A DNA stretch of 64,000 bases from Echinostoma caproni (Eukaryota > Platyhelminthes > Trematoda > Plagiorchiida > Echinostomatidae): the NCBI GenBank assembly GCA_900618425.1, contig UZAN01039373.1, positions 146,546 through 210,545 on the forward strand, read 5' to 3'. The translations under genes and the position numbers were made by a program. The notes under the pieces are model-generated. The model had not been told where the DNA came from. It made no database searches and saw only the letters and a program-made list of their open reading frames with translations. Of the stretch, positions 1 through 64,000 are shown in pieces; position 1 is the stretch's first letter; every line of letters starts with the position of its first letter.

Positions 1-1045
1 ATTTTGGCTAAAATTTTCGCTCAGTTTCCGTAGTACATGAAATGCATCCATACAACTCTGGTTTCCTGCACCTGAACTGTAAGCAAATCATCAAATCGAA
101 TCTGATTTGGTATGGCGAACTTAGAACTCAATGTCTGTTAGACAAACCAAAACAAGATTTTAGAAGGCGACTATGGGTCATGGGTAAAGAAATGATAACC
201 AAGGCTGGAGGATTTTGGGTTTTGCGATGCTTGATGAGAAAAGATTTGGTACAGATTGACTAACCGGTTTTATCTATCAAAATCAATTTCTGTCAGGGAA
301 GAGTTCAATGTAACTTTTAGGTTACAATGAACTTGGTACACAAACAGAAATCTTCCTAGCTAAATAACAATGGGGTGATACATGTATTTGCTATCCAAGG
401 GCATTTTTGAGCCTTTGATATACGCAACAGTCGATCAGAAACTAGTCGGATGACAGTTGTCAATTGGCTCACAGTACCGGATCACTGTTCACTAAATACT
501 GCTTAGGTAAACATACTTGTCCCGCAGTTATATATTCTATTTTCGAGATTACATCTTTTCTGGAAGTTCAGAAACAAACCAGGCACGACATCCATACATA
601 AACAACGGTTTTTTCTTGGCACTGAATGTTTTCTCATTTCTAGGCAAACCCAATGCCAGTGTCGGATGCTGGCCTGAAATCAGCCCTATGAACATTCTTA
701 CGTGCTTAAGTGGAGTGGAAAACCGAAAGATGAGAGACATGATTTACTGACGCCTTCCACATGTTGCGTATAACTCTTATTCCGGTTTGGTTTTGCAGCT
801 CGGCCGATAGTTCACAAAATGTTTATGCTAGGAATGTGCAAAACACGAGCGAAGCGTGATGTCGTAAATAAAAAGGATATTCGGTTTATTTGCCGTGTGA
901 AGCAAAACATGAAAATTCTCATGCGTAAAAACATCTGCAAATGAACAACCAATTTCGACGTTCGGGGTCTCTCTCTCTGCGGTTCAAACAGAAGTGGGAC
1001 TTCATCATATGTGCAAGGCCGACAGGGACAAAACGGTCATTATAC

Positions 1046-1226
1046 CTGGTACCGTTCAGTAGATTTGAAGGCGAATAGGTGACCGCGTTTGGTGTACAAC
1101 CTTGACAGGTCACATGGAATTGTATATCTTTTAGTCCACCAGATCGAATTGGATGGTCCCATGTGAGTTCAACTGAGGTCCCATTAATACGAACCGCATT
1201 CAGATTTCGCGGTGAACTCGGAGGGC
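1046..1226 (-). CDS. Eph: Eph receptor tyrosine kinase, exon with first fibronectin type III domain (partial gene)
   Basis: Eph receptors are single-pass membrane tyrosine kinases that bind ephrins on neighbouring cells. Their extracellular part is ligand-binding domain, Cys-rich/EGF region and two FN3 domains. Read on the minus strand after the acceptor tttcag (exon base 1226), this exon gives a typical Eph FN3 start: PPSSPRNLNAV, then SVELTWDHP and SGG, then the paired cysteines of VTCQGC. The phase fits the exon at 3681-3839, whose last codon is split as G|GC. A donor at GTATAA sets the lower end at 1046. This end is uncertain: the frame stays open to 919 and codes for VGLAHMM, which resembles the LLAHTNYTF strand of the same FN3 domain, so the true exon may reach about 960. 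The remaining domains (FN3-2, membrane span, kinase, SAM) would lie left of the window. Family assignment is secure. Subtype cannot be told. Confidence 0.85.
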
Positions 1227-3680
1227 CTGAAATAAAGTATGATTGAGCTGTTAGATGACTGGAGCTTCAATATAATATAAAGTCCAATATTTTCAAGGAT
1301 AATATTTGTACTCTTGAATATATGAGTTTTGGAGTGTGGATTAGCTATGAAAGTTGACTTCATCTTTTTTTACTTTTCTTCTTTTGGCTGGCTTGTTGCA
1401 TATATTATATAGTTCAAACTGCTTGCTGTGTATTAAGACCATCGTGCAAACTGGTTCGGTCGTGGACAAAGGGCAATCATATCCATTTATGATCTTTGCC
1501 ATCCGGTTTGCAATACTCACAGGTTTGATTTGAAGAGCGCCTCTAAAATTGTTTATTGGGTCCCACATAATCAAAGAAGGCAGCTCAAACGTGCCGGAGA
1601 AGCTGATGGCAATTTATTAGTAAACACGGATCTATGTGGACACAAGCGGTTAATACAAACTCTTCCGTTTCACTGCCATTTTCTAATAAAAATAAAAGAC
1701 CAAAGTGACTCAAGGAAATCACATCAGTTTCAGTTAACTATAAACAACCAACCATAAATCCCCCAGTCATGCTATGCTCTCAGAAGAACATTAATTTTGT
1801 GAGCCCTCCTCCCCCCCCCCCTAAAAGTACTTACTGCGGTGACCAATCGTTTAAACGTGTGTATTATTTTGTCATCAACTTGATACCGGAAGGCATGAGT
1901 AGCAATCATCCAGAACAATTATTTTCTGTCTATCATTTTACAGTTCCATTTCTCAAGATATTCTGTTTTGCTTGTGGTTAGAATTTATCACACCTTACTA
2001 AATGATGCTGAAACACACCTTACACATAGCAGAACTTGAAATAAACCAAAGGAAGATGAAAATTGTCTACAACCTAGTCAAATCGCAATGCTACATATAG
2101 CGACTAACAATTAACTGCTCTCACAGGAGACCATTTTTTCTAGTATTCTCCTTCCGGCTATTCGGAGAAGCCTGCATTGTCAATGGTATAAAGACCCTCA
2201 TCAATGAGCCTCTGTCTCCACGTTCCAATCCCGATTGTTGGTATCAGGACACCATTATGCCGATCCGAAAGACCTCTGCAACTCTAAAGTTGAGTGCAAT
2301 GGTCATATCAAGTCGGTTGCAGTGGTTCATTACAATTCCCCATAAACACTTCACAGTATGCATGTGTCCAATAGATGTACATTAGACATTTGCTCTAATC
2401 CACTTTCTCAGTAAGTCATTGAAAAATTCTTCCAAACCTGTCAGTTGTATTTTCTTGCTATTTGTCTGTTTTCAGTTCCGTTTCCCCATCCTTATTGTCA
2501 AACTTGAGTTTTTTGCCAATCCGAGAGAGCTGCTATCATCACTTGTAGAGGGAAATACACAGCGGGCTAAATCGAAATGATTATGAACGATCCATCAAAA
2601 TAGAATTGGGCAGTTGGGAATTTTAGAAAATCATTGTCAGTTCGTTCGAACATCTTTACAAGGTCCATGTCCCTCGTTGTTCAGAGGTCTAAGAATCAGC
2701 TTTTCCATGCTAATTTACGTGCAAATATAATCGTTTTAACATCAGACACACGGTCCAGAATTCGCTCTATAACTTAACATTATCTACTGCTTATGGAGTA
2801 AGAAACAATGGAAAAATGATAATTGTCAACAAATGATCAACCGCGGACGTGTGATTGTCCTCTGACATATTTCTGAAGCTTGCTCATAGAAAACGAACAT
2901 TCACTACAACGGGATACGGACGAAGGTTCTGGCAGCTCTTGCAATTAGGATTTCATGAAACAGCGCCTGCACAACCAAATTTCATGCACTGGGAAACGAC
3001 TGACTACTCTGGCGGTGGTGGCCAAGTGGTTAGGTCACCAACTAGTGACTTGGGTGTCCCGGGTTCAAACCGCCCCACCGCTGTCCGTCTTCCCTCTATT
3101 TATATTCTCCCTAGGCAGCCTTTGTATGGCCGTAGCCCCCTTCCTGAAATTTGACTGTACATTTGTTTATTCAAAAAATAGAAAAAAGAAGTTAAAAGAC
3201 ATTTATTACTTTCGTTTTCCTTTTAAGACGTATTAGTCTAATTGTCGCCTATCTTTCGGCGACTTTACTCCCACAATTCCGCACATTTTCCCGATTGACA
3301 CGCAAGTTGTAGAAAGGAATTTACAAGTTCCTCGGCGATTTTCTCTATTCGTTCCATATGACCTGAATGGCTACTTTCAGCCGATTCGACAGACAATCAT
3401 CCAATACTAGCATGGAACCAATTTTTCTACTATGGTCTAAAGGAAGTGCATAAACATAAATGCTTGAGACCAAACCCCAAAAATGTAATTAATTCGTATT
3501 TCGCATTTGTATATATTATTAAATACTCTTCTCATTATGATAACTTAAAAGGAAATTGGCATGTGGACTACTTGCATAGATCTGTTTAGAATAGGTGAAC
3601 CCGGCAAGACACTGTTTGCTCGAGGAAAATCCATCTGTTACGCCCATACACCCTCTCAACCACACGACAGGCACACTCAC
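1227..3680 (-). other. Eph intron
   Basis: About 2.45 kb between the cysteine-rich and FN3 exons. It runs from donor GTGAGT (just below 3681) to acceptor tttcag (just above 1226). It holds one tRNA-headed SINE (3011-3204) and a homopolymer C run at 1811-1821. I see no other coding exon in it. Confidence 0.75.
3011..3204 (+). mobile_element. tRNA-derived SINE, family A, copy 1
   Basis: The element begins with a tRNA-like pol III promoter. An A-box-like stretch, TGGCCAAGTGGTTAGG, is followed about 30 bases later by the B-box-like GGGTTCAAACC. It continues with a pyrimidine-rich middle, a TGACTGTACAT motif, TTTGTTTATTCA, and an A-rich tail ending GTTAAAAGACATTT. The copy at 9366-9540 matches it from head to tail, so it is a transposed unit and not a single tRNA relic. 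No hammerhead motif is present in this family. Confidence 0.85.
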
Positions 3681-3839
3681 CGAAACACGGATAATTCGGT
3701 GAACTGATTCGGGACAGCCGAAAATAACCGGGCAGGCAATCACACTGCAGTTGACCCAGATTGGTGGCCATCGAATTGAGTGGACAAACACGACACTGTC
3801 CGTTTCCCGCGATAGGTTTGAATGTCCCGCGAAGACAGG
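3681..3839 (-). CDS. Eph: Eph receptor tyrosine kinase, cysteine-rich/EGF-like exon 2
   Basis: The 159-bp exon has a clean acceptor (gatctgcag, exon base 3839) and a perfect donor GTGAGT after 3681. It translates as GTFKPIAGNGQC, RVCPLNSMATNLGQLQCDC, then LPGYFRLS and NYPC. This is the classic Eph pattern of GTFK, a CPxNS motif, CxCxxGY(Y/F)R and a final PC before FN3-1. The first codon is completed by the preceding exon (TGTGAAG|CC, giving C-E-A-C), and the last is split into the FN3 exon, so the frame is unbroken across three exons. In the receptor this rod-like region links the ephrin-binding head to the FN3 domains and takes part in receptor clustering (known for the family). Confidence 0.92.
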
Positions 3840-6539
3840 CTGCAGATCAGAAAGTTGAAATTGAGAAACAAATGGAGACTCTTGTTATCAAGGGTCAACA
3901 CCTGTGGTGTGCGTGACTGATATTATATTTTGCGGCCTCATCGGAGAGGCTTTTGCTTCGTCTCAGGTGAAGTTGCGCAACTGTTCGCACTTGACCAAAC
4001 TTTTCAACAGCATTATAATAGAGTTCAGTTCTCTAATCCACCAGCACTTTTAAACAATTTGAGAAGATTTACAGCTCATATGAACATTAACGTGATACAT
4101 GACGGGACCGTTTGAAAAACTATTAACACGAATAAAAACATAAAAACTTTTACAATGAATTGTCTTATACGTTATTGATCAAATTACCGTTTTTTGGGCA
4201 GCTCCTATTCCGCGTGGAGCAATAATATGACTTTCCTATTGGAGAATTATGAGGTAGGGTGCTGCGAGTCGCAGTGATATTGTTGCTGGCTTCTCAAAAG
4301 CAGTTCACCATGTTTCAGCCCTGCGCAGTATAGTGATCCGAACTCACCCTGGTCACCACCGTCCACAAATTCTACCATTTAGCATGAAATACCACCGTGA
4401 TAACCACACAATGCGAAGTGGAAGATTTTTCGATTTTCAGTCGGCTATCAAAGTTAGTAGTTTGTACTCTGCATCGTTGACTTATGATCATCTTCAGTAT
4501 TTCATGTTGCGCCTCTCAGTTTGCACGGGTCCAAGTCTGCAAATGAAGCTCCTGCAGTCCCCTTAAACTCTTCGTCTGGTATGAATGCGCGTTATCTGCC
4601 GACCGGTTCACCTCAGCCGTGCATGTGTTGGGGACTATTCTCCAAGATATGCATATATTCGTTTCCATTTTGTCGACGTAAGACAAATGACACCCGCTTA
4701 CTAGTTTATTAATGCGTATCTGTCCACAATCTGGGAAATGTCGGACTCCAACTTTGGAGTCTTTCCCGGAAGTGCACTCCCCTCCCCTTATTCAGCTACT
4801 GACTCAAAGAAGTTCGGAAAAAATGCCCGAAACTATATTTTTCGTCTTTATGTTACCAAAGTCACCGATAACAGTTTACGGTCATCCGATTTAAAACAAT
4901 TTGCAGGACTTTCGATTTTTCGTCCCTTACTGCAGTTGAACACATTTCCTTTTATCCACCTCACACAACGATTGCACATTTTGTCCCTAAAATATAAGCT
5001 GCATTTCCACACAGCATTGTTAATTTCATACTCAGCCCAGAATTGATTCGATTTTGATTATAAAGGGGGACACGAGGTTTTCATTCATCTCAATCCGTTG
5101 ATGAACAACTTACATGTTTCCCGTCTCAAAAAAATTGAACCTTTTGATATTGGATTTGATGATTACAAATCCCGTTGTTGTCACTTTGAAAGCCGAAAAC
5201 TTCACAATACGTATCCATGTGGCTTCCGCAGCCCCATGGCATTCTAGGTGAGTTGGTTAAAGTGTCGCGTCGACATTCGGTGAGGAAGGTTTTCCAAATC
5301 CATAATATGATATTCCCTCGCTGCACTGTATCGTCGAATCCAATTTCCTTTCTGTTGATAACGAGGCTGATGCAGGATTTTGCGAAAAGACTATGCTTTC
5401 TTTTATTTCAAAGGATAATTTTGAATGCGTTTTCCTGATTGAATGAACTGTAAAAAGTAACGGAGGCCGAAACAGGTGAACGCGAAAGATTAATTCGTTT
5501 GGTTATCTCTCGTCAGTCATCACTGCATCGCATAGTGAAATTATCTTGTTTCCCCGGGGATACCTCATAAATCGAACGGACTTTATTCCCAGTGAAAGAC
5601 CGAGCTGGGAAAGTGGTTAGTGAAGGAGGGCGGGAGCAGGAGATTTCAGGTGTGTTGCAATGGCAATCTGTCAGTTCTATTGACGATTATGGCTTTCCGG
5701 TGTGAAACAAGTAGCTCACATAAAATAAAATGCTTTAAATGGGTAGGGGGCAACCCAATCACTGATTTGACTCCCAGGCTTGTGTGAATTTCGGCTGAAT
5801 CAGTTTGTCTACAGGTGTTCCGCTTAGATCATTGTATTCACGCACTTGGAATATTTATTTTTTTCAGTAGAAATACTGCATTCGGAGTCTTGACTACACA
5901 TGGGTCTGTTTTTGTAAGATATCTGGATATTCTGGTATTCTAATGCCGAATCATCCATCACTGAGGTGTAGAAAGAAGACCAAAGAATAAGGGCTTTGTT
6001 TACGACAAAAATCAATGGGGTTAAATGAATTGATTAGCAATATCTTTGAACATTTGACTGAATGGGCATCAGCGAGTCACCGTTCTTTTTCTCCGAATCA
6101 CACGGCTTTTGTTTGAAACGCATGACTTTCAATTAATCCACCCTACTAATTTGTTGTCTGTTGTCCGGAAACTGTAAAGTTGCGCCCTTTACCTAGCGAT
6201 ACCTTCGACACTTGGATCGCCAAACTCGCTTTCCTCAAAAGAGACCCATTTACTTGACTTGCTGTCCTGCTTGGCCTTCCTTCGGTCAGTGGGCATCATC
6301 TTCGGTAGGCGTTACAGGAGTATTGAATTGCTGATTTCGGCTTTTGGTATCTGGTAAGGTCACATCCATGTTTGAATTACTGTGGTCCATGGAATCCGCT
6401 TTCGGACCTGCAAGCTCCTTGAAAATGATTTGATCGTTGATAAACCGCAGTAAGTCAGATTCGTTATTCTCGCCATAGAATGACCAACCTTACTCCTGAC
6501 AGTTACAGGTCATTTCCTTGGAGGTAAGAGATCAATTAT

Positions 6540-7310
6540 GGTAAGGAGCATAACAAACTAAGTTGTTGGAATAGATTCACTGGTGTTTCGTCGATGGTGG
6601 CGTGCACCGCATTTCTGTATTGCAACTGATAGTTGTCCGATTCTGACACTATCTTCGGGCTCTTAGATGGAAGGGCACTTTTAGTCGCTTGCAACAAGTT
6701 ATCCACTTTACCGTTTCAACAAGGATGACGTGACGCAGTGTGCACATTTTAGCAACTTATACTATCTAGCCACATTCTGATATTAGCAGCGCAAAACTGT
6801 GATCCGCTTTCGGTCACGAACACCCATGGAATCTCTTCTCGATTGGAATACTTTCGCGTAATCCGCATTATAAAGGATACCATAGAGGTACTGGTTATAA
6901 ACACATGTCAATTCGATTATGAATCACTTAGTGCCAGTGTATATAGATGACCGAAGAATGACCCACAGAATTCGGCCTGCAAAGGTTTTCAAGGAATGCA
7001 GCTCTCCAACTATGGTGTCCAGTTGCTTAATCATTAATTCTGCTCTTGCAGGTATGCTTGGCCGTTTGACAGGTGGGTTTGTTCAGGCTGGAATATCAAA
7101 AACCCGTAGAGCGGATAACTTCAAATTCTTTATCTTTAAGTGAACCTTGTGCAGATTTAGGATTGCCCTTTGCCACAGAGGTAGAAACACGGGGCGATCG
7201 TTGTGACACGTTACTGCTTTAGAATACGCACTACTTTCCTCACGATGGACGTAGAAGTATAGGAATGCTTTGCTCAGATCTGGGCTCCAATCCTTCGATA
7301 TGGTTCCCAA
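6540..7310 (-). pseudogene. Gypsy integrase relic
   Basis: The first part, DRPVFLPLWQRAILNLHKVH (about 7200-7140), matches the integrase zinc-binding lead-in RxVxPxxLqxxvLxxLHxxH. It is followed by a linker and LHSLKTFAG, in the place of the LHxDFAGP box, with the catalytic Asp replaced. The second catalytic block is IPWVFVTESGSQFCAANIRMW (about 6838-6770), in place of P..lvTDnGsqF; the Asp here is Glu. Further on, NGKVDNLLQATKSAL and YRNAVHATIDETPVNLF match the HPxxNGxxER...K and YR..pH.tT..sP.LLF stretches. Stops occur throughout. Confidence 0.8.
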
Positions 7311-7559
7311 GATGGCTGCACAATATCATTTGATGATTGTACACAGTTTCTCACAGTATACCGCACTTCAGGGGGGTGGGGGTGGGATAATGAAACGGCA
7401 TTTTTCGTTCGTAAAAGTCCTAAACCACATAGAAAGAAATTCAAATTGAGGTATCGCTTTCTTGGACGGTGCATTATGTCGTAACGTAGGCAGACAGTGC
7501 AATGCTTCATCTCTGCATCATCGCCACTGTCTATTTGAAAATCGATTTGTTTGAGGTTC

Positions 7560-7830
7560 ATATGTATTGCAGTGCTTGTTGCTCGGTTTCACAAGGAAGG
7601 AACCCACTCGAAACAGACACCGGACAGACCAATACACAACGAACGCTGCCCTCTGCCACTGCGAATATCCCGGTTTCGCATAGTTCAGTAAGCGGGAGAT
7701 GTAGACAGTCGTGCATAACGTATGGTGCCAACGCCAACATCTGAGGCGTCCGCAATCAGTGTTAGGCTTTTCGCCGGTGTAGCCGAGGCGAGTAATGGTC
7801 GTTCCGTTATTATACAAGTCATTTCAATTA
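7560..7830 (-). pseudogene. Gypsy RNase H relic
   Basis: The minus strand encodes LTLIADASDVGVGTI around 7770-7730. This corresponds to the RNase H start (L)xxxTDASDxGxGAVL, with the first active-site Asp conserved. Further motifs are blurred by stops. Its position between the reverse transcriptase and integrase relics supports the call. Confidence 0.7.
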
Positions 7831-8079
7831 GTATTTGTTAACATTAGGCGGTGCACTTCTAGACTGCTGCCTATTGAGTTGCTCAGGGCGGTTGGGCCTT
7901 CGGGATAAAACGTGAGCAGCGTCGGGCACACCATGATGAATCTCGGTCAATTTTGGTCTTTCGATGACTCCAATGCAGTAAGAGCTCGACAGTAGCCGGG
8001 ATCAGGACGATAGCCTTTCAAATAAACTGCAGAACCCAAAAGGTCCAGAGGACTGAACACGCATTTTGATGGCCAAGTA

Positions 8080-8498
8080 CAAGCGTCCTTTTATGCAAAA
8101 CGATCGAGAAATATGAGGAGACGGTCGTCGTGTTCATCCTTGGTTGTATCAAACACAATAAGATCGTCTTGATATGCCAGAACACAATCAATGGCGGGCT
8201 GTGATATGCCTGATTTAGTGCGCAGAGTGAACGACAAGTAGTTGTATTGGTACGATCTCCACGGTGTTTAAATGTTCGTGAAATGCAAGCATACTGGAAA
8301 AGAAAGGGGGAATTGAAGATATGCATCTTCCAAATCGATCTTTGAAAATAACCTGATTCTAGGGTATTGACGGCACAGTTTTTCAAGTTCCGTCGATAGC
8401 CACCGCATATTTGTGGTATATTCCCGGCTATCCGGACTGCGACCACAGTTTGTGTTGCTTACGAGGTTATCGTCGCGCGCGTGATGGTACCATGACAC
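8080..8498 (-). pseudogene. Gypsy reverse transcriptase relic
   Basis: The palm motif reads FSKIDLEDAYLQFPL (near 8350-8305), matching the gypsy-type FSKIDLxxAYxQIPL with the first catalytic Asp. About 40 codons later in another frame is the catalytic box AYQDDLIVFDTTKDEH (YQDD at 8174-8163), a variant of Y(L/V)DD, with the usual F.T..EH that follows. Next comes FLDRF and then a GYRPDPGYC-like stretch, as in LTR-element reverse transcriptases. At least one frameshift separates the two catalytic parts, so no active enzyme can be made. Confidence 0.85.
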
Positions 8499-9365
8499 TT
8501 CATTTTCTGGATGACCCGCTCACTCTGACCATATGGAATTTTGCACCATTTTTATGAATATCAGCTTATTATCAACTTCCAATCCGGCCGGGTGGGTGGC
8601 TGGAGCTCTTGCATTCCTGGAACACTTCGCGATCAGCCACTGCATATGAGTGTGGATACTCCGTGAGCAGCAGATGCTCAAGCAGCAGCTTCTTCAGGGA
8701 ATTATGAACATTTTCCGGGACTTCAGGAAACATCCAGTTTTTCAGTAGGGCATTCAGGTTTCGACCGCCCCGCAGTGAGAAATAATGCTCAACGGGTTTT
8801 CGGGCCATTCCCATTCCGGGATCTCGGTTGGATTGTTATGAAGGTTCAGTTGCACAGTACTTGGCAGTTCGATTTGGCGACCGTTCTGTATGTATTGCTT
8901 GATATTTTATTATTAATCAAATAATGTAACTGTTGAACCCATTCTGCCAAAAATTGATCATTACATCATTCACTGTGAACGCCCTTTACATGTGCATACT
9001 CAAAACCATTGTCCGATTGTTTATCGTCCTGTACTTGCCGTGTAATGTCGTTTTCACCCTCCCAATGATCGTGGCTACGACTGTTCTTCACATAGTTCGC
9101 TCATGAGCATGCATCATCAGCCGTGTCTCCCAAGTTCCATTATCTGTTTTGATTGGCAATATGTGTAATGCCTTCACATATTTCAATGATTTTTAAATCG
9201 TTCAGTGCTACAGTTTGAGGTTTGCATAGTAACACTGTTGTAATCCGTAGTTCATTAGCTTTTTATAAAAGCATGCTTGTTGAAAGACACCGTCTTCTGT
9301 ATTTTTACGCGTGACTCTAAGTGGATCTTTGTAGTATGTGATGCCAACAACAAATTTACATCAGC

Positions 9366-9540
9366 CGGTGTTGGCCAAGTGTTTAGGTCACCAATTAGTG
9401 ACATGGGTGTCCCAGGTTCAAATCACTCCACCACCGCCCGTCTTCCCTATATTTATATCTTCCCAGGCAGCCCCCTTCCTGAAAGTTGACTGTACACTTG
9501 TTTATTCAATAAATAGAAAAAGGAAGGTAAAAGACATTTT
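9366..9540 (+). mobile_element. tRNA-derived SINE, family A, copy 2
   Basis: Matches copy 1 (3011-3204) over its whole length, including the TTGGCCAAGTG head, CCCAGGTTCAAATC B box, TGACTGTACAC, TTTATTCAATAAATAG and tail GGTAAAAGACATTTT. It lacks an internal stretch of about 16 bases (TTTGTATGGCCGTAGC in copy 1) right after AGGCAGC. Base changes are spread along the element, which suggests both copies are old. Confidence 0.85.
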
Positions 9541-11313
9541 CACTTCATTTCATAGTTCAGCTGATTAATCCACACTCTGTACGATCAAGTTATGCGGTTT
9601 TCTGTGTGATCGGTAAAAGTCTCCTATCCTTTGGCATTCAAGAGGCAGTGATCGAGCGATTATGCTCATCAACATATTGCCTCGAAGGAGTTGCTTTCGA
9701 ATCCCACCACGACAAAAGATTGTTTATTCTGTCCATTTTATGCAGAACAGCCGTTTGTATTGTATTCCTCGACTTTCTGAAACTGTTCTTGTATCATTGT
9801 GAGTATTTAATTAGGGGGAAATAAACGGTAAAGAAATGTTAGGAAGGACTGATTATCGGAGGCCAATTTCTTATTATTCATCACACATATAGTCTACCTT
9901 TACGAATCGATTTGTAAACCTGATAGTTTGAAAAAATCTATAGGATTGACGAATCTTGATCCAGTTCATCTACTACGAGTGATCTCATTCCAGTCCTTCA
10001 GGGATAGAGTTCATCAAAGATCATCCGCACATTTATATTCAGCTCAGAGTTTTCGCACTTGGCCTTGTATCCGTTGAGTCGTTGATTCAAAATATTGGTG
10101 GTTTAACGCAAGTTCGTAGTGATCAGCTTTCAGGATAATTGAAAACACCGTGGTTTAAGTGTTTCATTGCTTTCCTTTTCGATCACTTGCCATACGTGTT
10201 TTTTCTCTACGAAGTACGCTGCCCATTTGTTTCGTAATGGATGCCCTTTGTTCCTCGCGATTTGTCTCAAAATGCTCGAAGCTGTAATTTTTGTTATCTT
10301 ACCCGTGTTGCACCGCTGGTTCAGCTGTGATAGGATTCTTGATGCACGGTCGTAGATTTGAAAGAAACTTTATCTTCTTATTTCCATGTGCTAATAATCA
10401 GCAGGTCTTGAAGACCTGGTTCGTTAATGAAAGTTTGTTTCATGATCTTTTGTCTTTCGTTCTCGTGGTGATCAAATGGTCCTTGATGTTTATTGTTTAT
10501 CAGCACCGAAGTTAACAAGACGTGTTATCGTCTTGTGCTTCTCTCATCCGCGTTTTTCACATTCTTTTTGGAGCGTTTGGTGCAATTCCGTTTCTGTAGG
10601 TTTCATTCTGTTGTTCAAAGTACAAGTAGTCCGATATGGGCTGTTTGGCATCTAGTAACATAAGGATATCAGTTATTTTAAAGTTGAACACAGAAATTTT
10701 GAAGGATCCGCAATTTCAGCATCTTTGTGCGTTTGGTTGTAAAACGGATGAAACGTTTAAAAGAATTAATAACGGGAATACTGGTAAACCAGCGGCAATA
10801 CCGGTTACTCAGGGCATGAAACGCAACAAAAATGATTAAATCGATTTAGACAGGCAAAACCCGCGCAGACAGGGCTGTGAGTCCCAGGTGTTCCTAAAGG
10901 TGCCACACGAACATGCTCCACAATTGGGTTATAACACGGACCAACCATATATATGTATATTGATTAGTAACCGAATTAAATGGGGTTACATTAGCAGTCT
11001 TTCATTTGTTGTCGGCTCTCTTATAGTCATCAACCATAGATGGGGCGAGCATTGTCGGATCAATCTCTGTGCAAGTGACGATAGTCAGCGCCAAATGGAT
11101 CAAATGAACGAGCTTTATCTATATCATGTAGTATTACCGTCACACCAACCACAGAAGCCAACTCAGATTACCAGGTAGTAGTTTGCAGGGCACGTAGTCG
11201 TACAAATCCGGTATCTAACTGACATTAGGTCAATTGATTAGTACTACGGAGAATTCATGACCGTTCTTGAGTCTGCCTAGAATTCTGGACAACCAACGTT
11301 TGGTTATTGGAAT

Positions 11314-11316
11314 NNN
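11314..11316. other. Assembly gap, 3 N
   Basis: Three undetermined bases inside an Eph intron. Confidence 0.99.
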
Positions 11317-13324
11317 AAGTTGGTTCTTATCAAGTGGGCATTCCCCTTAATATATTTATATATTAGAACAACTTTTGCTGGAATCACTAAATGTAATATG
11401 TTTTCCCCTAATCCCTACTTTGCGATAACAATCATCATTGTTTCGTTGACTGTATTCAATTTAATTCAACCGGTGTATTCCCTCTGTGTAGCTAGTGATT
11501 AGGTTCAATGTGTAGTGGTTTGCCTCGTGAAACTGAAGGTCATGCGGTATATTGAAATAAGGTGACATTGTACTTAAACATTGGCCTCTACAGAATGGAG
11601 CAAATGTCCTACAACTTCCTTGTTCCTCATTCTCTCACTGCCAGTAGACGTTTGGTTTAACTGCGCTTGTCACCATAGACTGGTTCGAGGAAGCCATTGA
11701 GCATTTTTCTCCTCGGGCGATACAGAAGCACAATATGAAACATACTGCTTTTTGCCTAAGTAAATGTCATATTTTATCCTCCGGTCCCATTTAACAAAAG
11801 CATGCGACCATGTTATACCAATCCCTCCCCGTACACCTGAACGCCCATTTGTCTGGCATATGTGAACGTATTCGCGAGTGGTCGGAATGAAATATTTGAC
11901 CGTGTGCGATATCAGCGCGAGATTTGATAAATGCTTAAACTCGGGCAATGTACGAGCAACCATGGACTGTGGTGTTGTGTTTTTAAATTTTTACCAAATT
12001 TTGCCAAAACACTTTGCGTGTGTGTGCGAGAGAGAGAGACAGGAAAGTGATGAGCCAACTATTTCGCATTCAAACTGCACCCTTAGGATAACAAATTGTA
12101 AAATTCCTGACTGAAGCGGTACACACAGACAAACCGGTTGAACTGATTAGGGAAATATATATTTGAGTTAGTAATACCAACTATAAATCACGTTTCAAGT
12201 GCGCAGTGAATATTCTTTGTTTCCTGCTCTTCGCTTCGCTTCGCACTGACCTGTCCCGATTGTAAACATTTACATCTGAATCAGTGAACATTGTACAAGA
12301 CTACTTTTGGGGCTAGTTCATAGCGGGAACGAGGGCTGTTTGCCAAATGTAGCACACCATTCGAAGCATGCAACCGATCTCGTTAACAGGTGAAGGTAGA
12401 GCTCGTTTCGGAGCCACGGACGGTGTAATAAGAAAGCTAGCAACATCGTAGCCATAATAATAGGTGCTGTTGTTTTGGTTGTTGTCGAAAACGATCTAAA
12501 ACACCTTTTACAAAATCTAATGTAAAGAAATCGACTAAATAATCTGGTTTCCACTAGTTAATTTCTCGAGGTCACCAGTACATCAAACTGAACCCCATGA
12601 GCCCATTTCGTAATTTGCAGTATTTTCCTAGGCAGTATTGGATCTCAAGAAATAGCTGTACTATACTAGTAAATAAAAATACGTCACAGATCATAATTTC
12701 AATATATATTGCTGTCCGTCCCAACTAGGATTTTCGTCAATATGCCATCTTATAGAATGTCCGCAAACGGTTGACGTCGTTATGGTAATTCTTAACGTGA
12801 GGGGAAGTGCAGGATTTTCGCCTCTGTCGAGCACCGGTGAATGCTGCAGTATCCAGCAAGAGTCAATAATAAATGTCATATATCATACATCCAGTTCTCT
12901 TTAGGAATTGCATAAGAGAAAGAACATTCATCGTCACAGGACAGGTTGAATTCAACTGTTTCACGTTATTTCTTCAGCTGTGTACAAACATTCATGTGAA
13001 AGTTCCACCAGGACAATGACAAATCTTTAAACACCAAAAACACTCGACTAGGCAAAATCAGTGCGAAGGTCAACGGTCATCAGTCACAGTCGGGTTAAAC
13101 ACAGGGATAGGGTGGGAGAACATGTTTATCAATTCGAATCAAGGTGACAGGAGGGTCAGGCTGGCCATAAAGTCGAATTGTTTGCATGGGTCCGGTTTGT
13201 GACGCCGGATGGCCTTTGACCTTCGCACTGATTTTGCCTAATCAAGTGTTTTTGATGTTTAAAGATTTGCTTAAATTGTTGTCTGGCAGATTTGAAGTTT
13301 GTAATTCGACTGTGAAACATTCAC

Positions 13325-13406
13325 TGGTCTCGGTGGGATTCGAACCCACGCATGGACGCCGCCTACGCTTTGTACGTGCATGCTCTACCAGATGAGCTAC
13401 GAGGCC
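13325..13406 (-). pseudogene. tRNA-like sequence, probable tRNA pseudogene
   Basis: The minus strand reads GGCCTCG, TA, then the D arm GCTCATCTGGTAGAGC, and ends with a perfect T arm GTGGG-TTCGAAT-CCCAC and acceptor strand CGAGACC plus A. The acceptor stem pairs except for one C-A mismatch. The middle is wrong: 31 bases lie between D arm and T arm instead of about 22, and the best anticodon stem (TGCAC/GCGTA) has an A-C mismatch and would give the unusual anticodon ACA. It could be an intron-bearing tRNA or the head of an unseen SINE, but a decayed tRNA copy is the simplest reading. Confidence 0.55.
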
Positions 13407-15154
13407 ACACCGATAGCACTGATCTTTCTACATTCGTATTTACCCATCCAACTTACAGAGGCATGTGGCACTCAACGATGTTTCATTGTCCTGATCGAAC
13501 TTTCACATCAATGTTTGTACACAGCTGAAGAGATAAGGTGTAACAGTCGAATACAACCTGTCCTGTGACGATGCTTGTTCTTGCTGTTATGAAATCTCAT
13601 ATAGTTTTTATTAAGTACGGGAACGTATATCGCAGTTTGTGTATCTGGTTGAAGGTAATTCGGTATTTCTACCAGATTCTTAGGAGTGTACCAAATACTT
13701 ATTGAATGCTCCCTAGGACTCTTTGGATAAATGTGTAACAACATATTTGCATGATCCTATTTACTCACAACATATGCTAATGTATTACCTGTAGGTGGTA
13801 TCAACCATCCTCTTAATGGTTAATATTTCGAGACTTTGAACACTTTTGCAGTCATCCTAATATCCATCTGACCGGTTTTCAGCCATCATTTAGTGCAAAT
13901 CGTTTCCAACATCTAGTGTTTGCTTCATTTAAAACTGTAGATAACTGTTCTATCAAATATTTCCCAGGTGAATTGTTTTGCTAAGATCCTACCCAATGTG
14001 TACAGTTTTAAATTGACAAGCGTTTCGATATCTTGAACCTCAGGATCTTGGCGTTTAGCGAGGCGATGCTAATCAAGTTACGTAACCCAGTCCTGTGTGC
14101 ACAAAAGTTTCTTACTCAATCAGTCAAACTGCCATGGACCTGATCTCCCACCCCACCCTCTCCCCCGCTTCCCTGACTGTTGTCCGTTTTACCACCGTAG
14201 TTATTAAAACTGGCTTGTATAAATATCAGGTTGTTTTTTACGTCGTAGCCACTGAAGAGATTACAAGAAATGTGAACATCTCGCAGTATTTGTCATCTAT
14301 CGGTTCTAACGAATTGGATAAAGAGGACCCAATGTTTCAAGTTTCGATATCATTTGATGCGGTCCAGCGATGCTCCAATGTTGACGAACACATGGACTAG
14401 CTTGAACATGTCGGTCTCCAGTGATATAGTTGTAACCTAATGTTGAACGGATTTTTTCGGAAGAAAAAACAACTCATCAATCTTTCATAGCGGATTTCAA
14501 TCCAGTCGTCAGGTTGGTAACGCATGGGATGGAAATCCACTTTTCATAAGATCCAGCTAGATTTTTCTGTGATTCAGCGTCTAAAAGATCAGTGAGCTTC
14601 AGAGTACTCCCCCAAATTTACCGGTAATATAAGATAGCATCAAATGTACCAATATGTTATTAATTCGTTAACCACCAACCAAGCTAAAAACCGTTGAAAC
14701 GTTCCCTTTTAATACAAACAGCTTTTGCCATTATGACCGGTTTTCTGTATAGAAGAATGAAATTTAACAGATGTCACCTGAGCTTTATCAATTTTATCTC
14801 CAAAAGTATTAAAATGTTTAAATAGCGATAATTAAACAACGAATATAGATTCCCGTTACGCACACTTTTAGTTGAGAGGCTCACATCTGAAATGTTATTT
14901 ATTTACCAAATAAATGAAACTTATATTTTGAGGTTATTTGATGAACTCCAAACTGTTCCAAACATGTTGCAAGCAGTTGATCATGACGACTATCTTGTCT
15001 CAAAATTGCACATTCCAAATCAATATTTGAGTAACCAGAAGGGAATAATCGGTGAGAGATAGTTTTATTCAAGAAGTGCTTGAAAATAAATTTGGAAACC
15101 TGATTGGCTAATATTATTAATTCGATAGATTCAGCACAAGACACACACACTGAC

Positions 15155-15401
15155 CTTCACATGTGAGTCCTTTCGGTCCCAGTTCGAATCCAGGTTCACA
15201 GATGCACTGGAACTCGTCATCGTCCAAATGCCATTTGCCGTTCACCATACAGAAAGCACCGGGTACTCTGGTTGGTCCTTTGGTAAATGCCATGGGAAAC
15301 GGTCCGACGGAATGAGTTGCTCCCGACACACATGTTCCGGGTACGAATCTAATTTCCGCATTGTGACCAGCATGAGTTTGTGGTAGCTGCATCAGATTAA
15401 C
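15155..15401 (-). CDS. Eph: Eph receptor tyrosine kinase, cysteine-rich exon 1
   Basis: The 247-bp exon is bounded by acceptor tttacttcag (exon base 15401) and donor GTCAGT after 15155. It encodes VNLMQLPQTH, then EIRFVPGTCV, an 18-residue stretch rich in P and G, then AFCMVNGKWHLDD, FQCICEPGFELG and GLTCE. It aligns with the Eph segment that follows the ligand-binding domain: LVEVRGTCV..., a YC..dGeWl motif, and C.C.aGfe....C. It starts in phase 0, directly after CPQTE of the exon at 23034-23338, and ends in a split codon completed by the next exon. The 'C-dGeW' region carries a few extra acidic residues (DDDE) compared with vertebrate forms. Confidence 0.92.
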
Positions 15402-18400
15402 CTGAAGTAAAAGACAGATAGGAGTCGTCTAATTGAACTGAAGCACAGTGAAACCGGTCGATCGAAAACCCGACAGTGCGGGAGTGGAGAGCCAATGAAT
15501 AACTTTTTTATCTTATCAATCGGGCTAGAGTTTGATTGAGTTACTAATTTTTTCTCTTACCCAATCTCGTTCAGAATTATTGTCATGTGGGGTTCAATAA
15601 CTGTCAAGTTCTGTTTGCTGCTACAATCGCAGATTGATTTATTGCAATCAAAATATCTGATTTCACTTAATGTTTTTTAGTTTCGTTTGTTAGCGTCGAA
15701 GAAATTGGAATTCGGATTGATAAAACGTTGCACTGAACAGGAAAATATACCCAGTTAGAGTAATTGATAATTATTAATCCCGTCAGAGTAGCCGTCATTC
15801 TTCTTTTTCTTCCAATAGGAATATCCAAATTCTTGTTGTTTGGCATAAAGAAGAATTTTGCAGTCGTCACTTGTTTGAAATGTGTTATTTTAACTTGGAT
15901 ATTCTTGCAGGTTATAAGGAAAACAAATTGCCTAATATGATATTGATGCACGCGATTAAGAATGATCATTAGGTCTGCTTCAAGTGACACGTATTCATAC
16001 TGCAATGAACGGATTTTGTATTTCCCAAGTCAAAAGGAAACAAGAATAGAGTCACTCAAGACGAAAACAGAAGGAAGTGACAGAACATTACAAATGTAAC
16101 ATAAAATCAACCACAGGCGACAATCACATCCTCTTGGTTTTGTGCTCTCTTTTGTGCTAAAGACGGCGAATAGTAGAGTTTATCTTTGGTACTGTCTCAA
16201 TTTGGGAATATTGCACAAAATCTCCTGGCTTATCACATGGTGAGACTCATGGCGTTTTACTTTAACAAATACGGTCTTTATTTATTTATTTTTTCTCAAC
16301 AATTATTCAACCCCTTGGTTTGTCGCATCTACGATAATTTACCATTTCCATGTCATTCGCCTTTTCGTTACCACGTTTCTACTGATATGGAGACCTGAAA
16401 CATTGGTTTCTGGGATAAACTTAAAGATAGAGTCTAAGTGGACCAGGTTGCACGATTTATCCCACGTAGATTTCGCTGCCCCTCAGCTGTTACAGTCTAG
16501 CGGAAAACAGCAGTTAATATCGTTGGACAGTATATCAGTGGCAAAGAAATATGATTCAATCATCCCCACTCCACCCTCTGTTAGAAAATTACAAGTAGTG
16601 TATCATTTTTAATGTGAATGAGAAGAAATTTTCACTGACATAGTAAATAGGCAGTTGCGTATATGGAGTAGGGAACAAAGCCCGTGCTCGGTTGGACGCT
16701 GATTCATCATGATATCACTTATTTGACCCTTAAAACTCAAACAACTCAACCAACACTGCCACACTCAACCACATTACATCAGAACACCGAACAGAAGCAA
16801 TGTGAGTCGTCTATACTTGGACAACTGCTGATTACGAATCATGGTCTGGACCGGGTAAACCAATTCAAGGCCATCATGATTACAATAATTTTCGGCTTCA
16901 CAGGTTCGATTACTATTAGACGGAAACCTAGCCTGTGTACAAAATAACTATTAGTGAAACATCTAACTGCTTTAACAGTGTTTTATGTGTTACGGTTCAG
17001 CCTTTTTTTAATTGTTCGTAATGAACGTACTGTTCAACGAGATAGACTGTTGTTTTCCGTCTTATGATATCATTTGAGATCCAGTGAAGTCAGTGCTCTG
17101 TTCATGACAAACAAATATATAGCTCTGATTTAGAGGGAACCCTATACCTAATTCAGAGGCTTTGTGATGTTACAATGTCCACGTTACAATGTGTAGATTC
17201 CATGGATTTTCCTCCGCACTTTGTGTTGAACACGGATGCCCACCTCGTTCGCATGCATCAAAAGGAAAAAACTATGAGTACATTTTTGGATACTGCTTTA
17301 TCCAGCCACGAAACACAAAATGGTTGCAAGTAAATATGAGCGAGATGCGAATGAGATCTCCCCTGTCTGATCCTCGGTATTCATTTTGTTTCTTTAAATG
17401 CCATCAGTTATGTCAAGTTGTTTCTTTTATAGGAACACCAGTAAACAGTAAATTTACATTGAGAGACAACACTGATGTTACGGTTACAGCCAAGTTCAAT
17501 TTTTTATCCACGAGAGAAAACCGCTGGCTCGTAATAAGAATCTAGGCAGTTCAGACATTACTATTTTCATTTGGCCTCGTAACATATAAGCTTCGGCGGG
17601 ATAGCGTGGGTGGCACGTGGCCTAAGTAAAACACCATTCTTATGCCTTTTGCTAGTCGAAAGGTCCAGTTAGTGGGAGACACGCGAGGTTGGTCATATTC
17701 ACTAATCTCACTATCTTCAGTTCAACCGGAAGCAATTGATACTAATGATAATAAAGCCCCCATAGGACGTATTGCGTTTTGTATAGATGTCAGTGTGATG
17801 AAGTTAACCACTCGAACACTGAACACAACAATCGATAGAAAATGCGGCGCCAAAACCCCGCATTACATCCGCGTTCAAGGCTGCCAGTAGGCTGCAGCTC
17901 TAGGATAACGTTCCTAGTTCTGAAGTCTCATATTGTGTGTTCTTGTTTCATTAGTTCTTTTTGGACAACGTACACCAATAGCATCATCGAATTCCATAAT
18001 GTCACATAACTTGGTTGCACACTCCATGTATGGATAAGAGGAAACAGCAAACGTAAGCTGTCCAAATCTTGTCGAGTTCGATCACTTTCTGAACCTGGTC
18101 AAGGATTTTCGCGTCCACGCAAAGTAATGTAAGCGGGTTTAATATAGCATCCTGGATACATGAAAAGCACCGATAATTCGAATTCACATAGCTCTCCTGT
18201 CTTGTCTAAAAGACAACTTGTTAGGTCATTGTATGCCGAAAGATCCCGCCCACTTTTCACTCGTCCATTAACGTTTATCACATTCGCTTTTGCCACCACA
18301 TTGCTTTTGAGCACGGAACAGATTGATCACACCTACAGCTAAATGTATAAACATAGATGAACTCTCAGATGAATGTTATAGGTTGCATAGAACATTTGCT

Positions 18401-20801
18401 GCTATATTTGAATTCATTTTCTATTGCATTATCATTTTTGGAAAGCTACGATTTCCAAATGCAAGCGATTTGATTAGTTTCCAGATTATCCGTCTGCGCT
18501 GAAAGTGAATCTTCTCTAAAACAGGTAGTTCGTCACCACGCTCGGGGGAATCCGTTTTATGAATTCAAAACTATTCCAAGGTTCGCTTATCCGAAACCGT
18601 CAAAACTTAGACGATATTTTTAGAAATGATACGGAAAATAATCAGAGATAATGTTCGAAGCGTTCAAGCATGAAAATCACGCGCGACGGAGAACACAACC
18701 AGTCAGTAAACCGAATGACATTTTTGAATCGCCCGTTTCACAAAAGACAAGTGTCTGTTTCGAGCATACAGGTAAACTCATTTTCATGACCTGTCAACGA
18801 GTATGACAACTTGTCCAAAGCACCATAAAGCATGCATCTGAAAACGCTTTCGTTACTTTCGTCAGACGACAGCTGTCGATGAAACCAGTAAAGTTTGGCT
18901 GATTAAATGACTCCGTTGAATAAATACTTCACTGATGGACAGCGAGCGCTGCGTTTATCCCCAAACCCGAGTCAGGTAAGTGTATGGGGTAGATTCTCTT
19001 CAACTACATACCTAAAACGTTGCGTGTGACCAGGCGCATGCCAATCACAACTAAATTATTTTCGTGAGCGCCTCTCTCCTGTTAGCTTTTGTATTACTCT
19101 GATTGCTCTATATGATTTATTGTAGATATAGCACTGTTGTTCGGTTCAATGACCCGCTATACGATTTGATACGCCTGGCCGTTCATCCACACACTGACAT
19201 GACCCGTTATATACAAGTCCGACTGTCTTGATTCACTCGCGTGCGCATGCCCATACTGACACAATAACATCTGTTTCTTTTAACTGATTAATCTCCACCT
19301 ACATGTGCACACATGAAAAAGAACACACGGGCCGCTCATCACAAATGTTTTCAATTCAGTCGTAGATGCGCTAGCTCACTGCTGTTCACATATGTTTGGT
19401 ATATTTGGTTTGCTTTTTAATATGCACCCGTCACTTAGAGGCTACTTGTTGCTTCTCCTTGACAAGACTCGGAAGGACTATACATTTGTTTCATCCCGAT
19501 GCGTTTGAACGTGCATACTTGGGGTTATGAATTCGATGAGTAGGCATAACGGAATAATCCAAGTGACTGTTGGCAATTGGCTAACTTTGGCTGACATGAA
19601 GCGCATCCATCACTATTGTTTAAAGTCTACCTGACGATGGTAGACTGCCTGCTGTACGGTGTGTAATACTTTAGTAACAGTACCTTAAGATACATGCTAC
19701 TTACTGATTTGTTATTATTTTCACTTCTTTGATTGCCTGCTTTGTTGCTGTTGCATTTTTATGTATAGTTTTAATCAAACTGACTCACCGTCTGAGATCT
19801 GTTCTTCCTGTTTTGTGTCGAATATCCCCTAATTTGTCCTTCACTAATATGAAGTCGATTTCGCCTCTCCTGATACGTGAGAATCCACGTAATGGTAAAC
19901 TGACGATACCGGGAAAATTGCTACCTTCCAAACTTTTAGAGATCTGAAACTGATATTAAGTATTTATAACGGAATATTTATGTTTGAGTAAACAGATGGT
20001 CTGCTGCGAGAACCCAGCAAGCCAGAAAGAGTTGCTACTTCTGTAATATAACGATTTGGGATGTTGTTGTACGCTATATTACTGGTTCCATCCGCACTCT
20101 ATTCGAAGTTAAACAAATGGTGACCTACTTTGAAAATAACCTTGATTCTGAAACAACATCTATCGGAGCTAACTTCGGAACGTAGCACACCAAATTGAGG
20201 TGATTACTTTCGTCCTACATGACTTAGCTTATCACGCGAAATGTGTTTGTTGACTGGAGTTGAACCGTCATGTTTTTCTACGGGGTCCAATGGTAAGTCA
20301 TTCTTTGCCAAAAATAGTTCACATTAGTATATTTCGTTCCTCACGCATGTTTTACGTATACACAGCAGACGTATACCGCCCATTTTTCTGTTGCCACTCA
20401 CGTGATTATTCACAGATTGCATTGAGTCAAGGCGATGAACATCGCACCGGATATTATACGAACTGAGTGTGTCCGATCTTTCGGGATGGGGTCCCAAGAT
20501 TTATACCGCCAGTTAGTTTATCGGAAAAAAGAAGACCTATATAACAGCGAACTGGTGCAATATCTCTCACATTTTAATTTACTATTTGGTCAGAATATTC
20601 AAGGGAATGTGGAAATTACAGTGAAGGAGCATTTACATTTACTCCCCTTGACAGAAATAATCGAGAACGTCTCTTAAGAGATATGGTGGCGACTATGAAG
20701 ATGCGGTTGGTGAGTGTAGGCAGGAGGATGATATGTAAGAGGATGGCGATAATAATAATAATCACGCTAGTGATTTTCGTAATTTTAACTCAAAATAATA
20801 T

Positions 20802-20870
20802 TCCATTTCGCCTTTTCTCCGAGCTTGGCAATTTGTTTGCAAACGTTTCTTCACCAGCCGAGGTGACATC
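20802..20870 (+). repeat. Diverged copy of the 34780-34857 palindromic repeat
   Basis: The stretch TCCATTTCGCC...CCGAGCTTGGCAATTTGTTTGCA matches the left arm and loop of the palindrome at 34780-34857 with only a few changes. The right half (AAACGTTTCTTCACCAGCCGAGG) is heavily changed, so this copy no longer folds. Finding two copies shows that the palindrome is a dispersed element and not a local accident. Confidence 0.65.
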
Positions 20871-21134
20871 ATTTCTTGTGAAGTAGCAGTGTTCTGCTTG
20901 TACTCGTATATGGATTATTTTCCAACGACTACTCTTGTCCCTTTTCCTCGCTGTGTTCGGTTCGGTTCACCGCAAAACCGGTACAAGAGGGTGACGGTGG
21001 ATTGTCCTTTCGTTCTGTTTGCGGTTTCGTCCGTTCACAGATCAGGGCACGACATTTTTCTTTGCGTCATTGATCCTTGAGTTGCATGGGCGTGTACACG
21101 TGATCCAGTTCAATGTGCTTCTTTATCGAATTGA

Positions 21135-21327
21135 TTGAAGATTACCAGGCCACGGGAAATTCTCTGGTGTGTTTTGACCGGGCTTGGTTGATTATTTTCA
21201 CTGACTCGAAGGCAAGCTGATGCCCTTTTTGATCTTCGCGAACGACGTTAGTGATTCATACCTCCTGACTGCCGATTGGTGTTCACAGATCCATGTTGAA
21301 AATATTCTCCCAGTTTGTGAGATATAA
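21135..21327 (+). pseudogene. Non-LTR (LINE) reverse transcriptase scrap
   Basis: The plus strand reads IEDYQATGNSLVCFDR... and, in the same area, LMPFLIFANDVSDSYLLTADW (about 21217-21279). This corresponds to the non-LTR reverse transcriptase stretch between the WI..YL..R..V.V segment and GVPQGSVLGPLLFLIFVNDxSD....LFADD. The FADD box itself has become TADW. Stops flank it. It is only a fragment of about 60 codons, so the LINE clade (RTE, CR1 or jockey-like) cannot be fixed. Confidence 0.55.
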
Positions 21328-23033
21328 TAATAATAACAGTTATATAGTTATCAAAATCACTATAATTACGAGTTATTTGATCATCCAATCTCTATCCTTA
21401 ATACTTTTGGTCAATACGATTCGCTCAAAATTTGTTTTTGAGTGAGTCTGTATTACGGCCCTTCTGTAGAGTTTGGATACTTTCTGCACCATCATGCATC
21501 TTTGAAATGCAGGATAAATGGGAACATATTCGGACAATATCTTTTACTTCCTATGCAATCACTTTCAACATCAGCCTTATTCAGTACGTTGCCAAGAAAC
21601 TCTACATGATCTCCATGGCATGGATTCACACGAGGTTAAATCCATCAATTTCTAATGTTTTGTGTAACGATGGGTTAACAATAAAAATTCACATATCAGA
21701 AGCACAATAATTGTTGTACTCACGAGGTGTCAAAAATATTGGCAAAAGTAAATAGTTCCAAGTTCGTCCTGATTTATTGATGTCGCTTTTCTTTCTCCTG
21801 TGGTATTTTTATGTAAATTAGGTAATTTGCTGCACATGAATAGCTGATAATCAGTTGTGTTTTTAGACGGTTGACTTCTCAATCGGGCGTTCATACGCCC
21901 AAGAACGCGATAATCGGCACCGTAATCGACTTACAGTTACAGTTGGTTTAGGCGAAGTCAGTTGTCCTACTGATGGTAAGTGACTGCTTTGGCTCGACAT
22001 CTCGGATGGATGGTCGCTATAGGGAACATAAACTTCATATGTCAGCCCATTCTTTGCTTTGTTCTGCCAAACGGTTCCTCCACTTGACGGTTCCCATGAT
22101 GAATACAAATTTGCGATTGCACGATATTTGTTAGACATCAGTCATCATGTGTACACACCAAGAGCGTTTCGATTGTTTAGGATATCTTGAAGATCATAAA
22201 TTTTCGAATTTCGTAAGCCATATAAATCCATCGCTTGAAAACAAAATCATGCATTCAAAAACATTTGTGAAGAAACTTTCGTTGCCGTGGTAGTGATAAC
22301 GTCACGCTAGAAGCTCCCGATCATAGTGCGCGACAAGACCTTTCCTCTTTCTCCCTCTATCACATTCACCATATTGTTTGACCACTTCAAGTTTGTAGCA
22401 AAATTTATTTCACTTGACCTGAACCGCTAACCAAACCCAAAGCAGGCAACTCACTTGTCCACCACCCTGTTCCAACGACTCGTTTCAACTGGAATGTTTC
22501 TTCCTTTGGCATTATCCTATGAATGTGCTGAAGGGGAGCTCGCGAAACTGATGATCACTATCAGTTATGCCCATATTTATCTTCAGGGGCTTATGAAATT
22601 CCAAATGGGCTTTCTGAAGAAAATAAATGTAATTCCCGGTTTTCACCAACCAACCTAAGTGTATGTGTGATTGCAGACCTAACAGCGACAACGTTCGCAC
22701 ATTCAGCAAAATATCATCAATTAACTTTTCGAGAAATATCTGTTGTGCACTTATAGTTGATATGAAAGTTGTACAGAATTATTGAGAAACGAACACAAGT
22801 AAATGAAAAATATCAGTCGAATGTTGATAAGGAAGCCATAGAACCGATTATGCCGCTGTAAATATATTGAAAAACTCACATGTACTTTTCGTGTTGTAAC
22901 GATGTGGATCTTCTAGTAAGGAAGTTTATAAATGAACCATGACGGTAATACAATGCACCACACAATCCTTCCCCCAAGATAAAATGTACGAATCCAAAAT
23001 TAAGCACAAGACAGACTAAAAGTGCAAACGTAC

Positions 23034-23338
23034 TTCTGTTTGAGGACAATGAAGATAGTAGATCACTAACTGATCTATGAGGACACACGCCCCGGTGTCA
23101 CGCAGTGCCAGCTGAAATCGTTTGCTGGTTGGTCGAAAATTAGCGTGCACCATCTTCATCAGGTTATTTCCGGCATACGAATTGACAGGTTGAACGTGTT
23201 TTGGAGACAATTGGTCAATTTGTCGGAAACCCTTTTGGCAAAATAGGTCGGAATAAGTAATGGACGGAATGTTACACGCAGGCGATGAAGAAAACGATCG
23301 ACTAATGGAATAACCGGGTAGTGCTAAAAACTTGTCTC
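23034..23338 (-). CDS. Eph: Eph receptor tyrosine kinase, ephrin-binding domain exon (C-terminal half)
   Basis: The minus strand stays open over about 100 codons and ends at donor GTACGT after 23034. The end of the translation is diagnostic for the Eph ligand-binding domain: IDQLSPKHV, FRPTSKRFQLALRDTGAC, then VLIDQLVIYYLHCP, matching IDTIAADE..., gplskkGFYLAFQDvGAC and v.l.sv.vyYKKCP of known receptors. Further upstream, ACNIPSI matches the rdCNsiPg strand. It splices in phase 0 onto VNLMQLPQ at 15401. The acceptor is uncertain: AG just above 23338 and a TTTTTAG just above 23323 both keep the frame and phase. About ten residues of the loop after the CNIP strand are short compared with vertebrate receptors. 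The first half of this domain and the signal peptide must lie further up and were not found. Confidence 0.88.
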
Positions 23339-26300
23339 CTATTTTAAATTAACAATTTGTTTTGCTGACGTCAGATAGAATTATTATATGCTCACGCAAT
23401 GATGTTTTTTTTTCGAATTTCTTTCCGGTAATCGCTGTAAAAAGGCATTATCTCTTACCAACACAGTGTTGATCGTGTGACATTCCTATTTTACAGAGCG
23501 AAATATTACTACGATTGAACAACCATTATACACACTGACTGAGGAACCAGAAAATGTCGGATGGAAAATAAATATGCGTTCAAACAAATTGTAGTTTTAA
23601 GGTCCTACGTAATGCGTTTGGTATCTAATTTCGGATCTAGGCAATACACGCGTTAGTTTCAAATCGGTAGCATGAATACGTTTCTAGTAACTTCAATTTG
23701 GTCACTCGGAGGGCTCATTATTCCGCTAGGTACTGTAATTCATACATAACGCTATGGTTTCCGAGATATTAAAGTAGCTTTCATGTTTATCTGGTCAAAT
23801 AACTGAACAACAGAATAATGTCAGTATTCTGTACTGATATCAAGCGGAACATTATTTTGTACAGCTTAGAATCGCGTTTTTCTATGGATATATTTCTTTT
23901 ATACTCTGGTTATATTTCTCCTTTCGCAAGCTTCATTGATGCTTACAACGGCCAACTATTTAGAACACAAATGAAACAGCTATTGAAGGCTTATAGAGCT
24001 TTGTAGTTATTTGCGCAACTCGTGGTCATTTAGAGACAAATACGTCTGTGCGCAGGCCAAATAAATCAAGCATATGCCTATTCTCATATGGGGAATGAAT
24101 GAACAAAAAGTTATGGAAACGGGGTTCAAAAATTAAGCAAAAAAGGTAGATAAATTAAATAATAACGGAATGAGAGTGTAGGTTTTCTTATCCGTAACTT
24201 TAAGGGAGTTGAAAGGACAGCGGTAAGTGGCTCCTCAGGATACGACCAAGGTCCGATTGGTAAAATGGGTACCTTCGTGTATCATTACTTTGTGCATTTT
24301 GTGATATAGATTTCACTGGACGGTAATAAACCCGAGTGAAAATTTCAAACTTGAGTGGAGTTATAGGAGGTCCGGCGTGACCTAATGAGTGACGATCGCA
24401 CTTTAAAGTGGTCAGGAACTGCTGCCAGTCACCCACGGTGAATGGAGTTCTGTCATGCGGATATACAAAAGCACATCGATAAGACTGACGTTAAGTGCAA
24501 TAAAAGCCCATCTGAAGGAGTAATTCAGCAAGAGTTACGAATATATTTCTCAGGGTTATCACACCTGAATAATTGACAAAACAAGAAAGGCAATAATCGC
24601 CCAATTGGTAGACTTCAATGCTCGATTTAACTTTGTTGGGGAGTATATTTTAAATTTCATTCACTCTGCTACGGTGAATGAGAGGATCTGGTTAACTGTT
24701 TTTATTGATTAGAAGAGAAACAGACCTGATTTTAGTTTGCAGCATTAATTATTACCAGATTGTTTAAACTTACTTAAAGGTTTTATTATAGTTTTCAGTA
24801 ACAAAATTTTTAGATATTTATGGGCTTACCAACCGATGTAAGTTCTCAACACAAGCGCGATTATATGAATTTGTCACGGCGTTCACTAAAAGGCATACTT
24901 AGGTGAAGTCATTTTAAATCTGCTGCTAATTCCCTCACAAATCAAACGAAATCAGTGTAGACTCATCCAGCAATTCCGTCCAACGCGTTGTTTGAAGAAT
25001 GTTGTTTTCAAAATAAAAGGTTTTCGGATGGAAAGCTGCAGGGTTTGATCTTCCAAATTACGTCTGAAGGAATACGCCTGCATTGTGAAAGACATCGTCG
25101 TGTTATTCCAAATACATGTCAGAAGAAAGCATCTATTAGAGAGCTGGACCATCCTTTGCCACTCAGCTCTGTATTCAACATTTCGGAGTTAGTGACCACG
25201 TTCGAGACAATAAAGTTGAATTTCCAAGCATTCTGTTTTTTATTTTCCAATTTGAACTGAATGCACAGCTCTATCTCTGGCACTCCCAGCGTTTTATGGA
25301 GCAGAACTATCACGTACTCATGCAGCACTACACACTTGCCATAAAACACAGTCGTTCTGGCATTTATTCAATCGGGATACAGTCTGGGACACGGAAATGA
25401 CAGCCGACACCCAGATCGTTGTTGTTCAATCTGTTTCACTTTGACAACCATCAACCCGGAATCAAATACACTAGGCTATGCAAGTGATTTGGAAGCAAAG
25501 AAGAGTACATAAATTATCAGCAAATCTCATCCCGATTTTTCCCTGAAATCGGATGCTTCATCCAATTATTCATTATCGCTTTGGGAATAACTATTAGTTC
25601 CAGAATTGATTGAGACTTTACAGGAACAGCCGTGATCGTGGTCGTACAATAATTTAATTTGTTCTAAGCTTTTGTTCATACCAAGATCCCGGCCGAGGGA
25701 TTTTGAACGGGGGCGATGTAGAAGAGAGGAGTAACTAAAAAGAAGATGCTTTATTTGGCCATCGTAAAATTGAAGGGTTCCGTCACCCGTGTAAATCCAT
25801 CGACCTAGCTCATGTTTGAATCCACCTCTTATCGGGTGGAGCGCTAGCATAATATGTACTTGGTCGTACGATCCACGGTTGCTCTGTTGATGACAAAGGA
25901 CAACTTCCCAGTGCCCCTCAGATTTTGTCTTCTTGGCCCTGTGTGCGAAATCCTACAATATAATTGAACTCTCCCTTATGCTACTGCAGTGACGAATTGA
26001 TCTTCCTCGGTTATAGGTTAAATTTCGATTTCAAATATGCACTGTTTTCATGCAAACACTGCAGTTCTTTTTCACTTTGTTTCACTCATTTGGCCCTTGG
26101 AATCGCCTTTCTGCGTCCGTGAACGTTGTTTATCCTCACTTTCATTCCACCCTGTAGGCGAACAATGTGATTTCCTGCACTAAGTCGCGGCACAAATGAA
26201 CCACTTTAGACATTCTACTTCACACTATAAATTGGTTGCGTACTCTAGGTAGTATCTATTTTGCGATTAAGAAAATGTTTTATATGTTATGTTAAGGCAC

Positions 26301-29300
26301 GATAATATGATGTATTTCGAGGTTTGAAAAGGAAAAATTACTAATTCTCATCGCATCCATTGGTTTGAGTCTGTTGAGTGCCGTTTGATCCAACGCGTAA
26401 AATAAACATTACATGATAAGTAAAGGTGAACTGTACATTTCGCGTATCTACTTCGTTCCTTTCAGGGTTGAGATTCAATATAGGATTCGATAATGGCCAT
26501 ATATTTGTCTTGTTCTCTGGCTTCCACTTGCCAGTTTGATCATCGTTGTTGTTCACCAGCTGCAAATCATAACTCTTGTCTCCTCATTTGGTGCTTACTC
26601 ATGAAACAGTCAAACCATTGAAATCATGTGAAGCGGACGACTAGTGAAATGAAGATTTTGACATCTAAATTCTTGCCTTTAAAACGATGTAGTCGGAACC
26701 TAATGTCACCGGTGAACTTGCCAACTCCCTGGTATGCAATTTGAAACATTTCAGGGAGCTGCTCTCAACCGGAGATATTCATGAGTCAGTTGACAGAAGA
26801 GTACTGGAATTGTACAGTAAATGAGCAACACAATTTGCAAAATGATCAAGCGATGAGATAACATGCTTGCTCCTATGTGATGTGGTTGATCGAGGTTCAA
26901 ATCATTCCATTCACAGAGGATATTAATTTAATAAAACAAACAGTTTTTCGAAATATAAAGAGCACGCAACTGTATGGTCAATTGCAAACACGCATTGAGG
27001 GATGAATTTACGAAATTCAATTAGAGATCGTTGAATAGAGCACAATCGGGTGCGAACCGTTTTGGTGATCTGAATGCTCAGTTTGCTGCGACCTTGACCC
27101 TACTCGGAATGCCCTAACACTGGAACTAAAAAAGAGGTGACTAAAGGCACTTGCTCACTTCAAGGAAGATGCATATGTGGGTGTTCATCATATGCTTCAT
27201 GATAAGATTGGTGGAGATTCGTTGAGTGAGTCTATTTGTTGGTTAGCATGTTAGGACTGTAGTCGTGATGTTGACCCACGTGCAATTTTCAACAACTTGG
27301 AGCAACATTTTGGGTAGTGCTATCGCCGAACAGTCAAACAGAGACCACAGCAATGAAACTTCTTCAAACGTTTGAGCGGTGATCCAAACAGCCAAATGGC
27401 TAATCATACTTCGCTTTGCCTATGAATGTGGTCACTCGAAAGTGAAAGGAACCTTTAAGCGGGCTTTAGTAAAATGTGAAAATGCCGAATCCAAACACAC
27501 AAAACGCATACCTGCAGTTGGGAATTATTATCCGGTTGATCGAACTGTTTCACCATCACATCAAATTCTTCCCGACACTGATGGGTCTCCCAGATGCCTT
27601 GATCCAAAGCACCTCGGTCTTGTTCGCAACTGTGCATCTGATAACGTATATCCACATGCACGCTGAGAATTTGGTCTGAGTTAAACACCAAACTGAATAG
27701 CCAATATTCGGCCGGATGTCCAACTGCTCGAGCTGAATGTGGTTTGTTGACAACAGATTTGTTGATTGCTTGAGTTTTGTTTTGCACATGGTCGGTGGTG
27801 AGCCCAGTTTGAATAGTGGATTGTGGTGTGCGTAGATCCCGATCGATTCGAGTCAATGCGGTCTCGCACACGCTGTATACAAGGTGACCCGAACCGGCTC
27901 GACTCTGTTGACGCCACTAATGAGGTGGGGAAGTAATGGAACAGAGTAGCGTTCACTGATGCAATCAACAGAGTTGTTTTTCTGTTATTCAAAAACATTC
28001 TACGTCTGAACAATACGTGGATTTTATTGAATCTTTATGCAATCAGATTCGAAGTAGAAATGGAGTAATTCTTTCCTAGGATGATCTGAAGCATTCAGTC
28101 GTTATAATTATTTGTTGAACACTAAACTGTGAATTAAATAATATGGAACCAAGTAACGGTGCAGAACAATTCGGAATGAAAAGAGGCAAAAGCTCTTGAA
28201 CTCCGCAACCCCTTTGTCACCGTAAACGGATGAGATATTGAATCATTGTGTTGCTTCATATAAAGCGTTTTTCACGAGTTAACTCATTACTCTTTACCCT
28301 AAGAGATCTTATCTATCCACATTACCAATTTATGCTGAATTTTGTGCATACGTATGAGTTTGTCAAAAGCGCACTCTTAGCATCATTCAACTTAGTAAAA
28401 CGTATTGACGGTTTTTTTAAAGATCTACTAGGGAAAGACTATGTCGGGAATCAGTGAACACAAAATGAGGTACATGACACTTAAACGGCATGAGAAATGT
28501 GGATGGTCGCTTGGAAGTCTCGCAGTAACTCTATAACCGACAGATATTTAAGTGACTAAAAGTGTTTTCAGAGTCGGTCAAAGAGTGAGGTATTAGCATT
28601 GTGGGATTACTGACAGGACTCCGGGGACCTCCAAAATACAAACACGAAATTGGAAAACAACGCGCACTGATTGATAACTAGTGAAAAGTATTGTCCGTAG
28701 AGTTTGGAGCTATCTGAGTATGCGCATCTGGAAACATGAACGCCCGAGAGAGTAAGCTGAAAATTTAATAGGCGAAAGTAATTGCAGAATCCAAATAGTG
28801 AAGTGTGCCAAGTAAATAAATCAAAGCCATCAGTTTGGACCTGCCTAATCGCGCTCGCACGCTCGTAGGAAATAGTGAATAATGAACGAAGGAAAACAAC
28901 GAAATTGAAAATTGATTGTATGATGTCATTATCTTTGAACGAACAGTGGAATCACCCCTTGGCTAGGAAATTCATAGCGTTTGAATCACCTGTCATTATG
29001 CACACAGAATAGTTTATCTGATAAGGATGCTACCTAAACGGTCGGTTTTGAATCAATCTATTGTGCTTTTGAAGGAGTTTTAACTCAATTGTTTATTTCA
29101 ACTGCATATCCAACTTCTACCAAATTGTGAATAATTCAACTTGATGCAGTTCAACTGCACCGTTTGGGAATCCGTGTGAAGAAAGATCTTTAATGGGCTG
29201 TGAAACCTGAGTTGTAACTTGAACCGCGAAAAAACAGATATCAAAGTACACTTGATTTCGTAACCAATAATAATAAAACCAGAAAGACATCTGATCTATT

Positions 29301-30483
29301 ATTTCAACTCGCATATTTCATGCTATATAAGGCACTCCGGTTTACAGAGTAGCCTTAAAGTTTAACTTGATAACTATATTTACATTTTTTATCTCTCCAA
29401 AATTGTCGGTAATTAGATAATGTTTCGAAGATCATTTTCGCGATTTCCATAGTAAAACGAAGGTGCAGAAGATGAAACAAATGAACCAAATTTTTTTCTG
29501 TAATGGCCATAAAACTACGTTTGAAAGGTGGAAACTTGAGAAAATGTAATGAAGAATTTAGAAAACGTGGGTAAGCAAGAATAATTGTAAGAATTCCTGG
29601 AAAAATGTTTGGATGTCTTTTTCAACACAGAGCACGTAATGGGCCATTTGTCCAAAGTAAATAAAGAATACACTGTTCCCCAGTGGAGGTTTGATCCAGA
29701 GTATCAAATTCCATGCTTTTTGAGGAGAGTTTTAAATCAACTTAATAATGTATACGTTTATTGAGCTAATGAATTGACCTAGAGCGAAATCATCTGGAAA
29801 TTGAGCATGACAACCAACAACGGGTACTGTATGTGCAAAGAAAATGTAATCAGAAATAATGTTAGATGATGATTCGATAATCTTTTTTTCACTTGCTGGC
29901 TGAATCAGTTTTTATTTGCAAAAGTTTTCCAGTGATGGCTCATTTACAGAACGTCCTTTTATGAAGTTCGATAGAAAACGAAATACCTAAAAGCTGAACA
30001 GTTACCTTCAGCATTCTTAATCTTGAGTTTATGCAATTGCTGAAAGAGAATCATAATATCTCCTATTTCCAAAGAAACCAAGGTGTGCTTTTATTTAAAG
30101 CAATACTTTCCATGACGATAATCACTCTGTCACCATAAAAACATTACGTGTGCTTAGTGCAAATTGCCTATCCGTACAGGTGAAGTAAACGGGGTGGACT
30201 TTGCCAAAATGTTCTCATGGTTCTTGTGAGTTTTGGGCTTCGACTGTTAGCTGGCTCGATCGAGCTGCACTGCACAATCAAACATTTCTGCGCAGAGCTT
30301 CTCAGTCGGCCACTCGGTTTTTTCTTTGACGTGTTTTTTACAATGACGATTATGACGTACAATTACAATTACAATGACTGGAAACCACAAATAAGCTTCA
30401 AGCATTTACACCTGAGTCGTCCTCGACGCCTACCAGCAGTAAGCAGTGCCTCGTTTTCGAATCTATGAACTGGAGTACTCTCT
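23339..30483. other. No supported gene; possible first Eph intron
   Basis: If the Eph gene continues to the right, this is intron. Open frames are short and overlap on both strands. The most GC-rich piece, 27050-27870, has overlapping frames on both strands (138 codons on minus) and a plus-strand stretch with gag-like flavour (IFNNLEQHFG). No catalytic motif is visible, so I do not call it. Confidence 0.5.
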
Positions 30484-30519
30484 CACGTTGCGGAAACTTT
30501 AGTCAGTCGGTCTTCCGTT

Positions 30520-30640
30520 AGTCTACCGACTCTCGCGTAGGTCAACAACACTCTGGAATTCCCTTCCAGCGATTGTGGTGAAAGAGAAGCCAGACGTTGC
30601 TTTCAAACGGCGTCTGGATAAGCACCTGAAGGGGCTATGA
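30520..30640 (+). pseudogene. LINE ORF2 C-terminus relic
   Basis: In one open frame the plus strand gives RRSTTLWNSLPAIVVKEK and PDVAFKRRLDKHLKGL, followed by a stop at 30638-30640. The pattern R....WNSLP..VV.a.s...FK.rLD..L is the well-known tail of CR1/RTE-like non-LTR reverse transcriptase proteins. Upstream, PRRLPAV (30421-30440) may be a remnant of the preceding stretch. The 3' sequence to about 30730 is probably the 3' UTR of the element. Confidence 0.75.
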
Positions 30641-31194
30641 AGGAACGAACGCTTGTGATCGGACCTTCAACCCGGAGGTGATGGAGCTTACACGGACACC
30701 CTGCTCCCTGCCCTCAATCCAGATGACTGAAGACCCCTGTAACTGATCACATGAAAAGTTTGGGAACATTAAAATTGTTTTGCTCACATTGATAATTTTA
30801 TCTAAGTATAAATCAAACATCTATAGGTTTATAAAATGGAACTTGATTAGGAAATGATTAAGTATTGTGCTACCAAGAACCAGCACAGAAACATCTTTCG
30901 GACCACGAAAAAGGCGCCTCATAAACGACCAGTTTTGATCTCAGCTGTAAGAAAATTCAATTGGAAAGCATATATTAAGCGTACGTTCTTTCTAACACCT
31001 ATTCAGTTACAATCAACAAGGGATTTTATGACGCCCATTTTTGACAACTATTTTATCATCATATATGTTACTAAGATATTAGGAAATTTTTGAATTTGGA
31101 CCTAAGTGACCATTTGTTTGTTTCTATGGTCAAACTTAAATATTTTAGCTTCGATTTTACTTCAGTTGTTTGGAATGACCAGCACGTATTGTGT

Positions 31195-31415
31195 ATCAAG
31201 TTGTAAACCTTTATTTCTGATAAATCAGCACACCAAAGAAAGCAATGGACCGCTGTTTCGACCCGGTTGGGTCTCATCAGAAGTGCGAATCCATCGATCG
31301 AACTGGGTTGTGATTGTTTCCAACCGAGCCATAACCTTGGAGTCTGGTGCCGAGATAAGCGAGGTCTGTTGCTTGCAACAATCTCGTAAACATGGTTTGC
31401 GCTATATTGTTTAAA
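31195..31415 (-). mobile_element. SINE family B, copy 1 (carries hammerhead domain)
   Basis: The minus strand reads a degenerate head, then GTTCGATCGATGGATTCGCAC, the hammerhead domain (31286-31242), and a 3' body TTTCTTTGGTGTGCTGATTT followed by an AATAAAGG-like tail. It lies head-to-head with copy 2 at 31437, which shares GGTTCGATGGATTCGCAC in the opposite orientation. The head end (about 31340-31415) is poorly matched, so the outer boundary is approximate. Confidence 0.7.
31242..31286 (-). ncRNA. Hammerhead ribozyme (intact core) in SINE B copy 1
   Basis: Read on the minus strand: GCACTT, then CTGATGA (31280-31274), stem II GACCC-AACC-GGGTC (31273-31260, five perfect pairs with a 4-base loop), GAAA (31259-31256), then C-AGCG-G closing a 2-bp stem III (A56-T49, C55-G50), and the cleavage triplet GTC (31250-31248) followed by CATTGC. 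All invariant core positions of the hammerhead (CUGAUGA, GAAA, NUH) are present. Stem I would pair GCACTT with CATTGC: four of six pairs, with mismatches at the first and third positions. Other copies show GCACTG and CAGTGC, which pair fully, so the ancestral stem I was intact. The minimal 2-bp stem III is like that of schistosome Sm-alpha hammerheads (family knowledge). Predicted cleavage lies between 31248 and 31247. Confidence 0.75.
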
Positions 31416-31436
31416 TGGAAGGCGGTCTGATCATCT

Positions 31437-31575
31437 ACCCAGTGGCCGAGTGGGTAGCATGCTTCCGTTCTGCCCATAAGGTCCTGGGTTCGATCCTTAG
31501 TGGGTTCGATGGATTCGCACTACTAATAAAACCCAACCAGATCATAAAGCTGTCCAGTGCATCTTAGGTTTTCGA
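31437..31575 (+). mobile_element. SINE family B, copy 2 (decayed hammerhead)
   Basis: The tRNA-like head is clear: GTGGCCGAGTGGGTAGCATGC (A-box region) and GGTCCTGGGTTCGATCC (B box). The body follows as GTTCGATGGATTCGCAC, then the hammerhead region 31517-31560. The core has decayed: CTAATAA in place of CTGATGA, AACCC/AGATC in place of a paired stem II, and ATAA in place of GAAA. The GTC triplet and CAGTGC strand remain, and GCACT still pairs with AGTGC. The right end after GCATCTTAGG is not sharply defined. Confidence 0.8.
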
Positions 31576-34500
31576 TTCACGCTTCATTTGCCACATACAT
31601 GACGAATTTACCCTTTGAAGTTGAATAAAATTCTCCATTTCTCACATCCAAGAGAGATTCCATCCTGCAAATGATCTTTATAACGGTCGTTTAAAGTACA
31701 AAAACCCAGAATACTGTGATTTGTTCGAAGAAACATTTTGCTTCGGATACGCTGGAATCGGTTAGGTTGAGGTCGCACGCATCTCAATTGTTATTACTCT
31801 ATGTTCCTCATCAATCAAGCATTATAATGCTCGAGGCAGTGTGCTTCGACAACTCAAGGTACTTGAGCAGCATGTATGACTTCAACTGTTTTTCTGCGTG
31901 TCTTTCAAGTGACTCCAGTGTTATAAGGTAGTCGTAGAATCCCAATTGAACCAGAAACTTGTGTAACACTCGAAATTCCATACAAGTCGAGTTCCAGCTT
32001 TAGAAAGTGAAACGGTCGGAGGCACAGAAAATGCAATTATTAGTGTTAGCTAGCTAGTATTAAATTGGCATCAGTTCGCTCGCTAAATAAATAATAACTA
32101 TCACTCTCTCCCCAAAATTGAATTGTGTAATACGGGAATCCGAATTCGTGATTGCAATTTGTTTGTCTGTGTCGCGTTCATTTTGGTTTGAATAATTCAT
32201 TTGCTATTATTGTTTTTATAGTTATTATCTCAGTACCCAGTTGTATTACACTTGTCTTTAATCCTCTATTTCTTGTAAGGAGATCAAACCGATTGTGATG
32301 TGGAAATTTACCAATCTCAGGTTCCGACTACCGGATGTTTTAAACATGTTACACTACCGATTGCGTTATCCTAGGTTATCAGTAGCTCACAATATCGCAT
32401 GTAAAGTTCGCTGAAGAACTGTTGGAGTCTAATATTTCTACAAGTAACAGGAAAGCCGTTATGAAATCGCTTTATGGTTAGTCTTTTAGTGAAATGGTGT
32501 GTACGTGATACTTTTGAAGCCTGAGAGTAGTATTAAAGATCTGTTATTGAGATGTATAATATTGATGCAATTTATATTAGGTAACGACAACTACTGACTA
32601 GGCAGTGAAGTTGTTATGGTCTCCTCCTAACTGCTCGTTCTCTGAAGGGCACAGTAGAGACAGACTTGCTGCAAACAACCATGCGTATATTCGGCCAATT
32701 CTACCGTCGTGTGGTGGATATTTTGTGTGGTCGCTGTTGAAGTTATTCTCATTCATGAATTTGCAACATTCACCAGGTTTCATTTAGCAGTATTCCGAAA
32801 GAATAAAACCAAAGGAATAATTACTNNNNNNNNNNNNNNNNNNNNNNNNNNNNNNNNNNNNNNNNNNNNNNNNNNNNNNNNNNNNNNNNNNNNNNNNNNN
32901 NNNNNNNNNNNNNNNNNNNNNNNNNNNNNNNNNNNNNNNNNNNNNNNNNNNNNNNNNNNNNNNNNNNNNNNNNNNNNNNNNNNNNNNNNNNNNNNNNNNN
33001 NNNNNNNNNNNNNNNNNNNNNNNNNNNNNNNNNNNNNNNNNNNNNNNNNNNNNNNNNNNNNNNNNNNNNNNNNNNNNNNNNNNNNNNNNNNNNNNNNNNN
33101 NNNNNNNNNNNNNNNNNNNNNNNNNNNNNNNNNNNNNNNNNNNNNNNNNNNNNNNNNNNNNNNNNNNNNNNNNNNNNNNNNNNNNNNNNNNNNNNNNNNN
33201 NNNNNNNNNNNNNNNNNNNNNNNNNNNNNNNNNNNNNNNNNNNNNNNNNNNNNNNNNNNNNNNNNNNNNNNNNNNNNNNNNNNNNNNNNNNNNNNNNNNN
33301 NNNNNNNNNNNNNNNNNNNNNNNNNNNNNNNNNNNNNNNNNNNNNNNNNNNNNNNNNNNNNNNNNNNNNNNNNNNNNNNNNNNNNNNNNNNNNNNNNNNN
33401 NNNNNNNNNNNNNNNNNNNNNNNNNNNNNNNNNNNNNNNNNNNNNNNNNNNNNNNNNNNNNNNNNNNNNNNNNNNNNNNNNNNNNNNNNNNNNNNNNNNN
33501 NNNNNNNNNNNNNNNNNNNNNNNNNNNNNNNNNNTAATGTCAGAATAAGGTTAACAAGCTCATGTTGACCATGGGCATGTAAATTCAAGAAATCCGTCTA
33601 GTAATTGCCCTAGGCAGGGCAAACCTTGTTTGCAAGTCAAACAAATATGTTGTTCATTCATACCACTTCCATACACTCCTCGCCCTCAACTATTGCGATG
33701 ACCATTGGCTGGTATTACACACCCTACATCCCATCCTCAGAAGTTCATTTATGAAGATAATAGCTAAAGTACACATTATCCGGAAATTTAACTTCGCCTA
33801 TAACGGCAAATATCTGTCTAATGGACATCGTTTGTTCAGCCGTAAGTCAGGTAAAAGGCAGTAAAACTTACGCATTTTGTATTGCATCTAGGGGAAATAG
33901 TTACCGAATATACTACCAGAAATGATACAGGATTGCAGCATTTGTGCTCAGTAAGTTTTGTTGCTTACAGTACTACGAAATGATTAAATAAAAGAATTTT
34001 GCAAGCACACAGCAGTTTATTTGACGACTGAAACCAGTACATTGATCCAATGGATAAAGCTAATCTCAACCGTATCGTTTTGAAATTCTGTTTGGCACCC
34101 TGAGTCATCCGGATTCCTGTATAAGTACAACTACTCGCCGTTCTAAACCAAATGAAATGACCCAGAAATAATTCAGTTCAATTTTGAGAAGATTGTTATG
34201 CTTCAGTGACCTCGTTGACTCATGTGAACTTTAGGGGTACGGCTTGTCAGATCAATCAAGTTACTTTGTTTTGCCTTCATTTTATACCTTCTCGCATCAT
34301 TCTTCGGCCCAATGCTTTGTGGAATAGGCTGAGCTCTTCTTTGTATTCCGGGCTTGGATGAGTTTGGTGAAATCTCATGACAAAACAATGCGATCAATGC
34401 TCTTCTATCAACTCATTTCAATTGAGTTTAAACGTGATTTGATGCGTAGCCACATATGTATATGCATAGGTATCTGCTTCTAAGACACGTTGAGCCACAA

Positions 34501-34779
34501 TCTCTCGCTTTTGAGAAAAGTAATTTTAAGAACTATTTATCGCAATGGATTTACCAAACAAAGCCGGTAATGTCCTCTAAAATGGAGAAGTTTGTTTCTG
34601 AGAGAATCCTTCGGGTTCTACACAGGGTAAAACATATAACTTCTAATTCCACCATACTCATCTCACCCAAACCCGATCCCTTGAAACGTCAGTGCAATAA
34701 TGGATTCATGTAATTCTGACAATAAAGACACTTTCGACAAAATATTGAAAATCCGTTGTCGTAGCTCGGGTGAACTGAA
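31576..34779. other. No supported gene; includes a 709-N gap
   Basis: I find only short scattered open frames and no recognisable domain or repeat on either side of the gap. Confidence 0.5.
32826..33534. other. Assembly gap, 709 N
   Basis: Run of undetermined bases. The long open frames that cross it are an artefact of the Ns. Confidence 0.99.
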
Positions 34780-34857
34780 TTCCATTTCGCCTGTTCGCCG
34801 AGCTTCGCAATTTGTTTGCAGACAAATCGCCAAGCTCGGCGAACAGGCGAAGTGGAA
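34780..34857. repeat. Near-perfect 78-bp palindrome (36-bp arms)
   Basis: Arms at 34780-34815 and 34822-34857 are inverted copies with a 6-base centre (TTGCAG). Of 36 pairs, 33 are Watson-Crick, one is G-T, and two are mismatches (A-C and C-C). The arm core is CGCCTGTTCGCCGAGCTT, notably GC-rich for this region. The left arm recurs at 20802-20840, so it is a small dispersed element, perhaps a foldback MITE or a structured-RNA repeat. No target-site duplication is obvious. Confidence 0.9.
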
Positions 34858-37566
34858 AAACACTGTCCTAGGCATATTGTTTCGGCCCCCTGGTCCCACG
34901 TTCTCCGTCATAACGAAATGAGGTACAGTGCAAGACATTCTATCACCCACTACACCCATTTTATATCTTACATAAAAGTAATTGCGAAGGCCCGATAATC
35001 AATCCGTTGCGAATATATGTATGTCCCTCTGAACCGTTATCCTGTTGACACTATGAGTTCATTTTAGAAATTTGAAAATATTAAGCCGCATTATGTATAA
35101 GGACTCGTAGATCCGGGTGTCCGGTAAAGGTTTCCAACAAAATGTGTGGCACGCAAATTGTACCGACGTTCTATTTGACACAATAATATTGGCTTTTGGA
35201 TCAGATTCATTAGTGGAAAACAAACAATTCCGAATAAAAACTGAATTCTTATTCACAATGTGAATACAAAACTGGGCGCATCTAATCGCTGTTGAATAAT
35301 TCCATTTAACTGTGCATCATACATGAGTAGGTGGAGCATCATGGTTCTCTACTCGTCCCTCTCATTATCCTGAGAAATGTTGAGCTACAGATGTAATACG
35401 AATACCCCTCTGGAAACGAACAACTAACAAGGTGATCACATGTACAAGACAGCAACACACAACACAACTAAACTACTACAACCGCTATCGTTTTTCCCGA
35501 AGTGTTGTAAATATCCAGGCTCACGTGCACATGCTATCCTTTGAGCGAGCGCATTTCGCTGATCCGGCCTGATCTTGTGCCTCTCCGAACAGGGGAATTA
35601 GGCATTCCAGACTGGAACAAACAGGGAAGTGAGGGACAGAGCAAATCTGCATGCATTTCTTCCTCTCAATAGTCATGCTACGGCAAACGGATTAGACGTT
35701 TTGCTTCACCGAGACTATGGAACTAAATCCGTGTCTGGTGATCAGCCAGAGGGATTTAGATAGGATGGTTGTTTTGATGGTGAGTCTTTGTGTCAGAACC
35801 TCTAAACAGTACCACCATCTAAAAGCGTAAAACACTTGTTCACCCATCTCCTACCGTGCAACACATTTTTTACACTTGAATGCAAAGTGTGCCCACTCCA
35901 TGCGTGTTCCGTTTCCAGATGCATGCCTGCTTCGCTAGCACAGGCGGAAAACAAACATCTATTAATGGTGTTTGTGTCCGTAACAGACTGGGGTGCATTT
36001 GGATCTCGAGCCAGGTTGACGTGACAATATCAGCTCAACCCCATGCGTTGTTTCAGACGGTCGTGGTATGAGAAACATCTAAACGCACTCCTCAGAAACT
36101 GTTACGTGCTTAACGAAATGTGAACCGTTTTCTCACAGCGGTTTACAAAGAATAGTCGAATCCCCACAGACCGAATCTGCAAATCAGTATCTGCTTAAAA
36201 CAGATATATATTTCCGTGTTACTTGAAGCTTTGTCGCAGCAGCCAAAGGACACATTTGTCCTTAGGTGCAAAAAGAGGACGTTGACAAACAAAAGCTCAT
36301 TACGTACATATACTGGACGCAGGAGGGTCTCTTTTACATAAATGTACTCCCTACGTGAATGAGGAACGCAGCTATTTGAGTACGCTGGATAAAGGGGAAA
36401 TTACCCAGTCCATTTCAATAGATTCTTTTCTGATATTTGCTTTTCAATTGAACACATTCAACAATATTATCTTCGCAATCATCTAAAGCTTGATCTTCAG
36501 ATATACTTTAGTCATCCCCCAGTGGTATTACAGTACCATTTACTGCATCTACCCTTCATTGTGATACATTCCAACAGTTTACAAGTTCTAAACTACTCAC
36601 TTAGACAACTTTTTCTATTCCTGCTTTGTTGTATTCCTTATTTACTGCCCACTGTCATTGTTGATGGCTTTGGAACAAAAGAAAACGCATTTTGTTTTTT
36701 ATGTCCGGTAGCAATATATCACTTTCAGTTGGTATTGTGTACTCTGAGTTGACCAGTTGTGAAAATGATAAACCTCTCAAACTGGTGGTGTCTTTGAAAC
36801 AATATTTATCCTGCTCAACCTGTTAAATTCCCGCGAATTCCACAGAGTGTGCCATCTTTCACCATTCGATAAATATTGCGCCAATCCACCCGCACGGAAA
36901 GGGATAGCTTTGCTTGTGAGTGAATTAATTGTATTTAACTTAACATCGATGAACGGATATTTGTACACCAACAATGTTATACGTATTTCCTAATTCCTTA
37001 AATTATTCCTGAATGTTTCTAAAGGCTCACAAATGCCGGAAATGAAGACATGCCAGATAGCCTCGTGCTAAATTTTCCTCTCGGGGGATGCAGAGAGCAG
37101 TTTTTGACTTAAAAACTGAATTGAATTAAGGTCATAGGAATCGTTAATGATATGAGTCTACTCATTTATGTTGATGAAATGAGAATAATATGTGCGAGCG
37201 TACGTAATCTGTTGTCTACTCTTTCATATTCTCATACATTCCAAACATTGATACCACCTTCCAGAAAGTTGTTGACTAATGATTATGGTATCTTTGAACT
37301 GTTGACATCGGACGACATAACCCAAACAGAACCTTCTCCGAGGCTCAGAACCCATAGTTAGATAATGAGCTGGAATTTGTGAGTAAACAGAGTTGCCTCG
37401 AAATCAAATAAAAATAATTCTTCCGGGTGGGATAGGAATAGAATTTACCCATGAGTTGTCATTGCATCGGTCTGTCTAAGCAATCCGTTTATTTGGCACA
37501 TGTGAATGGCCATAAATTAAATCTCTCTGTCTCTTTCTCTCCATCTATCCATCCCGATCACTCAGC
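34858..37566. other. No supported gene
   Basis: Only short open frames in all six frames and no motif recognised. Confidence 0.5.
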
Positions 37567-37836
37567 TTGGGAGATGTTTTGACAGAAATAGGTTTTTATA
37601 ATTTTTCCCGAGCATTTAGCTTGATCACAAGTAGGCGATTATTTCACTACGAGACGAAGAAGGTTACTTGGGTGCAATTCTCCGTCTTTCAAAGGTATTT
37701 CAAAAGGTTCCGAATCTATAACCAGACTCAAATTTATTCGGTTAAGGCTAAGGGGAGAGATACTAGCCATGATGGATTTGATATGCAGGTTGTGGCACGG
37801 TTAGCATTAGTAGATGAGCTGAAAACGTTTGCGTGA
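37567..37836 (+). pseudogene. Non-LTR (LINE) reverse transcriptase fragment
   Basis: The 89-codon frame begins DVLTEIGFYNFSRAFSLIT, followed by SRRLFHYETKK and FQRYFKRFRIYN. This follows the non-LTR reverse transcriptase segment dviylDFSkAFDkv.H..Ll.kL...gi......fq.yl..R...v.n. The catalytic Asp of DFSKAFD has changed (YNFSRAFS), so it is inactive. The last part (after about 37740) no longer resembles a reverse transcriptase. It covers an earlier part of the domain than the scrap at 21135, so the two could come from one LINE family. Confidence 0.65.
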
Positions 37837-40800
37837 TTCCATCCGAGGTTTACTGGTTGACGCTCAAATTGCGCCGGATTATTTCACATTACTCGTTCAG
37901 TTGAAGATTGAAACAGACGAAACTCTTGCTGTGCTCTTGTTTTAGTCCATGTGTACTAGGGAACGGATTACTGAGCATTCGCCTTCTAGGAAAATAGGTT
38001 CGGTTTTACTGGATCGGACCAACCTATTCGTATTCTCCCATTAATCACGCAAGGATATAAAGCTTCCATATTCTCCAACTTAAAAGAATGATGGCAATTT
38101 GTGAATTCTGCTGTACGTCTAAAATTGAACCAAGTCATTCAATAATAAGAGACGGTTGATTCCTTCTAGCCTCAGTTTTATGTACATGCATTGCTTACTG
38201 CTGGGGTTGACATTCACTACTGCCAGGAAAAACAGTGCAGTTTAGTATGTCCGGTAACTCCCCAATTCTATTTGACCCAGGTTATCATTGTCGTGATCGA
38301 CATTTAAAGGTGTTTCTCTAGTCAAAGATTAAAGAACATTAATTTAGATTGTTTTCTGTGGGTGCAACTGGCTACTCAGTTTGAATAGTTAAATCTATCA
38401 ACACGGAGTCAAGAATGTTTAATTTATTTATCACGACACAATGCGATATATTGGACCCAGAGCGCTAGCTAGCTGTTGTGTCATTAGCAATTTGTACTGT
38501 TTTTACATTTGGAAGAAACCCAGTGGTATAAATACATATTTTGTCTCTGTATGCGGTAAGGTCCAATGGAAAAAACACAGATAGACATTTTTGCAAAATT
38601 CGCTAATTTAACTGAACGTTTCATCAGTTTACGCAACACCGGAATGATAAAATTTATGCGTTCGGTAAATTTCCTAATCGCTTTCCTATTATGTTGCAGT
38701 CCCGAGTCGCGGAGGACCGCTTCTCTTTTGACTAATAAAGACCACTCGTAAGAAAACCAATTGTGTGTCCACCTTTGTGACAGGTTGTAGCGCCTTTTTT
38801 TCCTTTTACGATTAAACCATGATGTATTGGTTAGGTTACTTTAGCAGTGAGCAATTTTGTTCATCGTTCCCAACGGTAGGACAGTATTTGTTGGCAATAA
38901 TTCAACCTGAAATCATTTATCGACGGTCACTTCATTCTCATCCGGATTAAAGATTGAGAAAAACCTGTGTACCTCGTGCGTTTTGGGACAGAAACCGCAC
39001 AAAATGAAAGCAAACGAATAGACGATTGGGCTCGTCTGTGCGTGTCGGCAGTCGTGATTGATGAGATGGTCCTGACAGAATTATTGCCGTCTCTCGTGAC
39101 GGGCCGAGAAGCGCATACCGTTCAACACCCAGTCCAAAGGAATTGTTCACACGGTGCACAATCTATTGTTTCAGTCAGAAGTTGACAACCCCCAGATGTG
39201 AATGAGCTGACTAGTATACAGAGCCAGCAACGGTTCTCTTTGAATTTGGGCTTTTTGTTTAAATAAACTTAGTTCGTGCTACACAAAAGATTTCTGAAAG
39301 ATAAATAATTAAATGGAAATACTATTTTCAACTGTGGATGGATTTTTGGACATCTGAAGCTCTCAATTTTGCAAATAAGATAAATGAAGAATTCGTTTTT
39401 GGTGGAAATACCCCCATTTGCTCGTTGACCTGCAAAGTCAAGTATACAATGTATCATGAAGTGTTTAAAATGGTAGTACAGTTCGATCAGCACAACAATC
39501 GATCGCTTCGCGGTAATGTTGTTGGTTATCCAAATTTTGAAGCAGCTAGACAAGGCGTACTAGGTTTTCTTTCTCTTCGATCACCCTATAAGCAAACGGT
39601 CTCCAGTCAACATTGCGCATGGTAATTTGGCTGATAAAGTATGGCTTATACACGAAAATATTGAGGAACAAACAATATTTGCGTCCAAAATATAAAGCTT
39701 CAAAATTTTCGTAAACTCTAAGTTCAACGTGTGCATTACAATACGATATGCATGACCATCATTTATTCAGATCTCAGTGGTTCCTCTAATATAAAATGAA
39801 CTATGCACGAAGCATGAACATTCAAAAATATAGATATAATCATTTTGGGCGTTTCTTATAATGAAATAAAGAAATCATCTCTTGATGACATTATAATATT
39901 TGTAAAACGTTTGAGGATTGTAATGAGCATCTCAATATTTCATCAGCAAACCTTTTAAAAAACTATGTTGCACATAGGGGCTTCTAAATTTTATTTAAGA
40001 TCTCTACTGCCTCCTTCCCTTTCTAAGGCGCTCCAAAACTTAACTATGTGGATTAAAGGTGGCTGCTGGTCTAGTGTCCCATGATATCCTGATTGAGTCA
40101 GAAAAGGTAGGCATCTGTGAAAAAGATCCTATTTGCTCCCCATCAGTTGCACGTCCACCATGATAGGTATTGGAGTAGCTAGAACTATGCCTTTTGCAAC
40201 ACAAAGATTGAAGTTTATTGGCTTGTGAGTCCGCGCACAAATTTGTTCCATTGCAGCCAACTTTTTTCCAAATGATGAAGGTTATCTTCACACGTCTGAT
40301 GCCCTGATGAGTGGGTTAGAAAATTCCTCCACCTCGTCACTGTTAGTTGGTTTTCGGGCTGTCTTCATTATGAGTCCAATGCGTGAATAGCAGTTAATTC
40401 TAATGGCTATAAGGCTGTCGGGTTGATCGATCGTACGGAATAATGGATTTTCACGGAGAATCCTTGCATCGTTTGGAAAAAATGATGGTCAAATTTCCAT
40501 ACCACTGTGTCCAATACACATTGAGGTAAATGACAGATGCCCTCGGCTACGGGTGTTACATTTCTCGTTCGCTCCACATCCGGCTATTCTCAAGTCAGAC
40601 AAAATCTATGACGACGATAATGAAAATTGTTTATTTTTGTTCTCCTCCAGTGATGGGCCTATATTGATCGACTTCTGTCAGTTTCTCACGAGACGTGTGT
40701 AGGCTTATTTTTAGGATACTGTTTAGCACAAACAACTAAATGTGTATGGCCAGCGGTTGGATTCGCTCATGAAGAATCCCCCGTGCAACAATCCAACCAA

Positions 40801-43584
40801 TCAAAACTTCTTTCAGAAAAACGTTTGCTAATGATTTGACCCAAGCAACGGTGTAACGAGCACAACGTCCCCACTCGGTCCAAATATTTATCTTGAAACA
40901 GTTAATGAGTACTATGTTCATTCTGTGATGACGATGAGATGGGCACCCCGAGATGAAGAACAATATCTATCCGCAAAACGGATATCGGTCATTGATGGCA
41001 GACAATATAACGTATCTCAACAATGATATACAGTTACGAAATTGGCAGTCATTCCCACAATGACCTATGCGGGGAAAACAATGGGTCACATGATATTGAC
41101 ACAGAAACTGTTCTGTTCATTAATATGCATAGGAAAGGTCAACTTCCGAGGTCTGTACTCAGGCCATCACTGGTATGGCACATGAATGACACGCTGGTAA
41201 TCGGGCGCATATAATAGGCACGGTCATGCTAATCGGCTCAGCGCTGAACACATCACAAAATGTCCTGTTGGGGGGGGGGCGATGGGAGGGGAGGAAGGGG
41301 TGGACGCGAACCATAAGGTGACTCATGGTTGATCGCACGACAAGTGAGGTGAAAGCAAGTGAATACAAATAAAGGCGGAGGGAATGTAAACAGGTGGTAG
41401 GCGGCAGAGTGAGACGGGACCTAATGGGAGACAGACAAAAGTTCACAAATATGACTGAAACCACAAGTCAAGGTTAACTGAAACAGGTTGTTGAGGGAGC
41501 ACGCTGACGTGTGAACGTAGCACCGAGTAGCACCAAACCAGAATGGAAAGCGACAAATCTACGGTAGATCTAGTGAAACAAATACGCTACAACTAAAGTC
41601 CATTGACAGGATTTATGTAAGAGAAGCAAACGTCAAGTGGATAGGACAATGAAAGGATTTTCTATCGTACGCAATGCAAGAGACCATGACCGATTGGTTT
41701 CGGACTTATAGTAAATCAATCTTTCTCTTTCTCTCAGCTGGACGTAATTTGAACAGTACTGATTCGGTAAATCGGGAAGCATCGATTTGAGCTAATTGAC
41801 ACAGGGAGGCACACACACAGTCCCCTCCAGCCTGCGCGAGATCCGGTGTTCATAGCCCATATGAGACAGTGGATATCCATCATCCGTCGGTTGTAATGAG
41901 AAGCACGTTCAACGGTTTTCTACGTTTGCCTTTTTCACCAAATGAACGGACTACGGTGGGAGAAAATTAATTCCGAATTTTAAGCATTGAAACTTCGAGT
42001 TGATGTTACAACCTATCTGAATTCGTTTTTTCTAAAACTTCTGAATAATACCTTTAAGTTAAGTTTCCGCTGCTTTCCTTGAAATATCGGGATAACAGCA
42101 AAGCCGGTGTACCGGTATACCGTGTCCATTCGGTTAGGGAGATGTAAATCATCCATTGGAGTTGTTCCATATATCGCGGACTCCTGACATTGAAGATAAA
42201 CCAATTCATCTCGATCATTCCACAAAACAGCATGTTTCCCTTTCGAAAGCCATTTCTTCACGATTATCTAGTCATAGAAAGGACGCTAATTATTTACTTA
42301 CTCGAACCATCGATTTGTTTTCGGCATAGATTCATATGTTTTTTTGAAGTTGTGGTTGCAGCGTGATACTAATTTCTGTTTCACAAATCCCCAATTAAAC
42401 TCACATGCACACAACCTAGATGATCCACTGATGAAAGCATTCCTTGTCGTTGATCAACCACAATTATAGAATTTAAAAGAGATATTTTAACACTTGTAAA
42501 AACCATGCTATTTTGCAACCGTATGTTAACGATAGAAAACAATCGAATTCAAATCTGTATCTTAAAATACGATACAATTTATCCCAGAAATAATTGCTAC
42601 TCGTTCACTGATCTATCTGCATCCTTTTCGCTCTGAAACTGAATAAGCATGAAAACATCGTGTATATGCGAAGGTGCAAAGATCGGCAGAAACCAGTAGG
42701 TTAGCACTTGGAATGCTTTTTTTCTGCTTCGGATGCTACGTTCTTGTCGGGTTTCAATGACCAGCTGACAGGTAAAAAACGCTGACGGTTGAACAGCAAA
42801 AGATTAACAGCGTGTGCTCTGTGTACGAAAACACAGCGCGTTATTTTGTCAAATTGGTAGGTTGTATGCTAAAAGGCCTAGGTTCATACTGCTGTTCAAG
42901 GTCACCTCAGGAATTGGACTAAACATAAAACTCCAACAGATAGATATATTCACCCAAGAATCGGTGCATCCTGAATCTGAATTGGCCTAAGAAAATAATA
43001 ATTATCTCCCATCCGTTCCGTTCTTTTTGGCAAATACAGATCCGTGTTCACGTTGCACTGATTACGATTTTGGAGGATTTGTTAATGAGTAACTGAATCA
43101 AATGATATATTTCTCAGACTGTGAGGAATGAGCAATTTGAGGAACTTAGCTGCAAAAACGTTATCTGCTTGGGTTGATAGACGGCAGATTGAATGGATGG
43201 TAATTTATCAGGTTTACTTCCTGCTTACATCTTGAGAGCAAGAACAGCCGTATTTTCATGATTCACGATGACTGCAAAAACAAAACACGTACTAATGATT
43301 TCGATGTTTCTCCTTTCCTGAGAGGCACTGAAATCAGATGTTTATTCAGTTAATTGCTGACGGTGTATCAGCGATAAAAATGTTTCTGATTTTTAACTTT
43401 TGAATACTTTTTTGTATTACTCGACTAGCTGTGACTTATAGCAACTAAAAAACAACTCTCTCTGCATAAAGAGGGATTGTAAACGTTTCGTTCTAATATG
43501 CTTCAAATTTTCATCTAAAGCCTTGCATACCATCAGTTGAACATGCGGTGAAGGTGACGTTCGATTGGAGTTATTAAAAATAGA
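37837..43584. other. No supported gene
   Basis: I see scattered short frames. Open frames at 39338-39625 (plus), 40040-40291 (minus) and 42013-42261 (minus) are among the longer ones, but they match no family I know and lack convincing splice sites on both sides. A G-rich patch lies at 41270-41300. Confidence 0.5.
41270..41300 (+). other. G-rich tract with G-quadruplex potential
   Basis: A run of ten G is followed by CGAT and then GGG, GGGG and GGGG groups separated by one to five bases. This satisfies the simple four-G-run rule for a G-quadruplex. It sits in a locally purine-rich stretch (41270-41420) of otherwise AT-rich DNA. Confidence 0.7.
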
Positions 43585-43690
43585 GTAGCAAGCTTGAATT
43601 AGTCCATTCAGTTGTTCGGGGCACCAGGCACTGTTGATGGTCTTGGCTGTGGGTTTCACTCCTTTGGAGATCGTAAAACTCCGACTGGTT
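43585..43690 (+). mobile_element. SINE family C, 5' fragment
   Basis: AGTAGCAAGCTTGAATTAG, then CCATTC and GCACCAGGCACTGTTGATGG matches the front of the fuller copy at 59326. The fragment stops after a degenerate GGGTTTCACTCC, and no hammerhead domain follows in this orientation. Confidence 0.75.
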
Positions 43691-43714
43691 AAATGCAGTT
43701 AAATGCCTTGGAAA

Positions 43715-43870
43715 TATTTGTGATAATCGATAAAGAGCACTTGACAGCTGTTTCCTTCTGTTTGGGACTCGTCAGCAGGGCTTAATTTGTGTGTCCCTAT
43801 CAGAACTCGATCCGCGAACATTCGGTTCGGAACTTCAAACGCTTTCGTTTGAGCAACAGTTCACGGGCAT
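43715..43870 (-). mobile_element. SINE family C, inverted copy (carries hammerhead domain)
   Basis: Read on the minus strand: GAAGTTCCGAACCGAATGTTC, GGATCGAGTTCTGATAGGGACAC, then the hammerhead domain. This aligns base for base with the copy at 59400-59500 (GAAGTCCCAACCAGG..., GGTTCGACTCCTGACAGGGACAC). It lies between two plus-strand fragments of the same family (43585-43690, 43905-43985), making a nested or inverted cluster. Confidence 0.75.
43737..43781 (-). ncRNA. Hammerhead ribozyme, partly decayed, in inverted SINE C
   Basis: On the minus strand: GCCCTG, CTGACGA, GTCCC-AAACAGAAG, GAAA, CAGCTGTC, then AAGTGC. The catalytic sequences CUGACGA (position 7 is variable in hammerheads), GAAA and GUC are kept. 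Stem II is damaged, since GTCCC now faces AGAAG, where GGGAC is expected. Stem III contains the fully self-complementary octamer ACAGCTGT, which is the form expected for hammerheads that work as dimers. Stem I keeps four of six pairs. It is probably weak or inactive now. Confidence 0.6.
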
Positions 43871-43904
43871 CAGTGTGTGCGGATGGCTCAATCAGTTTAG
43901 AGTA

Positions 43905-43985
43905 GCATTCCTTCATTCACCCTTTCGATGTTTCAAAAGCACCAGGCACTCTTGATGGTCTTGGGTGTTGAAATAAAAATTGTTG
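43905..43985 (+). mobile_element. SINE family C, second 5' fragment
   Basis: GTAGCATTCCTTCATTCACCC followed by GCACCAGGCACTCTTGATGG and TCTTGGGTG matches the start of the copy at 59326. It is truncated before the tRNA B-box region. Confidence 0.65.
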
Positions 43986-45704
43986 GAAACCGTTTGATGT
44001 ACCCTTTTTGGAGAATGGAGCCAAATGCACAAACTGTAAACAGGAGTTAGGTTTTACATGATCCAGTTATTTTGTCATCCTATTTTATGCGTGGATGTAA
44101 AGTGATTGTGAGACGAAAGCACCAATACTGACTAAAATATGGATATATATGTATACTTCGGACGTTGTAGAATCAGAAACATCAACAAAACAGGAAACGC
44201 ATTCAAAAATATTTTGATGATTTTTGTCTCTGGAAATACATATGCGAGAAAACCACTGTAGTCAAATTCTCATCGAGTATCTGGGAGTGAAAGAAACTTG
44301 AAATTTTTATTTGGGCAGGGCTTCAGAATAGGGCTGTATCGTTTCATTGTTAGGGAAAGCCAGCGCGTTAGCAGCGACTTCTATCAAACCTCAATGTTGG
44401 CCTCACCTGAGATCGAAATTTTGTTTTCGTCACAAGCGCATGTTGACGGTGCTGTGTTGTGCGTGTGCATGCATACGAGGTGGTATTCTCGTACATCGGT
44501 TTCAGTTAATGCCTACTAAAGCATGATCGGCTTGAGATATTATGAAATAGTTTATATATATATGATAATTGGATTTTTAATAAAGTTATTTAGCGAACAT
44601 GACAGCGAGGAACTAGTTCATTTGGAACCCTTTACTGCCAAAGACGATATTCACATTTCTGTTGATAACTATCAACACAGATGTGTAATACTCAGAAGGA
44701 TGAAAAGATACGGATTACCGTATTCACTTCAAGTTTTGGAACCATACATATTTTTTAGGCTCGCTTCTATTACCTGCAGCGATTGTACCAAATTCACCTG
44801 GATTGGTGGCTAGCACAAATCCATTGCAACAGGTATCCTAGTTGGATACATTTGTAAAACTAGCTATTCACTATTGATACTTGAACCCTCCGCCATTAGA
44901 ACATTGCGTTCTGGGGCGCCTGAGTTAAAACCGTTGTGAATTGGATAGATCTGGCATACTGAACAAAAATATCAGAATTAGGATAAGATTAAACGTTCGG
45001 AAATGAAGATGAAAATCTGCAGGACAAAAAATATTCGATTATAAACCTTCTTCGTATGGATTTTTTGAATGTAAAGTGTCGCTTTTAGTTTCCAACCACC
45101 AAGGGTTTCCTTTTAGGGCACGAAATGTACGGTAATCAGAATTTTTTAAACTGTTGAATTCTTTCAAGAGCACTAATACAGTACTGGCCGAATGTGATGC
45201 ACTGAAATATTTTCTTCATGATCAAATGGAGTTTCATTGTATTTATCACCTATAATATTGCTTTAGGTATGGGCGATAATTTATATCTTGTCTACTTCGT
45301 TGTACGTATTTTCTGGGCTGCACGACTGTCAAACTTACCTGACCTGGAGTGCCAAGATTAAATGATCTGAACATAAAAACCGCAAACTGTATGAAGTATG
45401 ACAACGCAAGCATTATCCCAAATTACTTCCATAAACCCTTACCATCTCGGTTATTTTTTATGAGGCATAATTTTACCTAATTTATAAGCCATTAAAGCAA
45501 CTTTATTGGATAACCAAATGAAATTCTTTCACAACCCAGAGATATTGCATCAAATTAGGTTTCATAATCATAATCCATGTTTGATATCTAACTCACGGAA
45601 TTCGAGAAGTACCACCTCAATCAAAGTCAACCTTGAAATCAAGGCCATGTTTGTACACAGCTTTGAATGTTCAGATTGTTGTCACCATAGTGAAGTAAGC
45701 AGCG
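43986..45704. other. No supported gene
   Basis: AT-rich. Two consecutive open frames (44298-44519 and 44523-44813, plus) have no recognisable domain or splice structure. Confidence 0.5.
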
Positions 45705-46800
45705 CTTGAAACCAAAAGTTCCCGTTATCTCAATGAAAAGGACAGAATCAGAATTGCACGAGCACACCAGCTGGGATTTTCCATATCACATCTTGCCTAA
45801 TGGTTTAACATAAACAAAAGCACAATTTACAGGATAATCCATGGGAAAACAACAACCAGAAAAGCTTTTGGGGGTTGTTAACCGAGTACATCCAAACAGG
45901 AGGACGATCTGATTCGTATTACTGTGAAAAACAATGCAGAAGATCGTTATCGTCTATCCAACGGAAAGATCTTCCCCGCCATTCATACTCCCTTCTGCAA
46001 AGGTGAATAAAAAAAATTTAAGATGCATCAGGTTTCAGCTGACGTTAAGCGAGCATTAAACACGCAGCGAAGGTAGCCGCGTATTGATTTTGCCCAAGAA
46101 TTCAAATCTCCACGTGCGTCATTTTGGCGATCGATTTATTTCGCCGATGAGTGCATGGTGTGCGATGAGCCTTGGAAGGCTAACAAAAAAATTATTTTTG
46201 GTGAGAATTTCCCAAAAGAACTTATTCCACCAAATGAAAGAGTTTCTCACCCGTCGAGAATAATCATTTTGGCAGGGATAAAACATGGTCAGCCTTGTCG
46301 GTGGAAATCAGCCAAGGGCACCATGAATAGTGCGAAATTTGCATCAGTAATTTCCAAAATTTTTCCGGAATTTCATGAAAAGATCGTCTGAGGAAGTTAT
46401 CGTTTTCAGAATAACGCTCTGTTTCATGTTCCACGAGAGGTTAGTAAATTTATTTAGTTAAGTAGTCTGGTTTACTTATAATTTGTTGTTAGAATTCAGA
46501 AAAAATGCGTGACTCCAAGATCTAGTTCATGAAACTTCCTCCTAATATCCCGGATCTCAACGTGATTGAAAATCTGTTTTGAAGAGGTAAGTCAATGTGT
46601 TACCTATACATTGGACATTGGAGGCAAAAGTGCGATACGTAATGGAGCACAAAATAGAAAATGATTTCATAACAAAGTTGGTGGATTCGATGCCGAAGAG
46701 ACTCGAGAAAGTCCTAAAGAACAAAGGCAGACCAATCGACTATTAGTCGCACCTTAATTATTATCAATGTCAATTTGTTGTTAATAAAAACTGTTTCAAG
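45705..46800 (+). mobile_element. Tc1/mariner-type DNA transposon relic
   Basis: A dead transposase (45733-46746) is flanked by an 8-base inverted match, CTTGAAAC at 45705-45712 and GTTTCAAG at 46793-46800. These may be the remains of terminal inverted repeats. The match is short and could be chance. No TA duplication can be claimed. The 3' flank continues as ATAAAAACT, so a small 3' UTR fits between stop and terminal repeat. Confidence 0.7.
45733..46746 (+). pseudogene. Tc1-like transposase pseudogene
   Basis: The transposase would cut and paste its own element through a DD(34)E/D RNase-H-fold core. Visible in order on the plus strand: an HTH region (RIRIARAHQLGFSISHLA, stop, WFNINKSTIYRI); VSADVKRALNTQRR; FWRSIYFADEC with the first catalytic Asp (near 46140); SHPSRIIILAGIKHGQ; then FQNNALFHVPRE, where the second Asp has become Asn; then LPPNIPDLNVIENLF with the final Glu; and DSMPKRLEKVLKNKGR before the stop at 46744-46746. 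At least three in-frame stops and three frame changes make it dead. Between PRE and the PDLN block lies a 60-bp AT-rich insert (46440-46499) with intron-like ends GTTAGT...TTCAG. Confidence 0.85.
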
Positions 46801-48974
46801 AGTACTAATATGCACGGGATGTTATAAAAGAGCTCATATATAAATCCATCTTCTCTGTGATTACCCGATAAAAACAATGCTAGCAGTATATTTTACAATA
46901 AAATGTTTCCTTCTCATCAGATCACAGTTTATATTATGGACAACTGAATATCGATGTGATTTCCACCTCGAGCGTATTTCGAAAAATAAAATGAGTCGAT
47001 TAGTCACTTTTACTTTTATCCTTAAAGGAGGCTTAGGCTGTTCAATTGTACCGTATAGCTGATCATTGTTCAAAATAAATGAAATGCATTTACCGGATAA
47101 AACTGCAAGAAAACGAATCACAAGTTTGCGTCACCTGTTTCACATTTTTCAGCCTCTTTACTAAATTTGGTTCAAAAATGCGTCATTGATAAATTGATGA
47201 TCAAGTGGAATGTATAGTCGTGGAATAGTTTCAAATGAAACTTGAAAAATTCAAATAAATAACTAAAAGGGAACTAGGTCCTGAAAAACAGGGATTGAAG
47301 CATATTTCTTGATTAAAAATAAATCTTCTTAAAGTATAGACTGTGTATATGCAATTATCCAGATTCTTGTTTCAGTTTCAGTCGCATATACGACGACGAT
47401 TTCCATTCAACTTCGTAAATTCAACAATCGTCTATGTCCTTCGGTTAACTTCGTGTCATGGAATATTGGCGAATGATCACAAGCGCTTAACCGTTGTTTC
47501 ACATGAATCCCTCAAAATTTAAAAGGTAAATGCTCAATATGTGTTTATCTTCCCTGAAACTGATAACATTACATTTAGAGAACAGGAGTTAATTTGTTCT
47601 CGAGATAAACAACGACTAGAAATAGGTTATTTAATTCTCTAAAATGCATTAAAGAAGTCCTAATGCATTAATTTATACATATTTGCGAAAGGAGGCTGCC
47701 ATTTTCAGTACTTCCAGTGTTGAGCCATCAAAATTCAGCTAATCTATCGCAGACTAGCGGTCAGTTCCGACAAACAGATACGACCTACCGAGGAAAAATC
47801 TTCTAGGAAATATTTCTTCACAGTTGGTAACTCACTCCAATATATTTTTGCGTGTTCTTTTGCCAGCCACGCCAACCGCTGTGTTTGGTATCCTCGAGGA
47901 CAACTGTGAAAAGATAACGTGGATGACGCAATTTAGGATTCACGAGAGCCGTACAGTCAAAATACATATAGTATTATACATGCTGAGTGAAACACATGTC
48001 GTTCGGACTAGTGGTTCTTTTGAAGTGGCGTCCACCTTCAAAACACAATAAAATCACAAGTAGATTTTGCAGCACCGAAAAAACATTTGACTCAGTTCAG
48101 ACCAAACTTAGTGATCAATTATGCATTGTATCTGGGGTAAACATTCAGTTAAAAAATGAGGCCTGAATAGAGATTGGATATATTTTCAAACATAAGCAAT
48201 AATTTTAGCAAACAAAAAAATTTTCTGACGCCAAACCAAAGGTCTTAGAGCACTGCTCAGACTACACCCAATATAATGCGAAATCATGAGAATTGCGAAA
48301 TTACCGAATTTTTATATCATTCTAATCACGGACAACAGGATTTTCAAGCTAAGTTCGCGTTTTCTGGATTGCTTTTGAATAACTTCCATCATTTCAGTAT
48401 CATTATTATTATTATAGTATTAGTGAGGGATTTATTTGTTGAAACTCATAAAATCAGAAGGCACACTTAAGTGATCAACAAATCTTCGATGATCTAAAGA
48501 GGAGGATGCTAGGCAAAATTAACTCATTCACTTGGAAGTTCTTGGAAGTTCTGCAAAGGGGATTGCATGACTGCTATTGTTCTCCTTCAAAATAGTTGCG
48601 TTGAAAGTAATGGGCGTTCAGTCCTTTGTTTAAGCATTGTGACTACTGAGACGTTTTCGAGCGGCATGGTACTGTAAACTAACAGCCAAATAAAAATGCA
48701 TGACAATGTAGCCCTAATGTTACGAATTTCGCTCATTTGAAATGATAAAACATCCAAGATCCCCTTCAACTATGTTTTGTTTTGATAGTAAATACCCGTC
48801 ACATTAAAAAACAGAATTGTGATTAGCTGTTCTACGGGAAATAATATGCTGGACGTGTAAGTTCGACAAATACTCTTCACAGAACGGAAAAAGGGGCAAA
48901 TTATTCTTTAACCGTCATTCTTCAACGGAGTCCTATTCCCACGAATACAATATGTCTGTCATGTAATGAGAAAA
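46801..48974. other. No supported gene
   Basis: AT-rich, with only short open frames on both strands. Confidence 0.5.
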
Positions 48975-49259
48975 TTATTTCCGGGGAGAAAAAACAATGC
49001 CATGTAGACCGCCATTCACTGTGTCCGGAATAAACAACTGACCTACTGTGTGAATGAGGATGCTTCGTGTGAACCATTCAGCTCTAATCATAATATGATA
49101 CGTGGCATCCTCCCCACTCACTTCATCCAATCCACCGACTACGGTGCTCAGGGACACGAATTTCCCTTGATCACAGAGGAAGTGGCATAGTNNNNTAATA
49201 TCGGACACTGTGTGAATGAATTGCGTATGGTTTTTTCGAAGATGTACCATCGGGTGCAT
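48975..49259 (-). CDS. Unrecognised open frame, possible exon
   Basis: A minus-strand frame of 94 codons crosses a 4-N gap. Its residue make-up looks protein-like (for example GGLDEVSGEDATYHIMIRAE and VGQLFIPDTVNGG), with alternating hydrophobic strands as in a beta-sandwich. I do not recognise a family and could not place convincing splice sites at both ends. The Ns may also hide a frameshift. It could be an exon, a repeat, or chance. Confidence 0.2.
   Translation of the reverse strand: MHPMVHLRKNHTQFIHTVSDIXXLCHFLCDQGKFVSLSTVVGGLDEVSGEDATYHIMIRAEWFTRSILIHTVGQLFIPDTVNGGLHGIVFSPRK
49192..49195. other. Assembly gap, 4 N
   Basis: Four undetermined bases inside the open frame at 48975-49259. 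Confidence 0.99.
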
Positions 49260-49358
49260 TAGCTTCCTTTATCGCTCCTTTATACCGTATAGAAGAAGCT
49301 GAATGTAGCTCACACAGGATGAGTTCTTTCCAAAACCAAAAAAAGGTAGTGAAATATA

Positions 49359-49362
49359 NNNN
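49359..49362. other. Assembly gap, 4 N
   Basis: Four undetermined bases. Confidence 0.99.
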
Positions 49363-49920
49363 TGCAGTGCATGAACGTGTTCCGGATGTGTTTTAATTCA
49401 CTGTGTCTAATCGAGTTCAAAACGATTTTATCTTCGTTTCATGGATGATTTACATGGGTGACCAAGTGGCAAATCCATAGGCACGCGTTTAACGAGAAGT
49501 TTCAAGCTTCAGTGAAATACGAGTGGTATTTGAATTGTAAAATACAGAACATCAAAGAGCAATTCGTCCAGGATGTAACGAAAACCTGTGTAATGCACCA
49601 CACAAATGATTCATCTGTATGAGAATCTGCAAAGCGATGGAATAGTGGAGAGTCAACTTTGTATGTATGGCATTGGGTTTCGTGCTGCACTGAAATTTAC
49701 TCGTTTTTATGTTTATGGTCACTACAGGAGTTATACTGTAAGCTTCTGAGGAAGAAAATCCGAGCATATGTTGGAAGAACATTTATGGTGTTTCGACCAG
49801 TTCATAACAACTATATGTGTAACAGACAAGCAAACGTCAACATACTGTGCAGTGAAAACGACGTTATGCAGCTAATGGCGTCATGTAATCATCAAATGAA
49901 GCGTTACCTGAAATCTGGGA

Positions 49921-50045
49921 GGTACTGAAAAGCTATTCTGGTTTGGTTTGTTCCCATCAGAGGTGTAGGTTCATCGATGCAACTGTTGATCAAACCTGGG
50001 AACTCACCGGTAGACCTCCAATACCGGGTAGCTGATCAGATAGAT
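49921..50045 (-). mobile_element. SINE family B, strongly diverged copy
   Basis: The minus strand reads CTGATCAGCTACCCGGTATTG, GAGGTCTACCGG, CCCAGGTTTGATCAAC (B-box region), GTTGCATCGATGAACCTACAC and CTGATGG GAACA AACC AAACC AGAATAGC. Aligned with family B, the hammerhead region is present at 49967-49922, but CTGATGA is CTGATGG, stem II does not pair, and GAAA is AGAA. This is an old copy with an inactive ribozyme. Confidence 0.6.
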
Positions 50046-51477
50046 ATAAAGTTTAATTTAGTGTAAGGTACTTTTTACATTTTAGTATTGTAATCTGCTT
50101 GTAAAATACCTGCCGATAATCCGAAATTTACCACTATTCAATTATATGTTTCAAATAGCTTGTGAACGTTCATCACCAGAAAAATATGGTGTATTGAACT
50201 CACTACGTAAGTTTGGCTGCCCGTGTCTTAAATAAAACCTGGTCAGCAATAATTTAGAGTGAGATTGAGAAACGAATTAACATTCTTTTTGTTTTGGAGC
50301 AATTAGCTTCTAGAAAAGCTGAATAGATAAACCCCATATTCAAGAGGTCCTGTTGTGCGTTTTAGGGTAACCGTTTCCAAAACCACGATATTTGTGATAA
50401 TCAATATGGAATGACGACGAAACAGGGTAGAAAAGCTGCTGAACCAAGGCAATAGTGAAGCCTCAACACCAAAATGTGATAGTAGTAGCATGAATAAAAT
50501 ATTAGTTTTAAAGACTGTGGAGTGAGCTGATAGAAGCGAATTTGAATGCCGAATCACCATCACTACCATCACCACTAAAAACAACAATTCCAAGGTTTGC
50601 AATACTGTACAATGCCTAGATATTGTGAGGATTTATTAAACCATATAGAAAACTTGGTTAATCACTTATAGCTACTTGGACCAAATGATCACCATAAGTA
50701 TATGCATTTAATGATTTAACTCCTCTATGAACATTTAAACTAGCAAATTTTAAATCGAAGGTGAGACTAAAGGTTCTGTGCTACGATAGGGTTTTAAACG
50801 ATGGTCTACACAACCCCGAGATTGAAAAATTGGTTTTATTGTTACAAAACTTCAAATTAATTCATCAAAAAACAGGTAGACATTTCAGCTTTATTCAATG
50901 ATAGAACAGTGTTCTCACATTGCTAAAAATGCAGCACTTGATCTGTAAATGCTTTTGAACTCTCTTAGATCTCTGATATTCGTCAGTAAAACATTCGGAA
51001 AATAAGACTATTTGCCAATGGTACTGTTCAATAGGTGGAGAAAATGGATATTAGGATGATAAAGAACAACCACGACTAAAGTGCGATTGGTTTCAACCTC
51101 TCGGCCCTAGCTAATGGCTTGCTAGTCCCTAATGTATAATCAACCAGAAGAGCTGAAAAATATGTGAAAACTTGATATCTGATGTTGTTCGATCAACGTA
51201 AGCCAATCTTCTGGCAAAGTCATAACCAAAGAATGCTTATTACCGATATGTATGCGGCACTGAAGTGTATCAAAGCATTGAAGTGTACAATAGGTATTCC
51301 AGTTGCTCCATATCTAGATATAATGAGGAGTGAGTAATCTCCCACCTGGGCTTACGCGCTAAGTATTCGAATACTCGATGCAGTTTGTACAACCGAATCT
51401 AATGACATTGAGGGGCTAAAGTATCAATGACCCTTACTCTATCGATGAAAACGAACTACAAATTCCCAATATAATAA
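50046..51477. other. No supported gene
   Basis: Short open frames only. The 99-codon minus frame at 50303-50602 is hydrophobic and low-complexity and has no recognised domain. Confidence 0.5.
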
Positions 51478-51540
51478 TGATCATCATGATCATCATGATC
51501 ATCATGATCACCATCATCGTGATCATCATCGTGATCATCG
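51478..51540. repeat. ATC/GATCAT microsatellite
   Basis: Tandem ATCATG and ATCATCGTG-type units run over about 63 bases: (ATCATCATG) repeats turning into ATCATCGTG repeats. Because GATC and CATG are themselves palindromic, the array also forms short hairpins. Confidence 0.95.
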
Positions 51541-53888
51541 TTTTTATTCACCACTCAACTAAGTGTACGTTCCAAAAGTGGTGAGATACGTTTCTCTTTT
51601 AAAGACGAGGGGATAACAAAAGATTTCCTGCTAGGACGTCGAATTGGGTGAAAACATCTCAACGAGCTAGCAGAATTCCCTCTTTTCATGAACAAAAGAC
51701 GAACGTCTGTGGGTAGATTTACCTTATTTAATCAGTCTGAATATTTACTAGTCGATTCGGAATCGGTTCAGTTAACTGGCACGATGAGCTTTAGTACAGC
51801 TTAGATAACCACGTGACTTTCGTTGAGAATGCGCGGATACAGATGATCAAACGGTTAACGTAATTAGCTAAACACAGAAGGGGTGTTTTTGATCTAGCCC
51901 GTGCAGTGGCTCTTCTGTATTAGATCGTCGAATAGATATCTTGCGATCCAGTTGAGCTACTATCCTTTCTATCCGCTTGCTAAAGATTAGTGGTGAAAAC
52001 TTGGATCCATATCAATGGTTATGCACTGATGGCACTGTAAATGAGATTAGTCAGTTCGTCCAACCTATTCCTATACTATTTCAGCATCGATTCGTATCTC
52101 CATCTCATCCGAACTGCTACCTAAAAAATGCATCAAAGCAATCGAACTCAGAAAGTGATCACTCACAAAAAGGTTAGACTATGTGATGGTGAGATTTCAA
52201 ATTCCCACAGAACCGGGCTTGTATAACTTTGGTAAACAAAGCAGCTACAGAAATCAGCATAGCATGTAATGATCAATTATGTGTAAAACCTTTGAACACG
52301 CGCTTCCGGAAAACTACTGATTATGCATTGAAGCTAACCACAACATACTTCAGTTGAAATGTTGTTTATCTCTGCCGACCAGACCGGTTTCGTTTGACGG
52401 AATGGTTAATTTAACAGCGGTTTTTGAACATCAAACAACTTTCTCGTGCCGGTTATTTATTGATATCGTTTTTTGGTTAACGCCACAGAGGCAAGAATGA
52501 GAGTAATGTGGCCATGGACCGATTTACCCCACCAATTACGAAGTTTATCGATCATGACAGGGAGTGGGTAAGTTATATCTCACATCCGACAAAGTCAGCA
52601 CAGACGGAGTCCATTATTTTTTTTTCTCAAGCAGATCACTAACTCTAATCAAAATTGTAAGCCTGTTGCCTCGTCTGCCTGTACTTATCGCAGACCTTTC
52701 ATTATTTAGTTACATGACCTCAAAACGACGGCTACGCATAAAGTGAGCTTGCTCATGTTATGTCCAAATAGCGACAATCCAGAACAAATGACAATAGGTT
52801 ATTGACGCTCAGTGATAAGGTCCGGTTAGCGCGAATACATGATCTAAACTGCACCATCCTTTCCAAAACATTTTTCAAATCACCCAAACGTATTCGCTTT
52901 TATAACAAAGTTGACGCTTGAACAATATTTGTGATACATTCATGACTTTGACCAGTACCGAATACAGTGTATGAAATTTGGTCAGTGAAGCTCCTCTGGC
53001 AATCACCGATTTTGATTGGCTTTTCACGTGACATGCTGTGAGTCAATAATAACCCATTTGTCCAGTCTGATGGTGATATGTGATATATTTATCCTTATCA
53101 GATATTGGAGCAATGATTTGCCAAAAATTCGTACGACAACTTGCACTAATATTTGTACAACAAAATACCTCGGGCAGCACAATGTTTGACTGCTGCGTGT
53201 GCATGTGGACAGGTAGAGGCGGGAGATTGCAACTAAATTATTTCCTAATGCGATTCCTAAACAGGCAAAAGGCGTGCTGAAACCGGGCTACCGGAGGAAA
53301 CCTGTACATTGCACGGGAGTGACGAACTAGTGAACTTACATAAACGCCTCTAAAATCTGACGATTTCACTTAATTCGAATCATGAATAAAAATAATTATG
53401 AATTTTTGGGGATGGAATAAAATACTTGCATTTTGGAGAATACCCCTACCGATAGGAAATTAATATTCTAGAATAAGATAACATATAAAGACACAAATAG
53501 AACACGATTCATTCACTCAATCACCAAACTGGGGTTCTTTGCTTTTTAAGTGAGTATTTCACGCATATGACTACTACCAACCCCATGACCCGCTCAATGC
53601 CGACTTATCTGCATGACGTTCCTATTCATCTTGCATAAGTTTTGTTATAACAGTATCTCAGCATCCTGTTTAGCTTGCACTTTAACTGACAAAAAGTACT
53701 TCTTCGACGAAATAATTGGCAATGTACTTGAATGATCTTTTGTTTACATTTTAGCACTGCTATATACATGAAGACTAACTTATTTAAAAAAAAATAAAAT
53801 GCAGGTATAGTTTCTCAGTAGAATATTTCAGACGAAATAAAATAAAATACACTTTTAATGAAATGACTTCCGGAACACACGCTCTCTG

Positions 53889-54185
53889 TTAATTGTTGTC
53901 AGTTCCCGTGTGAGGCCGTTTGGTAGATTGACTATTCGGACTGACCTGAGAGGATGAGCCGGAGTTCGAACCCCGATTGAGTTCATCAATGCGCATTACT
54001 GGTGAGCTCCAAAGTGAGAACAACTCAAACATAGTAAATAGCGATACGCTGAATGTACCGACGGTGCTGTCCGTGATGGACACAAAGTCACTACTCTGGA
54101 ATTCTTCTCGAGCTTTCTGATTTTTCAGGCCTAACACCTCTGCTCTCAAGCCATTGATTGGAAAGGAATACCGAAGGGTGCACAT
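53889..54185 (-). CDS. Unrecognised open frame, possible exon
   Basis: A minus-strand frame of 98 codons has plausible codon use: an acidic/basic stretch (GLKNQKAREEFQSSDF), a hydrophobic segment (FSVSLFTMFELFSLWSS), then a Ser/Gly/Asn-rich tail. A good donor (CAG|GTCAGT) lies at 53946/53945 after SGSSSQ, so if this is an exon it could end there. No acceptor is compelling and I know no matching family. Confidence 0.2.
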   Translation of the reverse strand: MCTLRYSFPINGLRAEVLGLKNQKAREEFQSSDFVSITDSTVGTFSVSLFTMFELFSLWSSPVMRIDELNRGSNSGSSSQVSPNSQSTKRPHTGTDNN

Positions 54186-55844
54186 CCAGCAAATAGTTCA
54201 TGAGAATCAAATTCGCACACCATGGACGTATAAAATTACTCTGATGCAGCGACAATTAACACAACATCATATCTTAGCAGTGTTTTGAAAATGTTATGTT
54301 TCTGTGGTGTTATTCAGCGCACTTTATTTTGATATTCACTTGATAAACATCAAACAGGTTCCATGATTCGATGAGTATTAATTCGGTGTTCATTTCAGAA
54401 CAATCACATTTATGTTCATAATGAGCACCAGGGGTAATGAAGAATGACGTTGCTGTTTACTGACCAGTTGTCTGAATCAGATAAATAAAATAGATTCCTT
54501 GTTAACTAGCCCATGTGCTTTGGAGTCGCAACAGTCACCAAGTCCCCACATATTACACAATCACAAAATATAATTATGATCGAAGAAAATGAGAGAAACT
54601 CTAACTTTGATTGACTTCTCCGTGGAGTACTCTCTTTGAGGCATGTGTTGGTTCGAGGAAAAGATTCCTCAACCAAATCTGAACTTCATCATTCAGTTGA
54701 TAGCGGAAACAACACCGCAAGCGGGCGCAATTAAATCCCGGAAACATTTTGCTGCATCTCAGCTGGTTCCTACTGCATAATGAAAAATATTTCGTATATC
54801 ATAGGCATCGATATTCTAACGTGATATCAATTTAACCTACATCAGTCTGACATTTCCCTTATTTACCACGTAAGAGACACAGTGATCTGGGACCATGTTA
54901 GGTAATCCACACCCGTGCTATGTAAACCATTTTATATTCTGCAGTATGCAATAACCGAGATGCAGCGAAATGACTCCCGAATGAATGTGTCCCATTGAAG
55001 TGCTATGTTCTTTGTTTAAGTTTGTTACGGGAAATCATTGATATAACAAAGAGCTTGCCGGTTGTATGAAGCAGTCATGAGGCATAAACAAATTTCGGAA
55101 TATAAAGAATTATGGTATGCATTTTGCACTGCACATTCCATCAGAATGCTTCATACACATTTACACGTTCGAAATCGATGTTTGCCTAGAAATGCTCAAA
55201 TAAGATCTGAATCTTTCAAACAAATGCTCAAACCCACATTTGTGACAAATGAGTTGTTCCCCTCTAGGACCAACATTTAGTTATTCACAAAGGGAACCGA
55301 TCGTCGATCGAGCTGCAGGCTTGCCAGGGGAAATCGACAAACATGAGTAGTGTCCAAATAAGGCATACAGATCAAGGTTTTCTGACACAGATTATGGTCA
55401 AAATAGTAGCCGGCCATACTAAAAGGTTGATGGAATAAATTCTGCTCGTAGATTTCCCAGCCTTGTGTTCTGTCGTGGATTCGGAGTTCGGTATCTGCCA
55501 GTCATTCTATCATCGGACTTCAGTCAATCCGGTACTGCAATTACGAAAAGGCCGACAGGAAATGATCAAATGCGATTAATACAGTTAAAAAAATAAGAAA
55601 CTTTGGGGCCTTTTCTTTTCATCTGATGAAGTGTCGTTATTTGATAAATAATAGAAATGCGTATGCTTCAAGTAAAATAACGAGTGTGGTCTCTAAAACC
55701 CAGCTGATGATGGAACTACTCATTTTATGCTCATGTTGACAGTTAGTGATAAGGAGCATCCGTGGGATACTTGTGAAGACTTCATTGAATATGATCACAT
55801 TGCTTTTTTTATTACACAATTGTATGATGAACGGCAGACGGGTT
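54186..55844. other. No supported gene
   Basis: Nothing beyond short open frames on both strands. Confidence 0.5.
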
Positions 55845-56062
55845 GAGACCCATAGTTAAGATGACCTGCTGTGCCGTGATAAAAACGGATAACCTCAGCC
55901 CCGGGACTTGGAGTGGCGAACCACATAAGGCCCCGATAGGTTAGGCGTGGTATTGTCTACAACCTGAGTTGGGTGGTAGTGGCGGGGATCGAACCTCGGA
56001 CTGTAGGGCCCAAAGCATACCGGTGACAGCGATTAAACTACTGCTCCACAATCATCCCGGAC
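55845..56062 (-). mobile_element. GC-rich tRNA-headed SINE-like element (family D)
   Basis: The minus strand starts with a tRNA-like unit: GGAGCAGTAGTTTAATCG in the A-box area, and GAGGTTCGATCCCCGCC as a near-ideal B box about 45 bases later. It is followed by a GC-rich body (CGGGGCCTTATGTGG, CCAAGTCCCGGGGCTGAGG) ending near CAGCAGGTCATCTT. Base composition is clearly richer in G and C than the flanks. Only one copy is in the window, so its ends are estimated, and no hammerhead core is visible. Confidence 0.6.
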
Positions 56063-56517
56063 AAAATGAATGGCAAACACTTGCTAAGAAAAAGAAAGAT
56101 ACCAGCGATGTCGCAGGACAAAATACGCAAAACCCTGCACAATTTACTCTCATAGTAAATATTTTTAGTTAAGTTGGTAGCACATATCTCAAACATCCAA
56201 AAAGAAGTGAATGCAATTAACCGACTCCATTTAGCATTAGCGTGTATCCAGTATTCTGTGTCTGTGCATCACGAACGTCACCTACATGCGATGGAGCTTC
56301 ATTTTATGTTATATTTAATTGCAATCATTACGCACCATTTTATTTGACTCCTGTTAGGCTGCTGTCAGCTGTAACCTTCTCCGTTGATACCCCAGACATA
56401 TCGCATTATTTGGCTGGGTTGTGTGTCACTTGCACGCAAAGTTGAACCATGGAACGATTTCAAAAGTGAAATTCGTCGTATTTATGCCAAATAAAGCGTG
56501 AATTGAAAAGCTACGAA

Positions 56518-56672
56518 GCACTGGGCAACTATGTTAACTTGGTTGGCTTTCATCAGCAGTGCAAATCCATCGACCCAACTAGGGATCGAAGCAGGGACCT
56601 CACAGGCAGGACGGAAGCATGCTACCCAATAGACCTGATCAGCTGCCCGGTGGCCGAGTAGGTAGCATAGCC
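56518..56672 (-). mobile_element. SINE family B, copy with inverted duplicate head
   Basis: Read on the minus strand: GGGTAGCATGCTTCCGTCC, TGCCTGTGAGGTCCCTGC, TTCGATCCCTAGTTGGGTC, GATGGATTTGCAC, then the hammerhead region 56562-56518. Stem I is perfect there (GCACTG with CAGTGC) and CTGATGA is intact. The rest is decayed: AAGCC faces AAGTT in stem II, GAAAC has become AACAT, and GTC has become GCC. On the plus strand at 56636-56672 the family head starts again (CTGATCAGCTGCCCGGTGG, CCGAGTAGGTAGCAT), so two heads point away from a shared junction. Confidence 0.75.
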
Positions 56673-59321
56673 GGAAGTTGCATGAAAAGGCCTCCATGGA
56701 CGAGGTATGGAATGAACGGGCTAGACTTCTGATAGCCAAAACCTTCGACCCGCAGACGAGTGGGAAACCTCCATTTGTGCCCATTAAAACAGAACTCCAC
56801 ACTCAAATGGAACTTGGTAGCCTTTTAGCGCATAGGTTCATCAATCAATTTGTATTCTTTCTCAAAAATCGAAACTCACTTCTCTTGATCAGCCATTATG
56901 ATCATTTCCATACGTTGTATTAGAGAATCTTCGGCTAACATAATCCACTGATAACAATGTAAGTGACATTGCCTATACTTACATCCTAGGAAGCTAAATT
57001 TGTGTGATACACACAAGACGGTAGTACTTCCATTTACGAACCACAGTGCTTCACCAGTTAGTCCACAAATCTCATTGGTAATATTCGAAAGCTTAAAAAT
57101 AAATTATCCCAAGAACTTCTATCGTGAGCTGGGTAACAAAACACTCGTTTATGATGTTCTATTGGGTTTTTACGGGTAAAATTTGTGGGGAATTTTGGGC
57201 ATTATGATAGGAATCAAATGTATATTCTGGGCAACTAAGGAATTATTATTAGCCTACAACTTATTCAAATGGCGATGTTTCTAGGAGACCAACCGAAAAT
57301 GTTTGACTTAAGTCAAATCTTCACAAATTTGTTTGATACACAAGGGATCCATGTTCCAATTGACAAATCTATGAATCAAACGAAATAAATATATAAGCAT
57401 AAATTACATTAAAATATCATAGCGATGCAATTTTGTCTTAGAAAACATAAGGAAACTAGTCATCTTAGGAGAAACGGGAAGCAAAAGCTGGAAAACAGCC
57501 GATGCCTTCAGCATTGCAACTTAATAATCAAACGCGGAGGGTAGAATGTAAAACAAAACATCGCTTTTGGTCTCGGGGAAATGATCAAGGCTTTTGACAT
57601 GTTCAGATCTGTCTGATTCCTTCGGAATGAATTTAACTGTCAAATGACGTGTCAAAACAGAAACAACCTTTCTCTATGATTATCGCTTATACAGGCAGTA
57701 TTATGGGGCGGAATTGTGATTGAACAAGATCTGTCTCAAAACATGCAAACGTGATCGAAATCAGCACCTACCGGGTAATTGCAGTATAATACATAATGTT
57801 TTCGTGAATTACGCCTAACTGGTTTGGAATTTCACGTTTCAGCCGCTCAGGGTTACTTCACACAAATGCATCAGAGACCGGGTGCTGTGGGCTTTTAGTA
57901 TGTCTAAAATAAACAAAACATTCATTGTGCAATGGAATACACTTCGCACGTTCTAAGTACCTAGTATAAAGGTGGGAAAATATTGCACAGTAAGAATGCA
58001 CTAATTCAATTACCTACATTCACGCATGGATGGTGAGTCGATGGTTTCATTAGTTAATAGTGAGGCGAATCAGTGGTGTTTTTTTCTCTTCCCACCTATG
58101 ATCATCATGAATGAATGAAAGTAAGTGAAGCTAGAGGGGAAAGACTCGGTGCGAGTTTCTACCTATGAAGGACTAATGAACTTCCTTCAGGTAAACAAAA
58201 CCTATTCGATACATTGACAACGTAAACTATGGACTTCAAACGTCCTTGGTTTGCAAGCAACGCATTAAATAAGTGAACAAAATTGAGGAACTTTTCTACA
58301 TGTAAGTTTAACAAAAATGCATCCAAATTGAACGCCAATATTGACCATTACTATCAATCGATGTGGATTGTGTCCTGCCAGTTGTGTTATGTATAATCAG
58401 TCTGAGAGTAATATTTTCTGTTTAAATGAATTCTGGTGATATAATGTAGTCCCAGAGGGCGTCCTAAGAGGTAAGTGTGTCAAGCAAATAAGCACAATGT
58501 CGATTCAGTGCGACTAAAAACTGGGGTGTTCCTCCGCACTCTACTACAAGTCAAGGAACTGTGCTAAAGCACAAATCCATCTTCAGAAACACCGGACAAT
58601 CCCGAACAGTGTTGACTACATCAATCGTTCCTTGCAGTGCAGTTAATCAAACATAGCAGAAAAATGTGTAGTAACATATTATCACTTAGTTTACCACATT
58701 TTAGATTTAGTTCGAAAAGAAAAAGCCGCCTGTCATCTCATTCCTCTTCGGAGTATAATTGAATCCTCATTGAATGGGCAGGTGATATGTTGTGCATCGT
58801 AAGTCAATCATTAGATAATACTCCCGTCTGGTAATGAAACACATTGAGAGGACAAAGCTGTCGAGAACGCACAAAGCTTTCAAGAAATGGCATACATTTT
58901 ATTGAGGAACTTAGTCGATAATTGTCTTCGGTAACGCATAAAAGTTGTCGAACTCAGATGGGAAATTATGTTAGACCGCGGGAGGAAAGTGGGTGGAAAC
59001 TGAAAGTAAGTAACCAGAACGTGCAATTACTACACACAATCTGGTGCATGTGAGGAAAACCCGCAAAATGCAGTTCATTAACAACGTTCATGACGTTTCA
59101 TCGTCAATATCGATCTGTTATTCTGATTGGCAAATGCAGCTCTTATAACCAAATGCTTCTAGGAGATACAGTCAGTTTTGTGCTTCACACGCGGCGAGCA
59201 CAGCATGGTGGATGAAATGTTTGACTTGTCTCTGAAAACGGGTTTACTACAAGGGATCAGCTGAAAATCCCACCAGTGATGGTATTGCGTGATCAATCTG
59301 CGTGAACGTAGGTGATAATAT
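56673..59321. other. No supported gene
   Basis: Short open frames only. I see no repeat shared with other parts of the window. Confidence 0.5.
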
Positions 59322-59530
59322 TCGAGTAGCAAGCTTGAATTAGCCCATTCGTTTTTTAAGAGGCACCAGGCCCTCTTGATGTTCTTGGGGTGAGGGTTTG
59401 AAGTCCCAACCAGGAAGCTGGCGGTTCGACTCCTGACAGGGACACAAAAAGTAGGCTTGGCTGACGATCCCAAAACGGGACGAAACAGCTATCCGGTGCT
59501 GGTTTTGGTCAACACAAACATTTCTATCGT
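59322..59530 (+). mobile_element. SINE family C, fullest copy (carries hammerhead domain)
   Basis: Order on the plus strand: AGTAGCAAGCTTGAATTAG, CACCAGGCCCTCTTGATG, GAAGTCCCAACCAGGAAGC, the B-box-like GGCGGTTCGACTCCTGAC, AGGGACACAAAAAGTAGG, then the hammerhead domain (59454-59499) and a TGGTTTTGGTC end. Three partial copies at 43585-43985 confirm the unit. Heads of families B and C differ, but their bodies from CTGAYGA to GTGC align. Confidence 0.8.
59454..59499 (+). ncRNA. Hammerhead ribozyme, partly decayed, in SINE C
   Basis: Plus strand: GGCTTGG, CTGACGA (59461-59467), TCCC-AAAAC-GGGA, C, GAAA (59482-59485), CAGCTATC, then CGGTGC. CUGACGA and GAAA are kept, and the triplet is AUC, which fits the NUH rule. 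Stem II has four pairs but lacks the G10.1-C11.1 pair, because one base after CTGACGA is missing relative to the copy at 43737. In stem III the second pair is C-A. Stem I keeps only about half its pairs. The fold is recognisable, but activity is doubtful. Confidence 0.6.
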
Positions 59531-62500
59531 AGGTGATAATATGTTTGAAAAAGAGGTCTGGGGAAGCAGCTTGCTGAACATCGGAAAGACTGATGAGCAT
59601 TGTGTCTAAAGCCAACTGTCAACTCCATGTTTAGATCAAACAGTAGCTTTGAGAAAACTTTGTAGCTCATATCGACTTTACATTAAGCGTGAACGCGCAT
59701 CAGCTTGACCAACATCGGTGGTGTTGTAGTAGCACATATCAAACTCAAGGAGAATCATTGTCCATGGTTGGGGCCAACTAACCAAAAACACTGGAATGGC
59801 TTCCGTTGAACTGAAGATTGTTGATCAACACAGTGTGATGCAAACCGTGCAGCATATGTGAGGAAATTTTGAAATGTCTTAGAAGGATTTCCTTTTAATT
59901 TCCTCGTAGTTGGTTCCTACGCGAGTTACCGTACTAGATATCTTTATGGAACCTTTCCAACCGAAACTCGAAAACGTATGGCAAAAGAAAACCCCGATTC
60001 TGTAGCTAGAAGGACCTGTGGCATAGACGATTGAACGTTTTGAATATGGGCAGTAATTTATATTTCGTAAAGAACTCACAACACCAGTAGCGGTGACAAA
60101 CGTATTGTCATTGTTATAATTCCATAAGGCGGTACTGGTCACGGATAATCGTGTATTGGGGATCACATATGGGACATCAGTAGTTTGGCACATATAACAC
60201 AGAAAAGGTGGTCAGAAACATTCCATCGCAGTTTCTGTCCACACGACGGTTAGTGAATGTAGAAATGGATATTCCTTCTTTGAGACCCAGCAGATTGCCC
60301 TCAGTGATCTTGTTCATTTTTGGTCGTTAAAAGTAGTCGCCAACTATGTGGTCTACTACTTATAAATGAGTAGTTTCTCACAACATCATTAACAGATAGT
60401 ACTGTACGTAATTAATCGCGCTGTCCCATTCGATTGAAGCACCAAGAACTTTGATACCGAATCGTGCATACTCACTGAAATCACTGGGGACAATGAGGGC
60501 GGTTGGAATATTATGAAATCTGCAGACAGGATGGCTGGTTGCAAAGATATTTTACTTTCCTGAATACATGGGCTTAGCTGGATATGGAGGTGTTTTTTTC
60601 CGATTTATCAAGGCTCACGTGTCCTCATTGCCACATCCTTCGTTGACGGTAGGCCGCGACCCGACCTTCGGAGAGAAAAATGAGTAGCATTTTCGAATAC
60701 TAATCCCGTCATGAAAGCTGAGGCTATTAGAGAGTAGTTTTATTCAGTTTTTTTATTATCATGAATACTGATCGAAGCTCTGAGAGCTAGCTTACCAAGG
60801 AAAGTAAATGCAGCTTTCTTGGGGAATTTAGGCAAACTGAAATGAACCTTCTCATTCGTATAACTTTGATCCTCGCTTACGTAAAAGAGGTAAAACGTTC
60901 CATGCATCAGTGAGATTGTCCAAATCAACTGAAAGCACATCGTCAAACCGTTGGAGAGCATACCGACCAACATCATTCATCATTCATCATCAAAAAGCGT
61001 GCATCAGACATTCTTTTGCAGCTGGTATACCTTGCACTCTATTCCCGATTATACGGGTTTTTTTACTAAAGGCGTTCGATGCGCACGGACAGATTAAACG
61101 TGGTCAACGATTGGTTCGATCTTTTCAAATTCGAACATGAATTTGCTGGTTACTGTGCTACAACCAGGCATGATCCACGGAGAACTGTGTAAAATGCTGA
61201 ATTTCAATTATTTTCCTTGTTTTGGTTGTTTCAGGTCATCTCAATTAGTCCAATAGCCCGAAGACGTCAAGTTCAATGAATAACGTAACCGTAACTCAGA
61301 AAATCTGTGCAGAGAAAGCAGAACCAAAGTGGTTAAGGAAAGGAAGGCAAGTAGAGAAGCAGTTGAATGGAGTCTAATTCTGACACCAGAGATAATGGAT
61401 TCTGGATAAGAGTCGGTTCTTTGGCCGCAGCCACGAGGTTCATTATGCTATCGTAATATCCAAATGTGTAATGCAGTGAAATAACACATCTCAATGACTC
61501 ATCCTCTACATCGCAGAGGTTTTGGTCAATCTAAAATCAATTGCAACGGTTTTACCTAATAAATGCAACCGTACCATATCTACACTTCTGTTATTAACTG
61601 CACACGGTTATACCAATTCTATATGTAACCCAATTATCAGATTGATGTGATGGCATTAAACGCTGTATACAACCTTATATGTTATGGCTTGCACTACGCA
61701 ACATGTCTGGTAAAGTGTTGTGAGTCGCTGATAAATGTGTCTTCCGGGCCACACTCTCCAGGTTAGAAACCCGCCACCACCATCCCACGAAACTAGTAGA
61801 CGTATTTACTATCAACCTGACTGATGCACTACGTATTCTCATATGGTTCTTCTGTAGTTTCTTCCTCTTAATTTTTGAGTTTAATTTGCTGTTCCCATTA
61901 ACAAAACAATAGCTCCAGGTAATTGAAGGTTACTGTACTTCGGTAGTTCATCACACAAAGATGAATGCGCTTCGTTATTTGTGTTCTACAAGCTGTTATT
62001 ATTTTGTTACCGTGAGGCACCAAATCTTGTTCATCTGAGAACGGTTTGTGCTAGGTCCACAACTTCCCTATTACCATTGGTTGTGAATTGCGGTACTGGT
62101 ATGATCAGTCGGGGAGTATTTATAACCCTGCTATTTTGGTTATTCACTAGCCAATTCCCAATGAGTATGGCATTACCAAAATGAACCTATTTGGAAGTAC
62201 CAATGTGAGCAAATTGCTGTAGGAGATTTACTGATATTCTGGGTGAAGTGTTACTGATGTGGTAACTTTTGAAAACTACGTAACCACTTACGTCCGTCAG
62301 CCAATATGTGCTCACCGCGATTGGTTTCACACACGCTGTTACGCTAACCTCGTCGCTTTAGACCGATGGTGAAATCCGTGTCTGATAAATGAAAAGAAGA
62401 CCTAAAAGTGGAGATTTTCTGATTAGCAAAGACCTTGGTTTTGCCAATTTCGAAGCATATGAAGCTGGTTGGTGTGATATCCGGTGAAGTTTGCGAAGCA

Positions 62501-64000
62501 ACGAATGGCTTGCATATTTAAGTGGCAATAATGGTAGACAAAGCATCTTTTGTTTTTCCTGACACCTGACTCATTCCTTGGTTATTTCCATTACATATTG
62601 ATTTATTTCGACCCACCAAGGTGAGTCCGATAGTCCCTGAACACTCTCGCACCGATGTGGGCTGAAGTTACTTTTGGGAAAAGTTACTATCATTTTTCTG
62701 AAGCAATATTATTATCGGTAAGATAAACAGACAGTGGACATTTTCCCTTGCTGATCTCAGCATCAACGTTTGTAATGAAACCCGATGTTTTCTCAGAACT
62801 TTGGTTACCATGGCTACACCATAATCACTCGTTTTTGTGTTCTGCAATATTTCTGGTGTGCTCAGTGAAGAACAATTATATCTCGACAATGTTTTGTATC
62901 GTATACATTTTCTTTGATGGACAAATTGATTGTCCTTTATTTCCAAGCGCTAAACTCCTGCAAATAACTGTAGCTATACATCCTGCATAGGTTTTTCTAA
63001 ATACAAATTTTACAGCATGTGCAATTATTCACAGGGTTCCTGTTGATTGAGTGTTTGATGTCAAAAACACACTGGGCAACATCTTGTATGCTCGAATCCC
63101 TCGACAACTACCAGATTTAGCCCTTATGGTGCCCCATCTACTAGTATACGCACTGAAAGGCCTTCGTGTTAATTTCGAAGCATATGTGAACGATACCACA
63201 TAAACCTTCCATAAAAAAGGATTTCGGGTATAATTCACTGGAGTTATGTGAAAATAAAAGTCTAAAACAAACGACAAACAGCCTAAAGTTCAACTATTTA
63301 TGTCTGCGGTCGATGGTTGTATACGGGATGCGGCAAATGGTGAAGGAGAATCTCAACAATGTTATCTGATATAGTGTGTGCAAATATAAGCTAAAATCCG
63401 TATGGCATCATACTCTAAGATACAGTTCATTGTCTGGGGTGTCAAAGAAACATATTAAGTTCCAAAAACCTGTGGTGTGAGCGGTGAACGTAAGCTACAA
63501 AGATCACATTTGTTGACCTTGATGTCGCCATTGCGGTAACAGCAGCTTTATTCAGCTGAGTATAATCTCTGTGGTTCGAGGACATTTTGATGAGATTTTT
63601 GATTCAAAAAGATTCAAAAACCGGACTTTTGGAATAAGAATCTGCGTGGTCCACTGGACTGTATTCAAGCTATTATCTATTTTGGAAACTAAAGTTTTTC
63701 ATCGTCATTGAACGTGATCGATTGTAACAACCTTTTGTCATTTCCTCATTATCACTGAATCGGATAATTATTTTTCATTTATGAATAAAATATTTATGGT
63801 AATAATGGGAAAACAAAAATGTATGTGAGGTGAACAGTTCTTAAATAATGGTAGAAATTCATTTAAAAATTGAATAATATTAGACATTGGATACTGCATT
63901 GATTGAATCCAGACTGCAGTTTAATTCTTATTAGAGGTCATCAGAGGTGCATGCCCCGTTCGGACTTCGCAATCCAGATCCCTCGCAGGAAAAGCCTTTA
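59531..64000. other. No supported gene
   Basis: Open frames here are short. The 104-codon minus frame at 59879-60193 looks protein-like at its start and meets a GTGAGT donor, but it has no acceptor and no known domain. The motif AATTTCGAAGCATATG recurs at 62447 and 63173, which hints at an unresolved repeat. Confidence 0.45.

Follow-up and report, generated by a model that had tools for sequence, protein, structure and literature searches.

The DNA analysed here, referred to as the window, was a stretch of 64 kb (64,000 nucleotides) from the trematode Echinostoma caproni. Its minus strand carried a short sequence with the letters of a hammerhead ribozyme, and this raised the question of whether the locus was a working ribozyme, a chance resemblance or the remains of a mobile element. 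We concluded, with a probability of roughly 85%, that the site (copy A below) was a mutated copy of a short non-autonomous retroposon family, namely a hammerhead SINE akin to Sm-alpha and Sj-alpha. This reading rested on six related copies, a majority sequence with the shape of a hammerhead, direct repeats around one of the copies (D) and strings resembling the A and B boxes in another (B).

Read on the minus strand from 31286 to 31242, copy A was GCACTT-CTGATGA-GACCC-AACC-GGGTC-GAA-AC-AGCG-GT-C-CATTGC. This was the layout of a type I hammerhead, and its coordinates were exactly those given in a preliminary description of the locus. The elements named in that description (CTGATGA, a five-pair stem II with an AACC loop, GAAA, a 2-bp stem III and GTC) were all present in the claimed order and spacing. 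Stem III was formed by an A-U and a C-G pair and was followed by GTC, and the cut expected after base 31248 agreed, as a predicted site, with the layout read here. The two mismatches attributed to stem I were also found, namely C.U at alignment columns 4/42 and U.C at columns 6/40, the second of them adjoining the cut. The features of this copy were the following:

31242..31286, minus strand: hammerhead motif of copy A, core letters kept, stem II with 5/5 pairs, stem III of 2 bp, stem I with 4/6 pairs
after 31248, minus strand: predicted cleavage site of copy A (C17; alignment column 39)
31223..31304, minus strand: stretch of copy A that aligns with copy B (62 of 82 columns identical) and spans the predicted cut

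Taken alone, copy A was not a textbook hammerhead match. The Rfam covariance model of the type I hammerhead (RF00163), which had been proposed as a check, matched the same span with an E-value of 0.008 (64-kb window, 4227 families) or 5.9e-05 (471 bases searched), but the score of 28.4 bits was below the curated cut-off of 34. A structural descriptor, composed after the sequence had been seen and missing copies C and D, found one site in the real window, which was copy A; 300 dinucleotide shuffles gave nine sites in total, one of them with at least four stem I pairs. Based on the Rfam E-values and the shuffle counts of the descriptor, the match of copy A was unlikely to be due to chance.

The placement of this hammerhead inside a SINE-like repeat was supported. 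The locus was not an isolated case: five further related copies, falling into two subfamilies together with copy A, were found nearby, making six related copies (A, B, C, D, F and G) within 64 kb. The features of the other five were as follows:

31444..31619, plus strand: stretch of copy B alignable to copy F (139 identities in 177 columns), head-to-head with copy A on the opposite strand
31517..31560, plus strand: hammerhead region of copy B with the mutated core CTAATAA
43737..43781, minus strand: hammerhead motif of copy C, above the Rfam cut-off, with stem II damaged
43711..43843, minus strand: stretch of copy C alignable to copy D (101 identities in 135 columns)
49921..50000, minus strand: copy G, decayed, with the core CTGATGG
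56518..56562, minus strand: hammerhead region of copy F, stem I with 6/6 pairs, GAAA lost
56459..56635, minus strand: stretch of copy F alignable to copy B
59455..59499, plus strand: hammerhead region of copy D with the conserved letters intact and lacking one base ahead of stem II (Rfam 14.1 bits)
59393..59524, plus strand: stretch of copy D alignable to copy C

Copies B and F were detected by self-comparison of the window, and the core of copy D was located by a core pattern at 59461-59486 (plus strand). Copy C was the only one of the six to pass the RF00163 cut-off of 34 (45.4 bits, E 1.9e-08), and copies B, F and G had no RF00163 listing. Copy G was found (18.3 bits, E 0.0001) with a sequence-only model built from five copies, which scored those five at 69-77 bits by construction. 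Its scores against B, F and A were each reached by none of 200 letter shuffles, whereas those against C and D were not above shuffles (reached by 32 and 17 of 200, respectively). The A-F identity was 51/68, next to the values for A-B, B-F and C-D listed above. Stem I was preceded by GATGGATT in A, B and F and by the related GATGAACC in G, and by GGGACACA in C and D. Judging by these strings, the family comprised at least two subfamilies. A possible very decayed relative, candidate H (53960-54013, plus strand), was marginal at 15.6 bits and was left out of the count; out of 200 shuffles, its score was reached by none against F, 2 against B, 3 each against G and A, 58 against C and 37 against D. 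Pattern scans of viral and prokaryote contigs gave 0 matches.

The core letters CUGANGA, GAA-A and U-H stood in the correct order and spacing in three of the six copies (A, C and D) and were lost in B, F and G. However, three intact stems were absent even in the copies that kept the core: stem I had 4/6 pairs in A, stem II was broken in C, and D had lost a base before stem II as well as a stem III pair. The innermost (fifth) stem II pair was C-G in copy A alone among the five aligned copies. Since the majority sequence of the copies had complete stems I and III, we claimed hammerhead membership for the ancestral element and not for copy A.

The majority sequence of the five copies had a complete stem I (GCACTG/CAGTGC) and a complete stem III (ACAGCTGT). 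In its stem II, one column was without a majority and the innermost pair was C.A, likewise C.A in the RF00163 consensus. Relative to that consensus, seven pairs were changed on both sides and all seven still paired, an outcome with a frequency of 0.00176 in a simple random model; among the unpaired columns, 3 of 15 differed. Across the five copies, 70.3% of the cells were paired under the hammerhead structure, as compared with 20-35% when it was slid by 1-3 columns. Inside the set of five copies, covariation did not exceed that of letter shuffles, 337 of 500 of which reached the observed paired cells and 218 of 500 the double changes, and one slid version (-1) had more double changes than the true structure (4 vs 2). 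The support came from the comparison with the Rfam consensus, not from covariation inside the five copies. Given the complete stem I of the majority and the seven compensated changes, it is very likely that a genuine hammerhead was present in the ancestral element.

Identities before, in and after the hammerhead were 59/73, 34/45 and 46/59 for B and F, and 48/63, 35/46 and 18/26 for C and D. This flank-like divergence, together with the weak internal covariation, fits a free (neutral) decay of the copies, and copy A evolved without visible selection.

In fold computations, which exclude tertiary contacts and served as a guide only, the best free fold of copy A in a 73-base context had -20.8 kcal/mol, the hammerhead pairs only, in context, had -5.2 kcal/mol, and the best fold found with these pairs as constraints had -11.5 kcal/mol with stem III unformed; over the 45 bases alone, the hammerhead was less favourable than the best fold by 5.0 in the RF00163 consensus, 6.0 in the majority, 9.9 in each of A and F, and 13.4 in C. 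The stem I and stem III pairs of copy A had a probability of 0.0 in context. In its best fold, CGATGGAT and CGC were paired with GTCCATTG and GCG, and the cut site was buried. With the stem I mismatches and such a strongly favoured rival helix, copy A was predicted to cleave weakly or slowly, or not at all. The "intact core" of the preliminary description was right with regard to the conserved letters, but stem I carried damage next to the cut, and on its own the RNA favoured another fold. We filed copy A as a relic of a hammerhead SINE family rather than as a working ribozyme.

Promoter-like strings and possible insertion marks were found at two of the other copies:

31443..31496, plus strand: tRNA-type head of copy B, from A-box-like TGGCCGAGTGG to B-box-like GGTTCGATCC, found by a box pattern
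59307..59321, plus strand: left 15-base direct repeat of copy D, CGTAGGTGATAATAT, candidate target-site duplication
59528..59542, plus strand: right 15-base direct repeat of copy D

The Pol III-like boxes of copy B sat upstream of its decayed hammerhead on the same (plus) strand; the heads of B, F and D gave no Rfam tRNA match at E-values up to 10. A tRNA-type head had been ascribed to the element around copy A. The clearest such head nearby was on the plus strand and belonged to copy B, a separate element placed head-to-head with A. We rejected 31443-31496 as the head of copy A because it lay on the opposite strand and ran into copy B. Upstream on its own strand, copy A had weak box-like strings, TGGCTCGGTTGG and AGTTCGATCG, that were recognized by eye only; the box pattern did not match them, and there was no Rfam tRNA there at E-values up to 10. 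These strings may be the tRNA-type head that had been meant. Copy A aligned with B only from 31304 on, and its upstream part was unalignable to the head of B.

Elsewhere in the window, a tRNA-like gene (13325-13406, minus strand; Rfam 45 bits; Cys with anticodon aca according to ARAGORN) lay between the outer arms of inverted repeats at 12907-13595, the outer arms being 87% and the inner arms 92% alike. A repeat pair at 3013-3204 and 9366-9539 (plus strand, 81% alike) appeared by eye to be a second tRNA-type SINE, and no hammerhead match was found there.

The direct repeats of copy D were exact, 221 apart, and enclosed 206 bases; judging by this arrangement, they looked like a target-site duplication. 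No direct repeat of at least 9 bases was found within 260 bases for copies A, B and F. The repeats at copy C were longer and of a different kind, not of the target-duplication type. Copy C was flanked by two repeats, each some 70-80 bases long (43575-43656 and 43897-43965), in the same orientation, 318 apart and 93% alike over 30 bases; a third copy of this repeat stood before D, where its orientation with respect to the hammerhead was reversed. Part of the 5' head was inverted in F (56635-56668) relative to its sister B and in C (43897-43965) relative to its sister D. Inversions at the 5' end are known from LINE-type priming, and the inverted heads of F and C resembled these. The alignment of B and F (177 columns) extended well beyond the cut site, and all six copies reached across the cut.

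The window also contained a 78-base palindrome (90%) at 34779-34857, perhaps a MITE, with a partial copy at 20800-20844; the palindrome matched mir-1597 on both strands, well below the cut-off. A piece at 46077-46388 (plus strand) appeared by eye to be part of a mariner transposase. Its match to DDE_3 had an E-value of only 0.061, and one unnamed protein was 68% identical to it.

Several other explanations of copy A had to be weighed against a decayed hammerhead SINE. The Rfam score below the cut-off, and the nine layouts that arose in 300 shuffled windows when no demand was made on stem I, could be taken as signs of a chance resemblance in unrelated sequence, but six related copies, one of them above the cut-off, and seven double changes preserving the pairing made this explanation scarcely credible unless the alignment of the copies is at fault. 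Copy A was also very unlikely to be a ribozyme that remains active and in service, for instance by cutting a host transcript that contains it. Two of its stem I pairs were mismatched, including the one adjoining the cut, a far more stable competing fold existed in context, and the hammerhead columns were conserved no better than the flanks between copies, although copy A did keep all the conserved core letters and stem II while its relatives B, F and G had lost core letters. Regarding a possible host transcript, copy A was located 3.3 kb before, and on the same strand as, a weak match to the Eph ligand-binding domain (27458-27916), so a position in a sense intron was possible. However, two pattern filters and an inspection of ten selected open stretches revealed no N-terminal Eph exon upstream. 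This match was one of the probable pieces of an Eph-receptor gene on the minus strand (27458-27916, 23019-23348, 15120-15428, 3589-3846 and 922-1266) that were spread over 27 kb and corresponded to the ligand-binding domain, the cysteine-rich part and FN3, every Pfam score being below the curated cut-off. Three of the exon pieces joined as a query gave no match at an E-value of 0.001.

The remaining alternative was a retrozyme or Penelope-type element, in which tandem hammerhead units yield RNA circles. According to PMC7229834, non-LTR retrozymes harbour most type I hammerheads of animals, and platyhelminths have analogous repeats. Moreover, the stem III of the family, ACAGCTGT, was palindromic like ACGCGCGT of the RF00163 consensus. 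Nevertheless, there was no tandem array of hammerhead units in the window, the sole array listed being of the ATC type. None of the six copies had a second match on the same strand with an E-value of at most 0.01 at a distance of up to 1 kb, and one weak same-strand match (12.2 bits, E 0.58) lay 951 bases from G. Copy D was a single unit between direct repeats. The absence of tandem units in the window spoke against a retrozyme, and we consider this alternative unlikely.

For the hammerhead SINE, we propose a family unit of about 200 bases in which a tRNA-like Pol III promoter would precede a type I hammerhead. Pol III would transcribe the element, and in young copies the ribozyme would cleave the transcript behind GUC and produce 2',3'-cyclic phosphate and 5'-OH ends, as is established for hammerheads. 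A partner retrotransposon would then reinsert copies of RNA that is uncut or has been re-ligated. Because every one of the six copies spanned the cut site, cut RNA would not have been their template unless re-ligated, suggesting that it was not the usual template. The pattern within the family also suggests that source elements retained the ribozyme, whereas copies decayed after insertion. A family with two or more subfamilies, pairing-preserving changes and copies that span the cut provides comparative material on the reason for self-cutting ribozymes in some SINEs. A broader idea, which we regard as rather doubtful, is that the subfamilies of this SINE lineage, possibly one outside schistosomes, kept the ribozyme through compensated changes and swapped heads and tails in the meantime; the template would always have been uncut or re-ligated RNA, so that the role of the ribozyme would not be to make the template ends.

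Several known systems share features with the present family. According to PMC8490949, the elements W25.2, W26.2, W27.2 and W36.2 of S. mansoni likewise have an extremely short stem III and many altered copies; cleavage in vitro was seen for three W-element hammerhead candidates and failed for two whose core or cut site was altered. The W elements are described there as satellite-like repeats with autosomal copies too, whereas the present copies were dispersed single units. Metazoan non-LTR retrozymes also combine a type I hammerhead with a small non-coding retroelement and have been reported for platyhelminths as well, but in PMC7229834 they are described as tandem repeats expressed as circular RNAs, and the present window had no tandem units. 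With respect to flukes, PMC6191129 remarks on the absence of widespread SINEs. In the literature searched, mostly without subscription papers, no hammerheads in SINEs of non-schistosome flukes were described, which leaves their absence unproven.

The closest comparison was with the SINE-like elements of schistosomes. According to PMC2770079, both Sm-alpha and Sj-alpha are SINE-like and carry hammerheads, in agreement with what the preliminary description had said of Sm-alpha, and S. mansoni has about 38,500 hammerhead candidates. Similar to the present family, Sm-alpha of Schistosoma mansoni is short and non-coding and has a type I hammerhead and dispersed copies (PMC2770079 and PMC8490949). 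It resembles tRNA-Gln-TTG, whereas the head of copy B was without a tRNA model match; Sj-alpha of Schistosoma japonicum, likened here by description, is the same kind of element (both from PMC2770079). At the level of the ribozyme, copy C reached 45.4 bits on RF00163, and the present family differed from the consensus of this model by seven compensated pair changes; outside the ribozyme, its likeness to Sm-alpha was by description only. We take the RF00163 consensus to be close to the Sm-alpha hammerhead. Thus, the present family was a further example of the already known hammerhead-SINE kind.
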